64,000 bases of DNA, from NCBI RefSeq assembly GCF_002080435.1, contig NZ_CP020539.1, forward strand, positions 558,001 through 622,000, in the 5' to 3' direction. Position numbers and translations under genes: made by a program. This stretch comes from Sphingobium herbicidovorans. Lineage in GTDB: Bacteria; Pseudomonadota; Alphaproteobacteria; Sphingomonadales; Sphingomonadaceae. This document shows positions 1 through 64,000 of the stretch, piece after piece. Numbering within the stretch: the stretch's first letter is position 1; each line of letters starts with the position of its first letter. The notes under the pieces are model-generated. The model worked only from the letters and a program-made list of their open reading frames with translations, searched no databases and was not told the origin of the DNA.

Positions 1-1
1 T

Positions 2-874
2 CGGTTCGTCCCGATGGACGACTACCGCATTTTCCGTGAGGTCGGCCTGCGCGGTCTCGCCCCTGACGGCACCGAGCGCCCTGGCGCGCGCGATCGGAAC
101 GGGCTGCGCAACGCGCTGTTCGCCGATCTTCTCGTCACCACCGGCCTGCGCCTCGAAGAGGCGTCGTGCCTGCTCGCTGCCGAGCTCACGGCGATCGACC
201 GCGAAGACGGTGATGGACAACAACTTTGGCTGCCTCTCCCGCCGCCGCTCACCAAGGGCGACCGAGGACGCAGCGTTCTGGTCCCGCGCCGGCTGCTTCG
301 TCAGATCGCCGCCTATGTCGCCGTCGAACGGGCCGCAGGCGTTGCCAAGTTTGCCGCGCGCGATGGCGCGGCCAGTTTTGAGCGACCGATCCCTGTCACT
401 CGCGCCGGTCTCGACCGCATGCGGGATATCTGCACCCCGGAGGAACGATGCCGCCTGATCCTGTGTGATGAGGATGGAACGCTCCGGGAGCCGGCGGCGC
501 TATGGCTGACCGAGGTCGGGCAACCTGTCCGTCCCAACTCGTGGGAGGTGATCTTCACTCGGGCCTGCAAGCGGTGCGCGGAGAACGGTTTTCCGCTGTC
601 GATCAGCCCGCACCAGCTTCGCCACACCTTCGCAGTCCATATGCTCGCGTTGCTGATCCAGCAGCGACTACGCGAAGCCGCATTGCCGGCGGGGGCGGTA
701 GAGAGCTACCGGCTGATCTTGGGCGACCCGCTGCAACAGGTGCAACGCCTGCTCGGCCACGCGAGCCTTACGACCACCTATATCTACCTCGACCATATCG
801 CGACCCGCGCCGATACGGTCGACGCAGCCGTAGAGGAGCTACTCGCGCTGCTGCCGGGACCGCAGGGCGCATGA
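2..874 (+). CDS. Tyrosine recombinase, 5' end cut by window edge
   Basis: This is the first of three overlapping site-specific recombinase genes. The catalytic half is visible, with boxes in the usual order: an arginine box (TTGLRLEE), an H-x-x-R box (HQLRHTF) and a late histidine/tyrosine segment (LLGHASLTTTYIYLD). The active site therefore looks intact. The frame is open to base 2 with no stop, and the N-terminal core-binding domain of a typical integrase is missing, so the ATG at 14 is probably internal. The TGA overlaps the next start as ATGA, implying coupled translation. Its place at the head of a recombinase trio suggests it catalyses integration or excision of the element. The gene symbol is left blank because several trio families exist. 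Confidence 0.85.
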   Translation, partial: RFVPMDDYRIFREVGLRGLAPDGTERPGARDRNGLRNALFADLLVTTGLRLEEASCLLAAELTAIDREDGDGQQLWLPLPPPLTKGDRGRSVLVPRRLLRQIAAYVAVERAAGVAKFAARDGAASFERPIPVTRAGLDRMRDICTPEERCRLILCDEDGTLREPAALWLTEVGQPVRPNSWEVIFTRACKRCAENGFPLSISPHQLRHTFAVHMLALLIQQRLREAALPAGAVESYRLILGDPLQQVQRLLGHASLTTTYIYLDHIATRADTVDAAVEELLALLPGPQGA

Positions 875-2661
875 GCGGGCGTCCCCGCAGGGGCCGGCCT
901 GTCGCTTTCGCTCCGATCACCCCGGAGGCTGTGCAGCCCGATCCGGTGCTCGGCCTCAAGTTCACCATCGAGGCGCGGCATGGCGGGACCGTCCTGGTCG
1001 ATATGACCGGGCTCGAGCCTCGTCCGCTCGCCATTGCCTTTGCCGGCGCGCTCCATCGGTCAGCGGCACTCGGCGGATCAATCGGTGCGGCCAGCGTCAT
1101 CAAGCAGTATCTCCAGGTCTATCGTCACTTCTTCGCCTGGCTTGCCGACGAAGCGCCGAAGGTGGCCGGCATCAGTGATCTCCACGCGGCCCATATCGAT
1201 GGTTTTTCCTCCACGCTCGAGCGACTCGGGAAGAGCGCGATCCACCGGCACATAATCGTGGGCAAGGTGATCAACACATTGCGCATGATGGAGGCAGATC
1301 GGCCCGACCGGATCGCGCCCGACCTGCATGAGCGGCTTCGTTACACGTTGGCCACTTCGGCAGGTCGCTCGACCCCGCGCGATGCCTACAGTCCGTTCGT
1401 CGCTCGCGCACTGCGCGACGCCGCAAGGGCCGATATCGAAGCGATGTTCCGCCGTTTCGGCGCCGATGACGACCACACCGATGAGGGCGATCCGATCATC
1501 GCCAGGGCGCGCGCTGAAGTCGAAGCGGTCATCGCGCGGCAGGGCTTTATCGTCGCAGACCATCCCGCGCTGAAGAGCCTCTATTTCATGCGCGCACGGC
1601 GCGGCCTGCCGATCAGCACGCTGGTCGATGACCTGCATCGCCGCCATCATCTTCACGTCACCGATATCCCCCCATTGTTCGTGCTACTTTCGCTCGATAC
1701 TGGCCTGGAGCCCGAGTGCTTGAAGGCGTTGACGGTTGATTGCCTGGCCAACCCATCCGCTGGCACTGTCGAGTTGCGTTACCTGAAGCGACGCGCCCGC
1801 GCTGCCGAGCACAAGAGTATGCGCGTGCGCGACGGCGGCATCGGCACGCCAGGTGGCCTTATCCGCCGGCTGATCGAGGTCACGGCAGTTGCGCGCCAAC
1901 ATCTGTCCGCTGATTGTCTCTGGGTCTACCACAACGCTGGCGGGCTGCACGCCGGTATTCGTCATCCGCGCGAACGTCTCGATGCGTGGGTGGCTCGGCA
2001 CCGGATTGTCGATGACGACGGCAAGCCGCTCTACCTTCTGCTTTCCCGCCTTCGCAAGACCCACAAGGCGCTGTGGTACACCAAGACCGAAGGGCATATG
2101 GCTCGGTTCGCGGTCGGGCATAGCCGTGAGGTCGCCGCGCGCCATTACGCGGATCTACCCTCGCTCCGGCCCCTGCACGAGGCCGCGGTCGCCGATGCCT
2201 TCCGCGAGGCGGTCGCCGCTGCGATGCCGACCATACTCCCGCCCACTGCGGAGCAGGCACTGCGCGAAGGGCCCGAACAGGCCGCGCCGCTGATGCCGCC
2301 AGATACGGTCGATCCGCTGCTCGACGGCGAACAGGATGTCTGGCTCGCCGCTTGTGCGGGCTTCCATCGCAGTCCCTTCGCCGAGGTTGGTTCGCCCTGT
2401 TCTCAGCCTTTCTGGGGGTGTCTCCATTGCCCCAACGCTGTCATCACCGCGCGCAAGCTGCCCGCGATCCTGGCCTTCCTCGCATTCGTCGAAGATCAAC
2501 GGCAGGGCCTGCCTGGTTCTGACTGGATGGCCAAGTTCGGGCAGGTTCATGCCCGGATAGTCAACCAGATTCTGCCAGCATTTTCCGATGCGGTCGTCGC
2601 CGAAGCGCGGCTGCGCGCAACCGACGAGCATCTCTATCTCCCGCCCGAGACGCGCGCATGA
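871..2661 (+). CDS. Tyrosine recombinase-like protein, second of trio, degenerate active site
   Basis: A 596-residue protein starts in the ATGA overlap with the first recombinase; longer upstream starts in the same frame would run through that gene. The C-terminal half has the layout of a tyrosine recombinase, but key boxes are altered. The arginine box reads DTGLEPEC, with Glu where Arg is expected. The H-x-x-R box reads SRLRKTH, with Ser for His. The late segment VGHSREVAARHYAD keeps His and Tyr. A cysteine cluster (CSQPFWGCLHC, about residue 510) may bind metal. It may act as a structural partner of the other two recombinases. Its stop overlaps the next gene as ATGA. The family is inferred from boxes and context. 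Confidence 0.72.
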   Translation: MSGRPRRGRPVAFAPITPEAVQPDPVLGLKFTIEARHGGTVLVDMTGLEPRPLAIAFAGALHRSAALGGSIGAASVIKQYLQVYRHFFAWLADEAPKVAGISDLHAAHIDGFSSTLERLGKSAIHRHIIVGKVINTLRMMEADRPDRIAPDLHERLRYTLATSAGRSTPRDAYSPFVARALRDAARADIEAMFRRFGADDDHTDEGDPIIARARAEVEAVIARQGFIVADHPALKSLYFMRARRGLPISTLVDDLHRRHHLHVTDIPPLFVLLSLDTGLEPECLKALTVDCLANPSAGTVELRYLKRRARAAEHKSMRVRDGGIGTPGGLIRRLIEVTAVARQHLSADCLWVYHNAGGLHAGIRHPRERLDAWVARHRIVDDDGKPLYLLLSRLRKTHKALWYTKTEGHMARFAVGHSREVAARHYADLPSLRPLHEAAVADAFREAVAAAMPTILPPTAEQALREGPEQAAPLMPPDTVDPLLDGEQDVWLAACAGFHRSPFAEVGSPCSQPFWGCLHCPNAVITARKLPAILAFLAFVEDQRQGLPGSDWMAKFGQVHARIVNQILPAFSDAVVAEARLRATDEHLYLPPETRA

Positions 2662-4871
2662 CGGCCCCCGCCTATGTCCCGGCGCTCGCGTTCGATGATC
2701 GGCCCGTGTTGACGATTGTGCCGCTCAAGCCGGGCCATTCCCGTGAGGCACTGTCGCGTGTCGGTGACCCGAGCTGGGATCTTGGACCCGCTGTTTTCCG
2801 CGAGAACGCCCGGCGCTGCCATGTCACCGTGCATTTCGACGTGCTTGAACATGCCGATGTGCAGGCGACGATGCGCGCCTATCTCTATGCCCGTCTCAAC
2901 GTCGATCTCCCCGGCTACCGTCCGAAGCTATTGCCCGCCTGTATCCGGCAAGCGTTCAATCGGGCGCGGCGCTTCTTCGGTTTTGCGCGCGGACGACTGG
3001 GTGTGCTCGACCTTAGCCGCATCGATCCCGCGCTGATCGATGCTTATGCCCGCCATCTGCGTGATGATCCCGCAAGGAGGCCCGTCATCGTTGGCCACCT
3101 TCTCGAGGTGATCATCGATCTATACCATTACCGCGACCATCTTCCCGGTGGCGGCCTGTCGTTTGAGCCTTGGGAAGGACGGGCTCCTGCGCGCGTCGCT
3201 GGCTATCGGCATGTCCGGGAGAACCGCACACCGCGTATGCCCGAGGGGATCATCACCCCGCTGCTGGCCTGGTCGCTGCGCTATGTCACCGTCTTCGCGC
3301 AGGATATTTTCGCGGCCCGGCGTGAGCTTGATCGCCTCGAAGCCCAACGTGACCGCTGGTTTGCTGCCGAACGGGGACTGGCACACGCCGAGCGTCGTCA
3401 ACGGCAGCGGATGCGATTGCAGCGCTATTTCCGGTCGCGCGCGCGGCAAGGCCGAGGCGTACCGGTCTGGGTAAGCCCACCCAACGGATCTGCCTCCATC
3501 GATCCGGCCAGCGGGACGACCATGCCAGTCGTCAACGTGCAGCTTCTCCATCTCCACGTCGGGGTCGACGCCGCCGCAGAACCGGCGATGCACCTTACTC
3601 TCGCTGGCGGTGCTTCCGATCTCATTGAAGCTGCCATCGCGGATATGGGCGTCGAACCTGGCGGTATGGATACGCCGATCTCGATTGATCCCGATCGTGG
3701 TTTACCATGGCGGCCCCGTTTCGATGCCAAGTCCCTTATCCTCGAAGAGCGCATGCTGCAGGCGGCAGCCTATGTGGTCTGCGCTTATCTGACCGGGATG
3801 CGCGATTGCGAGGTGCAGGCGATGCGTCGGGGATGCCTGACCCTCAAGCGGAGTGAGGATGGCGTCGTGTCACGGCACCGCGTGCGTTCCACCGCCTACA
3901 AGGGCAAGGGTAGCGGGGGAGCGCCGGCCGAGTGGGTGACCATTGCTCCTGTCGCTGATGCGATCAGTGTGCTCGAGCTATTGTGCAAGCGTGCGGCCGA
4001 CGCTCGCGGCCTTGATACACTCTGGCCCGTGCTGTCACTGACGCGGAGCCGCAAGTCGCACGTTTCCGCGGAGATCGTCCGTCAGATCAACGCCTACCGT
4101 GACCATCTCAACACGCTGTTCGGTTCGGACGAGGCGCCCGCTATTCCGCCAGGACCGGACGGCAAGCCCTGGCGGATTACGACCCGCCAGTTTCGCCGCA
4201 CCATTGCATGGCATATCGCCAACCGCCCCTTCGGAACGGTGGCTGGCATGATCCAGTACAAGCATGCCTCCGTTGCCGCCTTCGAGGGCTACGCAGGAAG
4301 CAGCGCCTCCGGGTTCCGCGCCGAGGTGGAGACGCAGCGCGGACTCGGCCAGCTCGACGACTTGCTCGATTATTTCGACAGGCGGCGAGGTGGGGCCTCC
4401 CTTTCCGGACCAGCGGGCCGGCGCATCGAGCGCGTCCTCGATGAGACGGCCACGCAACTCAGCCCATTGCCAGCGATGATCGCCGACCGGTCCCGTCTGC
4501 GCACCATGCTCGCCAGCCTTGCCCGCACCCTGCATGTCGGCACGCTGGCCGATTGCTTCTTCGATCCGGCAACAGCCTTGTGCCTCAAGCGTGCGACAGA
4601 TTCCTCGGCGAACCGGCCGTTGACAGCACTTTGCGAACCGACCCGCTGTCCGAACGCCTGCATCGCCGAACGTCACCGGCCCATCTGGGAGCGGAGCGCC
4701 ACCGAGGCGCGGATGTTGCTGCGCGAGAAGCGCCTGCCTGGATTGCAACGAGCAGCGCTCCAGCACGAGGTTGACCGGATCGAGGGCGTGCTGGCCCAGA
4801 TCGCGCCTGAAGGCGCGACGCCGCCCTTTCGGGCGGCGGTAGAGGGAGAGGAGGGCCTGGAGATGGGGTGA
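2658..4871 (+). CDS. Large tyrosine recombinase-like protein, third of trio
   Basis: A 737-residue protein is translationally coupled to the preceding gene. The recombinase-like core lies at about residues 350-570. GMRDCEVQAM carries a conserved-looking Arg, TTRQFRRTIAWH fits the H-x-x-R region with Arg in place of the first His, and KHASVAAFEGYAG supplies a late His and Tyr. The C-terminal quarter has a cysteine-rich patch (CEPTRCPNAC). Three coupled recombinases of increasing size resemble the tripartite recombinase operons of genomic islands such as GInts, and more distantly Tn554 TnpA/TnpB, although both assignments are from memory. No small fourth gene of the GInt type follows; the next gene is ArdC-like. 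Confidence 0.7.
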   Translation: MTAPAYVPALAFDDRPVLTIVPLKPGHSREALSRVGDPSWDLGPAVFRENARRCHVTVHFDVLEHADVQATMRAYLYARLNVDLPGYRPKLLPACIRQAFNRARRFFGFARGRLGVLDLSRIDPALIDAYARHLRDDPARRPVIVGHLLEVIIDLYHYRDHLPGGGLSFEPWEGRAPARVAGYRHVRENRTPRMPEGIITPLLAWSLRYVTVFAQDIFAARRELDRLEAQRDRWFAAERGLAHAERRQRQRMRLQRYFRSRARQGRGVPVWVSPPNGSASIDPASGTTMPVVNVQLLHLHVGVDAAAEPAMHLTLAGGASDLIEAAIADMGVEPGGMDTPISIDPDRGLPWRPRFDAKSLILEERMLQAAAYVVCAYLTGMRDCEVQAMRRGCLTLKRSEDGVVSRHRVRSTAYKGKGSGGAPAEWVTIAPVADAISVLELLCKRAADARGLDTLWPVLSLTRSRKSHVSAEIVRQINAYRDHLNTLFGSDEAPAIPPGPDGKPWRITTRQFRRTIAWHIANRPFGTVAGMIQYKHASVAAFEGYAGSSASGFRAEVETQRGLGQLDDLLDYFDRRRGGASLSGPAGRRIERVLDETATQLSPLPAMIADRSRLRTMLASLARTLHVGTLADCFFDPATALCLKRATDSSANRPLTALCEPTRCPNACIAERHRPIWERSATEARMLLREKRLPGLQRAALQHEVDRIEGVLAQIAPEGATPPFRAAVEGEEGLEMG

Positions 4872-4920
4872 CGGGATGAGGAGCGGGAGAGGCCTGCTTC
4901 GCCCGTCGTGGAGATCGAAC

Positions 4921-5823
4921 ATGTCCCGCTCATCAGCGCCGGCCGAGCGCGCCGACGTTTATACCCGCATCACCACCGAGATCATTGCCGCCATCGAGGC
5001 GGGCGCGGGCACCTGGCGCATGCCCTGGCATCATGATGGCGCCGCCGTCACGCGGCCCGAGAACTTCTCATCCCATAAGCGCTACCGGGGCGTGAACGTG
5101 CTCGCGTTGTGGGCGGCCGCACAGGTGAGCGGCTATGCCAGCGGCCTGTGGGGCACCTATCGGCAGTGGCAGGCGGTCGACGCCCAGGTTCGCAAGGGCG
5201 AACGCGGCACGACAGTCGTTTTCTGGAAGCAGGCTGCGTCCAACGTCGATCAAGACCATGACGATGGCGATCAGCGGCCCGGTCGTATGTTCGCTCGCGC
5301 TTTCACCGTGTTCAACCTCGCGCAGGTCGAAGGTTATGAGCCTGCGCCGGTCACCCTATTGCCGGAGACCGAACGCCTCGCCCATGCCGAAGCATTCGTC
5401 GCGGCGCTGAACATTCCGATCACCGAAGGCGCCTACGATGCCCATTATCGCATCGATCTCGACCAGATCTTCATGCCGCCTTTCTCGGCGTTTCACGATG
5501 CAGCCGCTCACATGGGCACCCTGCTGCACGAGTCCGGCCACGCCACAGGGGCAAAGCATCGGCTCGACCGCAACTTCCAGGACCGGTTCAAGCGCGATTG
5601 GCTGCCGATCGAAGAAGCCTGCGCCGAACTCACCGCATCGTTCGTCCTGGCGGACCTCGGCATTGCCCATCATCCGCGCCCCGATCACGCCGCCTATGTG
5701 GCATCGTGGCTCAGTGCTCTGAAGAAAGATCCACGGGCGATCTTCACCGCCGCCAGCAAGGCCCAGCAAGCCGCCGACTGGATGTGGGCGCAGCAGCCCC
5801 AGCGCGAGGAGTTGGCAGCATGA
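4921..5823 (+). CDS. ardC: ArdC-type antirestriction protein (N-terminal ssDNA-binding domain plus zincin)
   Basis: This 300-residue protein matches the ArdC layout. An N-terminal domain (about residues 10-130: DVYTRITTEIIAAIEAG, then WRMPWH) resembles the single-strand-binding part. The C-terminal half is a zincin-like peptidase with HESGHATG as the HExxH motif near residue 202, followed by a conserved EEACAELTASF helix with the likely third metal ligand. ArdC proteins enter recipients with conjugating DNA and protect it from restriction. The ATG at 4921 was chosen because it begins the conserved region; an in-frame ATG at 4876 would add 15 unlikely residues. The gene lies 49 bp after the recombinase trio and its TGA overlaps an ATG that opens a broken paralogue. 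Confidence 0.85.
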   Translation: MSRSSAPAERADVYTRITTEIIAAIEAGAGTWRMPWHHDGAAVTRPENFSSHKRYRGVNVLALWAAAQVSGYASGLWGTYRQWQAVDAQVRKGERGTTVVFWKQAASNVDQDHDDGDQRPGRMFARAFTVFNLAQVEGYEPAPVTLLPETERLAHAEAFVAALNIPITEGAYDAHYRIDLDQIFMPPFSAFHDAAAHMGTLLHESGHATGAKHRLDRNFQDRFKRDWLPIEEACAELTASFVLADLGIAHHPRPDHAAYVASWLSALKKDPRAIFTAASKAQQAADWMWAQQPQREELAA

Positions 5824-5978
5824 CCAGCACCTCCGCTCGACCCCCAAAAATTCAAATTAGGGCTGGACTGTCAGGATATATCGCCGAACTGACGGCGGCG
5901 CTGGTTGGCGCCGATGTGGGTCTCCCAACCACCCATCTCGACGATCATGCGGCCTATATCGGTTCCTGGCTGGAGTAA
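5820..5978 (+). pseudogene. 5' remnant of a second ArdC-like gene, interrupted by a RIT element
   Basis: This 52-codon frame begins in an ATGA overlap with ardC. Its last 35 residues, from YIAELTAALVGADVGL to HLDDHAAYIGSWL, match the C-terminal region of ArdC proteins; compare EACAELTASFVLADLGI and PDHAAYVASWL in the upstream gene. It hits TAA shortly before the left inverted end of the RIT element. The missing continuation (SILRRDNRALLTAAARA) reappears in a compatible frame just beyond the right end. The first part of the ArdC domain is absent, so the gene was probably already truncated or fused before the insertion. It is not expected to be functional. Confidence 0.8.
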
Positions 5979-6000
5979 TGGGCAGCTCGACATTAGGACA

Positions 6001-6047
6001 GTAATCGCGAGGTGACGGTAATGTGAAGGAACGAGGTTCGGGCTGCG
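6001..6047 (+). repeat. Left terminal inverted repeat of the RIT element
   Basis: The 47-bp sequence begins GTAATCGCGAGGTGAC and ends GTTCGGGCTGCG. It pairs with 9827-9873 with three mismatches: one at repeat position 17 and an AG/GA swap at positions 34-35. It is the likely recognition site for the RIT recombinases. Confidence 0.93.
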
Positions 6048-6195
6048 TTAAAACCGCAGAATTTCAGCGATAATCGAACTACAGTGCTGAGCATTATTTT
6101 TCATTGCTGACGGAAGGCGGAAGGATCCGCATTATTTGACTGGAGCCAGTACGTTGCGAACCTCAGCGGTCGTCGAACCGACTGAGGAGCCAATG

Positions 6196-7428
6196 ATGCT
6201 AAGTCCCGATGAAGAATTGATCGCCAGGCTTGCGGAAGACCTTGCCCGACAGAAATATAGCCCGGTGGCAGCGGCCAATTATTGCAGCTACGCGCGCGGC
6301 TTTCTCCAATACCTGGCACGGCGGAAGCTGGACGTGGCGGCGGTGAAGCCGCCCCAGATCGAACAATATCTGCACCACGCAATCCGGTGCTTTCGCAAGC
6401 GTCATGACCGAGCACCCGCGTCACGGTGGCACGCGATCCCTCGCTCAGGAATCCACGCGTTGCTGCGCCTCGCCCAAGGCAAATGGCCGCCTGAACCGGA
6501 AGTGATCGGACCAGAGGCGACGGTTCGGCACGCGATATGCTGCGAATATGATCGCTGGCTGCATGAGGACCGCGGCCTGGCCCGTGCAAGTATCTACGCG
6601 CTGATGTGGGAAGCGCGTCACTTTCTGGCATGGCAGCTCGATCACGGCGGAACGGCGAGCGTCATGGAACTGAGCGTGCGGGACATCGATCTCTACATGG
6701 ACATGCGCGCGCCGGGTCTGAGCCGTCGGTCCTTAAAGGATGTCGCTGAACGCCTTCGCTCGCTGCTGCGCTACATGCACCGCATGGGGTACGTCGCCGC
6801 CGATCTCACGGGTCATGTCGTAGGCCCGGTGCTGTACGCCTATGAAGGCGTGCCTTCGACATTGGGCCGTGACCAGATTGCGGCCGTCCTGGAAATCACG
6901 AGGCGCGACACCTCGCCCAAAGGGCTGCGTGATTATGCCATATTGCAACTGCTGGCGACCTATGGGCTGCGCTCCGGTGAAATCCGCAATCTCCTGTTGG
7001 AGGACGTCAACTGGCGTGCGGAATCCTTGCGCATCCGGCATACAAAAACCGGCGCTTGTTCGTACCTGCCGTTGATGGCGCCGGTTGGCGAGGCATTGCT
7101 CGACTATTTACGGCATGGACGCCCTGAGACAGACAGGCGGGAAATCTTTATCCGCTCGCGTGCGCCGTACCGGCCCCTGCAAGACCTGCATAGCGAAGTG
7201 CGACGGCGGCTGTGGGCTGCCGGGATCAAGCCGCCAGGAAAATGCGGCCCTCACATCTTCCGCCACGCCAGGGCCGTCGAACTGCTGCGCGCGTCGGTGC
7301 CGCAAAAGGTGATCGGCGACCTGCTCGGACATCGATCGAGCGAATCCACAATCCCCTATCTCAAGCTGGCCACCGAGGATCTGAGGGCAATCGCTCTTGA
7401 TGTGCCGGGATCGGAGGTGCTGGCATGA
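6196..7428 (+). CDS. ritA: RIT element tyrosine recombinase A
   Basis: The first RIT recombinase has 410 residues from this start. An N-terminal SAM-like core-binding region (LARQKYSPVAAANYCSYARG) precedes the catalytic domain. That domain has ATYGLRSGEIRNLL (Arg I), PHIFRHAR (H-x-x-R) and LLGHRSSESTIPYL (His and nucleophilic Tyr), so all catalytic residues are present. AGGAG at 6185-6189 sits 6 nt before ATG 6196; ATG 6193 in the same frame is an alternative, and a TTG at 6136 would add 20 residues. The stop overlaps ritB as ATGA. In RIT elements all three proteins are thought to be needed, each acting on part of the inverted ends. Confidence 0.9.
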   Translation: MLSPDEELIARLAEDLARQKYSPVAAANYCSYARGFLQYLARRKLDVAAVKPPQIEQYLHHAIRCFRKRHDRAPASRWHAIPRSGIHALLRLAQGKWPPEPEVIGPEATVRHAICCEYDRWLHEDRGLARASIYALMWEARHFLAWQLDHGGTASVMELSVRDIDLYMDMRAPGLSRRSLKDVAERLRSLLRYMHRMGYVAADLTGHVVGPVLYAYEGVPSTLGRDQIAAVLEITRRDTSPKGLRDYAILQLLATYGLRSGEIRNLLLEDVNWRAESLRIRHTKTGACSYLPLMAPVGEALLDYLRHGRPETDRREIFIRSRAPYRPLQDLHSEVRRRLWAAGIKPPGKCGPHIFRHARAVELLRASVPQKVIGDLLGHRSSESTIPYLKLATEDLRAIALDVPGSEVLA

Positions 7429-8789
7429 CCGCGTTGCCCAATCCTGATCGTGCCGTCATCACCAGGTATCTGGCGACGCTGCGGTTGCGGAGCAAGATCA
7501 GCCACATTTATTATCGCCAGGTCCTGAATGGCTTCCGGGAAGTGGCTGAGCGCCATCCGGTCATCGACCGGTCGACACTGGAGGCGTGGCTGCGGGAATG
7601 GGGAGCGCGCTGGCACCCCTCCACCTTGTTGCATCGTACCCGGATCGTTGATCGCTTTCTCGACCATCTGGTCGAAGTGAACCTGATCGCCCGCAACCCC
7701 ATCGCGGACCTGCGCAGCGAATACGGCGTCGAACATAGCAAGCCAATCTGGCGGGCGCTGATAGCACCTATGCCGGATCATGCTCTTGCCGCACTGCGTC
7801 GGCCCAAGCCCTTCGGCAGCGTGCTTGGCGAGATCATGCGCGATCATATCGCGCTGATGCGCAACAGGGGCTATCGCTATACGACCCAACGCGCATGGTT
7901 CCTTCGGTTCGATCGGTTCCTCCAGGCGAATCCGGAGCTGGCAACCAAGCCGTTAGCGGTGATGCTGGAACATTGGGCGGAGGCCAAGTCCACCCGCAAT
8001 CATGCGGCCGAATGCGAAAGACTCAAACAGGCATTGGCCAAGGCTCTCCGGCATCGGGACCCGAGCCTGCCAGTGCGTCGGCCCAATACACGGCCGCTGA
8101 AGGAAGTGGCACGGCATTATCGCAAGCCGCATATTTACAGCCCCGCCGATGTGCAGCGCATGTTGGACATCGCGCGGTCCTACCCATCACCGCGCGCGCC
8201 GCTGCGGCCAATGGCCATTTATACCATGCTGCTGCTGGCCTATTGCGCGGGGCTGCGCCGTAGTGAGATAGCACGCCTCGACCTTGGGGACGTGGACCTC
8301 GAAAACGGTACGATCACAATCCGCGAAACGAAGTTCTTCAAGACCAGAATCTTGCCGTTGCCCGATAGCGTGATGGTCGAACTGCGTGCCTATATCGAGG
8401 ATAGAGGGCGTGCCGGCGGGCCGCAGTATCCCCAATCGGGGTTGTTCTGGCACGACCAATCCAATAACCGCTACAGCCCCGCAGCGGTTAGCTGGATGCT
8501 TGTCGATATCCTTCGCCGTGCTGGGTTCAAACCACCATCGGGAAAAACCGGACCGCGCATCCATGACCTGCGGCACTCGATGGTCGTGAACCGGATGCTT
8601 CAATGGTATCGGTCCGGCATCAATCCCCAGGACAGGCTGCCGTTCCTTGCAACTTATCTTGGGCATCGGGATATCAACTCGACGCTGGTCTACATCACGG
8701 TCACGCAGGACCTGATGCAGGAAGCAAGCGAGAGGTTCCGCATGATCGGCGCCGCCTGCCTCAATATAACGCAGGAGGCGCGGGCATGA
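7425..8789 (+). CDS. ritB: RIT element tyrosine recombinase B
   Basis: A 454-residue tyrosine recombinase is coupled by ATGA to the gene before and the gene after. The N-terminal core-binding region (SHIYYRQVLNGFREVAE) is followed by the catalytic domain. The boxes are YCAGLRRSEIARLDL for the first Arg, HDLRHSMVVNRML for H-x-x-R, and YLGHRDINSTLVYITVT for the late His and Tyr, and all look intact. It is slightly longer than its partners, with extra sequence between the core-binding and catalytic parts. Its middle position and coupling fix it as the second RIT gene. Without alignment to named RIT proteins the letter assignment rests on gene order. Confidence 0.9.
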   Translation: MTALPNPDRAVITRYLATLRLRSKISHIYYRQVLNGFREVAERHPVIDRSTLEAWLREWGARWHPSTLLHRTRIVDRFLDHLVEVNLIARNPIADLRSEYGVEHSKPIWRALIAPMPDHALAALRRPKPFGSVLGEIMRDHIALMRNRGYRYTTQRAWFLRFDRFLQANPELATKPLAVMLEHWAEAKSTRNHAAECERLKQALAKALRHRDPSLPVRRPNTRPLKEVARHYRKPHIYSPADVQRMLDIARSYPSPRAPLRPMAIYTMLLLAYCAGLRRSEIARLDLGDVDLENGTITIRETKFFKTRILPLPDSVMVELRAYIEDRGRAGGPQYPQSGLFWHDQSNNRYSPAAVSWMLVDILRRAGFKPPSGKTGPRIHDLRHSMVVNRMLQWYRSGINPQDRLPFLATYLGHRDINSTLVYITVTQDLMQEASERFRMIGAACLNITQEARA

Positions 8790-9787
8790 GAAAGATCGAT
8801 CCGTTCCCCGCCCTGCTGCGCGCCTTCTTCCATGAGTGGCTGGCCGAGCAGCGCAACGCGTCCGTCCATACCATCCGGTCCTATCGTGACACCTGGCGGT
8901 TGTTCCTCCGGTTCGTCGCTGCACGAAAAGGTGGTGGAGTAGCGGCGGTTGCGCTGGCCGATCTCACCGCCGGTGAGCTCGGCGCGTTCCTGGCCCATGC
9001 GGAACATGAGCGGAAAGGCACGATCGGCACGCGCAACTGCCGGCTTGCCGCCATCCGCAGCTTCTTCGGCTTCGTGGCGGGTAAAGAGCCAACATATATC
9101 GCCCAATGCGCCGAGGTTCTTGCCGTCCCGATAAAACGGGGAGCGATCCCTGCGCCCTGTTATCTTGAGCCGAATGAGGTCGAAGCGATCCTCGCACAAC
9201 CCGACCGATCAACGCTGGAGGGAATGCGTGACCACGCGCTGTTATCCTTCCTGTACAACAGCGGCGCACGCATCCAGGAAGCGCTCGATTTACGTCCCGA
9301 TGCGATCCGGTTCGAAGCGCCGCATTGCGTGCGCCTTTACGGCAAAGGGCGTAAGGAACGCATCAGTCCGCTCTGGCCGGAAACGGTGACGTTGTTGAAG
9401 AAACTCTTGGACAGGCAGCCAAGGGCACCGAGCGATCGGCTCTTCGTCAATCGCTATGGCGAACCGCTTGGCGCATCGGGTGTACGGTTCAAACTCGCAT
9501 CATACGTCCAGGCCGCCGCTAAGATAGTCCCCACGCTGCGGTCGAAGCACGTGACCCCGCACAGCTTCCGCCATGCGACCGCTGTCCACCTCGTCTCGTC
9601 CGGCGTCGATATTACCGTCATCCGCAGTTGGCTCGGGCACGTCAGCCTCGATACGACCAGCCACTACGCCCAAGCCAATCTGGAAACCAAGCGAAAGGCG
9701 CTCGAACACGTCGGCGTTCCAGCAGCAGCGTGTCAGCCGTCATGGAAGCGGGATGCGAGCCTGCTCGCCTGGCTCGATACCCTCTGA
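8786..9787 (+). CDS. ritC: RIT element tyrosine recombinase C
   Basis: A 333-residue XerC/XerD-sized tyrosine recombinase completes the trio. The core-binding domain spans about residues 10-105 (LAEQRNASVHTIRSYRDTW). The catalytic domain contains YNSGARIQEALDL (first Arg), KGRKERISPLW (the lysine hairpin), HSFRHATAVHL (H-x-x-R) and LGHVSLDTTSHYAQ (His and Tyr). Of the three it is closest to ordinary integrases. The start was placed at the ATGA overlap; the frame is open further upstream, but that would run through ritB. It ends 39 bp before the right inverted repeat. Confidence 0.9.
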   Translation: MRKIDPFPALLRAFFHEWLAEQRNASVHTIRSYRDTWRLFLRFVAARKGGGVAAVALADLTAGELGAFLAHAEHERKGTIGTRNCRLAAIRSFFGFVAGKEPTYIAQCAEVLAVPIKRGAIPAPCYLEPNEVEAILAQPDRSTLEGMRDHALLSFLYNSGARIQEALDLRPDAIRFEAPHCVRLYGKGRKERISPLWPETVTLLKKLLDRQPRAPSDRLFVNRYGEPLGASGVRFKLASYVQAAAKIVPTLRSKHVTPHSFRHATAVHLVSSGVDITVIRSWLGHVSLDTTSHYAQANLETKRKALEHVGVPAAACQPSWKRDASLLAWLDTL

Positions 9788-9826
9788 AATAATGTGCAGG
9801 ACGGGGCTCGGATCGCCGCAGAGTAG

Positions 9827-9873
9827 CGCAGCCCGAACTCCGTTCCTTCACATTACTGTCACCTCGCGATTAC
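9827..9873 (-). repeat. Right terminal inverted repeat of the RIT element
   Basis: This is the inverted partner of 6001-6047, identical at 44 of 47 positions. The ArdC coding sequence resumes two bases beyond its outer end. Confidence 0.93.
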
Positions 9874-10004
9874 TTTCGATCCTGCGCAGGGATAATCGTG
9901 CTCTGCTCACGGCGGCGGCGCGGGCAGAGGAAGCCGCGGGCTACTTGCTGCGCGCAACAGCTCTTGCCCGCGAGGATGTGGCGGAGGAACTGGCCGCGGC
10001 CTGA
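9874..10004 (+). pseudogene. 3' remnant of the ArdC-like gene beyond the RIT element
   Basis: From 9876 the sequence encodes SILRRDNRALLTAAARAEEA and continues to TGA at 10004. This is the conserved C-terminal helix of ArdC-type proteins; compare SALKKDPRAIFTAASKAQQA in the intact gene at 4921-5823. It has no start of its own and completes the interrupted frame that stops near 5978. Both remnants share the same codon phase (multiples of three), so exact removal of 5973-9875 would restore a continuous reading frame. Confidence 0.8.
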
Positions 10005-10054
10005 GGGCATGCACTTGCGATCGCGATGTTCGGCTGTGAGGGAGGTCCTCTTCC

Positions 10055-11146
10055 TCACGCGCGGACCCACCATGCTGGTTGGCTGATCTCGATATCGGGA
10101 TGGGAACTGAGAAGCGCCAACCAGCGGGAATCGAGGCGGGCAGGAAAAGTGGCGATTCGGTCGGTCTCGGACGGTTCATGTGCTACCATGAATTCGCCGA
10201 ACAGCCGATTGCATTTGGCACAGCCATTGCTGACATAGCTGCGGCGTTGGGTATGACTGTAGCGCTTCTGAATGACCTTACGGTCGAAAGACGATGGCAG
10301 CCGTTGCAGAATCTGCGCCAGCAGATGCGGGTGATCGGTAAGGTCGGGCAAGCTGAAATCGAAAGCGCCCTGGTCGGTCGCGATTTCTATACTCGTGATG
10401 ATCTGCGTCTTTTCCCGGCAGCGCTCGTTCTAACAATCCGCTATCGCGGTCTCGACGACGATTGTCGCATTCTCGCCAACGGCTTCCAACGGCGTGAGAA
10501 ACCCCAATCTTCGTTCAAACGCGGCGCGAAGGAATGCGTCCATCGGTAATGCCTGCCGCCAGCTTTCCGGCAGACGACGATGGCGCGCTAGCATGCGCTC
10601 ATGTGCAGGAATGAGAGCCTGAAAGCCGTCGGCAAGCGAGCCGCCGATGCAGGCCGCGGGCAGATCATGGACGATCGGGAAGCCCGGTTGACGCAGCAAC
10701 CAAAGCCCGCGAATCCCGGATAAGCGGTATTGCTCTTGTCGCCGCAGGGTTTCCGCATTGGTCTGCCCCGACCATTGTATCTCGATCGCGACCTTGGCGT
10801 TTCCCTTCACCGCGAGGACGTCAGCTCGCCATGGTTCGCCGGTTGGCGTTGTGCCGCCCACTTCGGTTGCGGCCTGCCAGCCCGAGGATCGCGCGATCTC
10901 GACCGCCATCATCTTCAAATGACGATGCTCTTCGCTTTCGTCGGCTGAAGTGCAGGGACCGGCAATTCGATGGGCAAAGAATTTCGTTCCCCTCGAAGAC
11001 CGTTTGAGAACAACCGCTGCCGAACAGCAGTCCATTCGCAGGTGGTGCAAACGCCGGTTTTTGACTTCGAGTTCGCGCCAGTCCGCATCGCTCAGATCGA
11101 ACGACTGAAGGCGATTATCGCTGTCATCAAGGCAACTGAGAGCCAT
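10055..11146 (-). pseudogene. CoiA-like nuclease-family gene with an in-frame amber codon
   Basis: Read on the minus strand from ATG at 11146, the product resembles CoiA-like proteins. It has a short N-terminal region, then FAHRIAGPCTSADESEEHRH, then a restriction-endonuclease-like core (EPWRADVLAVKG and VAIEIQWSGQTNAETLRRQ, suggesting D and E-x-Q catalytic positions). After about 238 codons there is a TAG at 10430-10432. The same frame then continues for over 120 codons with a CAKCNRLFGEF zinc-finger-like motif and stops at 10055. The conserved downstream part in the same frame argues for one gene broken by a nonsense change. A TTG at 11182 is an alternative start. The HTH gene lies 51 bp upstream in the same orientation. 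Confidence 0.7.
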
Positions 11147-11197
11147 GGCGCAAACATGCTGGCTGGAGGGAAGCAAGGTCAAGTTCGCTCAGGCAGA

Positions 11198-11815
11198 TCA
11201 CTGGACAAGCCGATATCGTCCATTGCGGCGGGCGCCTTCGAAACGCAGCAGGCCAGCAGACTGCAACCCCCGGATGTCGCGCCGGGCCGTCTTGGGGCTG
11301 ACCTGCCAGTGAGCCATGATATCCCAGGCTTTGGCTCGCGCTTGCTTCCCGACTCGGTCGAGAAACCAGCGCTGACGTTCATTGAGGCCCTCCGTCATTG
11401 GGCCATTTATGGGGTCACGATCAGGGTCATTTATTGGGTCATTTCCGGCAGGACGCCGACCCATCGTGATGGCTGCAGTCGCATCGGGCGATAGCGGCGT
11501 GACATCCCAGCGCATGGGGCGAGAGGATTGTCGGGCCATCACAGGGCTTTCAATAACGCCCAGGACGAACGCGCGGATGACGGGCGATGTCGCAACGAGC
11601 CGCAGAAAAAACACCGTATCCGGGCCATGTTGAGCGGCAAGCCAGTGCTTTATGGTGCGTTCGCTCGCGTCCGTTTGGCGCATGAGCAGCTTGACGGCGC
11701 GGTGGCTGTCCCCGTGTTCCTTCTTCAGTAAGTCGGCCATCACGTCTGCATAGGCCTGGCGCCCGGCCAACGCCCCTTTCCAAGCCGGTAACTTCTTGCC
11801 CTTTTTCGGCAACAT
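11198..11815 (-). CDS. Putative HTH transcriptional regulator
   Basis: The 205-residue protein has two likely DNA-binding parts. The N-terminal half (about residues 20-85, including SERTIKHWLAAQHGPD) resembles a helix-turn-helix domain found on mobile elements. The C-terminal 75 residues (LNERQRWFLDRVG, then VSPKTARRDIRGLQSAGLL) form a DeoR-like winged helix. A short D/P/N-rich linker joins them. The gene is divergent from the serine recombinase, with 103 bp between starts, and heads the transcript that includes the broken CoiA-like gene. It may control the recombinase module; no family name is certain. Confidence 0.7.
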   Translation of the reverse strand: MLPKKGKKLPAWKGALAGRQAYADVMADLLKKEHGDSHRAVKLLMRQTDASERTIKHWLAAQHGPDTVFFLRLVATSPVIRAFVLGVIESPVMARQSSRPMRWDVTPLSPDATAAITMGRRPAGNDPINDPDRDPINGPMTEGLNERQRWFLDRVGKQARAKAWDIMAHWQVSPKTARRDIRGLQSAGLLRFEGARRNGRYRLVQ

Positions 11816-11918
11816 CTCCCGTTCCTTTCGCAGCTACACTGCTGATGAGAACGTAGAGGCGAGCAGTCGTGGGTTTCGTGCGGCAGCGGATGGTCGCCCT
11901 GGCTGCTGCAGCAAACCC
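11816..11918. promoter_or_regulatory. Divergent intergenic region, HTH regulator and serine recombinase
   Basis: These 103 bp separate two divergent starts and must hold the promoters for both directions, if the assigned starts are right. No strong palindrome or consensus -10/-35 pair was identified by eye. The HTH protein encoded next door is the natural candidate to bind here. Confidence 0.4.
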
Positions 11919-13505
11919 ATGGAGAGGCGAGCCTTGGAGGACTGGCGCACTCAAGACGGCACCGACCATGACCCGGCATCGCCGATCGTGCGCGCCGCCG
12001 AATATGTTCGCATGTCCACCGATCACCAGAAATACTCGACGGAGAACCAGGCCGAGGCGATCCGTCACTATGCCGCCGCCCACGGTATCGAGATCGTCCG
12101 GACCTATGCCGATGCTGGCAAAAGCGGCCTCAAGATCGATGGCAGGGACGCCCTCAAGCAACTGATCGACGACGTTCAGACGGGTGTTGCCGATTATACA
12201 ATGGTGCTCGTCTATGACGTCAGCCGGTGGGGCCGATTCCAGGACGCCGATGAAAGCGCCTACTATGAATATATCTGCAAACGCTCAGGGATATCCGTCG
12301 AATATTGCACCGAGCAGTTCGAGAATGACGGCAGTCCGGTGTCGACGATCGTCAAGGGCGTCAAACGCGCCATGGCCGGAGAATATAGCCGCGAATTGTC
12401 GGTCAAGGTGTTCGCCGGGCAGGGACGCCTCATAGAAAAGGGCTTTCGCCAGGGCGGGCCTGCTGGATTTGGGCTTCGGCGCACCCTCGTCGATGAGCGC
12501 GGCGAAACAAAAGGGATTCTGACGCGCGGAGAGCATAAGAGCATTCAGACCGACCGCGTGATCCTCACGCCTGGCCCGCCCGAAGAAGTCGCCATTGTTC
12601 GGGATATCTATCACGCCTTCGTGCATGAGGGGCGCAGCGAACAGGACATCGCCGACGATCTCAACCGCCGCCATATTCCGACCGATCTTGATCGTCCCTG
12701 GACCCGGGGGACTGTCCACCAGGTGCTGATCAACGAGAAATATGCCGGTGACAATGTGTGGAACCGGCAATCCTTCAAGCTGAAGAAGAAGCGCGTCCGC
12801 AACGACCCGGAAATGTGGATCCGGGCGGCCGGCGCATTCGATGCCATCGTCGAGCGTGACCTCTTCGAAGCCGCCAAGGCGATCATCGGCGCTCGTTCGT
12901 TCCGATTGTCGGACACCGAGATGCTGAGCGCGCTGAAGGTTCTTTTGGTCAGCCGGGGCCTTCTGTCGGGGATCATCATCGACGAATGCGAGGGCATGCC
13001 CTCGAGCAGTGCCTACAGCTCCCGGTTTGGAAGCCTGCTGCGCGCCTATGATCTGGTCGGATATACGCCGGATCGAGACTATCGATATGTCGCGATCAAT
13101 CAGGCCTTGCGCAAACTCCACCCGGAGATCCTCGGCCAAGTGCTCGATGGCCTGCGCGACATGGGCAGCGAGGTCGTTCAGGACGTCCAGACCGACCGCG
13201 TGATCGTCAACGAGGAATTCAGCCTCTCGGTTGTCATCGTCCGTTGCAACCCCACGCCCACCGGGTTGCTGCGCTGGAAGATCCGCTTCGACACGTCGCG
13301 GATGCCCGACATCACCATCGTCGTGCGCATGGATACCGCCAACCGTGCCGCCTTCGACTATTATCTGTTTCCGCGTCTCGACCTTGTCGCCGACCGCCTG
13401 CGTCTTGCCGAAGACAATGGCCTTAGCCTTGACGCCTACCGCTTCGATACCCTCGACCTGCTGTATGAAATTGCCGCACCGGTCGCCATTGCGGAGGCAG
13501 CCTGA
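11919..13505 (+). CDS. Large serine recombinase (resolvase/invertase family)
   Basis: This 528-residue protein has the large serine recombinase order. The N-terminal resolvase domain (about residues 25-165) opens with AAEYVRMSTDHQKYSTENQ, where the Ser in RMST is the likely nucleophile, and continues with VLVYDVSRWGRFQD containing the conserved Asp and Arg residues. The recombinase domain follows (KGFRQGGPAGFGLRR, then RGTVHQVLINEKYAGD). No obvious four-cysteine zinc ribbon or long coiled coil is visible, so the C-terminus is unusual. ATG 11919 was chosen; an upstream in-frame ATG at 11796 would overlap the divergent HTH gene. The TGA overlaps the next ATG by one base, tying it to two ParB-family genes. 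Confidence 0.85.
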   Translation: MERRALEDWRTQDGTDHDPASPIVRAAEYVRMSTDHQKYSTENQAEAIRHYAAAHGIEIVRTYADAGKSGLKIDGRDALKQLIDDVQTGVADYTMVLVYDVSRWGRFQDADESAYYEYICKRSGISVEYCTEQFENDGSPVSTIVKGVKRAMAGEYSRELSVKVFAGQGRLIEKGFRQGGPAGFGLRRTLVDERGETKGILTRGEHKSIQTDRVILTPGPPEEVAIVRDIYHAFVHEGRSEQDIADDLNRRHIPTDLDRPWTRGTVHQVLINEKYAGDNVWNRQSFKLKKKRVRNDPEMWIRAAGAFDAIVERDLFEAAKAIIGARSFRLSDTEMLSALKVLLVSRGLLSGIIIDECEGMPSSSAYSSRFGSLLRAYDLVGYTPDRDYRYVAINQALRKLHPEILGQVLDGLRDMGSEVVQDVQTDRVIVNEEFSLSVVIVRCNPTPTGLLRWKIRFDTSRMPDITIVVRMDTANRAAFDYYLFPRLDLVADRLRLAEDNGLSLDAYRFDTLDLLYEIAAPVAIAEAA

Positions 13506-14404
13506 TGTCCGCCACACGCCCACAGCAGATCGAGCTCATCCCGATCGCGCGGATTACCGTCCTTAATCCGCGCGCCCGAAACAAACGGCAGCACCGGGAG
13601 ATCGTGAACAATATCGAGACCATTGGTCTCAAACGTCCGATCACGGTGAGCCGCCATGATGGCCCGAGTGGCCCGCGCTATGATCTGGTCTGCGGAGAGG
13701 GCCGCCTCGAAGCCTTCCAAATGCTCGGCCAGTCGGAAATTCCTGCGGTGGTGATCGAAGCCAGCGAGAACGAATGTCTCGTGATGAGCCTGGTCGAGAA
13801 TATTGCGCGCCGGCTGCAGCGCCCGATCGACGTGATGCGCGAGGTCGGTGCCTTGCGCAATCGCGGATATAGCGAGGCGGAAATCGGACGGAAAATCGGC
13901 GTCGCCAGCTCCTGGGTCAGCATGGTCGTTTCACTGCTGGAGCGCGGCGAGGAGCGGCTCGTCGCCGCGGTCGAAACCGGCCTCATTCCGATCAGCCTCG
14001 CCATGGAGATATCCCGCGCTGAAACCGAGGAGGCGCAAAGTCTCCTGCTCGAGGCCTATGAAACCGGCAAGCTGCGCGGCAAGAAGCTGGCAGCTGTGCG
14101 CCGCCTTCTTGATTTGCGCATGCGCGGCCGCAATAGGTCCCTGTCCCAGGGGCGGTTGGGCCGGAAAAACGCCAACCGTAAGCTGACTGCCAACGACCTC
14201 ATGCAGGTCTACCAGCGAGAGGCTGAAAAACAGCGCCTTCTCGTCAAGAAATCCGATTTTACCCAGACCCGGCTGCTGTTCATCGTGGAGGCCATGAAGG
14301 ACCTCCTCTCCGATGAGGGGTTTGTGACATTGCTGCGCGCCGAGGGTCTCGAGACGATGCCGCGCGCGCTCGCCCTCCGGATCGCAGGAGATGACGATGA
14401 CTGA
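13505..14404 (+). CDS. ParB/RepB-family DNA-binding protein
   Basis: A 299-residue protein with a ParB N-terminal nuclease-like domain (about residues 10-100). Its box reads VCGEGRLEAFQMLG, a variant of the GERRxRA motif, and is followed by the NIARRLQRPIDVMREV segment. A helix-turn-helix follows near residue 120 (YSEAEIGRKIGVASSWVS). The C-terminus fits plasmid-partition RepB-type proteins. The start shares one base with the recombinase stop (TGATG). No ParA gene accompanies it, so a role in recombination-site recognition or regulation is as likely as partition. Confidence 0.8.
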   Translation: MSATRPQQIELIPIARITVLNPRARNKRQHREIVNNIETIGLKRPITVSRHDGPSGPRYDLVCGEGRLEAFQMLGQSEIPAVVIEASENECLVMSLVENIARRLQRPIDVMREVGALRNRGYSEAEIGRKIGVASSWVSMVVSLLERGEERLVAAVETGLIPISLAMEISRAETEEAQSLLLEAYETGKLRGKKLAAVRRLLDLRMRGRNRSLSQGRLGRKNANRKLTANDLMQVYQREAEKQRLLVKKSDFTQTRLLFIVEAMKDLLSDEGFVTLLRAEGLETMPRALALRIAGDDDD

Positions 14405-15353
14405 CTGGGCATCGGATGGCGGCGGCATGGACGAAACGGGCACCGACAATCGCGTGAGCCTCGGCTTCGAGCGCGAGACCGTAACCGTGCCGATCGATGC
14501 TATCGTCGCGCTGAAGTCATTGCGGGAAGGTGTGCGCGAAAGCCGGAAATTCGCGCAGATCGTGAGTTCGATCAAGGCGATAGGCCTTGTCGAGGCGCCC
14601 GCCGTCGTCCCCGACACGCAGCATCCCGGGAAATATTTCCTGCTCGACGGCCATCTGCGCATCGAGGCCCTCAAGCAGCTTGAAGTGCAAAGCGTCGATT
14701 GCCTGATCGCGACGGATGACGAGACCTATACCTACAACAAAAGGGTCAACCGCCTGCCGCCGGTGCAGGAACACAGAATGATCGTCCGTGCCATTGAGCG
14801 CGGGGTCGCCTCGGCCATGATCGCCGATGCGCTCGGCCTTGAGGTGCAGTCGATTCGGCGGCGCTTCCGCTTGCTCGACGGCATCACCCCGGAAGCCGCC
14901 GATATGCTGAAGGACACCAATTGCTCGATGAAGGTGTTCGATATCTTGCGGCGCATGTCAGCGGTGCGCCAGATCGAGGCGGCGGACCTGATGATCGGCC
15001 AGAATAACTTCACTCTCATGTTCGCGCGCGCGCTCCTGGCCGCGACGCCGGATGAGCAGCTTGTCGCCCAACGCAAATCGACAAGGCCCGATGCCTCTGG
15101 TCCGACGAGCCAGCAGATCGCGCGCATGGAACGCGAGCTTGCCGCCCTGCAGACCCAGGTCAAGTCGGTCGAGGATAGTTACGGGATCGACAATCTCCAC
15201 CTGACCGTGGCGCGCGGCTATATCGCCAAGCTGCTCGGCAACGCACGGGTTGCGCGGTGGCTTTCCAATCATCGCCAGGAATATCTCGGTGAATTTCAGC
15301 GGATCGCCGAGATCGAGGCGATCGGCACAATGCCGGCTCAGGTGGAAGGATGA
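14397..15353 (+). CDS. Second ParB/RepB-family protein of the recombinase module
   Basis: The 318-residue protein is a divergent ParB-like paralogue. The N-terminal domain contains FLLDGHLRIEALKQL, in the place of the ParB box, and an HTH-like segment follows (SAMIADALGLEVQSIRRRFRLL). The remaining two thirds match the RepB plasmid-partition family layout. A coiled stretch (RMERELAALQTQVKSVEDSY) precedes the end. AGGAG at 14386-14390 is spaced 6 nt from ATG 14397, whereas ATG 14391 would have no spacing, so 14397 is preferred. It overlaps the previous gene by 8 bp. The three genes appear to form one operon. Confidence 0.78.
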   Translation: MTDWASDGGGMDETGTDNRVSLGFERETVTVPIDAIVALKSLREGVRESRKFAQIVSSIKAIGLVEAPAVVPDTQHPGKYFLLDGHLRIEALKQLEVQSVDCLIATDDETYTYNKRVNRLPPVQEHRMIVRAIERGVASAMIADALGLEVQSIRRRFRLLDGITPEAADMLKDTNCSMKVFDILRRMSAVRQIEAADLMIGQNNFTLMFARALLAATPDEQLVAQRKSTRPDASGPTSQQIARMERELAALQTQVKSVEDSYGIDNLHLTVARGYIAKLLGNARVARWLSNHRQEYLGEFQRIAEIEAIGTMPAQVEG

Positions 15354-15854
15354 TGGGGACCCGGACCCGATAAGCGCGGGGACCATGGGAGACGCCGCAC
15401 GATGGGGCGGATCGAGCATGGCGGTGGGAATGGCGGCGATCCCGCAGGAAGCCCACCAGGCCGGCCGTCATATGGACCGGCCGCGTGCGGTGATTGAGCC
15501 GCATGTTGGAGACGGGCGTGCCGACGACGGATCGGCCCGGCACGCCCGCCCCATCTGCATGAGCGAGCGCGGCACTGCATAATCGCCGCTTCGGCCAGTA
15601 AGCGCCTGCTCTTCCCGTTGAGACCTTGGCCCCTCGCCAGAGGATGCGCATGCTTGGGCCATCGCGCTGGCGGCCGCAACCCGGGGCCAATCCGGCCGTG
15701 TTGGCGCTTGCGCGCCTGCCCGCACCACCCGGCATTGTCCCGGGTTTCCCTTGGGCTTTGCCCGGCGGTGCTGCCGCCGCTTCCTTCGATGGCCCGGAGG
15801 CTGCGCATCCGGCGGATGGTCCGCCGGCCCCAAGTGGAACGAAAGGCAAAGCTT
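15354..15854 (+). other. Non-coding leader before the DUF2493 gene
   Basis: No convincing gene is seen here; the open frames on both strands are low-complexity by-products of high GC. The stretch contains a hairpin at 15514-15547 with a perfect 10-bp stem (GGGCGTGCCG paired with CGGCACGCCC) and no T-run. It also holds a motif at 15716-15750 that recurs upstream of ssb. The length and structure suggest a long 5' leader. Confidence 0.5.
15716..15750 (+). repeat. Shared leader motif, copy 1
   Basis: CTGCCCGCACCACCC is followed after 4 nt by TTGTCCCGGG and TTTCCC. The same blocks occur at 17846-17878 before ssb. Both copies end about 100 nt upstream of their gene's start codon (104 nt here). The self-complementary CCCGGG centre could be a protein or RNA element. 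Confidence 0.65.
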
Positions 15855-16796
15855 ATGACCAGCACTCTCTCGGCGATACTCTCCGCCCTCGAACTCGGTC
15901 ATCTTGATCACACTGGCGACCTGCGCACCCTAGAAGCGCCGCCCCCCGCCGAAGCCATGGAACAAACCGTCAGCGCAGTCTGGAGCGACCTTTTCGCACT
16001 TTTCCCCTTTAGTGCGCTCGAGCGCGACATCGAGGATCTGGGCTGGGGCCTGGTCAATCTCTTCCACCGCGCAGCCGCCAAGAAGCACCAGATGATCGAC
16101 CGGCTGACGGACGAGATTCGGCTTCTGCTCGCCGAGCAGGATGGCTCGGAAGTCGCGACCGCCGATCTTGAGGACAAGATCGATCTCGCCCGCAAGATCG
16201 AGCAGTCCGCCGAGGCCTATGAGACCATGCGCGACACGGCAGCCCGCCATTATCTCCATGAGACGGGCCGTTCCTGGGTGCCGGCGTCGGGCAATCGCAT
16301 TTCGCTCGGCACGACCGCGGCGATCGTCGATGGACGGTCCTATCTCCAGGCGCGGCGAGAACGGGTGCGCGATGCCAATATGGTCCATGGCACGCCCGTG
16401 ATCTTCGCCGGCGGGCGGCTGCGTTTCGCCAGCGACGACGAGGCCAAGCAATTCGCAGATAATCTGCTGCGAACCCTCAATGCCGTCCGCGAGCGGGTGG
16501 GCGACATGTATCTCGTCCATGGCGGTGACATGAAAGGCATCGAGCGCCTGGCCGCGTCCTGGGCCGAGCAGAACGGTATCCAGCAGCTGCGGTTCGGGCT
16601 CGATCGCAAGCTCGGCGATCGCGCCGGGTTCCGCCGCAATGAGCAGATGCTTTCGGTCAAGCCGCGCTACGTCATCGCCTTTCAAGGCAATGGTGTCACC
16701 GAAAGGCTGGTGATCGAGGCCAAGGCGCGCGGCATCCACGTCGTTGATCGCCGCGGACCGCTGGGCACACCGCCAGCGTCGCGACCCTGCGGCTGA
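15855..16796 (+). CDS. DUF2493 (SLOG-type) domain protein
   Basis: The 314-residue protein has a C-terminal DUF2493/YspA-like SLOG domain. The diagnostic segment is MYLVHGGDMKGIERLAASWA at about residues 215-235, followed by a Rossmann-like end (KPRYVIAFQGNGVTERLV). SLOG domains bind nucleotides or nucleotide-derived ligands, and this family is common on alphaproteobacterial plasmids and integrative elements. The N-terminal 200 residues are helical and lack a recognised domain. ATG 15855 begins the conserved-looking protein; the open frame upstream is translated leader. A terminator follows directly. The true function is unknown. Confidence 0.78.
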   Translation: MTSTLSAILSALELGHLDHTGDLRTLEAPPPAEAMEQTVSAVWSDLFALFPFSALERDIEDLGWGLVNLFHRAAAKKHQMIDRLTDEIRLLLAEQDGSEVATADLEDKIDLARKIEQSAEAYETMRDTAARHYLHETGRSWVPASGNRISLGTTAAIVDGRSYLQARRERVRDANMVHGTPVIFAGGRLRFASDDEAKQFADNLLRTLNAVRERVGDMYLVHGGDMKGIERLAASWAEQNGIQQLRFGLDRKLGDRAGFRRNEQMLSVKPRYVIAFQGNGVTERLVIEAKARGIHVVDRRGPLGTPPASRPCG

Positions 16797-16804
16797 TCCG
16801 CCGC

Positions 16805-16829
16805 GCCGGCCGCTTCGGCGGCCGGCTTT
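16805..16829 (+). terminator. Intrinsic terminator after the DUF2493 gene
   Basis: A perfect 9-bp stem (GCCGGCCGC with GCGGCCGGC) closes a TTCG tetraloop and is followed by TTTCCCC. It lies 8 bp after the stop codon. Confidence 0.75.
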
Positions 16830-16906
16830 CCCCGTTTCGAAATGCTGCGAATGCCGGAGGGGAGGAGGGCAGGGCGGGTGCGTCCCGTTTCCCGGAGGTT
16901 TGCATC

Positions 16907-17542
16907 ATGTTCATGCCCGATCACCCCACGGCGCGCTCGCTCCTGGCGTTTCGCGCGGCGCATGGCCGCCGCTGGAAAGCGAAGCTGCTATTCTTGTGGT
17001 CGACCGGCCGCGACGTCGAAGAGGCTGATGGCGCGTGCCTGCGCCAGTTGCGCAACCAGGCCGGCCCGGCGTGGCTTGGGCAGCTATCGCCACGCCGCTG
17101 GCGCGCGATCGAAAGATTGGCGGAGCCTGGAGATCGGCAAACGGCCTCGATCTTCCTTGATCGCGCGCGCGATTTTCACGAAAGGGCACGCCTCGGTGCT
17201 ACCGTTGCCTTTGCCCCGGGGCTGCACCTGCTGGCGATATCCTGCGAGCTGGGGCTCAAAGCCTATCTCATGAGCCGGGGCTGGTCGCACGATGAGGTCG
17301 CGCGCGATATTCGTCACGACCTCCTCGTCGCCTTCGACGAAGCGCGGCGGCTTGGCCTCCCGTCCCCGGGCCGTGTTCTTGTCGATTTGCTTGCAAGCCT
17401 CGGTCCCGCCTATGCTGCGCATCGCATCGACGCGCTGGTGGCGGATGGTTATGTTTGCGATTTCGCGGCGGTGCTGCGCGCGATGGGCTCGCTCCTCGAT
17501 GCCGTGGCGGCCGGACTGAGCCTGCCGATGCCGGCGCCGTAA
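16907..17542 (+). CDS. Unknown protein, mobile-element N-terminal domain with HEPN-like C-terminus
   Basis: The 211-residue protein begins with a short module (FRAAHGRRWKAKLLFLWSTG through LRQLRNQAGPAWL) that I associate from memory with small hypothetical proteins of conjugative elements. The second half is helical and HEPN-like. It contains CELGLKAYLMSRGWSHDEV and RHDLLVAFDEARRLGL, as in substrate-binding or nucleotidyltransferase-partner HEPN proteins. No R-x4-6-H RNase motif is obvious. A GGAGG-type ribosome site precedes ATG 16907. It stands alone between a terminator and a long leader. No function can be assigned. Confidence 0.6.
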   Translation: MFMPDHPTARSLLAFRAAHGRRWKAKLLFLWSTGRDVEEADGACLRQLRNQAGPAWLGQLSPRRWRAIERLAEPGDRQTASIFLDRARDFHERARLGATVAFAPGLHLLAISCELGLKAYLMSRGWSHDEVARDIRHDLLVAFDEARRLGLPSPGRVLVDLLASLGPAYAAHRIDALVADGYVCDFAAVLRAMGSLLDAVAAGLSLPMPAP

Positions 17543-17976
17543 CTGCGCCTTCTTGCCCGTCCCCTAGCATGAGCATGCCATGGTTTGGGGTCCACCGGAC
17601 GGCGGCGCGGGACATGGTCCGTTTCGCCGCGCGGTTTGAGACGGCGGGCGGGGCAAAGTCGAGCTTGAGGTTCGCCAAGGCGTTGGGCCGGCGTGGCTCT
17701 ATAGGTCGGGGATGCCTGTGATCACCATGGAGGGGTTCCTGGCACGGCCAAGCGACGAACCGTCCTTCTCCTCATCTGACCCCTAAGTCGGCCGTCCGGC
17801 CCATCCAACCCGCGATCCTTCGGGCCGAGTTGCCGTGTGTCACGGCTGCCCGCACCACCCCTTGTCCCGGGGTTTCCCGGCGCTGCGCCTGCCGGTGGAT
17901 GATCCGTCCTGTCCGCCTTGGCCGGGGATCAGTCGAAGGGACGGTCCCTTGGACCCAGTTCGAAGGAACTCCAGTT
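17543..17976 (+). other. Non-coding leader before ssb
   Basis: No supported gene lies in these 434 bp. The stretch holds the second copy of the shared leader motif (17846-17878). Just before the ssb start there is a purine-rich segment, CGAAGGAACT at 17961-17970, that serves as the ribosome site. The remainder is GC-rich with weak open frames only. Confidence 0.5.
17846..17878 (+). repeat. Shared leader motif, copy 2
   Basis: CTGCCCGCACCACCC is identical to copy 1 at 15716. It is followed by one base, TTGTCCCGGG, one extra G, and TTTCCC. It ends 98 nt before the ssb start codon. Confidence 0.65.
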
Positions 17977-18384
17977 ATGCAGAATCTCGTCATCCTCGCC
18001 GGCAATGTCGGCGCCACGCCCGAAGCCCGCACCACTCAGGGCGGCACCCGTATCACGCATTTCAGCCTCGCCACCTCGCGCCCGAAGCGCGACAGCAACG
18101 GCAAGATCCTCCGCGACGATAAAAACCGCCGGCTCGAGGATACCGAATGGCACCGGATCACCTGCTTCAACGGGGTCGGCAAGACGGTCGAGCAGTATGT
18201 CGACAAAGGCATGAAGGTCATGGTCCGTGGCCGCATTCACTACACCCGCTGGACCGACAACGAGAATATCGAGCGCTATGGCGTCGAGATCATCGCCGAC
18301 GAAGTGACCTTCCTTACCCGCGCCAAGGCGAACGACAATGCAGGCGGCGGCCACGAGCCCGAGGATGATGAAATCCCATTCTGA
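17977..18384 (+). CDS. ssb: Single-stranded DNA-binding protein
   Basis: A 135-residue SSB of the bacterial OB-fold type, slightly shorter than chromosomal SSBs. The OB fold covers residues 1-105 (MQNLVILAGNVGATPEART, then EWHRITCFNGVGKTVEQYVD). The acidic tail ends DDEIPF, the canonical partner-recruiting tip. Its linker is short. Element-borne SSBs coat incoming single strands during conjugation and can dampen the SOS response. The ATG at 17977 starts the conserved fold; the frame is open further upstream only through the leader. A strong terminator follows at 18401. Confidence 0.95.
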   Translation: MQNLVILAGNVGATPEARTTQGGTRITHFSLATSRPKRDSNGKILRDDKNRRLEDTEWHRITCFNGVGKTVEQYVDKGMKVMVRGRIHYTRWTDNENIERYGVEIIADEVTFLTRAKANDNAGGGHEPEDDEIPF

Positions 18385-18400
18385 AATCGGTTCCCTCAGG

Positions 18401-18428
18401 CCCGGCGGCCTCGCCGCCGGGCCTCCTT
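18401..18428 (+). terminator. Intrinsic terminator after ssb
   Basis: A perfect 9-bp GC stem (CCCGGCGGC with GCCGCCGGG) closes a 3-nt loop and is followed by CCTCCTTTC. It lies 16 bp after the ssb stop. Confidence 0.7.
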
Positions 18429-18459
18429 TCCTGCTCATGCGGGAAAGGAGGCAAGCGGA

Positions 18460-18930
18460 TCAGCGGGATCGGCATCGCCCTTGGGCATAGCGATCCCAGC
18501 GCAGCACGGTGCCGGTGCGGATCATGGCGCAGCTCAGGTCGCCGATAGAGGGCGCGGCGCACCAGGCGCCGGTCCTGTTGCCGCGCGCATTGCCGGTTGA
18601 AAGGCAGCGCATGGTGTGACCATCGACCAGAATGTGGCCCGTGCTGGTGTGCCCCTGAGCGCCGCCGAGCAGATTGACAAGGGCGTCACGGGCGGCGAGG
18701 GCGCTCGCCTTGGGGCAGGGCTGACCTGGCCGGCAACTCCCGTCCATCTCTCGGGCAGCAATTCCGGCGAGACGGACATGCATGCCTTCACGGCACCAGA
18801 TCGGCCCATCTCCATCCCAGACGCGCGTCGGTGTGCAGGTGAAGACCTGGCCATCGGGAATGACGGTGGCGGCAAGCAGGAGTGCGAACAGCATCGCGGC
18901 GACGCTAGCCCAGCGGCGCGTGCTTGTCAT
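18460..18930 (-). CDS. Secreted SNase-like (thermonuclease family) protein
   Basis: A 156-residue protein on the minus strand. The N-terminus has a basic start and a hydrophobic segment (SVAAMLFALLLAATVI), consistent with export or a membrane anchor. The mature part resembles staphylococcal nuclease folds: TRVWDGDGPIWC, then HVRLAGIAAREMDGS with the catalytic-type Arg and Glu. A late Arg occurs before WC. Several cysteines could form disulfides in the periplasm. Related exported nucleases are frequent on alphaproteobacterial mobile elements. ATG 18930 was chosen because it precedes the signal-like segment; an earlier in-frame start at 19026 adds an unlikely leader. Confidence 0.72.
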   Translation of the reverse strand: MTSTRRWASVAAMLFALLLAATVIPDGQVFTCTPTRVWDGDGPIWCREGMHVRLAGIAAREMDGSCRPGQPCPKASALAARDALVNLLGGAQGHTSTGHILVDGHTMRCLSTGNARGNRTGAWCAAPSIGDLSCAMIRTGTVLRWDRYAQGRCRSR

Positions 18931-19199
18931 GGGTATGCCATCGTCGGATCGGCGGGCGGGCGTGAACGCACGGGCAAAAGTCGGCGGGATCATGGGGGCC
19001 TGGCCGGCGGGTCCACCCGCTCTCAATCAGGCGCAATCCTTGGTCCGACCAGCGGCCTATTGCGATCAACCCGCAAGGGGTCCGGTCGCTGCGCTACGGC
19101 TTTTTGGGCTGCGCCAAAAGAGTGATCGCGGCCGCTGGCCGGACACGTCGGGCGCCAGTCGAGCGGGACGGACCCGCCGGCGCGCAAAGGAGCCCCGAC

Positions 19200-19364
19200 A
19201 TGTTCACCGACATCGCAACCGCTCGTCGTCACGCCTTCAGTCTCTCGCGCAGCCTCATGGTGGTCACCTTCGTGATCGCGATCGGGCAGCAATATGGGGT
19301 CATCACCGCGGAGGATGCGGACGGCAGCGTCGCCTTGGTGGCCGAATATGATCCATTCGCCTGA
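19200..19364 (+). CDS. Small hypothetical protein (54 residues)
   Basis: ATG at 19200 follows AAAGGAG with normal spacing. The 54-residue product is mildly hydrophobic in the middle (LSRSLMVVTFVIAIGQQYG) and ends acidic. No family is recognised. Support comes from the ribosome site and a clear terminator directly after the stop. Confidence 0.55.
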   Translation: MFTDIATARRHAFSLSRSLMVVTFVIAIGQQYGVITAEDADGSVALVAEYDPFA

Positions 19365-19372
19365 TGGCTCCT

Positions 19373-19397
19373 CCGGGAGCCTACGGCTCCCGGCTTT
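19373..19397 (+). terminator. Intrinsic terminator after the 54-residue gene
   Basis: A perfect 9-bp stem (CCGGGAGCC with GGCTCCCGG) closes a 3-nt loop and is followed by CTTTG. It starts 8 bp after the stop codon. Confidence 0.7.
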
Positions 19398-19457
19398 GCC
19401 ATGGAGGGCGCGTCGTTGATTCAACGAAAATAAAGACAGCAGCGCTAGGCATTTGGC

Positions 19458-19979
19458 ATGGATGAAGGTGCGCCAATCGAAATTGCCAACGATGATCCCT
19501 TGTGGAACCAGGCGATCCAAGATGTGAACGCGTGGCGCGGGGCGTGTTTGCAGCATTTCTCGGCGGCTGAAGCGGCCGTCACCGAAACGCTGCTCCTACT
19601 CAAGGCCATTCCGGGTAGAGGGGAGACAGTACGGCTGCGGCATTTGATCGGTCAGCGGTTCGATGACCTCAGCAAGCTTATCGAGGCAGAAGGCGCTTTC
19701 GCTCAAGAAGGCAAGGCGGCCGCCAAGGCCCTTTCGGATCTCCGCACACTTGAGGGCCTACGGTCGTTTCTTGCCCATGGTCAGGCCAAGATCGCGCTCG
19801 AGCGAACCGGAAAATGGATCGTGATCTTGCGCCATGTCTCGATCCGCGGGCAGCAGGCTGAACGCCTGATGCTGCTTTTCGAGCAAGCCGAAGCCGAAGA
19901 AAGGCTCGCCGATCTGAAGCGCAAAAGCCAGAAGCTGTGCTCTGTTCTCGGCAATTTCCGGCGAATCGTGAAGAGCTGA
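19458..19979 (+). CDS. HEPN-like protein, possible RNase
   Basis: The 173-residue, all-helical protein has no named family that I can recall. Residues 102-107 read RSFLAH, which fits the HEPN ribonuclease motif R-x4-6-H, and sit in a helix where HEPN RNases carry it (LEGLRSFLAHG). An early helix (HFSAAEAAVTETLLLLKA) looks like the HEPN dimer core. The gene stands 172 bp upstream of a PrrC/RloC-type ATPase on the same strand and close to McrBC, which favours a defence or toxin role. Alternatively it is a non-catalytic HEPN scaffold. HEPN is an inference from motif and fold pattern only. Confidence 0.6.
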   Translation: MDEGAPIEIANDDPLWNQAIQDVNAWRGACLQHFSAAEAAVTETLLLLKAIPGRGETVRLRHLIGQRFDDLSKLIEAEGAFAQEGKAAAKALSDLRTLEGLRSFLAHGQAKIALERTGKWIVILRHVSIRGQQAERLMLLFEQAEAEERLADLKRKSQKLCSVLGNFRRIVKS

Positions 19980-20151
19980 ACGGGCGGCTCCGGCGATGCC
20001 GGACCGGGCTCTAGGCTTCGCCCTGAGCCTTGGATTTCCAAGTCTCAGCCCATTCGGGTTACGATCCCTGCCGTGACCGGTGCGCTATTTTAGCAGTGAA
20101 GCTCTCTTCCTCGGGCTGCGGCTGTGATACGTTACGAGTAGAGGGGGAAGA

Positions 20152-22407
20152 ATGCTTACTCAAATCAAGAAGATTAAGGGCTTAGGCGTTTTTGGCGACT
20201 ACGCGGCGGCCGCCGATTTTCCGGCCTTTGGCCGCTACAACGTAGTCTATGGCGAGAATGGCTCTGGCAAGACAACCCTCTCGCGCCTGCTTGCCTGCCT
20301 GGAGGTGGGGGAGCATCCGGATCACCCCGATCTTGAGTTCACAGTTGAATCGCAGTCCGGGCAGCTCACGAAGGGGGTGAAGTACGGCCGCCGTGTCCGT
20401 GTCTTCAACAGCGACTTTGTCGAAGCGAACATCGGTCGTTTCGACGGGCCGCTTCGGCACATTCTCATTCTCGGGGAAGAGAACAAAACCATTGCTGAGG
20501 AGCTGAAAGCCGAAATCGCCATTCGCGACGATCGGGTAAAGCGTGTCCAGGCCAATGAGGCTGCCGCAGCCAAGCTTGTGAATGACAAGGGCAAGCTGTT
20601 TTCCGCCATCGCCAAGACCATTGGTGAGGCCACCAGCGGGTCAACCCTTCGCAGCTATCGTAAGCCCGACGCCGAGACCGCCTACGCCAAGCTTGGGGAT
20701 GAGAGGGTTCTATCCGATGACGAATACGAGGTTCACCGCGGCACGGTTCGTCAGGAGCAAATGCCCGAGTTAAACCCGCTCACCATCCCGCGCGGTCCCG
20801 AACGACCGGGGCAGGCGCCCATCAGCGCCTTGCAGGCTGCCGCTGGCGCCGCGGATCGTGCCAAGGCACTGACGATGCGTTCGGCGCAGTCAGCCGTTAT
20901 CACCCGTCTTGCGGAAAACCCCGATATAGCCCTGTGGGCCGAACAAGGCGTTGGCATCCATGCCAAACATGCAACCGGTCGCTGCGAATTCTGCGACCAG
21001 CTCATGCCCGCTGACCGCCTCAAGGCACTTTCCGACCATTTCAGTGTCGAAGACCAAAGGCTGAAGGAAGAAATCGAGACGGAGCGCCTCAGCCTCCGCG
21101 CCATCATCGATGCGCTTGGCAGGACGGCGCTACCCGATCGTCTGATGTTCTATTCCGAACTTCGAGCAGATTGCGACGCGGCGCAGGCGTCGGTTGAAGC
21201 TGAGCTCGCGACCCTTCAACTGGACCTCGAGAAGCTCGATGGGACCCTGGCCGAAAAGCTGACCTTGCGGACCACGGCCTATGAGCCGGAAATCGCCAGT
21301 GATACTACACAGCTGACCGCAGCGCTTGGCGTGATCAAGGCGCTCATCGCGCGTCATAATGACAAAACGGCAGGCTTCGAGAGAGAGAAGCGGGCGGCCC
21401 GCGACGCCATTGAGGCGCATCATCTTCTTTCCATCAAGGCCGATGTCGAAGAATTAACCGACAAGGCTGCAAAGCTGAATGCCGAAATCGAGCTGTGGCA
21501 AAACGGCGGTGAGGATCTTGAGGAGAAACGCGGGATCGAGGCTCTGTCTCAGTCAATTCGAGAGAAGCAGGCCAAGGTTTCAAGTGCGCATGCGGGCGGC
21601 GTGGGTCTGACCGACCTTCTCAAACAGTTCCTTGGTAGGACGGAGCTACGCTTTGAGTCCGGCGATGAGGGCTATCGCGTCCTGCGGCGCGGCAAGCCGG
21701 CCAAGCGCCTAAGCGAGGGCGAAAAGACGGCCGTCGCCTTCATCTATTTCCTCGTACAGCTCAAGGATCAGGATTTTAACATTGGCGAAGGAATAGTCGT
21801 CATCGACGATCCGATTTCCAGCCTTGATGCTTCGGCGATCTATCAGGCCTTCGCATTCCTCAAGAATGAGACCCAGCGCGCGAAACAACTATTCATCCTG
21901 ACTCATAATTTTGAATTCCTGAAATTGGTCATAAACTGGCTGCAGAACGCGCATGGCCAAGAGAATACGAAATCTTATTCTATGGTCCTGTGCGAAGAAA
22001 CTGAGGAAGGGAGATCTGCGAGGCTAACTCCGCTGGATAGACTCCTGGTCGATCACGCAACCGAGTATCATTATCTCTTCAAGGTTCTCCATACATTCAA
22101 ATCAGATGGCACGATACTCGGCTGCTATCATGTCCCAAACATTTCCCGTAAAATACTTGAGACGTTTCTCGATTTCCATGTTCCATCGCGTAAATCACTT
22201 TATCGGAAAATGGATGACGTGGATTATGACCCGCTCAAGAAGACAGCAATTTATAAATTTGCAAACGACCTGTCGCATCATACAGGAAAGAGTTTCGATC
22301 CTGCCCTTGTGGCAGAGGCGCAAAAGAATGCGGAATATTTATTGGATATGATCAAGTCCGTGGCGCCGCTTCACTACGAAGGTCTGAAGAAACTCTCTGA
22401 GGCGTAA
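20152..22407 (+). CDS. AAA_13-type ATPase, PrrC/RloC-like
   Basis: A 751-residue ABC/SMC-like ATPase. Walker A is GENGSGKT at residues 34-41. A signature-like RLSEGEKTAVAFIYF lies near residue 520, Walker B is VVIDDPISSLD near 550, and LTHNFEF near 583 gives the H-loop. The middle is coiled coil with one CEFC pair near residue 278, reminiscent of the RloC zinc hook. The C-terminal 150 residues (including NDLSHHTG) follow the ATPase core, where PrrC and RloC carry their anticodon-nuclease domain, but I cannot confirm that domain's active site. Base composition drops to about 38% GC there. With the HEPN-like gene and McrBC nearby, a DNA-damage-triggered abortive-infection role is plausible. Confidence 0.72.
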   Translation: MLTQIKKIKGLGVFGDYAAAADFPAFGRYNVVYGENGSGKTTLSRLLACLEVGEHPDHPDLEFTVESQSGQLTKGVKYGRRVRVFNSDFVEANIGRFDGPLRHILILGEENKTIAEELKAEIAIRDDRVKRVQANEAAAAKLVNDKGKLFSAIAKTIGEATSGSTLRSYRKPDAETAYAKLGDERVLSDDEYEVHRGTVRQEQMPELNPLTIPRGPERPGQAPISALQAAAGAADRAKALTMRSAQSAVITRLAENPDIALWAEQGVGIHAKHATGRCEFCDQLMPADRLKALSDHFSVEDQRLKEEIETERLSLRAIIDALGRTALPDRLMFYSELRADCDAAQASVEAELATLQLDLEKLDGTLAEKLTLRTTAYEPEIASDTTQLTAALGVIKALIARHNDKTAGFEREKRAARDAIEAHHLLSIKADVEELTDKAAKLNAEIELWQNGGEDLEEKRGIEALSQSIREKQAKVSSAHAGGVGLTDLLKQFLGRTELRFESGDEGYRVLRRGKPAKRLSEGEKTAVAFIYFLVQLKDQDFNIGEGIVVIDDPISSLDASAIYQAFAFLKNETQRAKQLFILTHNFEFLKLVINWLQNAHGQENTKSYSMVLCEETEEGRSARLTPLDRLLVDHATEYHYLFKVLHTFKSDGTILGCYHVPNISRKILETFLDFHVPSRKSLYRKMDDVDYDPLKKTAIYKFANDLSHHTGKSFDPALVAEAQKNAEYLLDMIKSVAPLHYEGLKKLSEA

Positions 22408-22446
22408 TTTGGTTCTCCGTCCCCCGTCAATCGATGGCATTTTCCA

Positions 22447-23766
22447 TCAGCGTTCTTGGGATGCGCTGACGGCTGCGTCTTCACACAGGAGTAGGCGGCG
22501 CAGGCGCGCAAGCATGTCGATGCTGCTCGATACATCGATGGTCGCTGTCTCTAAAAGGGTCGTGTGGCCGGTGATCCGGTGCTGGGCGTGGACCGCCTCT
22601 GTCATGCTCAAGCCTGGATGGTGCGGATATAGCAGCGTCAGCCGCGGAGCATGATAAAGCTGCGCATAGGCCATCATCTGATAGATGTCGGCTTGGGAGA
22701 CCCCCTGCTTGGGATCATCGATTCGTGATGCGATTCTTTTCCATTTTGTGTCGATCACATGCACCACGAAGCCCGAACGACGGATCAGGATGTCCGGTTT
22801 GGTCTGGAACAGGCCGCGGCCGCTGTCCTCGGCAGAGAGGCAGAACAACCGCCCGCCCTGCAGAGATACGGTAAACTCTGTTCCGGCAAGTGCGCGTGCG
22901 ATCAGCCGCCCGACATATTCCTCAAACAAGGTGTTCATTTCGAAGAGGAGGGCGGTCCCCTGACCGGTCCCGCCGGTCGTGGTTTGGTAGCGGCCCCGGA
23001 GGAATAGCCGGGCCATGGCGAACAAGTCTCGCCATGGACGATTGGTGCGGTCGATGACTGCTTCATCCCATCGCAATCCCGATACCGGTACATCGGTGAT
23101 GTCCGCATAGACGAAGGCGAGTTCGCGCAATCGCTGTTGGTTGGCCGGACGACGCGATATGCGGGACACATGGGAAATGGCCGCCTTCATGATGCGGTTA
23201 AGCGCTACATCCTCCGACAGAAGATCGAAGCGGCAGGCCAGTCGGGATGGGTTGACCGCATGGCGGGTGAACTGCCGGGTAATGTCGAGCCTACCGCGCA
23301 GTGTCGGCAGATCTTCCTCATGCCCGACATAGCGACGGGGCATTCCCTTACGCAGGGCTTCGGTCAGCTTGTCGCAGAAGATACGGATCAAGATTTCAAG
23401 CAGCGTTTCGCGCTGCCAGGCAAGATCAGTCACCGCACCAAGGTCGATTTTGAGATCGAGCGCGACAGCCAGCATGTGGATCAGGCGTTTTCGGATCGCC
23501 GCATTTTGATGATCGATCGTTTCGCCTGGCGCTACGTCTATCTTGGGTAGAATCTCCAAGCTGCAATCGTGGGTCGCCAGAATTCCTACCACGCCCCGCG
23601 CGCGCAAGGCGTGTCGACCGTGGTCGAGCACGCCGCCTCCACCCCGCCCGGCAAATGCAGATTGGGCTGCTAGGCTGGCCAGCCTATCAGCGTGGAGCGG
23701 GGGAATCTGGCCCTCGCCGTCGCCATAGGTGAGTTTGTCCCACTCGCGAACGGTGTAGGACGGCAT
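22447..23766 (-). CDS. mcrC: McrC nuclease subunit of a McrBC type IV restriction system
   Basis: The 439-residue protein is the nuclease partner of McrB. The N-terminal part (MPSYTVREWDKL) leads into a middle domain, and a C-terminal PD-(D/E)xK fold has TKPDILIRR near residue 325 and VIDTKWKR near 340, giving the catalytic Asp, Asp and Lys. McrBC complexes cut DNA containing modified cytosines after McrB translocation. The start overlaps the mcrB stop by one base, so the two are translated together. The gene converges with the upstream ATPase gene, with 39 bp between stops. Confidence 0.9.
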   Translation of the reverse strand: MPSYTVREWDKLTYGDGEGQIPPLHADRLASLAAQSAFAGRGGGGVLDHGRHALRARGVVGILATHDCSLEILPKIDVAPGETIDHQNAAIRKRLIHMLAVALDLKIDLGAVTDLAWQRETLLEILIRIFCDKLTEALRKGMPRRYVGHEEDLPTLRGRLDITRQFTRHAVNPSRLACRFDLLSEDVALNRIMKAAISHVSRISRRPANQQRLRELAFVYADITDVPVSGLRWDEAVIDRTNRPWRDLFAMARLFLRGRYQTTTGGTGQGTALLFEMNTLFEEYVGRLIARALAGTEFTVSLQGGRLFCLSAEDSGRGLFQTKPDILIRRSGFVVHVIDTKWKRIASRIDDPKQGVSQADIYQMMAYAQLYHAPRLTLLYPHHPGLSMTEAVHAQHRITGHTTLLETATIDVSSSIDMLARLRRLLLCEDAAVSASQER

Positions 23767-26700
23767 CAGATTTCGAATTCCGAAAAATCGAAGCTTGCCT
23801 TCACGCTCCAGCGCAGCTTGTCGCCCCCAAATTCATCTTCAGTAAAGCCCGCCGGCGCGGAAAGCCCTTTTGCCTCAATGAACCGAGCACCCGCCGGGCC
23901 GTCGCTTTCGCCGAGCACGGCAGCGACTTTTGACCAGTCCTCATAGAAATACTCGGCCAGAAGCGGGATGACCTTGTGGCGCATGACGTCCTCGACGTCC
24001 GCACGTCTGCGGCATCCTGTGAAATAGGCGTGACCGATTTGGTGCTCTCGATCGAAAAGATACTCGATCCGTTCATTGATGGTTCGCATCAGTTTGCACA
24101 GATCGATTCCGTCGACATTATTGGCGTCGATTTGCTTTGCCGCCAGCGCTCCGCGAAGCGCTTCGGTGTCTGGCATCAACTCGCGGAACGTGAAGCGGCG
24201 GCGCAGCGCGGTGTCGAGCAGCGCGATTGAACGGTCAGCGGTGTTCATAGTGGCGATAATGTGGAGGTTCGACGGTACGCCGAAGCTTGTTCCGGAATAG
24301 GGTAGCCGGACCCTTACTTCGTTCTCGCAGCCCAAGCGTTTGTCCACTTCGAGCAACGTAATCAGCTCGCCGAACACCCGCGAGATGTTGGCCCGGTTGA
24401 TTTCGTCGATGACCAGCACATGTGGCCGTGCGCCGGCGACGGGGCGCTCCGCGTTGGGGCCAATGACGACGGTTTCCAACGCATCCCAATCGATCTCGTC
24501 CGGATCCAGTCGATAGGCGGACTGCCGCCGAAAGTTCCGGGGGTAGAAGGCGCTTCGCTCTGCGCCCTCGTCATCGCGCCAGATCCATTTGACGCTGCGA
24601 CGGTGGGGATGGAAGCTGGCATCAGGATCGAATCGATACTCGCCGGTCACCTGACCGAAGGCGCGATAGCTATCCCGTCCATCGGAAATGATCACATAAT
24701 CATCGATCTGAAGGCCCGATCGGAACGCGTAGGTCATCTCGATGTTGGGGTCTTTGCCGGAGGCATCGGGATCCTTTTTCTCGTTCCACTCCTTCCGAAT
24801 TTCTTCGAAATCGTCGAAGCGTTCGTCGGACCAGTCGATATCGCCACCCCAGCCCAGATGGATCAGCGCTCCGTCGAGCCCTTCCTTAATCCGATCCTCT
24901 TGATTGCCGCGCTGTCCGAGGGCGATCTTATAAATCGATCTCGAGCGGTCGAGCCGGTGCGTTGGCGCGTCACCCGTGTCAAGCCGCGCTCTTTCGCTGA
25001 TGAGCTTGAAGACGCCGGCATGCGGCTTGAGGCTGAAGCCGCCTGATGCGCTAACATCCTGCTCCTGGTCACCCTCCAGTTCGGTTCGGGTCGTCGGCCT
25101 CAATCCTTCAACGAAATCCTCATAAGAGAAGGACTGGTGAAAGGTGACGAACTCGATCTGCCCTTCGCCAGCGAGGCGGCGATATTCGGCCATCAGGCTA
25201 TCCCTGTCGTGGCGTAATTGCGCCGCCGCAGCGTCTCCGAGACAGAGCCGCACGGCTTCCCACGCCGTGGCGTAGGTCTTACCGGTTCCGGGCGGTCCAT
25301 AAAGGATCAGATTAGTGGCGGTGGATGGTCCAGCCATGGGTTCGGACGTCATGGTTTCTTGCCCTTCGTGCGCGACAAGCTGATAAGTGAAGACGGTGGA
25401 GCTGCTCGGATTTGGTGTGGTGTGTTTAGGTGCGGGGACGTTGGCACATTGCTGGAACTTCACGCTCCCAAGCGCGCTGCAGATTGCGGGGAACGCATCC
25501 TGCAGCCCCATGTCCCGGCTCAGGTCTCCGGCACGGATAGAGATCTCTGGCGCGCCTTTGTCGCGGGCAGGCTCGACATAATAGTTGCGGGCGCATAGTC
25601 GGATGCGATCCGCATTGCGGATCAGATGCTCGTACCGCTCGGGTGGGGTGACGGGGGCGTCATCGCTGTCGACGATGATATAGCCCGCATTATGCAACAG
25701 GGCTGCGGCATCGTCCTTTTGGCCCCAGCCTCCATTCAACTTGGTCTTGCTGCGCAAGAAGCCGACGATCGGTTTTGTCGGATAGACGCGATTGGGCCGC
25801 TCGAGTGTAGATCGGACCCAGTAATCGCGCGGGTCGCCGAAAGCGTCGAATATGGCGCCGTGCTCGCCGGCTTGGCGGTAGCTGTCATACGCGTCCATCG
25901 CGGCCTCGATGCCCTCACGGGCAATGGATGCGGCGTCCTGCTCCTTGTAATTATGGGCGACCCAGAGCGCGCCTTGTACATCGATCATGTCGCGTGGCGC
26001 GAGGCCGCGCACTTCGAAGGCCTGACGCACTGCCTGCATGAAGCGGAGTTCGTCGCGATAGGTCTTTGCAATCGATGCATGATCTGGAAACCGGCGGCCC
26101 AACGCTTCTTGCCAGAAATCCTGGCGCACCGAATGACGGATGTAGATGCCGTCATTTGGCGCCAAATGCAGGTACATGAACTCCGCAATCTGGCGTGCCG
26201 GATCAGGCTTGCCCTGCGGAACCGCCTCGACCCAGGCAGCGACAAAGGTCGCTAGTGCATCGGGAAAGCCATCGGGTGAGCCCAAGGCAGCGGTTACAAG
26301 AGCACGCAAGGCTGGCCAGAGACGCTCGCGATCCGCGTCGCCTTTGGGGGACATTGGCCAATAAGCACGCCACTGTAACAAATTGCTTTTGACCAGTGCT
26401 GTGTGAATCGCGTCGGCGAGCTTTTCATCGGTGCTGGCCTGATCGATCGCTGTTCTGAGCTCGAGCGCGACCTCCAGCTTATAGTTCCGCTCTCCTTCGT
26501 CGAAGTCTGGATCGGGGCGATCGAACCGATCGAGCGTCGGAAAGAAATGGCGCAAGCGGTCGATCCAGCGGGTGACGGCCGCCGGATCTAGGACGAGTGC
26601 AGAGTTCGGTTGCAACAGGGTGTCAAGCAGCCGATGCAATTGGTCAGCGTCATCGATCCGGACGACAAGGCAGTCGGATTCTCCAAAGGACCAGTCACGG

Positions 26701-27002
26701 CTGAGAGCGGAATGCCGTCCGCCATCCTTCACCCCCTGTTGATAGGGGCGGGCGTCACAGGCGAAGCCACTGGCTGCCAGAAGCGCCTGCCATTTTGCAT
26801 GCAGGAAGATGTTCCGCCCCGGATGTTCAATCTCCCAGAGCAGGCGATCTCCTTCGCCAAATTCGAAGGCGAGCATCTTCTTTGTGACGCCTGCACCAGG
26901 GCGCAGAGCTGAGCTGCGGATCACATCGAAGAGCGCGCTGCGCAATGGCGCGGTACGCTCTTGTTCATTTTCTTCGAGGCGTGCCTCGAATTCCCCCCAC
27001 AT
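23766..27002 (-). CDS. mcrB: McrB GTPase with an inserted EVE/PUA-like domain
   Basis: The 1,078-residue protein is more than twice the length of E. coli McrB. The AAA+ motor has Walker A LYGPPGTGKTYA near residue 571, Walker B LVIDEINRANISRVFGEL near 864 and the McrB-type MNTADRSIALLD near 920. Between Walker A and Walker B, about residues 692-837, there is an extra domain (YKIALGQRGNQEDRI, LIHLGWGGDIDW, FGQVTGEYRF, HRRSVKWIW) that looks EVE/PUA-like, a fold that reads modified bases. The N-terminal 550 residues form a further, unrecognised region. It heads the operon with mcrC. Confidence 0.88.
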   Translation of the reverse strand: MWGEFEARLEENEQERTAPLRSALFDVIRSSALRPGAGVTKKMLAFEFGEGDRLLWEIEHPGRNIFLHAKWQALLAASGFACDARPYQQGVKDGGRHSALSRDWSFGESDCLVVRIDDADQLHRLLDTLLQPNSALVLDPAAVTRWIDRLRHFFPTLDRFDRPDPDFDEGERNYKLEVALELRTAIDQASTDEKLADAIHTALVKSNLLQWRAYWPMSPKGDADRERLWPALRALVTAALGSPDGFPDALATFVAAWVEAVPQGKPDPARQIAEFMYLHLAPNDGIYIRHSVRQDFWQEALGRRFPDHASIAKTYRDELRFMQAVRQAFEVRGLAPRDMIDVQGALWVAHNYKEQDAASIAREGIEAAMDAYDSYRQAGEHGAIFDAFGDPRDYWVRSTLERPNRVYPTKPIVGFLRSKTKLNGGWGQKDDAAALLHNAGYIIVDSDDAPVTPPERYEHLIRNADRIRLCARNYYVEPARDKGAPEISIRAGDLSRDMGLQDAFPAICSALGSVKFQQCANVPAPKHTTPNPSSSTVFTYQLVAHEGQETMTSEPMAGPSTATNLILYGPPGTGKTYATAWEAVRLCLGDAAAAQLRHDRDSLMAEYRRLAGEGQIEFVTFHQSFSYEDFVEGLRPTTRTELEGDQEQDVSASGGFSLKPHAGVFKLISERARLDTGDAPTHRLDRSRSIYKIALGQRGNQEDRIKEGLDGALIHLGWGGDIDWSDERFDDFEEIRKEWNEKKDPDASGKDPNIEMTYAFRSGLQIDDYVIISDGRDSYRAFGQVTGEYRFDPDASFHPHRRSVKWIWRDDEGAERSAFYPRNFRRQSAYRLDPDEIDWDALETVVIGPNAERPVAGARPHVLVIDEINRANISRVFGELITLLEVDKRLGCENEVRVRLPYSGTSFGVPSNLHIIATMNTADRSIALLDTALRRRFTFRELMPDTEALRGALAAKQIDANNVDGIDLCKLMRTINERIEYLFDREHQIGHAYFTGCRRRADVEDVMRHKVIPLLAEYFYEDWSKVAAVLGESDGPAGARFIEAKGLSAPAGFTEDEFGGDKLRWSVKASFDFSEFEI

Positions 27003-27487
27003 TCAGATCTCTCCAATTTTTAGCAAGGCTGATTCAGTGCCGAGCCAAAGTTAAATCATCCAAAATCTGGGGCATGCACACGATCCAAACTGCAGCCGTG
27101 AGCCCCCGCCCGTTGCCAGGGTGGAGACGTCCGCGTTTCTCATTGCGCTCAAGCCCCCGCGAAATTTTCGAGTCGAACCATTGCTCTTATCAAGGGTTTA
27201 GCCATAGCGGGCGAGGGTGACAAATTCTGTCGCTGCCGATGGACCGTTCGGCTCGGCGAGAGTTCAGCGTCTTTCTGCTGGGTGCAATACCGGAAGGAGC
27301 AACGCCATCCGGTTCCTTGTCCGTTGTCGGCTTCCTGGTCGGCGCGCGGGGCCGAGCAAGCCCGCATATGCGGGCTTCTCCACTGCGTTGCGACCCTCCG
27401 GGTGCACAGCCCCGCTATGACGCCGCCCTTTGGGCGCCTGTCGGAAGGCCCCGATGGGCGGGGCTGATCCAGACCGGAGTCACAGCA
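27003..27487 (+). other. Intergenic region and leader of the DUF3768 gene
   Basis: No gene is supported in these 485 bp. The left part must hold the mcrB promoter (minus strand). The right part is a GC-rich leader with a perfect 20-bp palindrome AAGCCCGCATATGCGGGCTT at 27358-27377, which would form an RNA hairpin. Several further G/C blocks (CCCCGCT, GGGCGGGG) precede the ATG at 27488. Confidence 0.5.
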
Positions 27488-27880
27488 ATGCCGCAGCCCT
27501 ACCAACAATCGGCAGACCGAGCCGAGCGGATCGACCGCATCGCCGCGCTGAATGACAGCCTGCGGAGATCTATTTGCAGCCCTGGCCGAAACCGGATCGT
27601 CATGACCGCGGGCGTTGCCGCGCTGGTCGGGGATGTGTCCCTCTTCCGCGGATTTCGCAGACGCGCCGAGATCCTGCGCACGGTGCGAAACTATGACAGC
27701 TTCAATTCCGACAACGATCCATTGGGCGAGCATGATTTTGGTCGCTTCGAATATGACAGCGCCATTCTCTACTGGAAGATCGATTATTATGATCTCGAGC
27801 TTGCCTGGGGCTCACCCGATCCAGCCAATCCCGACGTCACCACTCGGGTTCTAACGATCCTACTCGCCGAAGAATACTGA
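27488..27880 (+). CDS. DUF3768 domain protein
   Basis: A 130-residue protein of the DUF3768 type, common on alphaproteobacterial plasmids and integrative elements. Features are an N-terminal helix (RIDRIAALNDSLRRS), a central segment ending DVSLFRGFRRRAEI, then NDPLGEHDFGRFEYD and WKIDYYDLELAWGSPDP before a short C-terminus. No catalytic motif is evident and no function is known. The start at 27488 begins the conserved part; the open frame upstream is leader. A 14-bp perfect hairpin follows. Confidence 0.8.
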   Translation: MPQPYQQSADRAERIDRIAALNDSLRRSICSPGRNRIVMTAGVAALVGDVSLFRGFRRRAEILRTVRNYDSFNSDNDPLGEHDFGRFEYDSAILYWKIDYYDLELAWGSPDPANPDVTTRVLTILLAEEY

Positions 27881-27884
27881 TCGG

Positions 27885-27917
27885 CACGGCCATCCCCCTG
27901 ACCGGGGGATGGCCGTG
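27885..27917. terminator. Strong hairpin after the DUF3768 gene
   Basis: CACGGCCATCCCCC pairs perfectly with GGGGGATGGCCGTG over 14 bp with a 5-nt loop. There is no T-run after it, so it may be a rho-independent-like end or an RNA-stabilising structure. A palindromic candidate operator begins 4 bp downstream. Confidence 0.55.
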
Positions 27918-27920
27918 AAA

Positions 27921-27938
27921 AGTCTGCTTGAGCAGACT
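27921..27938. promoter_or_regulatory. 18-bp palindrome, copy 1 (candidate operator)
   Basis: AGTCTGCTTGAGCAGACT has perfect 8-bp arms (AGTCTGCT/AGCAGACT) with a TG centre. Its exact reverse complement occurs at 30110-30127. It lies 124 bp before the small membrane-protein gene that precedes parA. It is a candidate binding site for a dimeric regulator or for the partition proteins. Confidence 0.65.
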
Positions 27939-28062
27939 GCGCGCAAAGGATGTCTACACGTCGAGCGCGCTCGGGGAGGGGAGGGCGCACCGGAGCGTCG
28001 CCCCCGGGCCGGTGCAAAGCTGTGAGCCGACGCGGGATCAGGCCATTTGAGGAGTTACCGCC

Positions 28063-28239
28063 ATGTCCGCCTATTTCGCCGCCCATCCCGATCACGCGAT
28101 TCTCTTTGCGTTCGGCTGTTTTGCGCTCACCGTCTACCTGTTCCGCTATGTCGGTCCCGGCATTGGCGGTGGCGGCGACTGGTCATCGCGTGACCATTAT
28201 GAGCGCAATCTGCGCGACGGTCCGGATGACTATTGTTGA
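28063..28239 (+). CDS. Small single-pass membrane protein (58 residues)
   Basis: ATG 28063 follows GAGGAG (28049-28054) and encodes 58 residues. A hydrophobic span (AILFAFGCFALTVYLFRYVG) should cross the membrane once. After it comes a glycine-rich turn (GPGIGGGGDW) and a charged tail (SSRDHYERN). No family is recognised. It sits just after the first 18-bp palindrome and 13 bp before parA, so it is probably co-transcribed with parAB. Confidence 0.6.
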   Translation: MSAYFAAHPDHAILFAFGCFALTVYLFRYVGPGIGGGGDWSSRDHYERNLRDGPDDYC

Positions 28240-28252
28240 GTTGGCCGCGCCG

Positions 28253-29017
28253 ATGAGAACGATCACCGTGAGCCTTCTCAAGGGCGGGGTGGGCAAGACC
28301 TTTCTCGCTACGCATCTCGCTTGGTATCTGGCCGAAGCGGCGGGACGCCGGGTCGTGTTCGTCGACCTAGACCCGCAAGGCAGTTCGTCGCGCCGTCTCG
28401 CCGGCGAGCGGCCGGGTGGCTTCGCGGCCGATCTCTTCGATCCGTCTGCGGCGTTTGCCGCCGACGGCCAGACCGGACTGACGTTGCTCGCCGCCGATGA
28501 GCGTCTGCAGATGATCAAGGCGGCGCAGGATGTGCGTGACTTTCTCGGCCGCTTTCCTGCGCTTGCACCCCATTTCGACCTGTGCGTGATCGATACCGGT
28601 CCCAAATGGGACGAGCTGACCCTGAGCGCTCTCGCGGCCGCCGATGCAGTGATCGCGCCTGTCCAGGTTGCCGAAGATTCGGTCGAGTGCGCCAAGATGC
28701 TGTTGACCGCGCTGCGCAAGGCCGAGGCGGCGAGGGCGGGGCGCAAGATCGATTTCCTCGGATTGCTGCCCTCAATGGTCAACCCGTTCGACCGGCGCGA
28801 GATGGACAATGCCGTCAAGCTCGCCCACGCGGTCGGCGAGCGGCTGATGTTCCCTGCCTTCATCAAGGCGCGACCGACCTACAAGCACGCGGCGGAAAAT
28901 CATCGGCCGGTCTGGATGGAAGGTGGCAGCGGCGCCAAGGCGGCGGCCGAGGAAATTCGGCCGATCCTCGCCGAGATCGAACGGCGGCTTATTTCAGCGC
29001 CAGTGGTCGCCGCCTGA
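28253..29017 (+). CDS. parA: ParA-family partition ATPase
   Basis: A 254-residue, short (type Ib-like) ParA with no N-terminal HTH. The deviant Walker A is LKGGVGKT at residues 9-16, followed by VVFVDLDPQGSSSRRL (A' region) and LCVIDTGPKWDELTL (Walker B). ParA ATPases position plasmid or element copies on the nucleoid together with ParB. ATG 28253 gives the usual short lead-in to the P-loop; ATG 28226 in the same frame is possible and would overlap the small gene before it. The stop overlaps parB by one base (TGATG). Confidence 0.88.
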   Translation: MRTITVSLLKGGVGKTFLATHLAWYLAEAAGRRVVFVDLDPQGSSSRRLAGERPGGFAADLFDPSAAFAADGQTGLTLLAADERLQMIKAAQDVRDFLGRFPALAPHFDLCVIDTGPKWDELTLSALAAADAVIAPVQVAEDSVECAKMLLTALRKAEAARAGRKIDFLGLLPSMVNPFDRREMDNAVKLAHAVGERLMFPAFIKARPTYKHAAENHRPVWMEGGSGAKAAAEEIRPILAEIERRLISAPVVAA

Positions 29018-29949
29018 TGGGTAAGTTCGACGAACGCATCGAAGAGTTCGGCCTGCTGGTAGGCGTGCATGAAACGGCGCGCCGGGTCGAGGATATTCCT
29101 TTGGATCGGGTCATCCCCGACCCCGGCAATCCCCGGCGCAGTTTCGACGATGACGCCTTGGCCGAGCTTGCGGCCTCCATAGCGGCTCGCGGCGTATTGC
29201 AGCCGATCACGGTTGCCCCCGCAGACGCCGCCGGCGTGCATCGCATCCGTTTGGGCGAGAGGCGCTTTCGTGCCTCCCAGCTCGCAGGCTGCCTGACGAT
29301 CCCGGCGATCATCGTGGCCGAGGGGGAGGGAACCCATCTGCTCGCCGATCAGATCGTTGAGAACGATCAGCGTGCGAACCTGTCTTCGGTCGAGCTCGCT
29401 CATGCGATTGCCCGTATGCTCAAGGGCGGCATGAGCCAGGTCGAGATCGCCGCTGCGCTGGGCCGCTCAAAGCAGTTCGTCTCGCTCTATGCAGCCTATG
29501 GGGACATGCCTGCCTATCTCCGGGAGGTGCTCCCGCGCGCGCCGATCCGGCTGCTCTACGACCTGCATCGCACAGCAAGGGATTATCCTGCGGAAGTCGA
29601 GGCCTATGTGGGTGCCTGGGATGAGAAGGGCGCGACATTGGCGGACGGCGCGCGGTTTATTGCCGGGCTGAAGGGTAAGACGGACGTTCCCAGCATCAAG
29701 GCAGCGCCGGTGCAGGCCGCGGCGGTGAACGTCGCCCGTCCCGAACCGCGGGCAGGGACTGAGCCAGTTGCGCGACCAGAGGAGCAAACGTCTGAGGCCA
29801 GCCTTGCCGTTGAAGTCGATGGCCGTCCCGCGCGTCTTGTCCTTGGCCCGCGTGTTGTCGTGATCTTCGGCGATGGTTCCCGGCAAGAGATCGCGGCCGA
29901 ACGGCTTTGCGCTGTGTCTGAGGGACGCTCCGGCACCGCGATGCTTTGA
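29017..29949 (+). CDS. parB: ParB-family partition protein
   Basis: A 310-residue ParB. The N-terminal domain has IPDPGNPRRSFDDDALAELA and the nucleotide-binding box LGERRFRASQLAG, both close to consensus. A helix-turn-helix (MSQVEIAAALGRSKQFVSLY) lies near residue 145. The C-terminal region is proline- and alanine-rich before a short beta-rich end. It binds centromere-like sites and spreads with CTP in known ParBs. No classical parS was seen. The 18-bp palindromes at 27921 and 30110 flank this operon and are candidate binding sites. A terminator follows. Confidence 0.88.
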   Translation: MGKFDERIEEFGLLVGVHETARRVEDIPLDRVIPDPGNPRRSFDDDALAELAASIAARGVLQPITVAPADAAGVHRIRLGERRFRASQLAGCLTIPAIIVAEGEGTHLLADQIVENDQRANLSSVELAHAIARMLKGGMSQVEIAAALGRSKQFVSLYAAYGDMPAYLREVLPRAPIRLLYDLHRTARDYPAEVEAYVGAWDEKGATLADGARFIAGLKGKTDVPSIKAAPVQAAAVNVARPEPRAGTEPVARPEEQTSEASLAVEVDGRPARLVLGPRVVVIFGDGSRQEIAAERLCAVSEGRSGTAML

Positions 29950-29991
29950 CCCTCTTCCTCCGCGTTCGCATATCCTATTCGCGTGTATGTA

Positions 29992-30021
29992 GGCCGCGCC
30001 CCTTTCGGGGTGCGGCCTTTT
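29992..30021 (+). terminator. Intrinsic terminator after parB
   Basis: The stem GGCCGCGCCCC pairs with GGGGTGCGGCC (one G-T pair) around a short TTTC loop and is followed by TTTT. It lies 42 bp after the parB stop. Confidence 0.85.
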
Positions 30022-30109
30022 GCGTCGGTTCGAGCTGGGGCGGCGCCGGTGGCGCCGCCCTTCGTGGATCAGGCGTGAGTGATAGGCACATTTTGCCAAA
30101 TATGGTCGA

Positions 30110-30127
30110 AGTCTGCTCAAGCAGACT
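30110..30127. promoter_or_regulatory. 18-bp palindrome, copy 2 (candidate operator)
   Basis: AGTCTGCTCAAGCAGACT is the exact reverse complement of the site at 27921-27938. It lies 73 bp upstream of the mobC start, in the promoter region of the mobilisation genes. The pair therefore brackets parAB and precedes both the maintenance and transfer units. Confidence 0.65.
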
Positions 30128-30200
30128 ATCAGACGAGTTGAGTAAAGGTGAGGGCCGGATAGGCGTGACGCCGGGGATGTATGACAATAGCCTTTAATGC

Positions 30201-30737
30201 ATGCCCGTCTTCACTTTCCGCCTCGACGATGAAGTCGCCCACCGCTTCGATACTGTGGCGGAGAGCGCCGGTGGCCGCTCGGCTTTGCTGCGGCGCCTTG
30301 TCATAAATGCAGTGGACGCGGAGGAGGGCGAGAGGTCGGGGCCGGTCCGCCGGCGGGAGCGAGCAACGCGGCGGTTTGAGATCCGGCTGACCGATGCGGA
30401 AATTGCCGCGCTCGATGCCGCGGCCGATGTTTTGGGTATGAAGCGCACCGACTGGGTGACGAGGCTGGTGCGCTGCCGCCTGCATTCGGCGGCACCGCTG
30501 CCGCTTGAAGAGCGGGCGGCGGTGGCTCAGGCGTGGCGCGAGCTTAACCGGATCGGCATCAATCTCAATCAGGCAACGCGTGCGCTCAATGCCTCGGTGA
30601 TGGTGGAATCCGGGCTCGATGTCGCGCGCGAGGCGGCGCGGGTCGCAAGCTTTCGGGCGGAAATCCGGACGGCGCTTGCCGGTCTCGGCACCGCGCTCAA
30701 GGGCGATCTTGCCTATTGGGATAGCCTCGATGGTTGA
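30201..30737 (+). CDS. mobC: MobC-like relaxosome accessory protein
   Basis: The 178-residue protein has two ribbon-helix-helix-like repeats. The first is FTFRLDDEVAHRFDTVAES with LLRRLVINAV. The second is FEIRLTDAEIAALDAAADV with DWVTRLVRCRL. The C-terminal part carries the MobC motif ELNRIGINLNQATRALNAS. MobC proteins bind near the origin of transfer and help the relaxase open the strands. The gene overlaps the relaxase start by 8 bp. It sits 73 bp after a palindromic candidate operator. Confidence 0.82.
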   Translation: MPVFTFRLDDEVAHRFDTVAESAGGRSALLRRLVINAVDAEEGERSGPVRRRERATRRFEIRLTDAEIAALDAAADVLGMKRTDWVTRLVRCRLHSAAPLPLEERAAVAQAWRELNRIGINLNQATRALNASVMVESGLDVAREAARVASFRAEIRTALAGLGTALKGDLAYWDSLDG

Positions 30738-31836
30738 GGAGGAGGGCATCCTGCCGCTGCCCAGCCTTATGGAGGCATGGAGGCCGCCCACCGGCGGTAA
30801 GCGGACACTGCGGGGGGCCTATGTCCGCATTGGGCGAGGCGGGCCGGGCGGGGGAGGGCAGGCGCGGCCCGTGCCGCTGAGCCAGGCCGAGGCTCGTGCC
30901 AAGCTTGAGCGGATCGTGCGCAAGGCCCCGGAGGTCATGGTCAAGGTTTCGGGCAAGCAATATGGCGCGCACCATCTGTCCGAGCATTTCGGCTATGTCG
31001 CGCGGCATGGGAAGCTCGCGGTGCGCTCGAGCGAGGGCGAGATCATCGAGGACCCCAAGCGGCTGAAGGAGATCGCGCGGGACTGGGCGATGCTCGACGA
31101 GGCGATGAACGAGCATGGCCGTGACCGGCCGACCTCGCTGTCGCTGGTCCTGTCCATGCCCGGCGGTTCGACCGATCCCGAGACGCTACAGGACGCCGCC
31201 CACGCGTTCGCCCGGATCCTGTTCGAGGACAATCACGCCTATATACTGGCGCTCCACACCGACACCGATCATCCGCATGTTCATCTGACGGTGGCCACCG
31301 AAGGTGCGGACGGCACCCGGTTCAACCCGCGCAAGGCCCACCTTCATCATATGCGGGAAACATTCGCGCATGAGCTGCGTGCGCGTGGCATCGCGGCCGA
31401 GGCGACGCCCAGACGCGCACGCGGTCACGTCCAAAAGCGTGTGCGCTCAGCAGCGCTGCATCTCGATGCTCGGATCGGTCAGGTGGGTCGCCGGCTCAAT
31501 ATGGATGAACTCAACGTGCTGCGCGCCCGGGCCTTTGCGCATGCGCGTGACGAGGAACGGCGGCCGCAAGACGTGATGGCGCTGGTTCGCCAGAAGCAGA
31601 TACGCGGTGCTTATGCCGAGGCGGCGGTGGCGCTTGCACGCACCGGCGAGGCGGACGATCAAGCGCTTTCCGACGAGATTGCAGGCTTTCTGGCGGCTAT
31701 GCCGCCGGCGGTTTCTCGACGTCTCGCGCTGGCCCGCGAAATGATAAAGGAGCGGCAAGCGACACAGCTGGCGCGCGAACCGGAGGGCGGAGCCGGTCCC
31801 GAGAGGCCTCCGCCCGATCGTGGACGGGAGCGCTGA
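30730..31836 (+). CDS. MOBP-type relaxase (VirD2/TraI-like)
   Basis: The 368-residue relaxase begins inside the mobC end; the frame is open upstream, but that would run through mobC. Motif I with the likely nicking tyrosine is HLSEHFGYVARHGK (Tyr 89). Motif III is HTDTDHPHVHLTV, with His 181, 183 and 185 as the metal-binding histidine triad. The C-terminal third is helical and ends in a proline- and arginine-rich tail that could be a secretion signal for the VirD4/VirB channel. It should nick the transferred strand at oriT and lead it into the recipient. A T-DNA-border-like nick sequence lies 35-54 bp after its stop. Confidence 0.88.
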   Translation: MVEEEGILPLPSLMEAWRPPTGGKRTLRGAYVRIGRGGPGGGGQARPVPLSQAEARAKLERIVRKAPEVMVKVSGKQYGAHHLSEHFGYVARHGKLAVRSSEGEIIEDPKRLKEIARDWAMLDEAMNEHGRDRPTSLSLVLSMPGGSTDPETLQDAAHAFARILFEDNHAYILALHTDTDHPHVHLTVATEGADGTRFNPRKAHLHHMRETFAHELRARGIAAEATPRRARGHVQKRVRSAALHLDARIGQVGRRLNMDELNVLRARAFAHARDEERRPQDVMALVRQKQIRGAYAEAAVALARTGEADDQALSDEIAGFLAAMPPAVSRRLALAREMIKERQATQLAREPEGGAGPERPPPDRGRER

Positions 31837-31870
31837 TTCGCAAGACCTTTCTCTCGATTTTTCAGATCGT

Positions 31871-31890
31871 TTACGCCATATATCCTGCGT
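31871..31890 (+). other. Candidate oriT nick site, T-DNA-border-like
   Basis: The plus strand reads ATATATCCTGC around 31879-31888, and the reverse complement reads CAGGATATATGGCGTAAAC. This closely resembles Agrobacterium T-DNA borders and IncP-type nick regions, which VirD2/TraI relaxases cut as TATCCTG followed by the break. Here the break would fall between 31887 and 31888. Cutting the plus strand would send rightward DNA first and the relaxase gene last, the usual order. Confidence 0.6.
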
Positions 31891-31893
31891 ATC

Positions 31894-31935
31894 CCCCGGC
31901 GGTCCCTGCGTTGCAAACCGTCGGGGCACTTTTTT
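31894..31935 (+). terminator. Intrinsic terminator after the relaxase gene
   Basis: CCCCGGCGG pairs with CCGTCGGGG (one G-T pair) across a 15-nt loop and is followed by CAC and six T residues at 31930-31935. It sits immediately beside the candidate nick site, where a hairpin could also serve oriT function. Confidence 0.7.
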
Positions 31936-31977
31936 GAGGCATCGTCGATGCTGCCGCGGGGCTCCGATTGCCGGTCT

Positions 31978-32901
31978 TCAGATTGAGTGATCCAGACACT
32001 GATTGAGCTGTTCAGCCTGGGCGGCAAACTTGTCAGGGTTTTGTTGGCGAAGGCGCTCAAGATTCATCAGCTTCCAGCGCAACGCCGGTAACTCGGCGAT
32101 CGCCTCGCCAAGGCCGAGTACGGACCAATCCGGTTCGGTCGCGACAAAGCTTTCGAGAAACCGGCGCGCGGCGGGTTCCGCAGCACGTCGTTGGACGGCT
32201 TCGATCAGCGCATCGCGGGCCGTGAGCAGGGTGTCGAGCGGCAAGGGTGTCACGGTCATACCGACAAATTCCTCGTCATACTGCGCGGCAATGTCGAGCT
32301 TATGCGGACAGAGCAACTCGTGGACGGGGCGGGGATGGCTGGCGAGATAGATGATGAAGGCCCGGAACAGATCCTCGTCGATGCCTTCATTTTCCAACAG
32401 ATGATGGATGTCGAAAAGGTCACGTGGATGCTGGCGGTCAAGCGCGGCCGCCATTTTGCCCGCATAGAGGTCGGGCAGGGAGACGATCTGCATTTCGGCG
32501 AAACCGAAGCGGTCCTCGACGGCAGCGCTCACGGCCCTGATCTCGGGCGGGAAGACCGTGCCGCGCAGGACCGGGGAAATCTCGACCTTGATGGTGGCTC
32601 GCTCGACGTGGACGATCAGCCGCTTACCGTCGCTCAGGAGGTGCCGATCGACCCTGAAACCGAGACGGGTTTCAAGGCGCTGGGCGATGCGTTCGAAGCC
32701 ATCGCGAGCCGCGGCGAGTGACGCCTCGCGATCGGCGACGGGCAGATAGACAAGGTCGATGTCGACCGAAAGGCGAGGCAGATCGCGCACGAACAGGTTG
32801 ATGGCTGTGCCGCCTTTCAGCGCGAAATCGCCTTCGGGGGCTATTTCCGGGATCACGCGCATCAGGAGATCGACCTGGTCGAGATAGCGTTCGGCGGTCA
32901 C
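31978..32901 (-). CDS. AbiEii/AbiGii-family nucleotidyltransferase toxin
   Basis: The 307-residue protein is the toxin of an AbiE type IV toxin-antitoxin pair. The nucleotidyltransferase core is DFALKGGTAINLFVRDL followed by LSVDIDLVYLP, giving the GG-T and D-x-D motifs. Later conserved parts include LPDLYAGKMAAALDRQHPRD. AbiEii-type enzymes inactivate tRNA by adding nucleotides and cause abortive infection. The GTG start at 32901 was chosen because it forms a GTGA overlap with the antitoxin stop; the frame is open further upstream only through the antitoxin gene. It converges on the relaxase terminator. Confidence 0.88.
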   Translation of the reverse strand: MTAERYLDQVDLLMRVIPEIAPEGDFALKGGTAINLFVRDLPRLSVDIDLVYLPVADREASLAAARDGFERIAQRLETRLGFRVDRHLLSDGKRLIVHVERATIKVEISPVLRGTVFPPEIRAVSAAVEDRFGFAEMQIVSLPDLYAGKMAAALDRQHPRDLFDIHHLLENEGIDEDLFRAFIIYLASHPRPVHELLCPHKLDIAAQYDEEFVGMTVTPLPLDTLLTARDALIEAVQRRAAEPAARRFLESFVATEPDWSVLGLGEAIAELPALRWKLMNLERLRQQNPDKFAAQAEQLNQCLDHSI

Positions 32902-33752
32902 GTATCGTCTCCCGGGTGCCCCATAAGCGAAGCCGGGACGGTGATTTGATAGCGCGCATCGAACTTCCCGCCCGGCGCCAGTTGCCGCTTGCCTGTGCCG
33001 AGATCGACGGCTTCGCGATCGACATGCTTGAGCCAAGCATGGCCATGGCGTTCGGCATAGAAGAGAAAGAGACGCTTCGCCCGGACACTGCGGCAACTGA
33101 CGAGCAGATGGGTGACAAGGCGTGGCCGGAGATTGGAGAGGCCCTGGAATGTTTCGTCGGCATGGTCGAAGCCGACCTCGTTCGGTACCTGATCGAGCAT
33201 CTCGATAGTCGCCCGTTCTTCGCCGGCCATGCGGAGGAAATGATCCCAGGGATTGGTGCGTGACGGCTCGGAAACTGCCGCCCCGAGGCGGCCTGTGCCG
33301 AGATCATAGCGTCGCCATTCGACGCCGAGTTTCGAGTCTGCGAAAAGGGCGCGTGTGTGGACGGCGAATGTCGCATTGACCGGTAGCCGGGGCAGCCAGC
33401 TGGGCGCTGTCCCCTCGGGATCGTAGAGGTGAACGGTCGCATTCCCGCCGAGGCGCAGATAGTGACTGCGTCCGAGGAGATCGAGCGCGGTGGCGCCGCC
33501 GACATAGAAGGTCGAGGGCCGCAGCGATTGCGCTGACAGGATTGCCGCATCCCAGCGGACCGGCAGGGCGGGCGCCGCGCCAGGGCGCCGATAGACCCGC
33601 GGCGCCACCCGTTCGAGCCACCCATTCTTTACATAGGCGTGAACCGATGGACGCGATATGCTTTGCGCCTGCAACCATGCGCTATCGACGAGTTGGCCAG
33701 GGGCTAGCTCGGCAAGGAGGCGGTTTAGTGGAGGCGGTGTTTGTTCAGTCAT
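32898..33752 (-). CDS. AbiEi-type antitoxin and repressor
   Basis: The 284-residue protein has the AbiEi layout. The N-terminal winged helix (LVDSAWLQAQSISRPSVHAY, VKNGWLERVAPRVYRRPG) should bind the operon promoter. A long alpha/beta domain follows (FYVGGATALDLLGRSHYLRL) that counters the toxin without direct complex formation in the studied systems. ATG 33752 was chosen over an upstream start at 33788 because it leaves space for an AT-rich promoter. It is translationally coupled to the toxin by a 4-bp overlap. Confidence 0.85.
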   Translation of the reverse strand: MTEQTPPPLNRLLAELAPGQLVDSAWLQAQSISRPSVHAYVKNGWLERVAPRVYRRPGAAPALPVRWDAAILSAQSLRPSTFYVGGATALDLLGRSHYLRLGGNATVHLYDPEGTAPSWLPRLPVNATFAVHTRALFADSKLGVEWRRYDLGTGRLGAAVSEPSRTNPWDHFLRMAGEERATIEMLDQVPNEVGFDHADETFQGLSNLRPRLVTHLLVSCRSVRAKRLFLFYAERHGHAWLKHVDREAVDLGTGKRQLAPGGKFDARYQITVPASLMGHPGDDT

Positions 33753-33905
33753 AATAAACAAAATCGCAGAATTATAAACTGAGCGCAAGGGCGGGTTTGC
33801 AGATTGCGCTTAAAGTTCATTCAACGTGAACATGCAGGGGGATTTGCAAACCCTGTGTGGATGCGCACGAGAGTCGGCCGACGATCCATAGGAGGAAAGT
33901 GCAGT

Positions 33906-34109
33906 ATGATCACCGCGAAATACATCCCGTGGGATCCGATTGGCGCGATGCCCGCCGACCGAAGAGATGGCCGCCTCATCCTGCTGTGGGAAGGAGATCG
34001 CCCTGTGATTGGCCGATGGGATGACGGGCGCAAGGGGTGGGAAGATCCGGAAGGCATGCACCTTTTCGAGGAGATCACCTATTGGGCGGATATCAATTCA
34101 CCGGAATGA
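33906..34109 (+). CDS. Small hypothetical protein (67 residues)
   Basis: ATG 33906 follows AGGAGG with good spacing. The 67-residue product begins MITAKYIPWDPIGAMP and ends EEITYWADINSPE. Tryptophan-rich beta-like segments (ILLWEGDRPVIGRWDDG) recall DUF551-type small proteins, but the match is weak. The gene is divergent from the AbiE operon. The 166 bp after it are AT-rich and hold nothing I can identify. Confidence 0.6.
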   Translation: MITAKYIPWDPIGAMPADRRDGRLILLWEGDRPVIGRWDDGRKGWEDPEGMHLFEEITYWADINSPE

Positions 34110-34275
34110 CCGCTGCTTTTCAGATAGTAAGCGATTGATATAAAAAGATAAAATTTGATAATATATCTTATGTTAAATTGCTGGAGTCTGAGCCTCAGTA
34201 GTGGGGTGCCCACGTTCGACGGCTGCCAGCTTTCTTGCACGGCCGCGATAACGCAGGGCATTCACAAGCCTGACA

Positions 34276-37200
34276 TCAATTCTCGCGCGTCGCATTTGCC
34301 ATTGCGATAGCAGCTTCAAACCGCTTCCTCGTAGGCTCACGCAATCGAGCCAAGCTGAAAGTCCGTGCAAAATGGGCAAGGACATCGGCTTCCGCCTTGC
34401 CTCTTCGGACAAGAGGCAAAGCCAGGCTCGCGAGTTCAATGAGAGGAATGTCTCGGTGAGATCGCCAGTCTGATCGGGCCGGTCGATACGCAACCAACTG
34501 GCCAGTATCCATCGTTTCGTGGAACACCACGTTCCGGCCATCTTCTTCCACCGACGGATGACGATCGGAAATTGCCTGTGTAACGATATCCTGAATAATC
34601 CGGCCTGCCCGCTCTTTTTTGTGAGCGCGGGCGATCCTTTCAATCAGGATGTCTTCATACATTGGCGCCTCGGCCTGAAGTGTGGCATCGATCAGCCGTT
34701 CAAGTCTTGGCTTATACTCTGGCTGATAGATCTGTTCGACCTCTTCCAATGGAACAACCAGAGAGGCGATTTGGTATTCGGTGCCGATTTCGATTGCAGG
34801 AGGCGAATAACTTTTCTCGTCATCCTCGGGGCTGGAGGGGCGGACCACGGCGGCTTTTTCGACGGGGCCTGCCATATCGTCATCAGACAGGACATGCAGG
34901 CCGCGCCCTGCGCTCTTGACCAAGCCCTTTGAATGAAGCGAATTTCCGCGAGAAGGGGAAAGGGCATTGTTTACCAGTTCTTCCCACTTTTCCTCGCCCG
35001 GACGAAAGTTGGCGGGTGCCCGATCTGCATCGGACAGAGCCAAGACGTCGACAAGCGCCCCCTTTAACTCACCATTGGACCAAACCCGTTTATCAGACAT
35101 CAGATTGAGAATGGCGTTCCGAACCTGTGACTCGGTGACACGCGTCAAGTTCACATTGAAATCAGGCCCTTCGGCGGCGCTGAGGACATCCGTTTTTTGA
35201 ACTGGCGCCGGCCAAGCATCATCGGTTGCACCATCATCAGGCGGTGATTGCCCTACGGCAGGTGCAGGCTCAGCGTCCTCTGGTGACGGAAGCCGCCAAG
35301 TCCGCAATTCTGTATGGTGGCTTATCCATTCTTCGCCATCGTTGATCGGTTCAATTCCGCGCGCGGCCAGAAATGCGGCAACTTCATCGACTACGACCTG
35401 CCGATTGCGAACGAAACGCGAGGCAAAACAACGCCAGATCGTCCAACCGGCACGCTCAAGGATACGCTGCCGCATCATGTCATCTGGCCATTTGTCGGGC
35501 CCATGGTAGCGATCCCCGTCGCATTCGATGGCAATGCGCTGGTCGTTGTCACCCTCGACCACAAGATCGATTCTGAAGTTTCCGACACGGACCTGAGTGT
35601 TGACCCGGAAGCCGCGTTCGCAAAGCAAGTCGAACATTTCTCGCTCGAAGTCGGATTCGCATCGATCGCGCCGATCCTTCAGGTCGGAAGTTTCGGCTGG
35701 GTAGGGGCATCGAAAATGCTCCAGGAGGGAGCGACGCAGTTGATCGCTCGTGCGCAGCTGATCCAGCTCAACCGAGCGAACAAGGTAGGTTCGATCTCGA
35801 GCCCGCGACAAGGCGACGTTGAAGCGCTGCTCATATCGATTGCCCGAAAGCGGGCTATCCTCCCGTTGCGCCACCAACGAGACGAACATGACGTCCCGTT
35901 CATCACCCTGGAAAGCGGTGGGATCACCAACCCGAATTGTGTGGCGCTCCATCACCTCAGTTCCGAGGCGCTGTTCGATCTCCTTATAAATGTGCGCGGC
36001 CTGGTTCTGACCCAGCAATGTGGTGACGCCGATCGTTCGCTTCGACATCCTTTCGTCTTCCGCGATCGCCGCGATCTCGGAGACGATGAATTCCGCCTCG
36101 GGAACATTCACGTCTCCCTTGCGGAAGCCGTCCTCCACGAAAACGTCAATCAAAGGCGGATCCAGCCGTTCGGACGCCGTCGGCAATCGCAGCGGCGTCA
36201 GCCGATGGCCATAGAACTGTCCCTTTGAGAATTCGATGATCGGAGCGACACAGCGGAAATGCTCGGTCAACATGATGGCGCCGCCAGCGAAAACGACCTT
36301 GCCGAGATCGTATAGGGACTGCTCTTCCCGCAAGCAGGAACGATAATCCGCTACTTGGGCCCCGAGGTGCCTGCTGGCGAGTTCATCAGCGCGGGCCTGA
36401 TCGCGCCCAACGAGCTCGGGGCTTACCTGCTTGTCATCGCCCACGATAAGGATCTTCTGGGCGCGTAACAATGCCGGGAGAGCCGCCACGGTTGACTGCG
36501 AAGCTTCATCCACGATGACGACGTCAAACAGGCCGAGATCGGCAGGCAAAGATTCCGACACCCGGTAGTGCGGCATGATCCAGCAAGGCAGAGCCCCCTT
36601 GGCGCGATCGGACGCAGCTCGTGCCTCCCGGCGATATCGCCCTGCCCGTTTGCCCGTGCCTTTGCCGATCCGGCGAACTGCATCCGCATAGGCCGCCAAA
36701 GCAGCCTTCACGCCATCGGTCGCTTTCCGGCTTAGCTCGAGCCAGGTCCGCAATTCGATCGAACGTTCGTAAGCTTCCTTGAGCAGGGCCTCCTTTTCGG
36801 CTCTCTCAGAGCCAAGTTCCTGCAAACGAGCATGACGATCAATGCGTGCAAGCCAAGTGCTAAGTCGCCTGAGCTTCCAACGTTTGACCCAATCACCCGG
36901 GGTGAGGCTGTCTTCCATGCCTTCGACTGGTTCGGAACGGAGTGCCTCTGCCCAACGAGAGCCGCCCGATGCCGAAATGGTTGTGCAAACGGTCTGGATC
37001 GTTTCGAAAGCCTCTGAAAGACCTTCGATGTGGGCAAGTCTGAGGGTTAGGTCTTGCCACTCCGAATGGAAGGCTTCGGTAGAGACATCCGGGTTGCCCA
37101 AAGCGCGCACTGCATAGTCCTGTAACTCGCGGGCAATGTCGCCACCGGCCGATGCCAGGGAAGCGATCAATTTGGAGCGTATGGATTCGGCGCTCTCGAG

Positions 37201-40089
37201 CCGATATTTCAACCGGTGGGTCTCGACCACCTCACGCAGCCTAACGGTGGATGGGCTACCCTCCGATACCGACAGAGCCCAGCTGGCAATGATCTTTCGC
37301 GCCCGGCCATCGACAAGCTGCTGTTGGGTGACAAGCGTGCCGACATTTTCGAGGTGTTGCTGTTGTGCACGCATGCGCTTCGCAATCGCGAGGCCATCCT
37401 GATCGATCTGGTCGCCCACGCCCAACGAAACGAGATGGTTCCAGGCTTGGCGAAGCTTGCGCGAACGCTTGATGCCGTCGATGAACCGTTGAATTTCGAG
37501 CCATTCGTCCGCGTTTCGCGGAGCCTCGCCAAGCAACGTAACCTGCGCCAGCTTTGCCTTAACCTTCCCGGCGAAGAGACCGCCGACAAAGCCTAATGCC
37601 GCCTTACCCTCACAAAGTCTCTGCAACGCCTCAAGCAGCTTTTCATCGTTGAGCGCGTCATCTGGCATATTGATGGGCCGGGTTAGGAAGTGGCTCCCTT
37701 CTAAGATAAGGTAGTCGATCTCTGGCTGGAGGCGGGCAATCGCCGCCAACATCTCTTGGTCTTCGCCGGTCCTAGCGCCGCGAATGGCATCCGCCGTCCA
37801 TGTATATGGTGCCGATGACACTTTCGTATCCAGGGTACCAAGTTCATCCAGCTCATGCGCAAGATCGGCCAATTGGGCTTCAGCTTCCCCTTCCGCTATT
37901 CGAAGGTTCGGCAACGTACCTGCGGTGATCTGTCGGCGCAGTTCTTCGGCCCGGGAGAGATCGCGGTGAACGGGCAGCAGGCTGTCAATGGAAGGCAGGC
38001 TGGCCAATTTCGGAATGGGAACGCCCAAATACCCGATGTCCTGCCCAACTTTCCGCCGCGCCTGTCTGAGTGCCACGATGTCGCTATCGCTGAAACGGGG
38101 AGCGTTTTCGGGCTCGGCATCAACACTATCCGGCAACCAATTTGCCAGTTCAGGTTCGACGACCACCATGCGCGCCGCCCGCACGGGTTCGATCGTTTCT
38201 CCCTCGAGCACGACGGGCGACACTGCCGTTCGCCCTATCGTATCGACTTCATTGTCAATACGGGCGAGGCTGCGGTGCAAGTTGTCGATTTGATGATCGA
38301 GGTCAGATATCTGCCGCTCAAGCTCATGGCGGCGTAGCCGCTGGAGCTTTTCAGCAATGATATCGACCGACTCCTGAAACTGCTTCAGACCGTCGCGATC
38401 GCTGTCGAGTAAGCTCACCGCAAGCGGTCGCACCGCCTCAGGCAGCTTGTCGCGCAGGACACGCAAGGCGGGTGCCTTTTGGGAGGTGACGAGCACCCGC
38501 TTACCCAGCGCAAGGTAATGGCTGATGATGTTGGCGATCGTGTGCGTCTTGCCGGTGCCCGGTGGCCCCTGGACCACGACGCCCGGGCGAACTTCGAGCC
38601 GTTGCACGACCTCCACCTGCTCGCGATTGAACGGCTTGGGAAAGAACAGGTCCCTGCCCGAGCCGTCTGATGAGGTGACGCCGGGAATGGTCGATATACC
38701 ACGGAATTGCGGGTATTCGGGTTCTTCGATTGTGTCGGACGGCTCTACCAGTAGGGCGGCAACGGCAGCAGGGAGATCGGGGGCCTCCGAGCCGTCCTGT
38801 ATGGCCGTCCGGAAGCGCCGGAGATCTTCCATCAGCTGCGTTGCGCGCCGTTCGCGCTGGAAGAAGGCGAACGCGGTGCTGACCTGCAAATGCGTGTCGA
38901 CCGAGGGTATCCGCCGCGCCTCGGCCGGATTGACATCCGGCACATAAATGCCATCTGGATCGAACAGGGCCGAGGCCTGGCGCAACACGGGCTCGAAGCT
39001 TTCGAGTGCAAAGGGCGAGAGCGCCACCTCGTCCAGTGCCGCTAGGAATCTTTCCGTGGCTGTCCGCCATTGGTCCAGCGCGTGCAGTCCCATCCGGTCG
39101 AGTGGATCGATCTCAAGGCCGGGATCGGCCTCAAGGCGTGGACGCGCTTCGATGCAATGGGTTTGCTCGTCGAGTGAGAGCTCCATGGTCATCGACAGCA
39201 GCGGATAACGCAAACGCTGGCCGTTGCGGAACAGCGTTGCAAAGCCAATGCCGCATACCAGTTCGAGCGGGACGTCGCTGACACCTTCCAACTGCTGGCG
39301 CAGCATATAAAGGGCGTTGTACAGCTTGATGGTCTCGCGGCGGGGCTTTTCGCGTTCTGCCCATAGTCTCCATGTCCCTTCTAGCCAGGCATGGAAGGCC
39401 GCCTCGACACTGTCTCGGCGCTCATAATCAGACAGAGCGATGCGTTCCGGCGCTTCTTCCGCGTCAAGCAATTCGAGCGCGACAAGGCCGGCTGTGGCGA
39501 TTTCCACCTTGAGTGATGGTATCGCTGCTACATCGTCGCGCAGGGAGAGCCATAGCGCCAGTTCCTGATCCGGTGGCGCTGGCGGCGCAATCTTGGCGAG
39601 CCGTTCAACGCGCAGCCAGACGGGATCATCCCCGGACCCCCAATCGAGCGACACGCCAGGCAGTCCGGCAACCTCATCTTCCGTAGCGACAAAGCCGCGG
39701 TGGCTGCGATAATCGAGTTCGACCTTCAGTCGGTCGCGCTCGGTGGCCTCCACATAGTCGATCAGGCTTATCAAACGAGCATGCGCGGTCGTCAGTTCCG
39801 GTCCTTTTGCTGCGCGGGTGGCCATCATTTCATTTCCAACTTGCAAATCATTTTGCTCTTCTGACGAGAAGTTCTGAAAATTCTCCATATGGGAGTCGAT
39901 GCGCGCGACAATGGAGCGCGCCACGGGGTGCCGGAATCCTTGCAATTCGCCTCTTATGAGGGCCAGACGCTCGTGATCATCGTAATGGAAATCGACAAGG
40001 TCTTCGATGGCGCGGAGATTGTCTTCAATCGCCAAGGCGGCAGGCAGCCCCAAAGCCTGCATGGCAGCTATGATATCAAATCCGCTCAT
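34276..40089 (-). CDS. Giant SF1 helicase with REase-like and DUF3320-like domains
   Basis: A 1,937-residue protein. The N-terminal 480 residues look DUF4011-like. The helicase motor has VVQGPPGTGKTHTIANI (Walker A, about 505), a long coiled insertion, VVIVDEASQSTVAALPALL (Walker B, about 1193) and RFNVALSRARDRTYLVRS (motif VI, about 1428). A Vsr/MTES_1575-like nuclease follows near 1490-1590 (FRIDLVVEG, then IAIECDGDRYHG). After that come an Mrr-N-like winged helix and a DUF3320-like C-terminus (PMYEDILIERIARAHKKERA). Proteins with this architecture are known in defence islands. It lies 123 bp after the type III res gene on the same strand, so it may be co-transcribed with it. Confidence 0.85.
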   Translation of the reverse strand: MSGFDIIAAMQALGLPAALAIEDNLRAIEDLVDFHYDDHERLALIRGELQGFRHPVARSIVARIDSHMENFQNFSSEEQNDLQVGNEMMATRAAKGPELTTAHARLISLIDYVEATERDRLKVELDYRSHRGFVATEDEVAGLPGVSLDWGSGDDPVWLRVERLAKIAPPAPPDQELALWLSLRDDVAAIPSLKVEIATAGLVALELLDAEEAPERIALSDYERRDSVEAAFHAWLEGTWRLWAEREKPRRETIKLYNALYMLRQQLEGVSDVPLELVCGIGFATLFRNGQRLRYPLLSMTMELSLDEQTHCIEARPRLEADPGLEIDPLDRMGLHALDQWRTATERFLAALDEVALSPFALESFEPVLRQASALFDPDGIYVPDVNPAEARRIPSVDTHLQVSTAFAFFQRERRATQLMEDLRRFRTAIQDGSEAPDLPAAVAALLVEPSDTIEEPEYPQFRGISTIPGVTSSDGSGRDLFFPKPFNREQVEVVQRLEVRPGVVVQGPPGTGKTHTIANIISHYLALGKRVLVTSQKAPALRVLRDKLPEAVRPLAVSLLDSDRDGLKQFQESVDIIAEKLQRLRRHELERQISDLDHQIDNLHRSLARIDNEVDTIGRTAVSPVVLEGETIEPVRAARMVVVEPELANWLPDSVDAEPENAPRFSDSDIVALRQARRKVGQDIGYLGVPIPKLASLPSIDSLLPVHRDLSRAEELRRQITAGTLPNLRIAEGEAEAQLADLAHELDELGTLDTKVSSAPYTWTADAIRGARTGEDQEMLAAIARLQPEIDYLILEGSHFLTRPINMPDDALNDEKLLEALQRLCEGKAALGFVGGLFAGKVKAKLAQVTLLGEAPRNADEWLEIQRFIDGIKRSRKLRQAWNHLVSLGVGDQIDQDGLAIAKRMRAQQQHLENVGTLVTQQQLVDGRARKIIASWALSVSEGSPSTVRLREVVETHRLKYRLESAESIRSKLIASLASAGGDIARELQDYAVRALGNPDVSTEAFHSEWQDLTLRLAHIEGLSEAFETIQTVCTTISASGGSRWAEALRSEPVEGMEDSLTPGDWVKRWKLRRLSTWLARIDRHARLQELGSERAEKEALLKEAYERSIELRTWLELSRKATDGVKAALAAYADAVRRIGKGTGKRAGRYRREARAASDRAKGALPCWIMPHYRVSESLPADLGLFDVVIVDEASQSTVAALPALLRAQKILIVGDDKQVSPELVGRDQARADELASRHLGAQVADYRSCLREEQSLYDLGKVVFAGGAIMLTEHFRCVAPIIEFSKGQFYGHRLTPLRLPTASERLDPPLIDVFVEDGFRKGDVNVPEAEFIVSEIAAIAEDERMSKRTIGVTTLLGQNQAAHIYKEIEQRLGTEVMERHTIRVGDPTAFQGDERDVMFVSLVAQREDSPLSGNRYEQRFNVALSRARDRTYLVRSVELDQLRTSDQLRRSLLEHFRCPYPAETSDLKDRRDRCESDFEREMFDLLCERGFRVNTQVRVGNFRIDLVVEGDNDQRIAIECDGDRYHGPDKWPDDMMRQRILERAGWTIWRCFASRFVRNRQVVVDEVAAFLAARGIEPINDGEEWISHHTELRTWRLPSPEDAEPAPAVGQSPPDDGATDDAWPAPVQKTDVLSAAEGPDFNVNLTRVTESQVRNAILNLMSDKRVWSNGELKGALVDVLALSDADRAPANFRPGEEKWEELVNNALSPSRGNSLHSKGLVKSAGRGLHVLSDDDMAGPVEKAAVVRPSSPEDDEKSYSPPAIEIGTEYQIASLVVPLEEVEQIYQPEYKPRLERLIDATLQAEAPMYEDILIERIARAHKKERAGRIIQDIVTQAISDRHPSVEEDGRNVVFHETMDTGQLVAYRPARSDWRSHRDIPLIELASLALPLVRRGKAEADVLAHFARTFSLARLREPTRKRFEAAIAMANATREN

Positions 40090-40212
40090 GGCGTCGCAGC
40101 CCCTTCCGGATTGAGCCGGAAAAGGCGGATGTGGATATCAATTACCCGCATCGAATGTAGGTTTGTGATTATTGATAGCCCCCAAGATAGCGTTATCAAT
40201 TCCCAGTCATGT

Positions 40213-43008
40213 TCATTTGTCGTGACGCGCCACAATGTCGTGTATTTGGCTGGGATTGAAAGCGACATCCCAAGACCACTCGCCAAACCCACCGCTCGAA
40301 TTTACTGCTTGGACCCACTCGTCCAAGGCCTCTCGTTTGGCTTTATTCTGCTCGCTATCCGTTCCCTTGATCTCCAAGGCGAGCGTCTTTCCATTCGCCA
40401 GCCGGACGATGAAATCGGGAATGTATCGGCGGCGGGATCCCTGCCAGAGATAGTGTATCTGAAAACCAAGGTGATCGTTCTTGGCATAGGCAATTATGTC
40501 GTCGCGGCTTTCAAATACATTTGCGGCATACTGCTCCCAAGCGGAGTCCCCTACGACATGGCTAATGTGTGACTTGCCAGTCGGCATGTTTGGCTTGGTC
40601 GTGTACCACGCGCGCATCTGGCCAGTGCTGCCAATAGGGTTCTCTTCATCGAATACCGGCGTCAGAACCGTTGTGTTCTGCTCGGTCACGAACCGGAGCA
40701 CGTGTCGCACCATCAGGTCGATGTTGAGCGCGATCAGAATGCGGCGACGGACCGGATCACTATGGAATAGCGACGGGATATCGATCTTGTCAGAGCGTAG
40801 GAAAGTTTCGACAAGCCGAATAAGCTGGAAGACAAGGTACTCCTCGTTGCCCTGGAAGTTAGTCTTGAGCTCGGCAAACGCCTTGCGCGCCGACACGAAT
40901 GTCAGCCGCTGAAGGCGGAACTCATCCGGCAGAAGTGACAAATCGATGGCCGTCACCTTGCTCATGTCGGCTGCCCCGCCGAGCGCGGGAGCGATCTCGG
41001 CGCTAATGACGGTGGCAACCGGATCGAGCATCAACGGCTCGACCTTGGTCCAATCGACGGTGAGTTCCGGTTTCACAACGGACTCGATGCGAAGCACGTT
41101 TGGCCAACGCAGTTCCAAAGAAGCCCGGTCGGGCACCACGTCAATCTGAGTGCTGGGCTTGGGCGGCGGCGGGGCTTCCCCGCCTTCCCCGGGCTCGTAG
41201 ATCGAAAGCGGCACGCCGAACACGTTCACATATTCAGGAAGGAACAGCCCGTCATCGTCCTTGTCATAACCGACACGCCGAAGGCCGCGGCCGATGACCT
41301 GTTCGCACAGCAGCTGGGATGTAAAGGCGCGCAGGCCCATGATGTGGGTGACATTCTTCGCGTCCCACCCCTCGGACAGCATGGCCACCGAAATGACCTT
41401 CTGGAGATTTTGGCCAGCACCGCCGCGCTTGCCGACATTGTCGATGATCTCGCGGAGCAGTTCCTCCTTCTTCATCGCCCGGAGGCGTTCCTTTTTGGTT
41501 TCGGGGATCGCTGCCTCGTCGATCACCTGCTCCAGGCGGGCTTCATAACCCTTGTCCGCACTGGCAGTCTCGCCGACCTCGGCCTTCTCCATGACGCGGG
41601 AGTCCACCCGCAAGGTCTTGCCAGGAGCCTGAAGCTCCGGCCAGTGGCAATCACCCTGATTGAAGAATTGCTCGATGCGCGCAGCCGTTTCGGTCCGGTT
41701 GCACACAGTGAGCATGACGGGCGGTGAATGATGCTTGCTGTCCGCCCACTGCTTGGCTGTCGCGCGCCAGTCGGCGCCAAGGATCGTATAGGCGTCCTTG
41801 ACCAGCTTCGGCAGCGCCTCATGAGGTTCGGCCTTACGGTTCAGATCCTCTGCGACCGCCGGATCGCGATAGATGTGGTAGAGCTTGGAGCGCAACGTCT
41901 TGGCATCGGGCATGGCATCGTCCCGCACCACGACACGCGGCGTTTTCACGAGCCCAGCTTCAATCGCATCGTTAAGGCCAAAGTCGGAAACGATCCAATC
42001 GAATAGCGCGGTGTCGGTGCTGGCCTTGCCGGTCGGTGCAAATGGCGTGGCCGACAGGTCAAAGCAACGCTGGATGCGGCGGGTTTTGTGCAGCCGGTCC
42101 AGCCCTTCGATCCAGCGGGTGGCTTCGTCGAGGTCGATCCCGGCTTCCTCCGCCTGCTTCTTGCTGATCTTGACCTCAGCGGGCTTGCGGTAGGCGTGGT
42201 GGGCCTCGTCGTTGATGACGACGATATCCTTGAAGGCAGCGAGTTTGCCGAGAACGCGGCGGGTGAATGCCTCGTCGGTCTCTGCGCCCTTCTTGACGAC
42301 CGAGCGTTTCGGCTCGGCAGCAGGCATCAGAGTGTGCCAGTTTTCGATCAGGACTTCAGCCTGATTCAGCTTTTGGCGCAGAGCTTCGGACGGGCACAGA
42401 TTGAACTCGTCGTAGTAGCTGCCGGCGCTGGGGATCAGCACTTGGAGTCGCCCCTTCACCGTTAGGCCCGGGGCGACGATGAAGATGGCCCGGCTGAAAT
42501 CCTTGTTCCGCTTGGGGTAGGTCAGCGCGTTCAGCACCTGCCAGGTGATGATCATGGCCATCACCGTGGTCTTGCCCGCGCCGGTCGCCATCTTGTTGCA
42601 CAGGCGCTGCCATGCCCCACCATCACCGGGGACGTAGATGCCCTGCTTGTATTCCTCCGCGCCTTCGAGCCACCAAATCAGCGTTTCGATGGCTTCTAGC
42701 TGACAGAAGTAGAACGGGTATTCCCGCGCCGTGTTGTCATGCCAGTGTTCGAGCAAGCGGCGGGTGACGATGGTCACGCCGGGGTAGCCAGCTTCGCGCC
42801 ATTGATCGACGCGGCCACGGATCGTCTCGACCAGTTCCAGCTTCTCGGTTCGCCGGGTGTTGTTCCGGGCGTCGAACACCTCGTAGCTGGCGGGGCGGCG
42901 CTCCGGAATGATTTCCAGCGTGCCATCCTGCTTTGGCGCCCAATGCTGCTGCGGGCACACGAATGGTGTATTGATGATGAGCGACTTGGGCTTGGTCACC
43001 GCCGTCAC
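40213..43008 (-). CDS. res: Type III restriction enzyme, Res subunit
   Basis: The 931-residue SF2 helicase-nuclease has Walker A MATGAGKTTVMAMII near residue 141, the DEAH-type box VVINDEAHHAYR near 267, and LSATPFAPTG as motif III. The helicase end follows (CEQVIGRGLRRVGYD). The C-terminal PD-(D/E)xK nuclease is YIPDFIVRLANGKTLALEIK near residues 860-885. Type III Res needs its Mod partner and two head-to-head sites to cut. The GTG start lies in a GTGA overlap with the mod stop. Length and motif order are normal for the family. Confidence 0.92.
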   Translation of the reverse strand: MTAVTKPKSLIINTPFVCPQQHWAPKQDGTLEIIPERRPASYEVFDARNNTRRTEKLELVETIRGRVDQWREAGYPGVTIVTRRLLEHWHDNTAREYPFYFCQLEAIETLIWWLEGAEEYKQGIYVPGDGGAWQRLCNKMATGAGKTTVMAMIITWQVLNALTYPKRNKDFSRAIFIVAPGLTVKGRLQVLIPSAGSYYDEFNLCPSEALRQKLNQAEVLIENWHTLMPAAEPKRSVVKKGAETDEAFTRRVLGKLAAFKDIVVINDEAHHAYRKPAEVKISKKQAEEAGIDLDEATRWIEGLDRLHKTRRIQRCFDLSATPFAPTGKASTDTALFDWIVSDFGLNDAIEAGLVKTPRVVVRDDAMPDAKTLRSKLYHIYRDPAVAEDLNRKAEPHEALPKLVKDAYTILGADWRATAKQWADSKHHSPPVMLTVCNRTETAARIEQFFNQGDCHWPELQAPGKTLRVDSRVMEKAEVGETASADKGYEARLEQVIDEAAIPETKKERLRAMKKEELLREIIDNVGKRGGAGQNLQKVISVAMLSEGWDAKNVTHIMGLRAFTSQLLCEQVIGRGLRRVGYDKDDDGLFLPEYVNVFGVPLSIYEPGEGGEAPPPPKPSTQIDVVPDRASLELRWPNVLRIESVVKPELTVDWTKVEPLMLDPVATVISAEIAPALGGAADMSKVTAIDLSLLPDEFRLQRLTFVSARKAFAELKTNFQGNEEYLVFQLIRLVETFLRSDKIDIPSLFHSDPVRRRILIALNIDLMVRHVLRFVTEQNTTVLTPVFDEENPIGSTGQMRAWYTTKPNMPTGKSHISHVVGDSAWEQYAANVFESRDDIIAYAKNDHLGFQIHYLWQGSRRRYIPDFIVRLANGKTLALEIKGTDSEQNKAKREALDEWVQAVNSSGGFGEWSWDVAFNPSQIHDIVARHDK

Positions 43009-46000
43009 TCCAGGTTCATGATCTTGAGTGATTCGATGCCCCGGTCATCGACGATCTTGATCGCGACCCGGCGATGGTCCCCGGCCTCGAAGGGCAAAGA
43101 AACCGTGCCGTGGAATTGCTCCAAAAGATCCTCGTCCAATTCGGCACGGATTGTCTTTTTCAAGCGGTTCCAGCCATCTTTTGCGCCGGCCATCGGGAAG
43201 AATAATTGATGCGGCATGAGGCTGCGCCCATCATAGTCGGTATCCAGCGACCACATGGCGATTTTGGACTTGCCACCTGAAACCAGCGTGCCTTCGCGGG
43301 GATCGAAATAGTCGAAGCCATGGACCTCGACCTGCCAATTGTCGCCGACCTGCTTCAGTTCCACCTCAGGCTGGCCCATCAGCCAGAAGGACTGGTTGGA
43401 CGACCGCGCCTTCTTCAGATCCTCGGTCAACAGATCGGTATTCATCTGGGCCTTTAGCAGAGTGACGCCGGGCCAGTTGGTCTCGTCGATATCCTTCGCC
43501 GCCTCCGGGTCGAAGGTGAAGGCGCAGAAGACTACGAACTTGGGCTTAGGCACGAGGGTCTGAGCGTCTTCGATGGCGCGTTCCACCTGCTTCTGTTCAA
43601 GTGCAGCGTGTTCTGGACCGAAGCTGACGACGACCCGCTCCCCGCTATCCAAAGTGCCGGACGCGTGGAGGTGTTTGACGCCGGGGATGGCTTCGAGATC
43701 GGTGAACTTTAGCATGGCCCCGCCCTTTGCGCGGATCCCGGTACGGATCAGTTCATCGCGCCATTGCGTTTGACGCGAGGTTTCACCTGACCGTGCCACT
43801 GTGGCATCGGCTTCCTCTGGCGGTGCGGTCTCGTCCAGAGACAGCACCGTAGGCGCTGGTACGGCCTCAACCGAAAATGGGCCAGTGATACGAAGACGGC
43901 CCCTGTCTACGCTTGGCTTATCGTAAAGCGTTTCCTGCTCGGCATGATCCTTGATGGACTGATCCATCGCCTTCCGCATCGCTTGGGTGGCAGCATGGAA
44001 ACCGGTGAACGCTTGCGCGGCAGTGGCCGGCCAGCCAACCGGCCAATCAAAAGGCACTTCCCATTCTTCCAGCCGCTCGCCTGTGGTGAAGGTAATTGGT
44101 TTGCCCTTGCGATAGCCTTGCGTTGGCTTGAAGGGCACAGGGGAATTGGCCAGCAACGCTGCGTTCAGCGATTCGAGCGCCGCCGCGATGGCCGGGTGCT
44201 TATCTTCGTAGATCGTGTCGATATCAGGATTGTTAGCAATGCTTTTCAGGGTGATGTGAGGGACCGAATTGTAGACGAAGCCTCCCCTGAGCCCTTCATG
44301 CGGATAGCGGAGGGCGAAATAATCGAAGCCTGCTGTCATAAACCGCTGTTTCGCAAGCGTAACCGCGACACGACTTGTGTCGCACGTAATCCACCGACGG
44401 CCCCATTTTTCAGCGACAACGGCAGTCGTGCCCGAGCCGCATGTCGGGTCGAAAACCAGATCGCCAGGATCAGTAGTCATCAACAAGCAGCGCTCGATAA
44501 CTTTAGGAACAGTCTGAACTACATAGTCCTTATTGAAGCGGTCTTGTGTATCCGACCAAAGAGCATTGATCGCGTAAGCGGGAAAATCTGAGAGCCTCCT
44601 TTTGTAGTAGATCATCTTCTCGGATCCCATAAGGCGATTAGCCTTATCGAGGCGAGCCATGCCACTTAGGGAGGTTTTCCAGTTTCTTTGAGTCCCAATA
44701 TCGCACGTGAAGTTTTGCATTGAAAACGGAACTGAGGTAGTTGGCCGGAAACCCTGTGAGATCGCCGGGGTAAACGTCAACATGTCCGAACCACTCGGAA
44801 GGGCGGCTGGGTCCTTCAATTCAGCTTTTGTCACCCGCCTTTCAACGCCACTACTTTCGAGAACATATTCATATCTGGATGCGAACTCTGTCCCGGCAGT
44901 TTTTTGATAATATAACTGTCTATATTTGACTTTATATTTAGATTTGCAGTACCATATAACATAATCAGTTATATTTGCGAGAAGGAGGTCTGTAGCTCCG
45001 CTATTTTTTGTAAAAGAAATGGTGCCGCAGTGGTTTTCTTCGCCGAAAACTTCTCCCATAACCTCCCGGACATGATGAAGATTTTCATCGGAAATCTGCA
45101 CGAATACGCTGCCGCTCTCATGCAGCAGTTCCTTGGCCAAAAGCAGCCTGTCACGCAGATATGTCAGGTACGAGTGGATGCCGAGTTCCCACGTGTCGCG
45201 GAACGCCTTGATCATCTCTGGCTCTTGTGTGAGGTCCGCATCGGCCCCGTCCTTAACATCCCTCTTGTTGGTGAACGGCTGGAAGTTCGACCCATATTTG
45301 ATGCCGTAAGGCGGGTCGATGTAGATCATCTGCACCTTGCCAGCCATCGACTCCTTCTGGAGCAGCGAGTTCATGACCAGCAGGCTGTCGCCCGCGATCA
45401 GGCGGTTCGACCAGCCCTTTTCGTGATGGTAGAAATCTAGCGCCTGCCGCAATGGAAGGTTCTCGAACGCGGCGGCAAACAGGTCGGCCTGCCGCCAAGC
45501 CTCGCCCGCCTTTTCGCCCTTCAACCGCTTGCGCGCATTGGCAAGGATCGTCGCCGGGTCCACCCGCTCGTGGACGTGGAGCGACACGGTATCGACCGCA
45601 AAGCTGGTCCTTTCAGCCTTGCCCGCCCAGTTGAGATACGGCTCCTGGAGCCGCTTCAGTTCCACCAGCGCGTCGCGCATCGCATCGGCATCCCCAGACG
45701 CCAGCGCATCGTCGATCAACTTCTCGACTGCCCCGCGCTGGCTGTCGAACATCAGTTCTGGGTCGAGGTGAGGATCGTACTTCCAGACGGTCTTTGGCTG
45801 ATCCGGATCGTTATCCGGATGAACCATACCAACATCGGGGTTGTTCACCCGCGTTTCGGCGTGACGATAGCTCAGCACCTGCACCGGCTCGTCCGACTTG
45901 CGCACGACCTTCTTTTTATTGCCGGTCTTAGGGGCAGCAGGCAACGAAGCCTCTTGCGCGGTCAGCGAGAAGCCATCTCCGTCTCTATCGTTAATCTCGT

Positions 46001-46220
46001 CCTCCTCGACGTCGAGCCCCAGCAGAAAAACTGACCCGCCACGGCCGCGGCCTTTGCCGAGCATGCCTTCTGCGATCAGCCCGTCTCGGATGCGCTGATA
46101 GGTTTCATCACTTAGGTCAGGTACTGACTCGCGCATGGCTGCAGCCAAAGCCAAATTGCCGACTGCGGACCCATCGTCAGGGACAATGGACAATAGAAGT
46201 TCGCGAAGAGAGGCGGTCAT
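43005..46220 (-). CDS. mod: Type III DNA methyltransferase, Mod subunit (large form)
   Basis: A 1,071-residue beta-class N6-adenine methyltransferase. The catalytic box IDPPYGIKYGSNF is near residue 302 and the SAM-binding FDPTCGSGTTAVVAEKWG near 593, the beta-class order. The target-recognition region between them (about residues 395-560) is AT-rich compared with the rest of the gene. The N-terminal 80 residues look like a winged helix (LSDETYQRIRDGLIAEG), and a long C-terminal extension of about 400 residues follows. Mod fixes the sequence specificity of the complex. It is the first gene of the operon with res; 198 bp without a gene separate it from the sbcC-like gene. Confidence 0.9.
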   Translation of the reverse strand: MTASLRELLLSIVPDDGSAVGNLALAAAMRESVPDLSDETYQRIRDGLIAEGMLGKGRGRGGSVFLLGLDVEEDEINDRDGDGFSLTAQEASLPAAPKTGNKKKVVRKSDEPVQVLSYRHAETRVNNPDVGMVHPDNDPDQPKTVWKYDPHLDPELMFDSQRGAVEKLIDDALASGDADAMRDALVELKRLQEPYLNWAGKAERTSFAVDTVSLHVHERVDPATILANARKRLKGEKAGEAWRQADLFAAAFENLPLRQALDFYHHEKGWSNRLIAGDSLLVMNSLLQKESMAGKVQMIYIDPPYGIKYGSNFQPFTNKRDVKDGADADLTQEPEMIKAFRDTWELGIHSYLTYLRDRLLLAKELLHESGSVFVQISDENLHHVREVMGEVFGEENHCGTISFTKNSGATDLLLANITDYVIWYCKSKYKVKYRQLYYQKTAGTEFASRYEYVLESSGVERRVTKAELKDPAALPSGSDMLTFTPAISQGFRPTTSVPFSMQNFTCDIGTQRNWKTSLSGMARLDKANRLMGSEKMIYYKRRLSDFPAYAINALWSDTQDRFNKDYVVQTVPKVIERCLLMTTDPGDLVFDPTCGSGTTAVVAEKWGRRWITCDTSRVAVTLAKQRFMTAGFDYFALRYPHEGLRGGFVYNSVPHITLKSIANNPDIDTIYEDKHPAIAAALESLNAALLANSPVPFKPTQGYRKGKPITFTTGERLEEWEVPFDWPVGWPATAAQAFTGFHAATQAMRKAMDQSIKDHAEQETLYDKPSVDRGRLRITGPFSVEAVPAPTVLSLDETAPPEEADATVARSGETSRQTQWRDELIRTGIRAKGGAMLKFTDLEAIPGVKHLHASGTLDSGERVVVSFGPEHAALEQKQVERAIEDAQTLVPKPKFVVFCAFTFDPEAAKDIDETNWPGVTLLKAQMNTDLLTEDLKKARSSNQSFWLMGQPEVELKQVGDNWQVEVHGFDYFDPREGTLVSGGKSKIAMWSLDTDYDGRSLMPHQLFFPMAGAKDGWNRLKKTIRAELDEDLLEQFHGTVSLPFEAGDHRRVAIKIVDDRGIESLKIMNLE

Positions 46221-46418
46221 TTGATTTTTCCAAGTCAGTGAACTGCACGTGCAGATCGAAATTCGCTCATTTTCCTCGCTGGATTATTCAAAGCATAGCG
46301 CTGTTGCCGATGGATCTGTCATGCTTCCCCCTAATATCTCAACCAAATCGAATAGAACCAAATGGATAGATAGCGCCTTCGGCAATCCCATAAAGTGCAA
46401 TCTCGCCTTCCTGTCACA

Positions 46419-49049
46419 TCAGATCTGGACTCGCGTTGCAGCCAAATGTCGGAATGCCCGATCGCGGCAGGTGAGCAGGATCACCTGCATGCGCTGAGAC
46501 GCTTCCTCAAGAATCTCGGTCATCAGATCGAGCCGGCCGTCGTCGGAATAGACCAAGGGATCGTCGAGGATCAGCGAAACTGGTGTTCCCTGCTCCAGCA
46601 GCATGTCGGCAAAGGCGAGGCGGGTGAGGACCGCCAGCTGCTCCTGCGTCCCCTTTGAGAGCGTTCCGCAGGCTTCGCTCAGGCCGGATCGCGTGACCGA
46701 GGCCAGGCCGAGTTCTTCATCGAAGCTGAGGTCGGCGCCGGGGAAAAGGCGCTCGACATGGACGCGAGCGCGCTGGGCCACAGGGCCAACAAAGGTTCGG
46801 GATGCCTCCGCGCGCGCCTCGTCCAGCACATCCTTGAGCATTTTGACCGTGGCCGCCTCTTCGTCGAGCCGAGCCAGCGCCTGCGTTGCGGCATCGGCTT
46901 CTTCGGCTGCAGCTGCGGCCAGGCTCGCCAGACCTTTGCCACCCTCGCTCTCAATGATCGCCTCAAGGCGGGCGATATCCTTTTCGAGGTCGCTCCGCCG
47001 GGTTTGACCAGCCCTTGCCCGGCTATCGATCGTTTCGATCTTGCGGTTGATCGCCTGCACGTCATGCGCGGTGGCGTCGCGTGTCGCTTCGGCCAGTTTG
47101 ACAGCGGCCTGGGCAGCATCCTCTCGGGCCTTGGCGATGGCATCGGCAAGCCCGGCAAAATCGGGCTTCTGTTCGAGCTGAGCGATGCGATCCGATGCAT
47201 GGGTCCGATCGCGCTCCGCGCCCGCCTGCTCGGCGGCAAGCGGGCGGTCCCTATCCTCTATTTCACGCAGGTCCTGAACGGCTTGGTCGTGCAGGGTTTC
47301 AGCGCGCACCGCGGTCGTTTCCGCCTCTTCCAGGCGTCGGGTGAGCTGATCGGTCGAGATCTCGTCTTCATCAGACGCCGGCGATTCCGCTGGAACACCG
47401 GCCACGAATAGCTTGAGCGCATCCGGGCCTGCCGCGAGATCCAACAGCGGCTGCGCCGGCGTGAGGCCTGTAATCTTGGTTTCGAGCAGTTGGACGGTCC
47501 CCTGCGCGTCGCGCGAAGTACCGTTTCGCGCTCGGGCCGCAGCGAGGTCGGCCACATCCCATTCGGCTAGTTCCAGATCCTGTCGCTCGAGCAATTCAGC
47601 GAGGCGGGCTGTTGCGCTGGCTGCGGTTGCCGGCGGACGGATGACGAGGATGCCGCCACCCAGCGCAATCTGCGTCTCTCCGGTCAAGGTGCGCGGGCTA
47701 TTTGGTGTCAGGGGCTCGCCGCCTATGGTGATGCCCGTAGCGTCGCCCGTAAGCTCGATAATGGTAGCACCGGCATTGACGGCTGCCCGCGCTTCCGCGA
47801 CAGCGCGGTCATTGGCCTCCAGGCGAGCGAACGCCTCAGCCGGAATGACCTGGGCGGCCTGATTGCGGGCGTTGGTCAGTTGCTTTTCGAGATCGAGGAG
47901 CTCGGTGTGCCGCTGGCGTGCATCGGTGATTGCCGCGTGGCGCTGACGCCCAGCGAGACGTCCCTCCCCCTCCACAAGAGCCTGACGGGCCATGGTGCGA
48001 TCATCGCGCGCATTGTCGAGCGCTGCCTTTGCCTCAGCCACCTTCTTGCGTCCCGCTTCCAGCTGGTCTGCAAGCTGATCGCGATCGGCGGTGATTGCGG
48101 TCAAAGATTCCCCAGCGGCCGTCAACGCTTCCTTCGCCGCCTCATGCTGCGATTGCAGATCATCGAGACGATCGAGGTTTGCAGAGAAATTCTCATGCTC
48201 GGCCTTGCGGGTCTCCAGGATTTGCGCGGCAGCCCTGGCGATCTCGAGAGACTGAACAAGGCCGGCGCGCTGTTCTTGCTCGGTCTCGTCCGCCAGCTCC
48301 CGCTCGATCACTTTCAGTCGGCCGCGCGCGGTTTCCAGCTCGCCGAAGCTCGTTTCGAGCGCATCGAGCCGCGTGGTCGCTTCTGCAGCGGTTTGCCGCG
48401 CTTGCTGGTCACGATCCCGCGCCGCTTGCCAGCGCCCCTTCGACTGCGCCTTTCCAGTCGGCGTCCAGTAAATGTCATATTGCTCATCGATCCGCTTTCG
48501 GACGCGCTCATAGGCAGCGCCGCCGACGATCGTCCCGACCTCTGCCTCCAGCGTCGCCTGGATGCTGCTGCGCACGATGCTGCCGGGCGCCGTGACTTCG
48601 AGCGCCTGCGCCTGCGGAACCCAAAGTAGACCGAGCGCACCATAGGTGGCCGGGTCACCGCGCTGGCTGCTATCCTTGACGAACCCCAAAAGCGCCTGCA
48701 GCCGATTTTCGGCCTCCTCGCCCTGCGCCCGGCCCTGCGGCCCCGTGACTTCGACTTGGGGGCCTTTGAGAAACCGCTTGGCGATTTTCCAGCTGTCGGA
48801 GCCAATATCGAAACTGACCTCGATCTCTGGCGCGACTGCCTCGCCATAAGGCGCAAAACTTTGAGCGAGCTGATTCTTCGTGGCATGGCGGACGAAGAAA
48901 GCCGCACGCAGGGCCTCAAGGATCGTGGATTTCCCACTCTCGTTGGGCTCGATGATGATGTTGAGCCCCTCGCCCAGCCCTTCGATCGTCAGGGGCTCGC
49001 GGAACTTGCGGAAATTGTTGAGGCTGATCCGCCGCAGTTGGAGGCTCAT
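46419..49049 (-). CDS. SbcC/Rad50-like ATPase without zinc hook (YhaN-like)
   Basis: An 876-residue SMC-type ATPase. Walker A EPNESGKST is at residues 34-42. The C-terminal half-site has LSKGTQEQLAVLTRLAFA (signature) and SLILDDPLVYSDDGRLD (Walker B). Between them are long coiled coils broken by a beta-rich insert (ITIGGEPLTPNSPRTL) where canonical SbcC has a CxxC hook; no such cysteine pair is present. This layout is closer to YhaN than to SbcC. ATG 49049 follows GGGGAGCC and is preferred to a TTG at 49076. It works with the phosphoesterase encoded just upstream, probably as a DNA-end-processing complex. Confidence 0.8.
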   Translation of the reverse strand: MSLQLRRISLNNFRKFREPLTIEGLGEGLNIIIEPNESGKSTILEALRAAFFVRHATKNQLAQSFAPYGEAVAPEIEVSFDIGSDSWKIAKRFLKGPQVEVTGPQGRAQGEEAENRLQALLGFVKDSSQRGDPATYGALGLLWVPQAQALEVTAPGSIVRSSIQATLEAEVGTIVGGAAYERVRKRIDEQYDIYWTPTGKAQSKGRWQAARDRDQQARQTAAEATTRLDALETSFGELETARGRLKVIERELADETEQEQRAGLVQSLEIARAAAQILETRKAEHENFSANLDRLDDLQSQHEAAKEALTAAGESLTAITADRDQLADQLEAGRKKVAEAKAALDNARDDRTMARQALVEGEGRLAGRQRHAAITDARQRHTELLDLEKQLTNARNQAAQVIPAEAFARLEANDRAVAEARAAVNAGATIIELTGDATGITIGGEPLTPNSPRTLTGETQIALGGGILVIRPPATAASATARLAELLERQDLELAEWDVADLAAARARNGTSRDAQGTVQLLETKITGLTPAQPLLDLAAGPDALKLFVAGVPAESPASDEDEISTDQLTRRLEEAETTAVRAETLHDQAVQDLREIEDRDRPLAAEQAGAERDRTHASDRIAQLEQKPDFAGLADAIAKAREDAAQAAVKLAEATRDATAHDVQAINRKIETIDSRARAGQTRRSDLEKDIARLEAIIESEGGKGLASLAAAAAEEADAATQALARLDEEAATVKMLKDVLDEARAEASRTFVGPVAQRARVHVERLFPGADLSFDEELGLASVTRSGLSEACGTLSKGTQEQLAVLTRLAFADMLLEQGTPVSLILDDPLVYSDDGRLDLMTEILEEASQRMQVILLTCRDRAFRHLAATRVQI

Positions 49050-50154
49050 GCTTGGCTCCCCGATGATATTCGACAAAGAGCCGCTCCATCGCGCGCCGCG
49101 CCAATATGGCTTCAGTCCCGCCGGCAGCGATCGTTTCGGTAAGCTTCTCAGCCGCTATGCCAAGCAATCCCTCTACCTTGAGATCCGCCAAGTCCTGCTC
49201 GCCCGGCCGGCCGAACAGATGGTCCGCCCGGACATCCAGGAAACGGAGGCGATGCCGGAGGTCATCTTCGAGCCGCGACAGGATCTCGACGCGGTCGGCA
49301 AGGCTCGTGATGCCTGCAAGCGAAAGGCGCAGCAGCGTTGCCGCAGGATCGATAGCCGAGAGCAGCACGTCGCATTCCGCCAAAAAGGCGGCCGTGTCCT
49401 GCAAGGTCCAATCCCTGAGCAGCCATTGGAAGCGGCCGGTGCGCACGGGTTCCACCTTTGGCTCCACTCCGGGCGCAAGCTCGATCATCAGGGCATGGCC
49501 CGGCTCATCGCGCTGAAAACCGTCGGTTTCGGGGGTGCCGGCATACCAGGTGCGCGGCTCGACCTTGAGCGTGCCATGCCAATCACCGAGCGCCAGATAG
49601 TCGAGATTGGACCGCTTCGCGCGATCGGGAGCGATCTGGTTCCTGGTCTCGCCGCGCGCCGTGAAATCGCGGATGGAGCCATGAGCAAGGCCGATACGCA
49701 GCTTCGCGCCTGGCGTTTCCATGCTGTCGAACAGCTCGGTCGGATCGTCGAGATGGTGACGATGGAGGAGCGGTGCGGGTAGCAGCCAGAGCCCTGCTTC
49801 CATCTCCCGCGCGACGGGCTCGGTGAGCAGGATGATATTGTCCGAGGCTTTGTGACGGACGCGGTCCCACAGTCCGCCGTTGCGGGCATAGTCGTGATTG
49901 CCCGGGAGCAGCCACCAGCGGCAGGGATAGCGCTGCATGCGCGAGACTGCCTGGACGATGACCCTATCTTCGGGACCCTCGGTATCGAAGATGTCGCCTG
50001 CGACAATCACATGTTCCACCTGGTTGGCGGCCGCGACTTCGCCGATCCGGTCGATGGCGTCGAAGCGCGCTTCGCCAAGCGCCGCGCGCACCTCGGGCTC
50101 GAACCGGCCAAAGGGTTTGCCGAGCTGCCAGTCAGCGGTGTGGAGGAAACGCAT
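48916..50154 (-). CDS. SbcD/Mre11-like exonuclease (YhaO-like)
   Basis: A 412-residue calcineurin-like phosphoesterase. Metal-binding boxes in order are LHTADWQLGKPF, VIVAGDIFDTE, LLPGNHDYARN, GLAHGSIRDF and LALGDWHGT. The first box has Gln where Mre11 has His, which I have seen in related exonucleases. The last 44 codons run into the sbcC-like gene in another frame, a 134-bp overlap. A one-base shift near 49050 would instead end the protein in a normal ATGA overlap. The gene starts 3 bp after the RecB/helicase stop, so all three are one operon. Confidence 0.8.
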   Translation of the reverse strand: MRFLHTADWQLGKPFGRFEPEVRAALGEARFDAIDRIGEVAAANQVEHVIVAGDIFDTEGPEDRVIVQAVSRMQRYPCRWWLLPGNHDYARNGGLWDRVRHKASDNIILLTEPVAREMEAGLWLLPAPLLHRHHLDDPTELFDSMETPGAKLRIGLAHGSIRDFTARGETRNQIAPDRAKRSNLDYLALGDWHGTLKVEPRTWYAGTPETDGFQRDEPGHALMIELAPGVEPKVEPVRTGRFQWLLRDWTLQDTAAFLAECDVLLSAIDPAATLLRLSLAGITSLADRVEILSRLEDDLRHRLRFLDVRADHLFGRPGEQDLADLKVEGLLGIAAEKLTETIAAGGTEAILARRAMERLFVEYHRGAKHEPPTAADQPQQFPQVPRAPDDRRAGRGAQHHHRAQREWEIHDP

Positions 50155-50157
50155 GGA

Positions 50158-53100
50158 TCAAGATCCCGTATTGTGAGGCGCAGAAAGCGGCGAAAGCGCA
50201 CAGAGCGTGTTGACGAGCCGCATCTGCTCGATGCTGCTGCAGTTGGCCTCGCGCAAGCGGTCGCTGCCAAATACGAGCGCGAGCGCTTTGGCGCGTGAAA
50301 CCGCGACATTGATGCGGTTGAGCGAGAAGAGAAACTCCATGCCGCGGGCGGTCTCGTCGGCCGAGGAAGCCGTCATGGAGACCAGGCATATAGGGGCTTC
50401 CTGGCCCTGGAACTTGTCGACCGTGCCGACGCGAATGCTGCTCGGCAGCCCTGCCCGCAGCGCGTTGACCTGTGCATTATAGGGGGCGACGACGATGATG
50501 TCGCCGGGGCCGATAGGGCGCGTGGCGCCGTTCTTATCGGTCCAGCTCCCTTGCAGGAGATTCTCGATTGCCGCGCCGATCGCCGCAACTTCCTCAGCGG
50601 CGATCTGGGCATTACCATCATGAGCAACCGAAACCCAATATGCGCCGGCCGTGGGCCAGGCTGTTCCGGTAACGCTCTGGCGCTCGGTATCGCTATGGCT
50701 GGCTAGTCGCCCCTCATAGACCTGGTCTGAAATGAAGTCACAAACCGCGGGATGCATCCGCCGAGTCTCGGCAAGGAAGATGCCTCGATCGGCAGGCACC
50801 GTGGCATGCTCGCCCAGCATCCATTTCAGGCATGACAGGTTGGCGGGCGCAGGATGCGCGCCTTGGATGACCTGAGGCAGCTGGCGCGGATCGCCGACCA
50901 GCACGATATTGCGCGCGGCACGCCCCATGGCGACCATGTTGGCGAGGCCCACTTGCCCCGCCTCATCGACAAACAACCAATCGAAGCACTGCACATTCTC
51001 ATCGCGCGCGAAGAAGAAGGCCGTGCCGCCGACCACATTGGCGTGGGCGAGGATCAGGTCATCATTGGCCGTGGCGCGGTGAACGGGACAATCGCTGGCA
51101 TAGCCATCATCGCCGCCCGAGACCTTGTGGGCGAACGACACGAGAAAGGTTCCACCCTCTTCCTCGCGAGCCCGCAGGCAGCCAAGCAGGACATTGCGGA
51201 TCGCTTCATGGCTGTTCGAGGCGACGGCGACCCGATGTCCCGCTCCGACCAGCGCCAGGATCACCCGGGCCGTGACATGCGTTTTGCCCGTGCCTGGCGG
51301 TCCCTGGATCGGGAGCAATGTCTGGTCCATGGCTTGCGCAGCGGCAATGGCGCCGGCCACCGGTTCTCCGTCACCGAGAATGTCGCCGGCTATGCCATTG
51401 AGGCGCGGGGCGGCGCCCGACAGCAGATCATCGATGGCGCGATAGCGCCGCGGCCCGCACTGGTCCTCGATGACGTCGCGCACCGCTGCGGCCAACACCT
51501 TGGTATCGAGCGGCCAATCCGGATGCAGGGTCAGCCGATCGGTGAGGAGTTCGGCCCGTGTCACGCCGACCTTCAGGGTGATAGTGCACGCTTCGCGATC
51601 CAGCGCCTCAATCGCGACGGTTGACGGCGGTCCCTCGATCCCGGGCACAGTGGCCTTGCCGCCCTCGCGCAATTTGGTTTCCTGAGACGGAAAGCGATAG
51701 GTGCGCATCACCGAACGCTTGATGGGTTCGATCCCGGATATCGCCTCGAGGCCCGCCAAGGCGTCGAGATCGTCCACAAGATCTTCCTCATCGCGCCCCG
51801 CGCTGTCGAAAACCGTCCATTGAGCAGGCTTGGCTTCACGCTTGTGGAACAGCCCCAGGTTGAACAGCAGTTCCTGACGCTCTGGGACCAAAGTGGACGT
51901 GGCTAGGCGATCGCGCAGCGCGGTCGTTTCCTCGTCCTCGACCGCCTCCTGCTCGGCCGCGTCCTGCGCAAGCACGGGCCAGAATCGATCGGGCCGGATG
52001 CCGACCAGCCAATCGCGCAGAAGCTCGGTCGATTGGCAGTCGATCCGGTTATAGTCCTCGATCTCGTCGAGGATTTGCTGATCGCCCGTCTCGCGCCAAT
52101 TTTCATAAGCAACGACCGATCCGCCCGCTGTCTTGACCTCCCCCTCGCGCTTCAAGCCATAAAAGGCTTCCAGCGCCTTGATGGAGTAGCTCGGTTCGGA
52201 AGCAATGAGCGCGCCGCGCACGACCGCATAGAGGTCAACAAAGCGCCGTTCGCGCATGAGTCGGTCGAGAAAGGCCTCGCCGATACCATAGCGTGTGGTG
52301 AGACGCCGCAGCGCGGTGATCTCATAGGGCGCATAATGATAGATGCGGGCCTCCGGATAAGCCGTGAGGCGATCACGAAAAAACGCAAGCAGCTGTTCGA
52401 GCGCTTGCGCTTCGGCGGCATGGTCATGAGCCCAGAAGGCATGGAAACTATCATCGACCCACACGCCGTGCAGATATTCAAGGCCTCCCTCATAATGGGG
52501 ATCGCCCTCGATGTCGTAGAAGAGATCGCCCGCCTGCGGCCGAGGGAGCAGGTCAAAGCCTTTGCCTGGCTGTGCCGGACGCAACTCGAAGGCGGGTTCG
52601 CCGGTTTTGCGCGCGTGCTGCAGTCTGGCCTGGCCGACAAGCTTCTCCGCCGTCGCACTCGCAATGCCGCGCACCGGGCCGTCATGCCGAGCCAGCGCGG
52701 CCATGGTTTCGATACCCGACGCCTCGAGCTTCTTCACTTGGCCGCGGGTGATATTGGCGACCTGGAACAGGCTGTCCTGGCTGGTGAGGATAGCGTCGCA
52801 ATGATCGGCCCAACGACACAGCGAACAATCCGCGCAAGGGATCGGCCGCGTCGGCACAGGGGAAGCGACAAATGCCTCGAGCTTCGCCCGCGCACCGCGT
52901 GCATAGTGGGCATAGTCGGCCAAGCGCAGCGTCGCGCGCGTCCCATCGCCTAGCTGCACATGTGCGTGCACCGGCATCACGCCCTGGATCTCCGCCAAAA
53001 GGTCGGAATAGAGCACGAGCTGCAGCACATGCTTGGGATGGGCTTTGCGCTTGAGCTTGGTGTCGGTCACTTCGTAGCTGAATGGCCCCAGCAACGAGGG

Positions 53101-53457
53101 GCGCTCGACCCGCTCGAGAAAATCGGACCAGCCACCCCACCGCTCAGCCAGAAAAGCCCCTTGGAAGATGATCTGCGAGCCTTTCGCCAGGGCAGCTCGC
53201 GTCTCGTCCGCATTCTGAGCAAGGTCGCCACGCGCGATCTCGACTACGCCATGGCCCGCGTCCTTCAGCGTCGCCAAATGGGCGGCCTCATGGGCATCAC
53301 CCTGTTTCTGAAGCAGCGCGGCATCCTCGGTATCTTCCCGGGGCGTGAGCGGCTCGCCGCGCATATAGGCAAGGTCGAGCACCGTCGCATGCGCGCAGCC
53401 AACGAACCGCATCAGGTCCGTCGCTGAAAACAGGATGGTGTTCCCGATCGTCCTCAC
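50158..53457 (-). CDS. RecB-like nuclease / exonuclease / SF1 helicase fusion (TM0106 family type)
   Basis: A protein of about 1,099 residues. An N-terminal RecB-like nuclease region (LFSATDLMRFVGCAHAT) ends in a four-cysteine cluster CADCSLCRWADHC near 214. An RNase H-like exonuclease box (LFYDIEGDPHYEGGL) lies near 315 with IDCQSTELLRDWL later. The SF1 helicase has IQGPPGTGKTHVTARVI near 721, LFVDEAGQVGLANMV near 832 and VGTVDKFQGQEAP. GTG 53457 begins the conserved VRTIGNTILFSATDL; an upstream start at 53529 is possible but would leave only 32 bp to the divergent WYL gene. It heads the operon with the YhaO- and YhaN-like genes. Confidence 0.82.
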   Translation of the reverse strand: MRTIGNTILFSATDLMRFVGCAHATVLDLAYMRGEPLTPREDTEDAALLQKQGDAHEAAHLATLKDAGHGVVEIARGDLAQNADETRAALAKGSQIIFQGAFLAERWGGWSDFLERVERPSLLGPFSYEVTDTKLKRKAHPKHVLQLVLYSDLLAEIQGVMPVHAHVQLGDGTRATLRLADYAHYARGARAKLEAFVASPVPTRPIPCADCSLCRWADHCDAILTSQDSLFQVANITRGQVKKLEASGIETMAALARHDGPVRGIASATAEKLVGQARLQHARKTGEPAFELRPAQPGKGFDLLPRPQAGDLFYDIEGDPHYEGGLEYLHGVWVDDSFHAFWAHDHAAEAQALEQLLAFFRDRLTAYPEARIYHYAPYEITALRRLTTRYGIGEAFLDRLMRERRFVDLYAVVRGALIASEPSYSIKALEAFYGLKREGEVKTAGGSVVAYENWRETGDQQILDEIEDYNRIDCQSTELLRDWLVGIRPDRFWPVLAQDAAEQEAVEDEETTALRDRLATSTLVPERQELLFNLGLFHKREAKPAQWTVFDSAGRDEEDLVDDLDALAGLEAISGIEPIKRSVMRTYRFPSQETKLREGGKATVPGIEGPPSTVAIEALDREACTITLKVGVTRAELLTDRLTLHPDWPLDTKVLAAAVRDVIEDQCGPRRYRAIDDLLSGAAPRLNGIAGDILGDGEPVAGAIAAAQAMDQTLLPIQGPPGTGKTHVTARVILALVGAGHRVAVASNSHEAIRNVLLGCLRAREEEGGTFLVSFAHKVSGGDDGYASDCPVHRATANDDLILAHANVVGGTAFFFARDENVQCFDWLFVDEAGQVGLANMVAMGRAARNIVLVGDPRQLPQVIQGAHPAPANLSCLKWMLGEHATVPADRGIFLAETRRMHPAVCDFISDQVYEGRLASHSDTERQSVTGTAWPTAGAYWVSVAHDGNAQIAAEEVAAIGAAIENLLQGSWTDKNGATRPIGPGDIIVVAPYNAQVNALRAGLPSSIRVGTVDKFQGQEAPICLVSMTASSADETARGMEFLFSLNRINVAVSRAKALALVFGSDRLREANCSSIEQMRLVNTLCALSPLSAPHNTGS

Positions 53458-53512
53458 TTGGCCCCCTTGATTGCCCAACGCCGCCCACGAGGGAATCACC
53501 TCGACAGGCGCT

Positions 53513-53551
53513 ACCCTGTTCCTTAGCATGCAAGGGTGTCAATCTCTGACA
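53513..53551. promoter_or_regulatory. Candidate WYL operator between divergent genes
   Basis: The 104-bp divergent gap holds two dyads. CCTTAGCATGCAAGG (53521-53535) is a near-perfect palindrome. TGTCA-ATCTC-TGACA (53537-53551) is an inverted repeat, and on the minus strand it contains TTGACA, a good -35 box for the nuclease-helicase operon. ACCCT and AGGGT (53513-53517, 53533-53537) also pair. A dimeric regulator bound here would cover that promoter. Confidence 0.5.
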
Positions 53552-53561
53552 TGGACGTATA

Positions 53562-54545
53562 ATGACTTTCGCCAAGGCCAACGATCTTCTGCGCCTCGCC
53601 CAGCTCGCCGCCTCGCGGCGTTTGGGAATCAGTCTTGAGGAAATCTCTCAGGAATTCGGCATTTCGCACCGCACAGCGCAGCGCATGACAAGCGCGCTGG
53701 AGGATAATTTCGCGAATGTCGTTGTCGTAGAAGATGACGATCGCCGCCGGCGCTGGCGCATCCAAAGTCCCATCCCCGAGCGACTGCAACCGCGCCAGGA
53801 AAACACCATCGAGGCTTTGGAAATCGCCGCCCGCGCGGCCCGCGATGAGAACCGGCTCCGCCATGCCCGCGCCCTGGAAGATCTCAGAGACAGCCTGATC
53901 ACGCGCCTCTCGCCGCGAGATGCGCTGCGCTCCGAAGCCGATGCGGAGGCGGTGCTATCGGCTTTGGGCCAAGTGGCGCGGCCAGGTCCAAAGGTCGCGA
54001 TGAAGCCGGAGGTCACCGATGTTCTGATCGAGGCGCTGCGCGGACCGTTCAAGATGCGCATTGTCTATGGCGAGACCGACGCGGAAACCCGAACGGTCGA
54101 GCCGCATGGGCTCCTACTGGGATTGCGCAGCTATCTCGTGGCGCGCCAGGCTGACCGAGGTGAAAATCTCCGCCATTTTCGTCTCGATCGCATTCACAGC
54201 GCCGAATGTCTTGATGAGAGTTTTCCCATCCAATCCGGGTTTTCCTTGAACGATCATGCGGCGCAGGCCTTCGGCGCTTATCAGGACCCCGCCCAATATG
54301 GCGAGATCGTCTGGCGGTTTCTTCCCGAGGCAGCCTCGCGTGCGGCGGAATTCCAGTTCCACCCCAACCAGTCGGCCGAATATCGGGACGACGGCAGTCT
54401 GATTGTCCGGTTTAAAGCCGCAGGCTGGCTGGAAATGGCCTGGCATCTCTATCAATGGGGCGACAAGGTCGAGGTGCTGGAACCGGCGGGGTTGCGGGCG
54501 CTGGTCGAAGGCCACGCGCGTCCCGACTTCCCGGCCCTGCCCTGA
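53562..54545 (+). CDS. WYL-domain transcriptional regulator
   Basis: The 327-residue protein has an N-terminal winged helix (residues 1-70: ISLEEISQEFGISHRTAQRM), a central WYL domain (about 145-235, including RSYLVARQADRGENLRHFRL) and a C-terminal WCX-like domain. WYL repressors such as BrxR and CapW control defence operons and sense nucleic-acid signals. It diverges from the RecB/helicase operon and converges with a DUF3883 gene, placing it centrally in the candidate system. Dyads in the promoter region support autoregulation. A TATAAT overlaps the start codon and is probably coincidental. Confidence 0.88.
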   Translation: MTFAKANDLLRLAQLAASRRLGISLEEISQEFGISHRTAQRMTSALEDNFANVVVVEDDDRRRRWRIQSPIPERLQPRQENTIEALEIAARAARDENRLRHARALEDLRDSLITRLSPRDALRSEADAEAVLSALGQVARPGPKVAMKPEVTDVLIEALRGPFKMRIVYGETDAETRTVEPHGLLLGLRSYLVARQADRGENLRHFRLDRIHSAECLDESFPIQSGFSLNDHAAQAFGAYQDPAQYGEIVWRFLPEAASRAAEFQFHPNQSAEYRDDGSLIVRFKAAGWLEMAWHLYQWGDKVEVLEPAGLRALVEGHARPDFPALP

Positions 54546-54581
54546 TTGACCGATTTGTATCGCCCTTCGTGGCGGCGGTTT

Positions 54582-55415
54582 TCAATTGAGCTCGGCGAGG
54601 AAGCTGGTCGCCGTCAATTGTGCGTGATCGCTCAGGGGCGAGCGCAGCGTGAAGGCGCTTGGCGCACGGGCGAAATTCCACAGCCGCATGAGGCACCATT
54701 CCTCGCGCCTCGTATCGGCGACGGCCAGCTCATTGCGAGAGATATGAAAAGGCGTGCGCTCCCATCCGTTGGTGGTCTTGACCTCGATCAGCTTCTCGCG
54801 CCCGTCCGCCTCAAAGCTCCGGATATCGAAGCCAAAACCATCGCCATCCTGCACAGATGTCCAGCGGACTTTGTCCGCGAGATCGTCGCGGCCCGCGGCA
54901 GATAAATGACGGCGCTCGTGATGCAGCACACATTCTTCACCCGCCTTGCCAAGCGCCCGGTTGCGCGCGTCGCGCTCGGCGACATCATATTTGCGGCCGA
55001 TCGCGGCCATGAACGCTGGATCGATCGGCGACGGTTCGTTGCGCACCGTGGGCGGCGGCCCGATCCGCAGTGATCCTTGCGCTTCCGGTACGTTCAGGGC
55101 AGCTCGTGAGAGCCTGTCGGGAGCCAGCCATTCGGTCCGCGCCTCCAACCACCGCAGGACGCCATCGACCAGCGCATTCTGGAAATTGGCGGCCGGCTTA
55201 TAGCCCTCGATCCAAGGCTGACCAAGGCCGAGCAAGACCGCGCTGATGTTCTGATGCTTGAACTCGATTGAGCCCTTGCTACGGTCGATCACGGCTTGAA
55301 GATCGCGGTTTCGCGCCGCTTTATTGAAGGAGCGACCAACCAGCTCGTCGGTGAGCATGGCGAAATAGTCGGCGACGATGTGATCAATTTCCTGATCGGA
55401 CCAGACTTCCGCCAC
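54582..55415 (-). CDS. DUF3883 protein, PD-(D/E)xK nuclease-like
   Basis: A 277-residue protein with a DUF3883 domain in its C-terminal half. The likely nuclease-like core is GFGFDIRSFEADG followed by KLIEVKTTNGWERTPFHIS, giving D, E-x-K and a conserved HIS-x-NE-type region. The N-terminal 130 residues include SIEFKHQNISAVLLGLG and YKPAANFQNALVDG, a pattern seen with HTH-nuclease proteins of defence islands. The start lies 3 bp after the HEPN gene stop, so both form one transcript. Whether the nuclease is active cannot be judged here. Confidence 0.75.
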   Translation of the reverse strand: MAEVWSDQEIDHIVADYFAMLTDELVGRSFNKAARNRDLQAVIDRSKGSIEFKHQNISAVLLGLGQPWIEGYKPAANFQNALVDGVLRWLEARTEWLAPDRLSRAALNVPEAQGSLRIGPPPTVRNEPSPIDPAFMAAIGRKYDVAERDARNRALGKAGEECVLHHERRHLSAAGRDDLADKVRWTSVQDGDGFGFDIRSFEADGREKLIEVKTTNGWERTPFHISRNELAVADTRREEWCLMRLWNFARAPSAFTLRSPLSDHAQLTATSFLAELN

Positions 55416-55418
55416 GCC

Positions 55419-56111
55419 CTACTCCACCACCGGGTAGTTCGGCATCGGCCATTCATGCCCGGCATTGTCCATCATGAGATCGATGAAGATCGGCAGCAAG
55501 CAGCCGAGCAGCGCGGCGCCATCCCTGACCTGGGCGCGATTGACATCGCTGTTCCATGTCGAGCCACCATGCACCAGTTGGTTGCGCAGCACATAAAGCC
55601 GGTCGAACAGGATCGAGAGTATCCTGGCCGTGTCATGATCGCGCAGTGCGGCGCCTATCGCTGTCCGCGACCGCTCGAGCCTGTCAGCCCAGTCGGCATA
55701 GCCGGACGCACCATTGTGATGCTGCCAAAAGGGATGGAAGACATAGCGGTTTGCGAGCAGCACCCGGATTTCCTGAGGGAAGCGCTGCCAGACCATGTCG
55801 TAGATGCGATGTTTGCCATCAAAGCCCACAAGGGTTGCGAAAAAGGCCTGGAACAATCCCCGCTCACCCTCGGGGATACCAATCACCCGCGATGCTTCAA
55901 CGTCGCCGGCATAGGCAGCGTTGAAGCCGATCCAGAGCAGGATGAAACGTACATCCTCATCGGCCTGCTCGGCCTCGGCACGGCGCAGCCACGACAGCGC
56001 GCGATGCACCCTGAGCGTCAGCGGCTCCGGAAAATCGCCACGCAGCTCGCGCTGCTTGGCCTTCAAGTTCTCATGGTGCAGCGGGCTGCCGGGCGGATAG
56101 CGATAGGCCAT
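55419..56111 (-). CDS. HEPN-domain protein, likely RNase
   Basis: The 230-residue helical protein carries RNQLVH at residues 176-181, a textbook HEPN RNase motif (R-N-x3-H), in LYVLRNQLVHGGSTW. An upstream segment (DVRFILLWIGFNAAYAG) and the final helix (LLGCLLPIFIDLMMDN) complete a HEPN-like bundle. Similar Apea-like HEPN proteins accompany defence genes and often act as abortive-infection effectors. It is the first gene of a two-gene operon with the DUF3883 protein and lies just past the end of the type IV secretion operon. Confidence 0.75.
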   Translation of the reverse strand: MAYRYPPGSPLHHENLKAKQRELRGDFPEPLTLRVHRALSWLRRAEAEQADEDVRFILLWIGFNAAYAGDVEASRVIGIPEGERGLFQAFFATLVGFDGKHRIYDMVWQRFPQEIRVLLANRYVFHPFWQHHNGASGYADWADRLERSRTAIGAALRDHDTARILSILFDRLYVLRNQLVHGGSTWNSDVNRAQVRDGAALLGCLLPIFIDLMMDNAGHEWPMPNYPVVE

Positions 56112-56156
56112 GACCGATATGGTAAAGCCTTGCTGGTCAGGCTCAATCCCTCTCGA

Positions 56157-57020
56157 TCAACGGCCTCGAGATCGTTGCAGCGGCGCTCGTTCCTTGCCGG
56201 GTTCCCGCCGGTTCCGGCCTGACGGCTCAACGGCCCGGACCGAGGTGTCCCGCACCTTTGCTGCCTGAAACTGCCAGCCCGCCTGCAAATGCGTTTGCAC
56301 CTTGTCGTTTGCCACCTTCATCACCCTGGCAACGGCATCGGGATCGTCGAATAATGCCGCGCGCACCACTGTCTCGATCACGCGAAGCTGGCTCTGGGCC
56401 GCCCGCGCATTCTTCTCCCGGCTTTGTTCGGACGGTGTTTGTCTAGACGACTCATCGGGCTGGCGTCGATTCCGCCCAGGTTCGCGCGACGCCGGCGCCG
56501 TGACGGCAGGGGCAATGCTGTTGCGACTAGCATCGCGCCGGACTCGGTCCAGCTCCTGCAAATCCCGTTCGCTCGGCCGATATCCCCGCACCTCCAAACC
56601 TTGGCGACTGGCTTCGAGCCAAGCCGCCCTTCGGAACGTCTCACTGCCGGTAACATGGACGTGCGACCACCCGCGATGGCGAGCGATGGCAACGAGATCG
56701 CGCACAACCTCGTCGCTCTCGCTGGAGGTGATGAGCCGTCTGCCCTGGTCGCGGAACGCCGGTTCCTTTGCCTGTGCCGTCGTGAAATATGCGGGCTCGC
56801 CCGACCATTTGCTCGTCGCGGAGAAATAGCGCTTTCGCAAGGCATCGGGAATGTCACCGGGCGACGCCGCTTGAAGGACGGACGGATCAAACGACTTCCC
56901 CATCTTGGCTGGTTCGAGCGACGGTTGCGCCGCATTCCTCGGCCTGACTCCCGCGTCCTGCCCTATCGTATTGCTACGCTTGCCCGTACCACGTGGCGTC
57001 AGAGGTTTTTCAGCGGCCAT
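56157..57020 (-). CDS. LPD7-domain protein of the transfer operon
   Basis: The 287-residue protein contains an LPD7 domain at about residues 60-155 (KRYFSATSKWSGEPAYF, ITSSESDEVVRDLVAIARHR, WSHVHVTGSETFRRAAWLEA). LPD7 is usually found at the ends of relaxases and other large conjugation proteins. The flanks are disordered and rich in Arg, Ser and Pro. Its start overlaps virD4 by 11 bp, so it is the last gene of the transfer operon. A detached LPD7 protein might support the relaxase, which has no such domain here. Confidence 0.75.
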   Translation of the reverse strand: MAAEKPLTPRGTGKRSNTIGQDAGVRPRNAAQPSLEPAKMGKSFDPSVLQAASPGDIPDALRKRYFSATSKWSGEPAYFTTAQAKEPAFRDQGRRLITSSESDEVVRDLVAIARHRGWSHVHVTGSETFRRAAWLEASRQGLEVRGYRPSERDLQELDRVRRDASRNSIAPAVTAPASREPGRNRRQPDESSRQTPSEQSREKNARAAQSQLRVIETVVRAALFDDPDAVARVMKVANDKVQTHLQAGWQFQAAKVRDTSVRAVEPSGRNRREPGKERAPLQRSRGR

Positions 57021-58971
57021 GATCTGCCCTTTCCTGGATGAGGGGTGAAGACGACGCCCCTTCCGTCTGCACGAGCGCCCGCTCGATCATCGATGACACG
57101 AAAGCGATAGCGGCTGCCTCATCGCCGGGCGGCGGTAAGTCGGTCAGGTCGCCTAGGACCAGCATGTCATCGGTAATCTCGGCCGCGCCCGCCAGTTCAC
57201 CCTCGGTCATTTCCCGCATCTTGGTCTCCTCCAGCAAGGCCCCGCCCGTGCTCTTCGCCGTTGGCCCCTTCGCGACATTGTAAGGGGGCACCATCTGATG
57301 CTTGCCAGGCGGCAGAACAGTTGGGGATGGTGCAGCGGGGATAGGCCGCGACGGCAGAATGGGCGGCGACAAAACGCGCCGTGTGAAGCGCGGCATTCGA
57401 TAAAAGGCGATCTTCCTGCCACGAACCGGCGCGATGCCGCCGCGCAGCAACAAGAGCTCGGTCTTGGACATTTGCATCAGCTCCTGCGGCAGCAGGAGGG
57501 CGCGGCGCTGATCGGATTCCGATACGCTGCGATTGGCCAGCAGCCCATGAATCGTTCGGCTGCGCGATTTCACATTCATCGTGAAGAAGCCGAGCCGCTC
57601 CGAAAGCTCGTTCGCGACCTTCAGCTCCTTGGGCGTAAACACCACCTCAAGGCCGCAATTGGCGATGATTTCGTCGGTAACATCGGGACCATAAATGGCC
57701 CGCAGTTGCGCCCGGCTCTGGATCACCGGCAGCAAGCGCAAGCCGTATCCGGCGACATAGGAAAAGCCGCCCGCGATGACCGAGGCCTTCCCGAGCCTTG
57801 CGAATTCATCGAGCAAGATCAGAACAGGGACATTGCTGGAAGCATCGGGCAAATCGCGCGTGTTGAGATCCACCAGCTGCTGCAGGAAGAGGCTATAAAC
57901 TGGTGCGATCCGGTCGATATTGTCGGGCGAAACACCGAGATAGATCGACATGCGCCGCGCCCGGACTTCGCGCAGATCGAAATCGCTTGCCGATGTCGCC
58001 GCATCGACGACGGGGTTGAGCCAGAGATTGAGGCGCGCAGTGATCGTCTGCTTAATCCCGGAAAAGGTGTTGTCCGAAGCCGAGGCGAAATCCTGGATTG
58101 CCGAGACGCATGCCTGACTTAGGCGCTGTCCCGTCCCCCTCGCCTCTTCCAGGGCCTTGGGAAGATCGCTCTTGGGATCCCCAGACGTGAGCCGTCGATA
58201 GATCTCACCGATCGTGAAGGGCATGCCAGGATTGGCAGCAACGAGCGCGCCGACGCCGATGAAGGCCGCCCGCGCCGCCTCGGCCCAGAAGGGGTCCGAT
58301 CGTTCCGGCGCTGGGAAGAGCATGACCGCGATTTTCTGAAGCTCGTTGACGACTTCGGTGTCATCGGCTCGCCGGATATGGGCCAGGGGATTGTACCGTG
58401 CCGTCCGCCCTTCAGGGTCTAACGGATCGAAGAGGAAAACCGATTGGCCGGCACGTTGGCGATAACCGGCGCTGATACTCCAATTCTCCCGCTTCACATC
58501 AAGCACGACGACCGAATCCGGCCAGGTTAGCAGATTGGGGATGACAACACCGACGCCCTTCCCGGCGCGCGTCGGCGCTTCGAGCAAGACATGCTCGTTC
58601 CCGCCGAAAATGAGGAAGCGTCCTGCTTTGCGTCCAACGACAATGCCAGATGGCGCGCGCAGCCCCTCGCGTCGAATTTCGCCCTCGCGCGCAAACCGCG
58701 CCCTGCCATGCAAGGCTGGGCCTTGCCGCAGCATCGTGAGGACAAGAAGCGCGACTACGGCGGCGCCAGCCATCGCTCCCCGCCTGATCCAGTCAGCGAG
58801 CAGCGGATCGCCGCGATAATACCAGAGCCAGGCCGGCAGAGTGCCGAGATCGATATTAGGTCCGATCTGCCCGAGTGCGAACAGGGCAACGAACAGGGTG
58901 ATGACAGCCCACAGCAGAATTGCGCCGATCACGCACAGGCCAATCGCCCAGGGACTACGCTGCGCCAGCAT
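57010..58971 (-). CDS. virD4: VirD4/TraG-type coupling protein
   Basis: The 653-residue protein is the type IV coupling ATPase. Two or three N-terminal membrane spans (WAIGLCVIGAILLWAVITLF, then AGAAVVALLVLTML) precede the cytoplasmic domain. Walker A is LEAPTRAGKGVGVVIPN near residue 135 and Walker B VLILLDEFARLGK near 385. It recruits the relaxase-DNA complex to the channel. ATG 58971 overlaps the virB11 end by 17 bp and begins at the membrane segment; an earlier in-frame start at 59040 would lie inside virB11. The C-terminal 120 residues are proline-rich and acidic. Confidence 0.93.
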   Translation of the reverse strand: MLAQRSPWAIGLCVIGAILLWAVITLFVALFALGQIGPNIDLGTLPAWLWYYRGDPLLADWIRRGAMAGAAVVALLVLTMLRQGPALHGRARFAREGEIRREGLRAPSGIVVGRKAGRFLIFGGNEHVLLEAPTRAGKGVGVVIPNLLTWPDSVVVLDVKRENWSISAGYRQRAGQSVFLFDPLDPEGRTARYNPLAHIRRADDTEVVNELQKIAVMLFPAPERSDPFWAEAARAAFIGVGALVAANPGMPFTIGEIYRRLTSGDPKSDLPKALEEARGTGQRLSQACVSAIQDFASASDNTFSGIKQTITARLNLWLNPVVDAATSASDFDLREVRARRMSIYLGVSPDNIDRIAPVYSLFLQQLVDLNTRDLPDASSNVPVLILLDEFARLGKASVIAGGFSYVAGYGLRLLPVIQSRAQLRAIYGPDVTDEIIANCGLEVVFTPKELKVANELSERLGFFTMNVKSRSRTIHGLLANRSVSESDQRRALLLPQELMQMSKTELLLLRGGIAPVRGRKIAFYRMPRFTRRVLSPPILPSRPIPAAPSPTVLPPGKHQMVPPYNVAKGPTAKSTGGALLEETKMREMTEGELAGAAEITDDMLVLGDLTDLPPPGDEAAAIAFVSSMIERALVQTEGASSSPLIQERADHGR

Positions 58972-59959
58972 CGCCCATCCTCGGCTCGAAATAGATCTCT
59001 TCGACCTCAAACCGCCCGCCGTGACGGCGTGTCTGCACAACGACGTCGACGAGCATGCGAAGGAGCCCGCGAATATCGTCGCGGGCGAGATCGCGGCCGC
59101 CTTCCGATTCCTTGACGAGCAGCGTCAGCTGTTCGAACGCGCCGGCGGGTGAACCGGCGTGGACGGTCGTGATCGATCCGGGATGCCCGGAATTGACGTT
59201 CCGCAGGTAGAAGAAGGCGGTGCCGTCACGCAGCTCTTGGAGCAGGATGCGATCGGGCCGCATGCGCAGCGCGCTTTCGAGCAGCTGCTTGGCGCCAACC
59301 TTGGCCAAGCCCTGCCCCTCGCTCGAATAGACCATATGGACAACGTTGCGATGAGGCACGACCAGCTCACGCGTATCTTCGATTGTCAGCAATCGTTCGT
59401 CCGGCGGGATGAGCTGAATGAGTGCCTTGGCAAGAGTGGTCTTTCCCGAACCCGTGGCGCCGCTGACTAGAATGTTCTTGCGTGCCGGAACGGCAACCTT
59501 GAAGAATTCCGGCCAGTCCCCCGCGTCGCGCAGCGCCACTAACCGCGCATCGACATCGGTGAGACCCTTGGCGCTGGCGCGCGTCGCGCGGAACAGCCCG
59601 GCGCCGGCCAGTTGATCGATCGGCAGGGTCACGGTCGATGGCTTGCGGATCGTGAAGGAAGGACAACCGCTTGGGGTGACCGACGGTATGACGATCTGGC
59701 AGCGCTCGCCGCCCGGCAGGACTGTCGAACAGATCGGAGACTGACCATCGATATCCTGGTGCGTGAAGCTCGCCGCGGCAACAGCCAGGGTAGAAAGCCA
59801 GTCGCTGTCCAGCTCCGGCATCTCCTGCCAGCGCCACCCTTGGCGGTCCTCGATCCCCGCTTCTCCCGGGCGGTTGACCACCAGCTCCGTGACATCCTCC
59901 GGTTCCAGGAGGGGCAGGAGCGGCGCGAGATAGTGGCGCAGGACGGCGGTATCGCGCAT
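58955..59959 (-). CDS. virB11: VirB11-type hexameric ATPase
   Basis: A 334-residue traffic ATPase. Walker A is SGATGSGKTTLAKAL near residue 171. The Asp box contains LLTIEDTRELVVPHRN, and the His box is GSITTVHAGSPAGAF. It powers pilus assembly and substrate passage together with VirD4 and VirB4. The gene begins 3 bp after virB10 and overlaps virD4. Length and motifs are standard. Confidence 0.94.
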   Translation of the reverse strand: MRDTAVLRHYLAPLLPLLEPEDVTELVVNRPGEAGIEDRQGWRWQEMPELDSDWLSTLAVAAASFTHQDIDGQSPICSTVLPGGERCQIVIPSVTPSGCPSFTIRKPSTVTLPIDQLAGAGLFRATRASAKGLTDVDARLVALRDAGDWPEFFKVAVPARKNILVSGATGSGKTTLAKALIQLIPPDERLLTIEDTRELVVPHRNVVHMVYSSEGQGLAKVGAKQLLESALRMRPDRILLQELRDGTAFFYLRNVNSGHPGSITTVHAGSPAGAFEQLTLLVKESEGGRDLARDDIRGLLRMLVDVVVQTRRHGGRFEVEEIYFEPRMGDAGAA

Positions 59960-59962
59960 GGC

Positions 59963-61186
59963 TTACCGCCGCAGTTCCAGATTGTAGACGTCGGCGAAGT
60001 TGAAATCCTTGGCGACGAAGATGCCGACCTCCTCGCCCTGATTCTTCTTCAGGACCGGCCGGATATTGATATTGTTCTGCAAGGCAATCGCCGCGCCTTC
60101 GCTGGGCGCCCGGGTCACATTGTTGAAATTGCCATTGCCGCTCGAGGCGGCCTGTCCGGCGATATAGGCGGCATCATCGACGAGTGAGAGGAGCAGGGCG
60201 CCGCCAAAACGCGCCCAGAAGAAGCTGTCGACCGCGCCTGCAAGCCCGGCTCGGCCGAGTGCATCGGAGCCAGGCGAGGCAAGATCGATCCGCACGCCCT
60301 GGGGCGTTACCGCTCGCGTCCAGAGGACGAACAGGCGATTTTGCCCTTGCTGGATGCCGCCGCGATATTCGCCGAGAACGCGCGTGCCCTTTTCCATGAG
60401 TACGACCCGGCCATTCTCGGAATAGACGTCTCGCGGGATCAGGCAGGACGTGTAACCGGGCTGCGCGGAATTGATGGCGGTTTGCAGAATGCAGGGGATC
60501 AATGTGCCCGCCGTAATCAGAAAATTGCGGTTCGGCAGCATCGAGGCCCGCGCTTCCCCGGTCGAGGAGCTTTGCCGCAAAAGATCGAGCGCGTTGGGCG
60601 CCCTGCCCTCGCCGCTCTCTGGCGCTCCGGCAGCGTTGTCGGGCGCTTCCCCGGCAGCCCCTGCAGCTGTGGGCGCGCCGGCCTCGCGGCCAAGATCGCG
60701 ACCTCCATAGGCGATCAGCGTGGACCGCCGCGCCTGCTCGGCAAGCGTTGGCCGAGCGGCACTGGTCCCGCTCGGTGCCGCGCCCGGCTGCATGGCGGGC
60801 ACAATTTGGCCTTCAGGTCCGGGAACGCCAGCGGCAGGATTGAGCACCGGCGCGTTGGGGTCCGCGCGGGCAGCCCCGAGCGGTCGGCGTTGAGGGGCGA
60901 CCGCGGCATAATCGACTGTTTCCCGAGCGACGATATCGGGTCGTTCCCGGGCTGCACCTGCCGGCGCGGTGAGGTCACGAGACGAGGATTGCTGGCCCGT
61001 GCCGGAATTCACCCAGAGAATGCCCAGGACCATTGCCGTGCCGGCGAAGATCAGCGCGGTGTTGCGCCGCGCGGGCGTCGTGCCGCCGATCGGCTCGATT
61101 CCACGCTCGTGAAGAATTTCGTGCCTTTCGGGCGTTGGATCGGCACCGGGCAGCGGGCGCACGACAGGGGACGGTTCATCGGCCAT
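59963..61186 (-). CDS. virB10: VirB10/TrbI-type channel protein
   Basis: The 407-residue protein has a short cytoplasmic tail, one membrane span (TALIFAGTAMVLGILWVNSG) and a long proline- and alanine-rich periplasmic stretch. The VirB10 core begins with AGTLIPCILQTAINSAQPGY and continues through SCLIPRDVYSENGRVVLMEK. It spans both membranes and forms the outer-membrane pore with VirB7 and VirB9. It lies 3 bp after virB9. Nothing unusual is seen. Confidence 0.93.
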   Translation of the reverse strand: MADEPSPVVRPLPGADPTPERHEILHERGIEPIGGTTPARRNTALIFAGTAMVLGILWVNSGTGQQSSSRDLTAPAGAARERPDIVARETVDYAAVAPQRRPLGAARADPNAPVLNPAAGVPGPEGQIVPAMQPGAAPSGTSAARPTLAEQARRSTLIAYGGRDLGREAGAPTAAGAAGEAPDNAAGAPESGEGRAPNALDLLRQSSSTGEARASMLPNRNFLITAGTLIPCILQTAINSAQPGYTSCLIPRDVYSENGRVVLMEKGTRVLGEYRGGIQQGQNRLFVLWTRAVTPQGVRIDLASPGSDALGRAGLAGAVDSFFWARFGGALLLSLVDDAAYIAGQAASSGNGNFNNVTRAPSEGAAIALQNNINIRPVLKKNQGEEVGIFVAKDFNFADVYNLELRR

Positions 61187-61189
61187 GGT

Positions 61190-62047
61190 TCATTCCTGCG
61201 GATGGGAGATGGTGCGCTCGACGTGAGACGATCCGGTATTCGTTCCATGATCGACGCCATAAGGTTCGGGCGCCTGGTTATAGATGCACAGCACCTCGCC
61301 GCCCCGGCGCAGGCGCAGTTGGCGCGCCACCAAATGAACGACGACGAATTCATCGCGAACGTCGAAGGGAACCAGGGTTTCGGACCCGTCTGGCCTCACC
61401 AGATAAATGGCAGGAACTTCCCGGTTCGCCGGAAACCGCAAAACCGTGAATTGGCCATTGTCGGAGACCTCCGACGGCTGCAAATCGCTCGAACCCTGCA
61501 CCTTATAATTCATGTTGCGCGGACCCTCGATCACCGCATGGTCGAGGGCACCGCGAACAGCCTGGGCCTCCAGCGCCGCCGCTTGCATCGCGATCTGTGC
61601 CGCTCTCAGGCGTTCGGCCCGCGCCACCTCGTCCCGCGGATAGCGGAAGCGGACCTGGAAATAGGCCTGGCCGTTGCGGCCGATGATCGGACCACTACGA
61701 GCCGTGAGTTCAAAGGCATAGCTTCTTAAGGTTCCGCCGCGAGACGTGGTGACGATAAGGTTGGTCGGTCCAGCGCGTTCGCGCGGCTTGAGGAACAAGA
61801 TGTGGCCGGCCACCGCCACCTCCCAGGAGACGGTGTCGCCCAGCGCTACGTGCTGAATCGTTTCGTCCTCGCTGAGGACAATCTGGGTTGCTGTCCGGAA
61901 GGTCCCGACGATGCGATAGACCTGCGCTTCCTCATAATCGACGAACTTGACGCGTGGGTCAGACGCAGCGCCACGCGGGACCTCAACCGCATGGGCAGCA
62001 GAAAGGGATGCAAACGCGATGAAAACCGCAGCGACCAATGTTTTCAT
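61190..62047 (-). CDS. virB9: VirB9-type outer-membrane core protein
   Basis: A 285-residue protein with a clear signal peptide (MKTLVAAVFIAFASLSAAHA, cleavage before VEVP). The VirB9 N-terminal region (DPRVKFVDYEEAQVYRIVGT) and C-terminal domain (RSYAFELTARSG, then NGQFTVLRFPANREVPAIY) are in the usual order. It builds the outer-membrane ring with VirB7 and VirB10. It is linked to virB8 by an ATGA overlap. Confidence 0.93.
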   Translation of the reverse strand: MKTLVAAVFIAFASLSAAHAVEVPRGAASDPRVKFVDYEEAQVYRIVGTFRTATQIVLSEDETIQHVALGDTVSWEVAVAGHILFLKPRERAGPTNLIVTTSRGGTLRSYAFELTARSGPIIGRNGQAYFQVRFRYPRDEVARAERLRAAQIAMQAAALEAQAVRGALDHAVIEGPRNMNYKVQGSSDLQPSEVSDNGQFTVLRFPANREVPAIYLVRPDGSETLVPFDVRDEFVVVHLVARQLRLRRGGEVLCIYNQAPEPYGVDHGTNTGSSHVERTISHPQE

Positions 62048-62742
62048 CGGACTACCTCCGGGTCGGAGCGGTAATTCTCGACCTGGAAGCCGAGCGGGTT
62101 CCGATAGCGATCACCTTCGGCCATCGGCGCGTTGGCATAGGCGAAAGTGACCGTGGCGATCCAATCGCTGCTCTGCGTATCCGTCTCGGTCTGGACGATC
62201 CGTGTGAATCGCACATTGGCAACCCGATCATTGATGAAGGCGATGTTGCGCACCCGCGCCTGGACGACTGCGTTTTTCCCCCAGGCGTTCTGGGGACTGG
62301 CAGCATTGTTGTTGCTGAAGAAGCGTGCCCAGCGCTGCTGCTCCGCCGGCTGCGACAGGATTGTCACGAAGCGGAAATTCTCCTCGGCAGCCGCCGGTAT
62401 CCAGCTTTCACGCGTCCGGACATATTGCGCGAGAAAGTATTTGGTGACCGCTTCATCATAGCGCATCGGCCGCTGGGTCAGCGCCGTCTGGACATCCACC
62501 GCGCCCGTCGTCTGATTGACCCGAATGACATAGGGCACGACGGTCTTGAGCGGGGCCAGCGCGGCGACAGCAAAAATGGATGCGGCCGCAAGGATCGAGG
62601 TTACCGTCGCCACGGTCCAAGCAATACGCGTCGATCGCAATGCCGATCGAACCCTGTCCTGGTCCCAGCTTCGCGCTTCCTGGAAATAGCGTTTGAGCCC
62701 GGAAGTAGGCACCGCCTCCGCGTCATCGTCAGCAACTCGCAT
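62044..62742 (-). CDS. virB8: VirB8-type inner-membrane channel protein
   Basis: A 232-residue bitopic protein. The N-terminal 35 residues are cytoplasmic (GLKRYFQEARSWDQDRVRSA), one span follows (VTSILAAASIFAVAALAPL), and the periplasmic NTF2-like domain includes VPYVIRVNQTTGAVDV and QNAWGKNAVVQARVRNI. VirB8 nucleates assembly of the complex. ATG 62742 begins the conserved protein; the frame is open to 62907, but that would run through the lipoprotein gene. It overlaps that gene by 14 bp. Confidence 0.92.
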   Translation of the reverse strand: MRVADDDAEAVPTSGLKRYFQEARSWDQDRVRSALRSTRIAWTVATVTSILAAASIFAVAALAPLKTVVPYVIRVNQTTGAVDVQTALTQRPMRYDEAVTKYFLAQYVRTRESWIPAAAEENFRFVTILSQPAEQQRWARFFSNNNAASPQNAWGKNAVVQARVRNIAFINDRVANVRFTRIVQTETDTQSSDWIATVTFAYANAPMAEGDRYRNPLGFQVENYRSDPEVVR

Positions 62743-63064
62743 AACGAATGTCCTTTGGCGCAAAGGAAACCTTGTCGTCCGGAGGCGCTGGCACTGCGGG
62801 CGGAGGCGGTGGATCGCCCACCTGCGGATGAGACAAGGGAGGAATGGGCGGCGCAGGGCGCGGCGCTGTAGTCGCCCGCACCGGCGATCCGGGCAGAACG
62901 CTCCCATAGATGTTCACGTCACGCAGATGGTGCCCGTTGCAAACGGCCAGCTTCTTGGGTCCGGACGCGCATGCCGCGAGGCCCAGCAGTGGAAGGCTGC
63001 CGATCAGGCAGAAAGTAACCTGGCGGATGGTGAACGTCGATTTTTGAGGACAGGGCAAGGTCAT
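62729..63064 (-). CDS. VirB7-like lipoprotein
   Basis: The 111-residue protein has a lipobox (LPLLGLAAC) after a hydrophobic signal segment, so it should be lipidated and sorted to the outer membrane. The mature part is short and proline-rich (PPLSHPQVGDPPPPPAVPAP). Its place between virB6 and virB8 fits VirB7, which anchors VirB9 in the outer membrane, although VirB7 proteins are usually smaller (about 40-60 residues). It overlaps virB8 by 14 bp. Confidence 0.7.
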   Translation of the reverse strand: MTLPCPQKSTFTIRQVTFCLIGSLPLLGLAACASGPKKLAVCNGHHLRDVNIYGSVLPGSPVRATTAPRPAPPIPPLSHPQVGDPPPPPAVPAPPDDKVSFAPKDIRYASC

Positions 63065-63076
63065 GGTGATGTCTCA

Positions 63077-63991
63077 CTATGCCGCTTCGATGGAGCCGCC
63101 CCGACGAGCGGCGCGCTCCAGATTGCGGCTGTTGCGCGCAATGCGGCGTTGTCGGAGGGGAGATGCCATCGTCCCCCAGGCGGTCCCGGCGAAGGCACCA
63201 ACCCCCGCAGCGGCGCCGCCCGCAATGCCGGTGGCAATGGCCGGAGCCTGGAAAAAGAAAATGGTCCCGAGGAAGAGATAAACGGCGAAAAGAACCGCAC
63301 CGATTGTCACATCAGCTTTTGATTCTGCAGCCGCGATTGCGATGCTGCCCAAATCAGAAATGAGCGTCGTGATCGCGATGATCACTCCCATGAGGACTAT
63401 GTAGTTGAAGACCTGCCCGAGCCATCCATGAAAGAAGCGGCGCGTAGGTTCGAACAATGCAAGTGCAATGAAAATTGGCCCGAGAGCTATAATAATGGCC
63501 AGCGCTATTTTGGCAAAAATAGTAATTGAAAAACCGATCGCGGCAGACAATCCTGCCAGCGCGTAGAGGCAAACGGCTAGAGCGATCAGCACCAAACGCA
63601 TCGGATTAATTTCAATATACGTCGCAGCTTTGGCGCGAATTATGAGAACTATGCTGTCGACTTGATTGAAGTAGTCATCAAATGCAGCGCCCACGCTGGT
63701 GATGGTCCGCCCGGAGAGTGCCTGCGAGAGTGCGTCCGGCATCCCATGAAAAAGAGGCGTGGTGATCCACTCGGAATAGGCGACCGTCGTTGCGGCAATA
63801 TACAGCAGGCAGAGCTTGACCATTCGGTAGAATAGTTCGCCCCAGGGTTCGCTAATAATGCCGCGCATCACCATGTAGCCGAACAAAGCGATATAAATAA
63901 CAAGCCCAACGGCGAGCGGCCCGCGAACAACCTCAACGACGTTTTGAAGACGCTCGTTGAGGAACAGGTCTAACTGATTGTCGACCTGCAT
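63077..63991 (-). CDS. virB6: VirB6/TrbL-type inner-membrane protein
   Basis: The 304-residue protein has several membrane spans (VGLVIYIALFGYMVMRGI, VLIALAVCLYALAGLSA, LAIIIALGPIFIALALF, FNYIVLMGVIIAITTLI, VYLFLGTIFFFQAP). The pattern LGPIFIALALFEPTRRFFHG is typical of VirB6. It forms part of the inner-membrane channel that passes DNA. ATG 63991 is 9 bp from the window edge; the start is plausible but could lie further right. Parts of the gene are less GC-rich than its neighbours. The remaining channel genes (VirB1-VirB5 equivalents) would lie outside the window. Confidence 0.88.
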   Translation of the reverse strand: MQVDNQLDLFLNERLQNVVEVVRGPLAVGLVIYIALFGYMVMRGIISEPWGELFYRMVKLCLLYIAATTVAYSEWITTPLFHGMPDALSQALSGRTITSVGAAFDDYFNQVDSIVLIIRAKAATYIEINPMRLVLIALAVCLYALAGLSAAIGFSITIFAKIALAIIIALGPIFIALALFEPTRRFFHGWLGQVFNYIVLMGVIIAITTLISDLGSIAIAAAESKADVTIGAVLFAVYLFLGTIFFFQAPAIATGIAGGAAAGVGAFAGTAWGTMASPLRQRRIARNSRNLERAARRGGSIEAA

Positions 63992-64000
63992 ATAGAAATC

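Follow-up and report, generated by a model that had tools for sequence, protein, structure and literature searches.

The 64-kb window analysed here, from Sphingobium herbicidovorans, holds six genes that a preliminary description had singled out as a candidate defence system, and all six were found where that description had placed them. Together with their surroundings they are:

55419..56111, minus strand: HEPN protein, 230 aa, R-x4-H motif RNQLVH at residues 176-181
54582..55415, minus strand: NOV/DUF3883 protein, 277 aa, DUF3883/NOV_C match at E=1e-20
53562..54545, plus strand: WYL-WCX transcription regulator, 327 aa, Pfam WYL and WCX
53537..53551: dyad TGTCA-N5-TGACA between WYL and RecB-SF1, proposed WYL operator
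50158..53457, minus strand: RecB-SF1, a TM0106-type nuclease with an RNase-H-fold domain and a Dna2/UPF1-like SF1 helicase
48916..50154, minus strand: YhaO, SbcD/Mre11-like phosphoesterase, Metallophos match
46419..49046, minus strand: YhaN, SbcC/Rad50-like ATPase, SMC_N/AAA_23 match
46419..46436: exchange junction at the yhaN end, where homology to 6 of 11 related elements stops
43005..46220, minus strand: type III-like Mod methyltransferase (cargo)
40213..43008, minus strand: Res, BPTD_3080-family restriction endonuclease (cargo)
34276..40089, minus strand: 1937-aa SF1 helicase with MTES_1575 nuclease and DUF3320 (cargo)
27218..27232, minus strand: second dyad copy, CGACAGAATTTGTCA, upstream of McrBC
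23766..27002, minus strand: distant McrB, 79% identical to that of locus L022, of a family found elsewhere directly behind RecB-SF1
22447..23766, minus strand: McrC, 83% identical to that of L022

The minus-strand order of RecB-SF1, YhaO and YhaN is as first reported, with 3 bp between RecB-SF1 and YhaO. The reported YhaO-YhaN overlap is 131 bp in the window; related records annotate the same 3-bp gap and an overlap of 4 bp. The RecB-SF1 open frame runs 50158-53529 and relatives annotate its start at the equivalent of 53457, from which the reported 104-bp gap to the WYL gene holds. Two neighbourhoods had escaped the preliminary description: Mod/Res (40213-46220) and the 1937-aa SF1 nuclease continue the yhaN strand, and HEPN starts 45 bp behind an LPD7 gene that itself follows conjugation genes. 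Mod and Res lie adjacent, as in type III restriction-modification (R-M), and belong to the cargo, not the core. Further defence-type genes in the window are AbiEii, McrBC and the 1937-aa SF1 nuclease.

RecB-SF1 matches TIGR03491 at E=3e-80 (270 bits, cut-off 97) as well as RNase_H_2 and AAA_11/AAA_12, and its helicase part resembles SMUBP-2, DNA2 and UPF1; in genomes G456, G666, G695 and G711 it has a stop inside the match or is in two pieces. YhaO is an SbcD-like member of the Metallophos family. The catalytic activities named here and below are predicted from sequence.

No Pfam family matched the HEPN protein at E<=0.001, it had zero matches in a gene-level scan of PADLOC-DB 2.0, and a search with its structure model gave no fold match. 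We assign it to HEPN because of its R-x4-H motif, weak similarity to HEPN_RiboL-PSP (21 of the 40 members scanned reach E<=1, the best 0.005), a confident all-helical model and related records that name its homologs 'HEPN domain-containing protein'. HEPN_MAE_28990 and HEPN_Apea were each matched in 1 of the 40. The motif is kept in 53 of 55 aligned rows, the window included; the two rows lacking it (L093, L094) lie near contig ends, where homology is lost before or within the motif. HEPN active sites are spaced R-x4-6-H, a pattern that the intact RNQLVH noted earlier fits. The product is likely an RNA-cutting suicide enzyme.

Among the six proteins, only DUF3883 matches a PADLOC candidate system over its full length (PDC-S36, E=2e-119); YhaN, YhaO and RecB-SF1 have partial PADLOC matches only. 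D197, E211 and K213 are invariant in the 39 rows of the DUF3883 alignment and form a D...ExK motif, and the C-terminus is likely a PD-(D/E)XK nuclease. The N-terminus is possibly homeodomain-like.

To determine how far the set recurs, we compared 80 RecB-SF1 loci, those that match the window's RecB-SF1 best out of 564 confirmed and thus a biased sample. Of these, 25 had HEPN no more than 2.6 kb upstream of RecB-SF1 and 5 had it elsewhere in the locus; 36 had none and 14 were undecidable, so that 36 of 66 decidable loci lack HEPN. WYL was absent from 23 of 73 decidable loci among the same best 80, and 28 of 68 carried none of the modules named below. Where both WYL and HEPN were present, HEPN stood directly behind WYL, on its strand and divergent from RecB-SF1, in 20 of 27 loci of this sample, at most 157 bp away in open frames. 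In L047 it is a TIR protein that stands behind WYL, in the place of HEPN.

We also surveyed 397 Sphingomonadaceae genomes sampled irrespective of HEPN or RecB-SF1 presence. HEPN occurred in 19, RecB-SF1 in 26 and both in 10, against 1.24 expected (hypergeometric 1.4e-8; 9 and 1.2e-7 with the window's own genome removed; relatedness ignored). Seven of the ten pairs lie within 7.1 kb and one spans 22.7 kb (G573); in G711 and G751 both genes are present, but HEPN adjoins an SbcCD-like or AddAB-like pair instead. RecB-SF1 is absent from nine of the genomes with HEPN, and the HEPN neighbourhoods of G503, G509, G557, G609 and G750 showed no recognisable partner. End-processing enzymes other than RecB-SF1 also adjoin HEPN relatives: AddAB-like ones (L106-L109, L131, L140; fragments in L110), SbcCD-like ones (L104) or UvrD with a Cas4-like protein (L132). 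A class-wide survey of 385 genomes gave a small overlap (HEPN 9, RecB-SF1 9, both 3); beyond the own genome, one pair was adjacent and one lay on two contigs. As far as gene association can tell, a recurring core of WYL, RecB-SF1 and HEPN, associated above chance, is well supported.

The preliminary interpretation holds in part: the locus does combine DNA-end-processing enzymes with a HEPN protein beside WYL, but YhaO/YhaN and DUF3883 move out of the core; DUF3883 is an optional partner. All six families were seen together in only one lineage of sphingomonad elements, in 10 of 12 including the window, and in one of these ten WYL is interrupted by an IS. Rare pairing of the two operons outside this element had been named as counting against the proposal, and such rarity is found by half, namely when the exact six-gene set is counted. 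Their arrangement on either side of WYL is confirmed in the window's lineage; elsewhere HEPN mostly follows WYL on the same strand.

The regulator matches WYL and WCX, with HTH_23 under its cut-off, and CRISPR-associated WYL models in PADLOC at 75-89 bits. An HTH, WYL and WCX protein adjoining its putative target genes across a conserved dyad has the BrxR/CapW-type layout. The dyads announced for the WYL/RecB-SF1 gap were recovered as two imperfect inverted repeats (76% and 82%), of which the better supported, TGTCA-GAGAT-TGACA, recurs across loci. Of 39 loci from sphingomonads, rhodobacters and rhizobia, 29 carry TGWCA-N5-TGWCA in the WYL/RecB-SF1 gap, where shuffles give 0.6, and enrichment is confined to spacer 5; the other 10 have no dyad. 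It also precedes the distant McrBC operon in the window and McrBC in related plasmids (L128, L129). Genome-wide the dyad is not enriched (7 forward and 4 reverse, control 6 and 4). We infer that the WYL protein binds this dyad and that promoters lie at the locus.

Behind RecB-SF1 stand YhaO/YhaN, McrBC or Tiamat-like TmtA. On a RecB-SF1 tree of 88 rows, the module label (McrB, TmtA, YhaO/N or none) changes at least 17 times, compared with 33 after shuffling; branches with good support impose 10 changes for McrB, 6 for TmtA and 3 for YhaO/N, with L032, whose YhaO/YhaN precede RecB-SF1, scored as McrB. Clustering is unclear for YhaO/N: 34 of 500 shuffles gave a count as low as its 3 changes. One clade holds both L022 (McrB) and L019 (TmtA) on end branches of about 0.02. 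TmtA-like proteins fill the module position in 11 of the best 80 of 564 loci, scoring up to 1561 bits against PADLOC TmtA in three representatives scanned. In 19 of 24 loci the McrB frame starts within RecB-SF1 or 4 bp after it, an upper bound given stop-to-stop frames.

A second exchange point lies at yhaN, within 18 bp of whose stop homology breaks in 6 of 11 related elements. Past it are type I BREX genes preceded by a second WYL gene (L118), a DruE-like helicase (L003, L004), a large DEAD helicase with N6-methylase and HNH (L113, L117) or a second WYL with a methyltransferase (L114); the core WYL stays when cargo is replaced. These comparisons demonstrate, at the level of gene order, module exchange at a fixed junction. 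Parts of the set can also stand alone: L102 keeps HEPN and DUF3883 with RecB-SF1, YhaO and YhaN lost and WYL truncated, L116 keeps HEPN with WYL interrupted, L004 carries WYL, RecB, YhaO and YhaN as a block but lacks HEPN/DUF3883, and L132 and L135 have a HEPN-DUF3883 pair with RecB-SF1 absent from the examined stretch.

The locus appears to be a so far undescribed system, modular in build and directed against phages or plasmids, on a plasmid-like element; among the loci compared, its counterparts sit on plasmids and chromosomes, mostly of Alphaproteobacteria, the window's own group. With slightly better than even confidence, we read the six genes as one instance of a modular, WYL-controlled defence system in which a HEPN RNase is licensed by DNA-end processing. 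Bound at the dyad that separates its gene from RecB-SF1, WYL would hold expression of the set down until a ligand arising during infection, perhaps a nucleotide or nucleic-acid fragment, lifts repression. A restriction module would break or stall foreign DNA, YhaO/YhaN as an Mre11/Rad50-like pair would open and hold its ends, and RecB-SF1 would unwind and degrade from them. If ends persisted, the engaged ATPase/helicase complex might license RNA cleavage by HEPN, which would stop the cell; the DUF3883 nuclease would act as another effector, one that cuts DNA. In the window's plasmid family, exchangeable restriction-type cargo follows the exchangeable module.

More tentatively, the locus could be a recombinational immune chassis: a constant core of WYL, Dna2-like RecB-SF1 and HEPN (or TIR) with interchangeable non-self detectors, in which one WYL operator code co-controls the distant McrBC and DNA damage from any module feeds a shared RNase response. 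The pluggable detectors would be McrBC, Tiamat-like proteins and YhaO/YhaN, followed by type III R-M, BREX or DruE-like sets.

Independent systems might instead have piled up at a hotspot beside conjugation genes, leaving HEPN, DUF3883, RecB-SF1/YhaO/YhaN and Mod/Res merely neighbours. The other defence-type genes of the window fit such a plain island, as do the many RecB-SF1 loci lacking HEPN or WYL, the L004 block and the unequal numbers of plasmid records with matches (1205 for DUF3883, 24 for HEPN). It sits poorly, however, with HEPN close behind WYL on one strand in 20 loci, co-occurrence in Sphingomonadaceae at about eight times expectation, a single dyad conserved across three groups, the tight spacing of RecB-SF1, YhaO and YhaN, and McrB frames abutting RecB-SF1; we consider it unlikely. 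Quite unlikely, in our view, is that HEPN-DUF3883 serves the plasmid as an addiction or toxin-type module that is expressed with the conjugation operon and has no functional tie to RecB-SF1/YhaO/YhaN. HEPN does start just behind the end of a conjugation gene run, outlasts the rest of the set in L102 and pairs with DUF3883 away from RecB-SF1 in L132 and L135, but in those 20 loci its gene follows WYL. Moreover, 2 of 12 related elements (L102, L116) keep HEPN with a broken WYL, which is therefore no essential brake, and no antitoxin partner was recognised by searches made without a dedicated antitoxin tool.

End resection is classically the work of Mre11/Rad50-like together with Dna2-like enzymes. 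RecB-SF1/YhaO/YhaN could accordingly be a plasmid DNA-repair or establishment module resecting ends in conjugation, with WYL as a DNA-damage regulator and phage defence incidental; the helicase similarities and adjoining conjugation genes agree with this, and a WYL regulator of genotoxic stress is reported from mycobacteria (PMC10693628). Yet relatives swap YhaO/YhaN for McrBC or Tiamat-like proteins, and what follows yhaN in related plasmids is of restriction or BREX type or a helicase set; we consider this reading quite unlikely as well.

If the licensed-RNase reading is true, one regulated core lets restriction systems of very different kinds feed the same abortive response, which would help account for WYL, HEPN and helicase-nucleases recurring near unrelated restriction modules. 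The dyad and the RecB-SF1/HEPN pair would then be a search handle for such systems, and the locus a natural test of whether Mre11/Rad50-like or Dna2-like end processing can switch on a separate RNase.

The combination was first reported as matching no named system, and this held: gene-level scans of PADLOC-DB 2.0 gave no system-wide match, and the literature searched does not describe the set. PrrC and RloC couple HEPN to SbcC/Rad50-like ATPases, with PrrC among restriction genes (PMC3710099). The window likewise has a predicted HEPN RNase and an SbcC/Rad50-like ATPase, but in separate genes (55419-56111 and 46419-49046) instead of one polypeptide; it adds RecB-SF1, an Mre11-like subunit and WYL, and its ATPase is optional. 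Lamassu (LmuA/B) joins a Rad50-like ATPase to an effector. The best LmuB match of YhaN is weak and partial (33 bits, residues 598-860 only), which rules out membership through a full-length LmuB-type SMC protein; LmuA was not among the PADLOC matches listed for the six proteins (for YhaN, the best 25 of 31 families). Unlike Lamassu, the locus has an Mre11-like partner and a helicase-nuclease.

CoCoNuTs of types II and III combine McrB with a UPF1-like SF1 helicase (PMC11090510), and related McrBC here often lies directly behind RecB-SF1 with HEPN nearby. In the text of that paper, RecB, TM0106, YhaO and YhaN are absent and WYL appears in a reference only; unlike in McrBC/CoCoNuTs, RecB-SF1 is the constant part here and McrBC the variable one. 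The full-length PDC-S36 match concerns what is, going by its code, a single-gene candidate, whereas here the gene is an optional HEPN partner. Tiamat (TmtA) is known as a single-gene system, and a TmtA-like protein is only one option behind RecB-SF1. BrxR, the WYL regulator of BREX, adjoins a defence operon whose operator is an inverted repeat. The window's WYL also stands beside a defence-type operon, and type I BREX itself fills the cargo slot of L118; unlike BrxR, however, this WYL is tied to RecB-SF1 and is retained through cargo replacement.

At 46419-56111 we recovered the genes and arrangement of the preliminary description, which had proposed a candidate defence system of a RecB/SF1 nuclease-helicase, YhaO/YhaN, a WYL regulator, DUF3883 and a HEPN protein. 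RecB-SF1 is a TM0106-type nuclease fused to a Dna2/UPF1-like SF1 helicase, and the HEPN protein has 230 aa and an R-x4-H motif. The genome comprises five contigs, and the window, which spans 558001-622000 of C2, carries conjugation genes in its right part; the block 46425-63500 is common to the window and conjugative plasmids. The features are:

within 46419-56111, minus strand: YhaN, YhaO and RecB-SF1
within 46419-56111, between RecB-SF1 and DUF3883, plus strand: WYL
after WYL, up to 56111, minus strand: DUF3883 (NOV_C) and HEPN

A gap of 45 bp (56111-56157) separates the HEPN start from the preceding gene, LPD7, itself located after the conjugation genes, so that HEPN-DUF3883 may be co-transcribed with the conjugation genes. 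Downstream cargo on the same strand consists of a type III-like Mod, a BPTD_3080-family Res and a 1937-aa SF1 helicase-nuclease. Judged by eye in the translations, Walker A and B motifs are retained in YhaN and RecB-SF1, as are metallophosphoesterase motifs in YhaO. At its very end (48916-49046) yhaO uses a reading frame that differs from that of four relatives and gains 43 aa overlapping yhaN; this could be a sequencing variant or a natural variant. An AbiEii-type toxin gene, with an unassigned partner frame, adjoins the cargo (31978-33625).

Among the best 80 of 564 confirmed RecB-SF1 matches in reference genomes, WYL lies no more than 900 bp upstream of RecB-SF1 in 41 (elsewhere in 9, absent from 23, undecidable in 7). 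For HEPN, with 30 homologs identified by single-sequence phmmer at E<1e-60, the counts are 25 loci with the gene no more than 2.6 kb upstream, 5 with it at another place, 36 without it and 14 undecidable. In 20 of the 27 loci having both, HEPN is the gene immediately after WYL and is read in the same direction, with RecB-SF1 divergent from them. Because these loci had been picked by RecB-SF1 similarity, we ran genome surveys independent of either gene. Of 397 Sphingomonadaceae genomes, 19 contain HEPN (E≤1e-20), 26 RecB-SF1 (E≤1e-100) and 10 both, against 1.24 expected (hypergeometric 1.4e-8, kinship ignored). The two share a contig in nine of these ten, at distances of about 1.1 kb (three genomes), 1.9 kb (the window), 6.6-7.1 kb (three), 13.8 kb and 22.7 kb. 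In G711 (13.8 kb apart) and G751 (two contigs), HEPN instead adjoins an SbcCD-like or AddAB-like pair, so that seven HEPN/RecB-SF1 pairs count as firm. In G456, G666, G695 and G711 the RecB-SF1 match is interrupted by a stop or split in two. A class-wide sample of 385 genomes gave nine with HEPN, nine with RecB-SF1 and three with both, namely the window's own genome, G159 with an adjacent pair, and G060 with the genes on two contigs; a family-wide search of 12 genomes round G159 found both genes in G159 only. The observation is confirmed, and the proposed interpretation is partly supported: the linked system extends further than first described, and WYL, RecB-SF1 and HEPN form its recurring core.

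The module directly behind RecB-SF1 varies. In the 80 loci it is McrB (23), the Tiamat-like protein TmtA (11), YhaO (6) or none of these (28), with 12 undecidable; the identities of McrB/McrC and of three TmtA representatives come from Pfam and PADLOC. On an 88-row RecB-SF1 tree, built by a quick method and with some long branches, the module label (McrB, TmtA, YhaO/N or none) changes at least 17 times. Starred branches force 10 changes for McrB, 6 for TmtA and 3 for YhaO/N, and for the YhaO/N label 34 of 500 shuffles were equally low. L019, a TmtA locus, is nested in a tight clade whose remaining members all have McrB. L032, which has YhaO/YhaN ahead of RecB-SF1 and McrB after HEPN, was entered as McrB.

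A dyad, TGTCA-GAGAT-TGACA, lies between WYL and RecB-SF1 (53537-53551). Its relaxed form, YGWCA-N5-TGWC, is present in 29 of 39 WYL/RecB-SF1 intergenic regions, some of them from close relatives. In comparison, 200 shuffled sets averaged 0.6 and never exceeded 3; spacers other than 5 occur in 0-3 regions. A longer form has 39 sites in the 1.46 Mb of the 80 complete loci: 24 are at most 400 bp from the start of the RecB-SF1 frame, 7 at 403-565 bp before it and 8 elsewhere. Genome-wide, the dyad count showed no excess over control. In the window, YGWCA-N5-TGWCA has 3 matches against 0.54 expected, and 2 of 100 shuffles reach as many; the intergenic dyad matches on both strands, and the only other match (27218-27232) lies upstream of an McrBC operon. 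Binding of WYL to the dyad and the promoter positions are predictions.

That operon (22447-27232) belongs to the RecB-SF1-linked family and stands alone, about 23 kb off, with the same dyad upstream; it is possibly the remains of a second system copy. Its two proteins share 79% and 83% identity with their counterparts in L022, where McrBC immediately follows RecB-SF1. DNA round the dyad scored 47, 45 and 44 against the RecB-SF1 promoters of L093, L022 and L019, a likeness that is only suggestive since these scores do not exceed the maximum of 48 (mean 33) for the shuffled best of 39. In two related plasmids a dyad of this kind precedes McrBC despite an exchanged McrB N-terminal part (L128, 6399-10863; L129, 6333-10920; homology starts at window position 25318). 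A small gene lies ahead of the exchanged McrB in both, DUF4268 in L128.

On the rep_cluster_647 backbone, the order conjugation genes, LPD7, HEPN, DUF3883, WYL, then divergently RecB-SF1, YhaO, YhaN was constant in all seven RecB-SF1 plasmids opened, one of which carries an IS inside WYL. Six of 11 related elements (L003, L004, L113, L114, L117, L118) cease to match the window where yhaN ends (46419-46436).

Cargo after yhaN in related elements
L003, L004: DruE-like helicase
L113, L117: large DEAD helicase, second helicase, N6-methylase, HNH
L114: second WYL, DUF4391, methyltransferase, among IS elements
L118: type I BREX (BrxA, BrxB, BrxC by Pfam)
L056, L112, L115, L116: Mod/Res as in the window

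L004 is without HEPN and DUF3883. For a stretch of Mod (44526-45054), megablast in L056, L115 and L116 matched both flanks and not the stretch itself; the target-recognition part may have been exchanged.

The same HEPN family also has other partners. AddAB-like nuclease/helicase pairs adjoin it in L106-L109, L131 and L140, and fragments of such a pair in L110. WYL matches occur in L106, L107, L109, L131 and L140; in L108 a WYL gene precedes BREX genes. These loci are perhaps a sister system. HEPN adjoins an SbcCD-like pair in L104, and in L132 it has a UvrD helicase on one side, DUF3883 and a Cas4-like/DUF2779 protein on the other. L132, L135, L142 and L143 share the gene string HEPN-DUF3883 and then a protein of roughly 494 aa; this protein is DUF2779/Cas4-like in the two scanned (L132, L142), and L142 also has an AAA ATPase. 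No partner was recognised in the HEPN neighbourhoods of G503, G509, G557, G609, G750, L086-L092 and L111. In L047 the HEPN position after WYL is occupied by a TIR protein (7857-8642), with a dyad between the two, and in L040 and L042 a TIR protein (13846-14607) lies behind RecB-SF1. What the linked cases share is an effector of suicide type next to enzymes that process DNA ends. DUF3883 relatives occur in many enterobacterial plasmid records; three that were opened hold 2-3 match pieces beside resistance genes.

Two natural knock-outs bear on control of HEPN. In L102 a large deletion, with one end within WYL and the other within the SF1 nuclease, spares HEPN and DUF3883; in L116 WYL is interrupted by an IS1380 element. 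HEPN is thus tolerated without RecB-SF1/YhaO/YhaN or with a broken WYL, which, if it is expressed there, fits activation over antidote control. We read the system as a multi-gene, probably abortive defence; that it is a modular chassis is a bolder reading, which we think somewhat doubtful. To the observed associations and exchanges we add, by inference, a licensing mechanism: DNA ends made or stalled by the restriction module would be processed by YhaO/YhaN and RecB-SF1, prolonged engagement of this processing would license HEPN, and WYL would limit expression.

Among the six proteins, PADLOC gave a full-length candidate-system match for DUF3883 (PDC-S36), matches of WYL to CRISPR-associated WYL models, partial matches for YhaN, YhaO and RecB-SF1, and none for HEPN. 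In the open-access literature we found no description of the system and, for TM0106, two unrelated papers only; texts on CoCoNuT and YprA do not contain RecB, TM0106 or YhaO. The nearest precedent is PrrC/RloC, in which an SbcC/Rad50-like ATPase governs a HEPN nuclease (PMC3710099).
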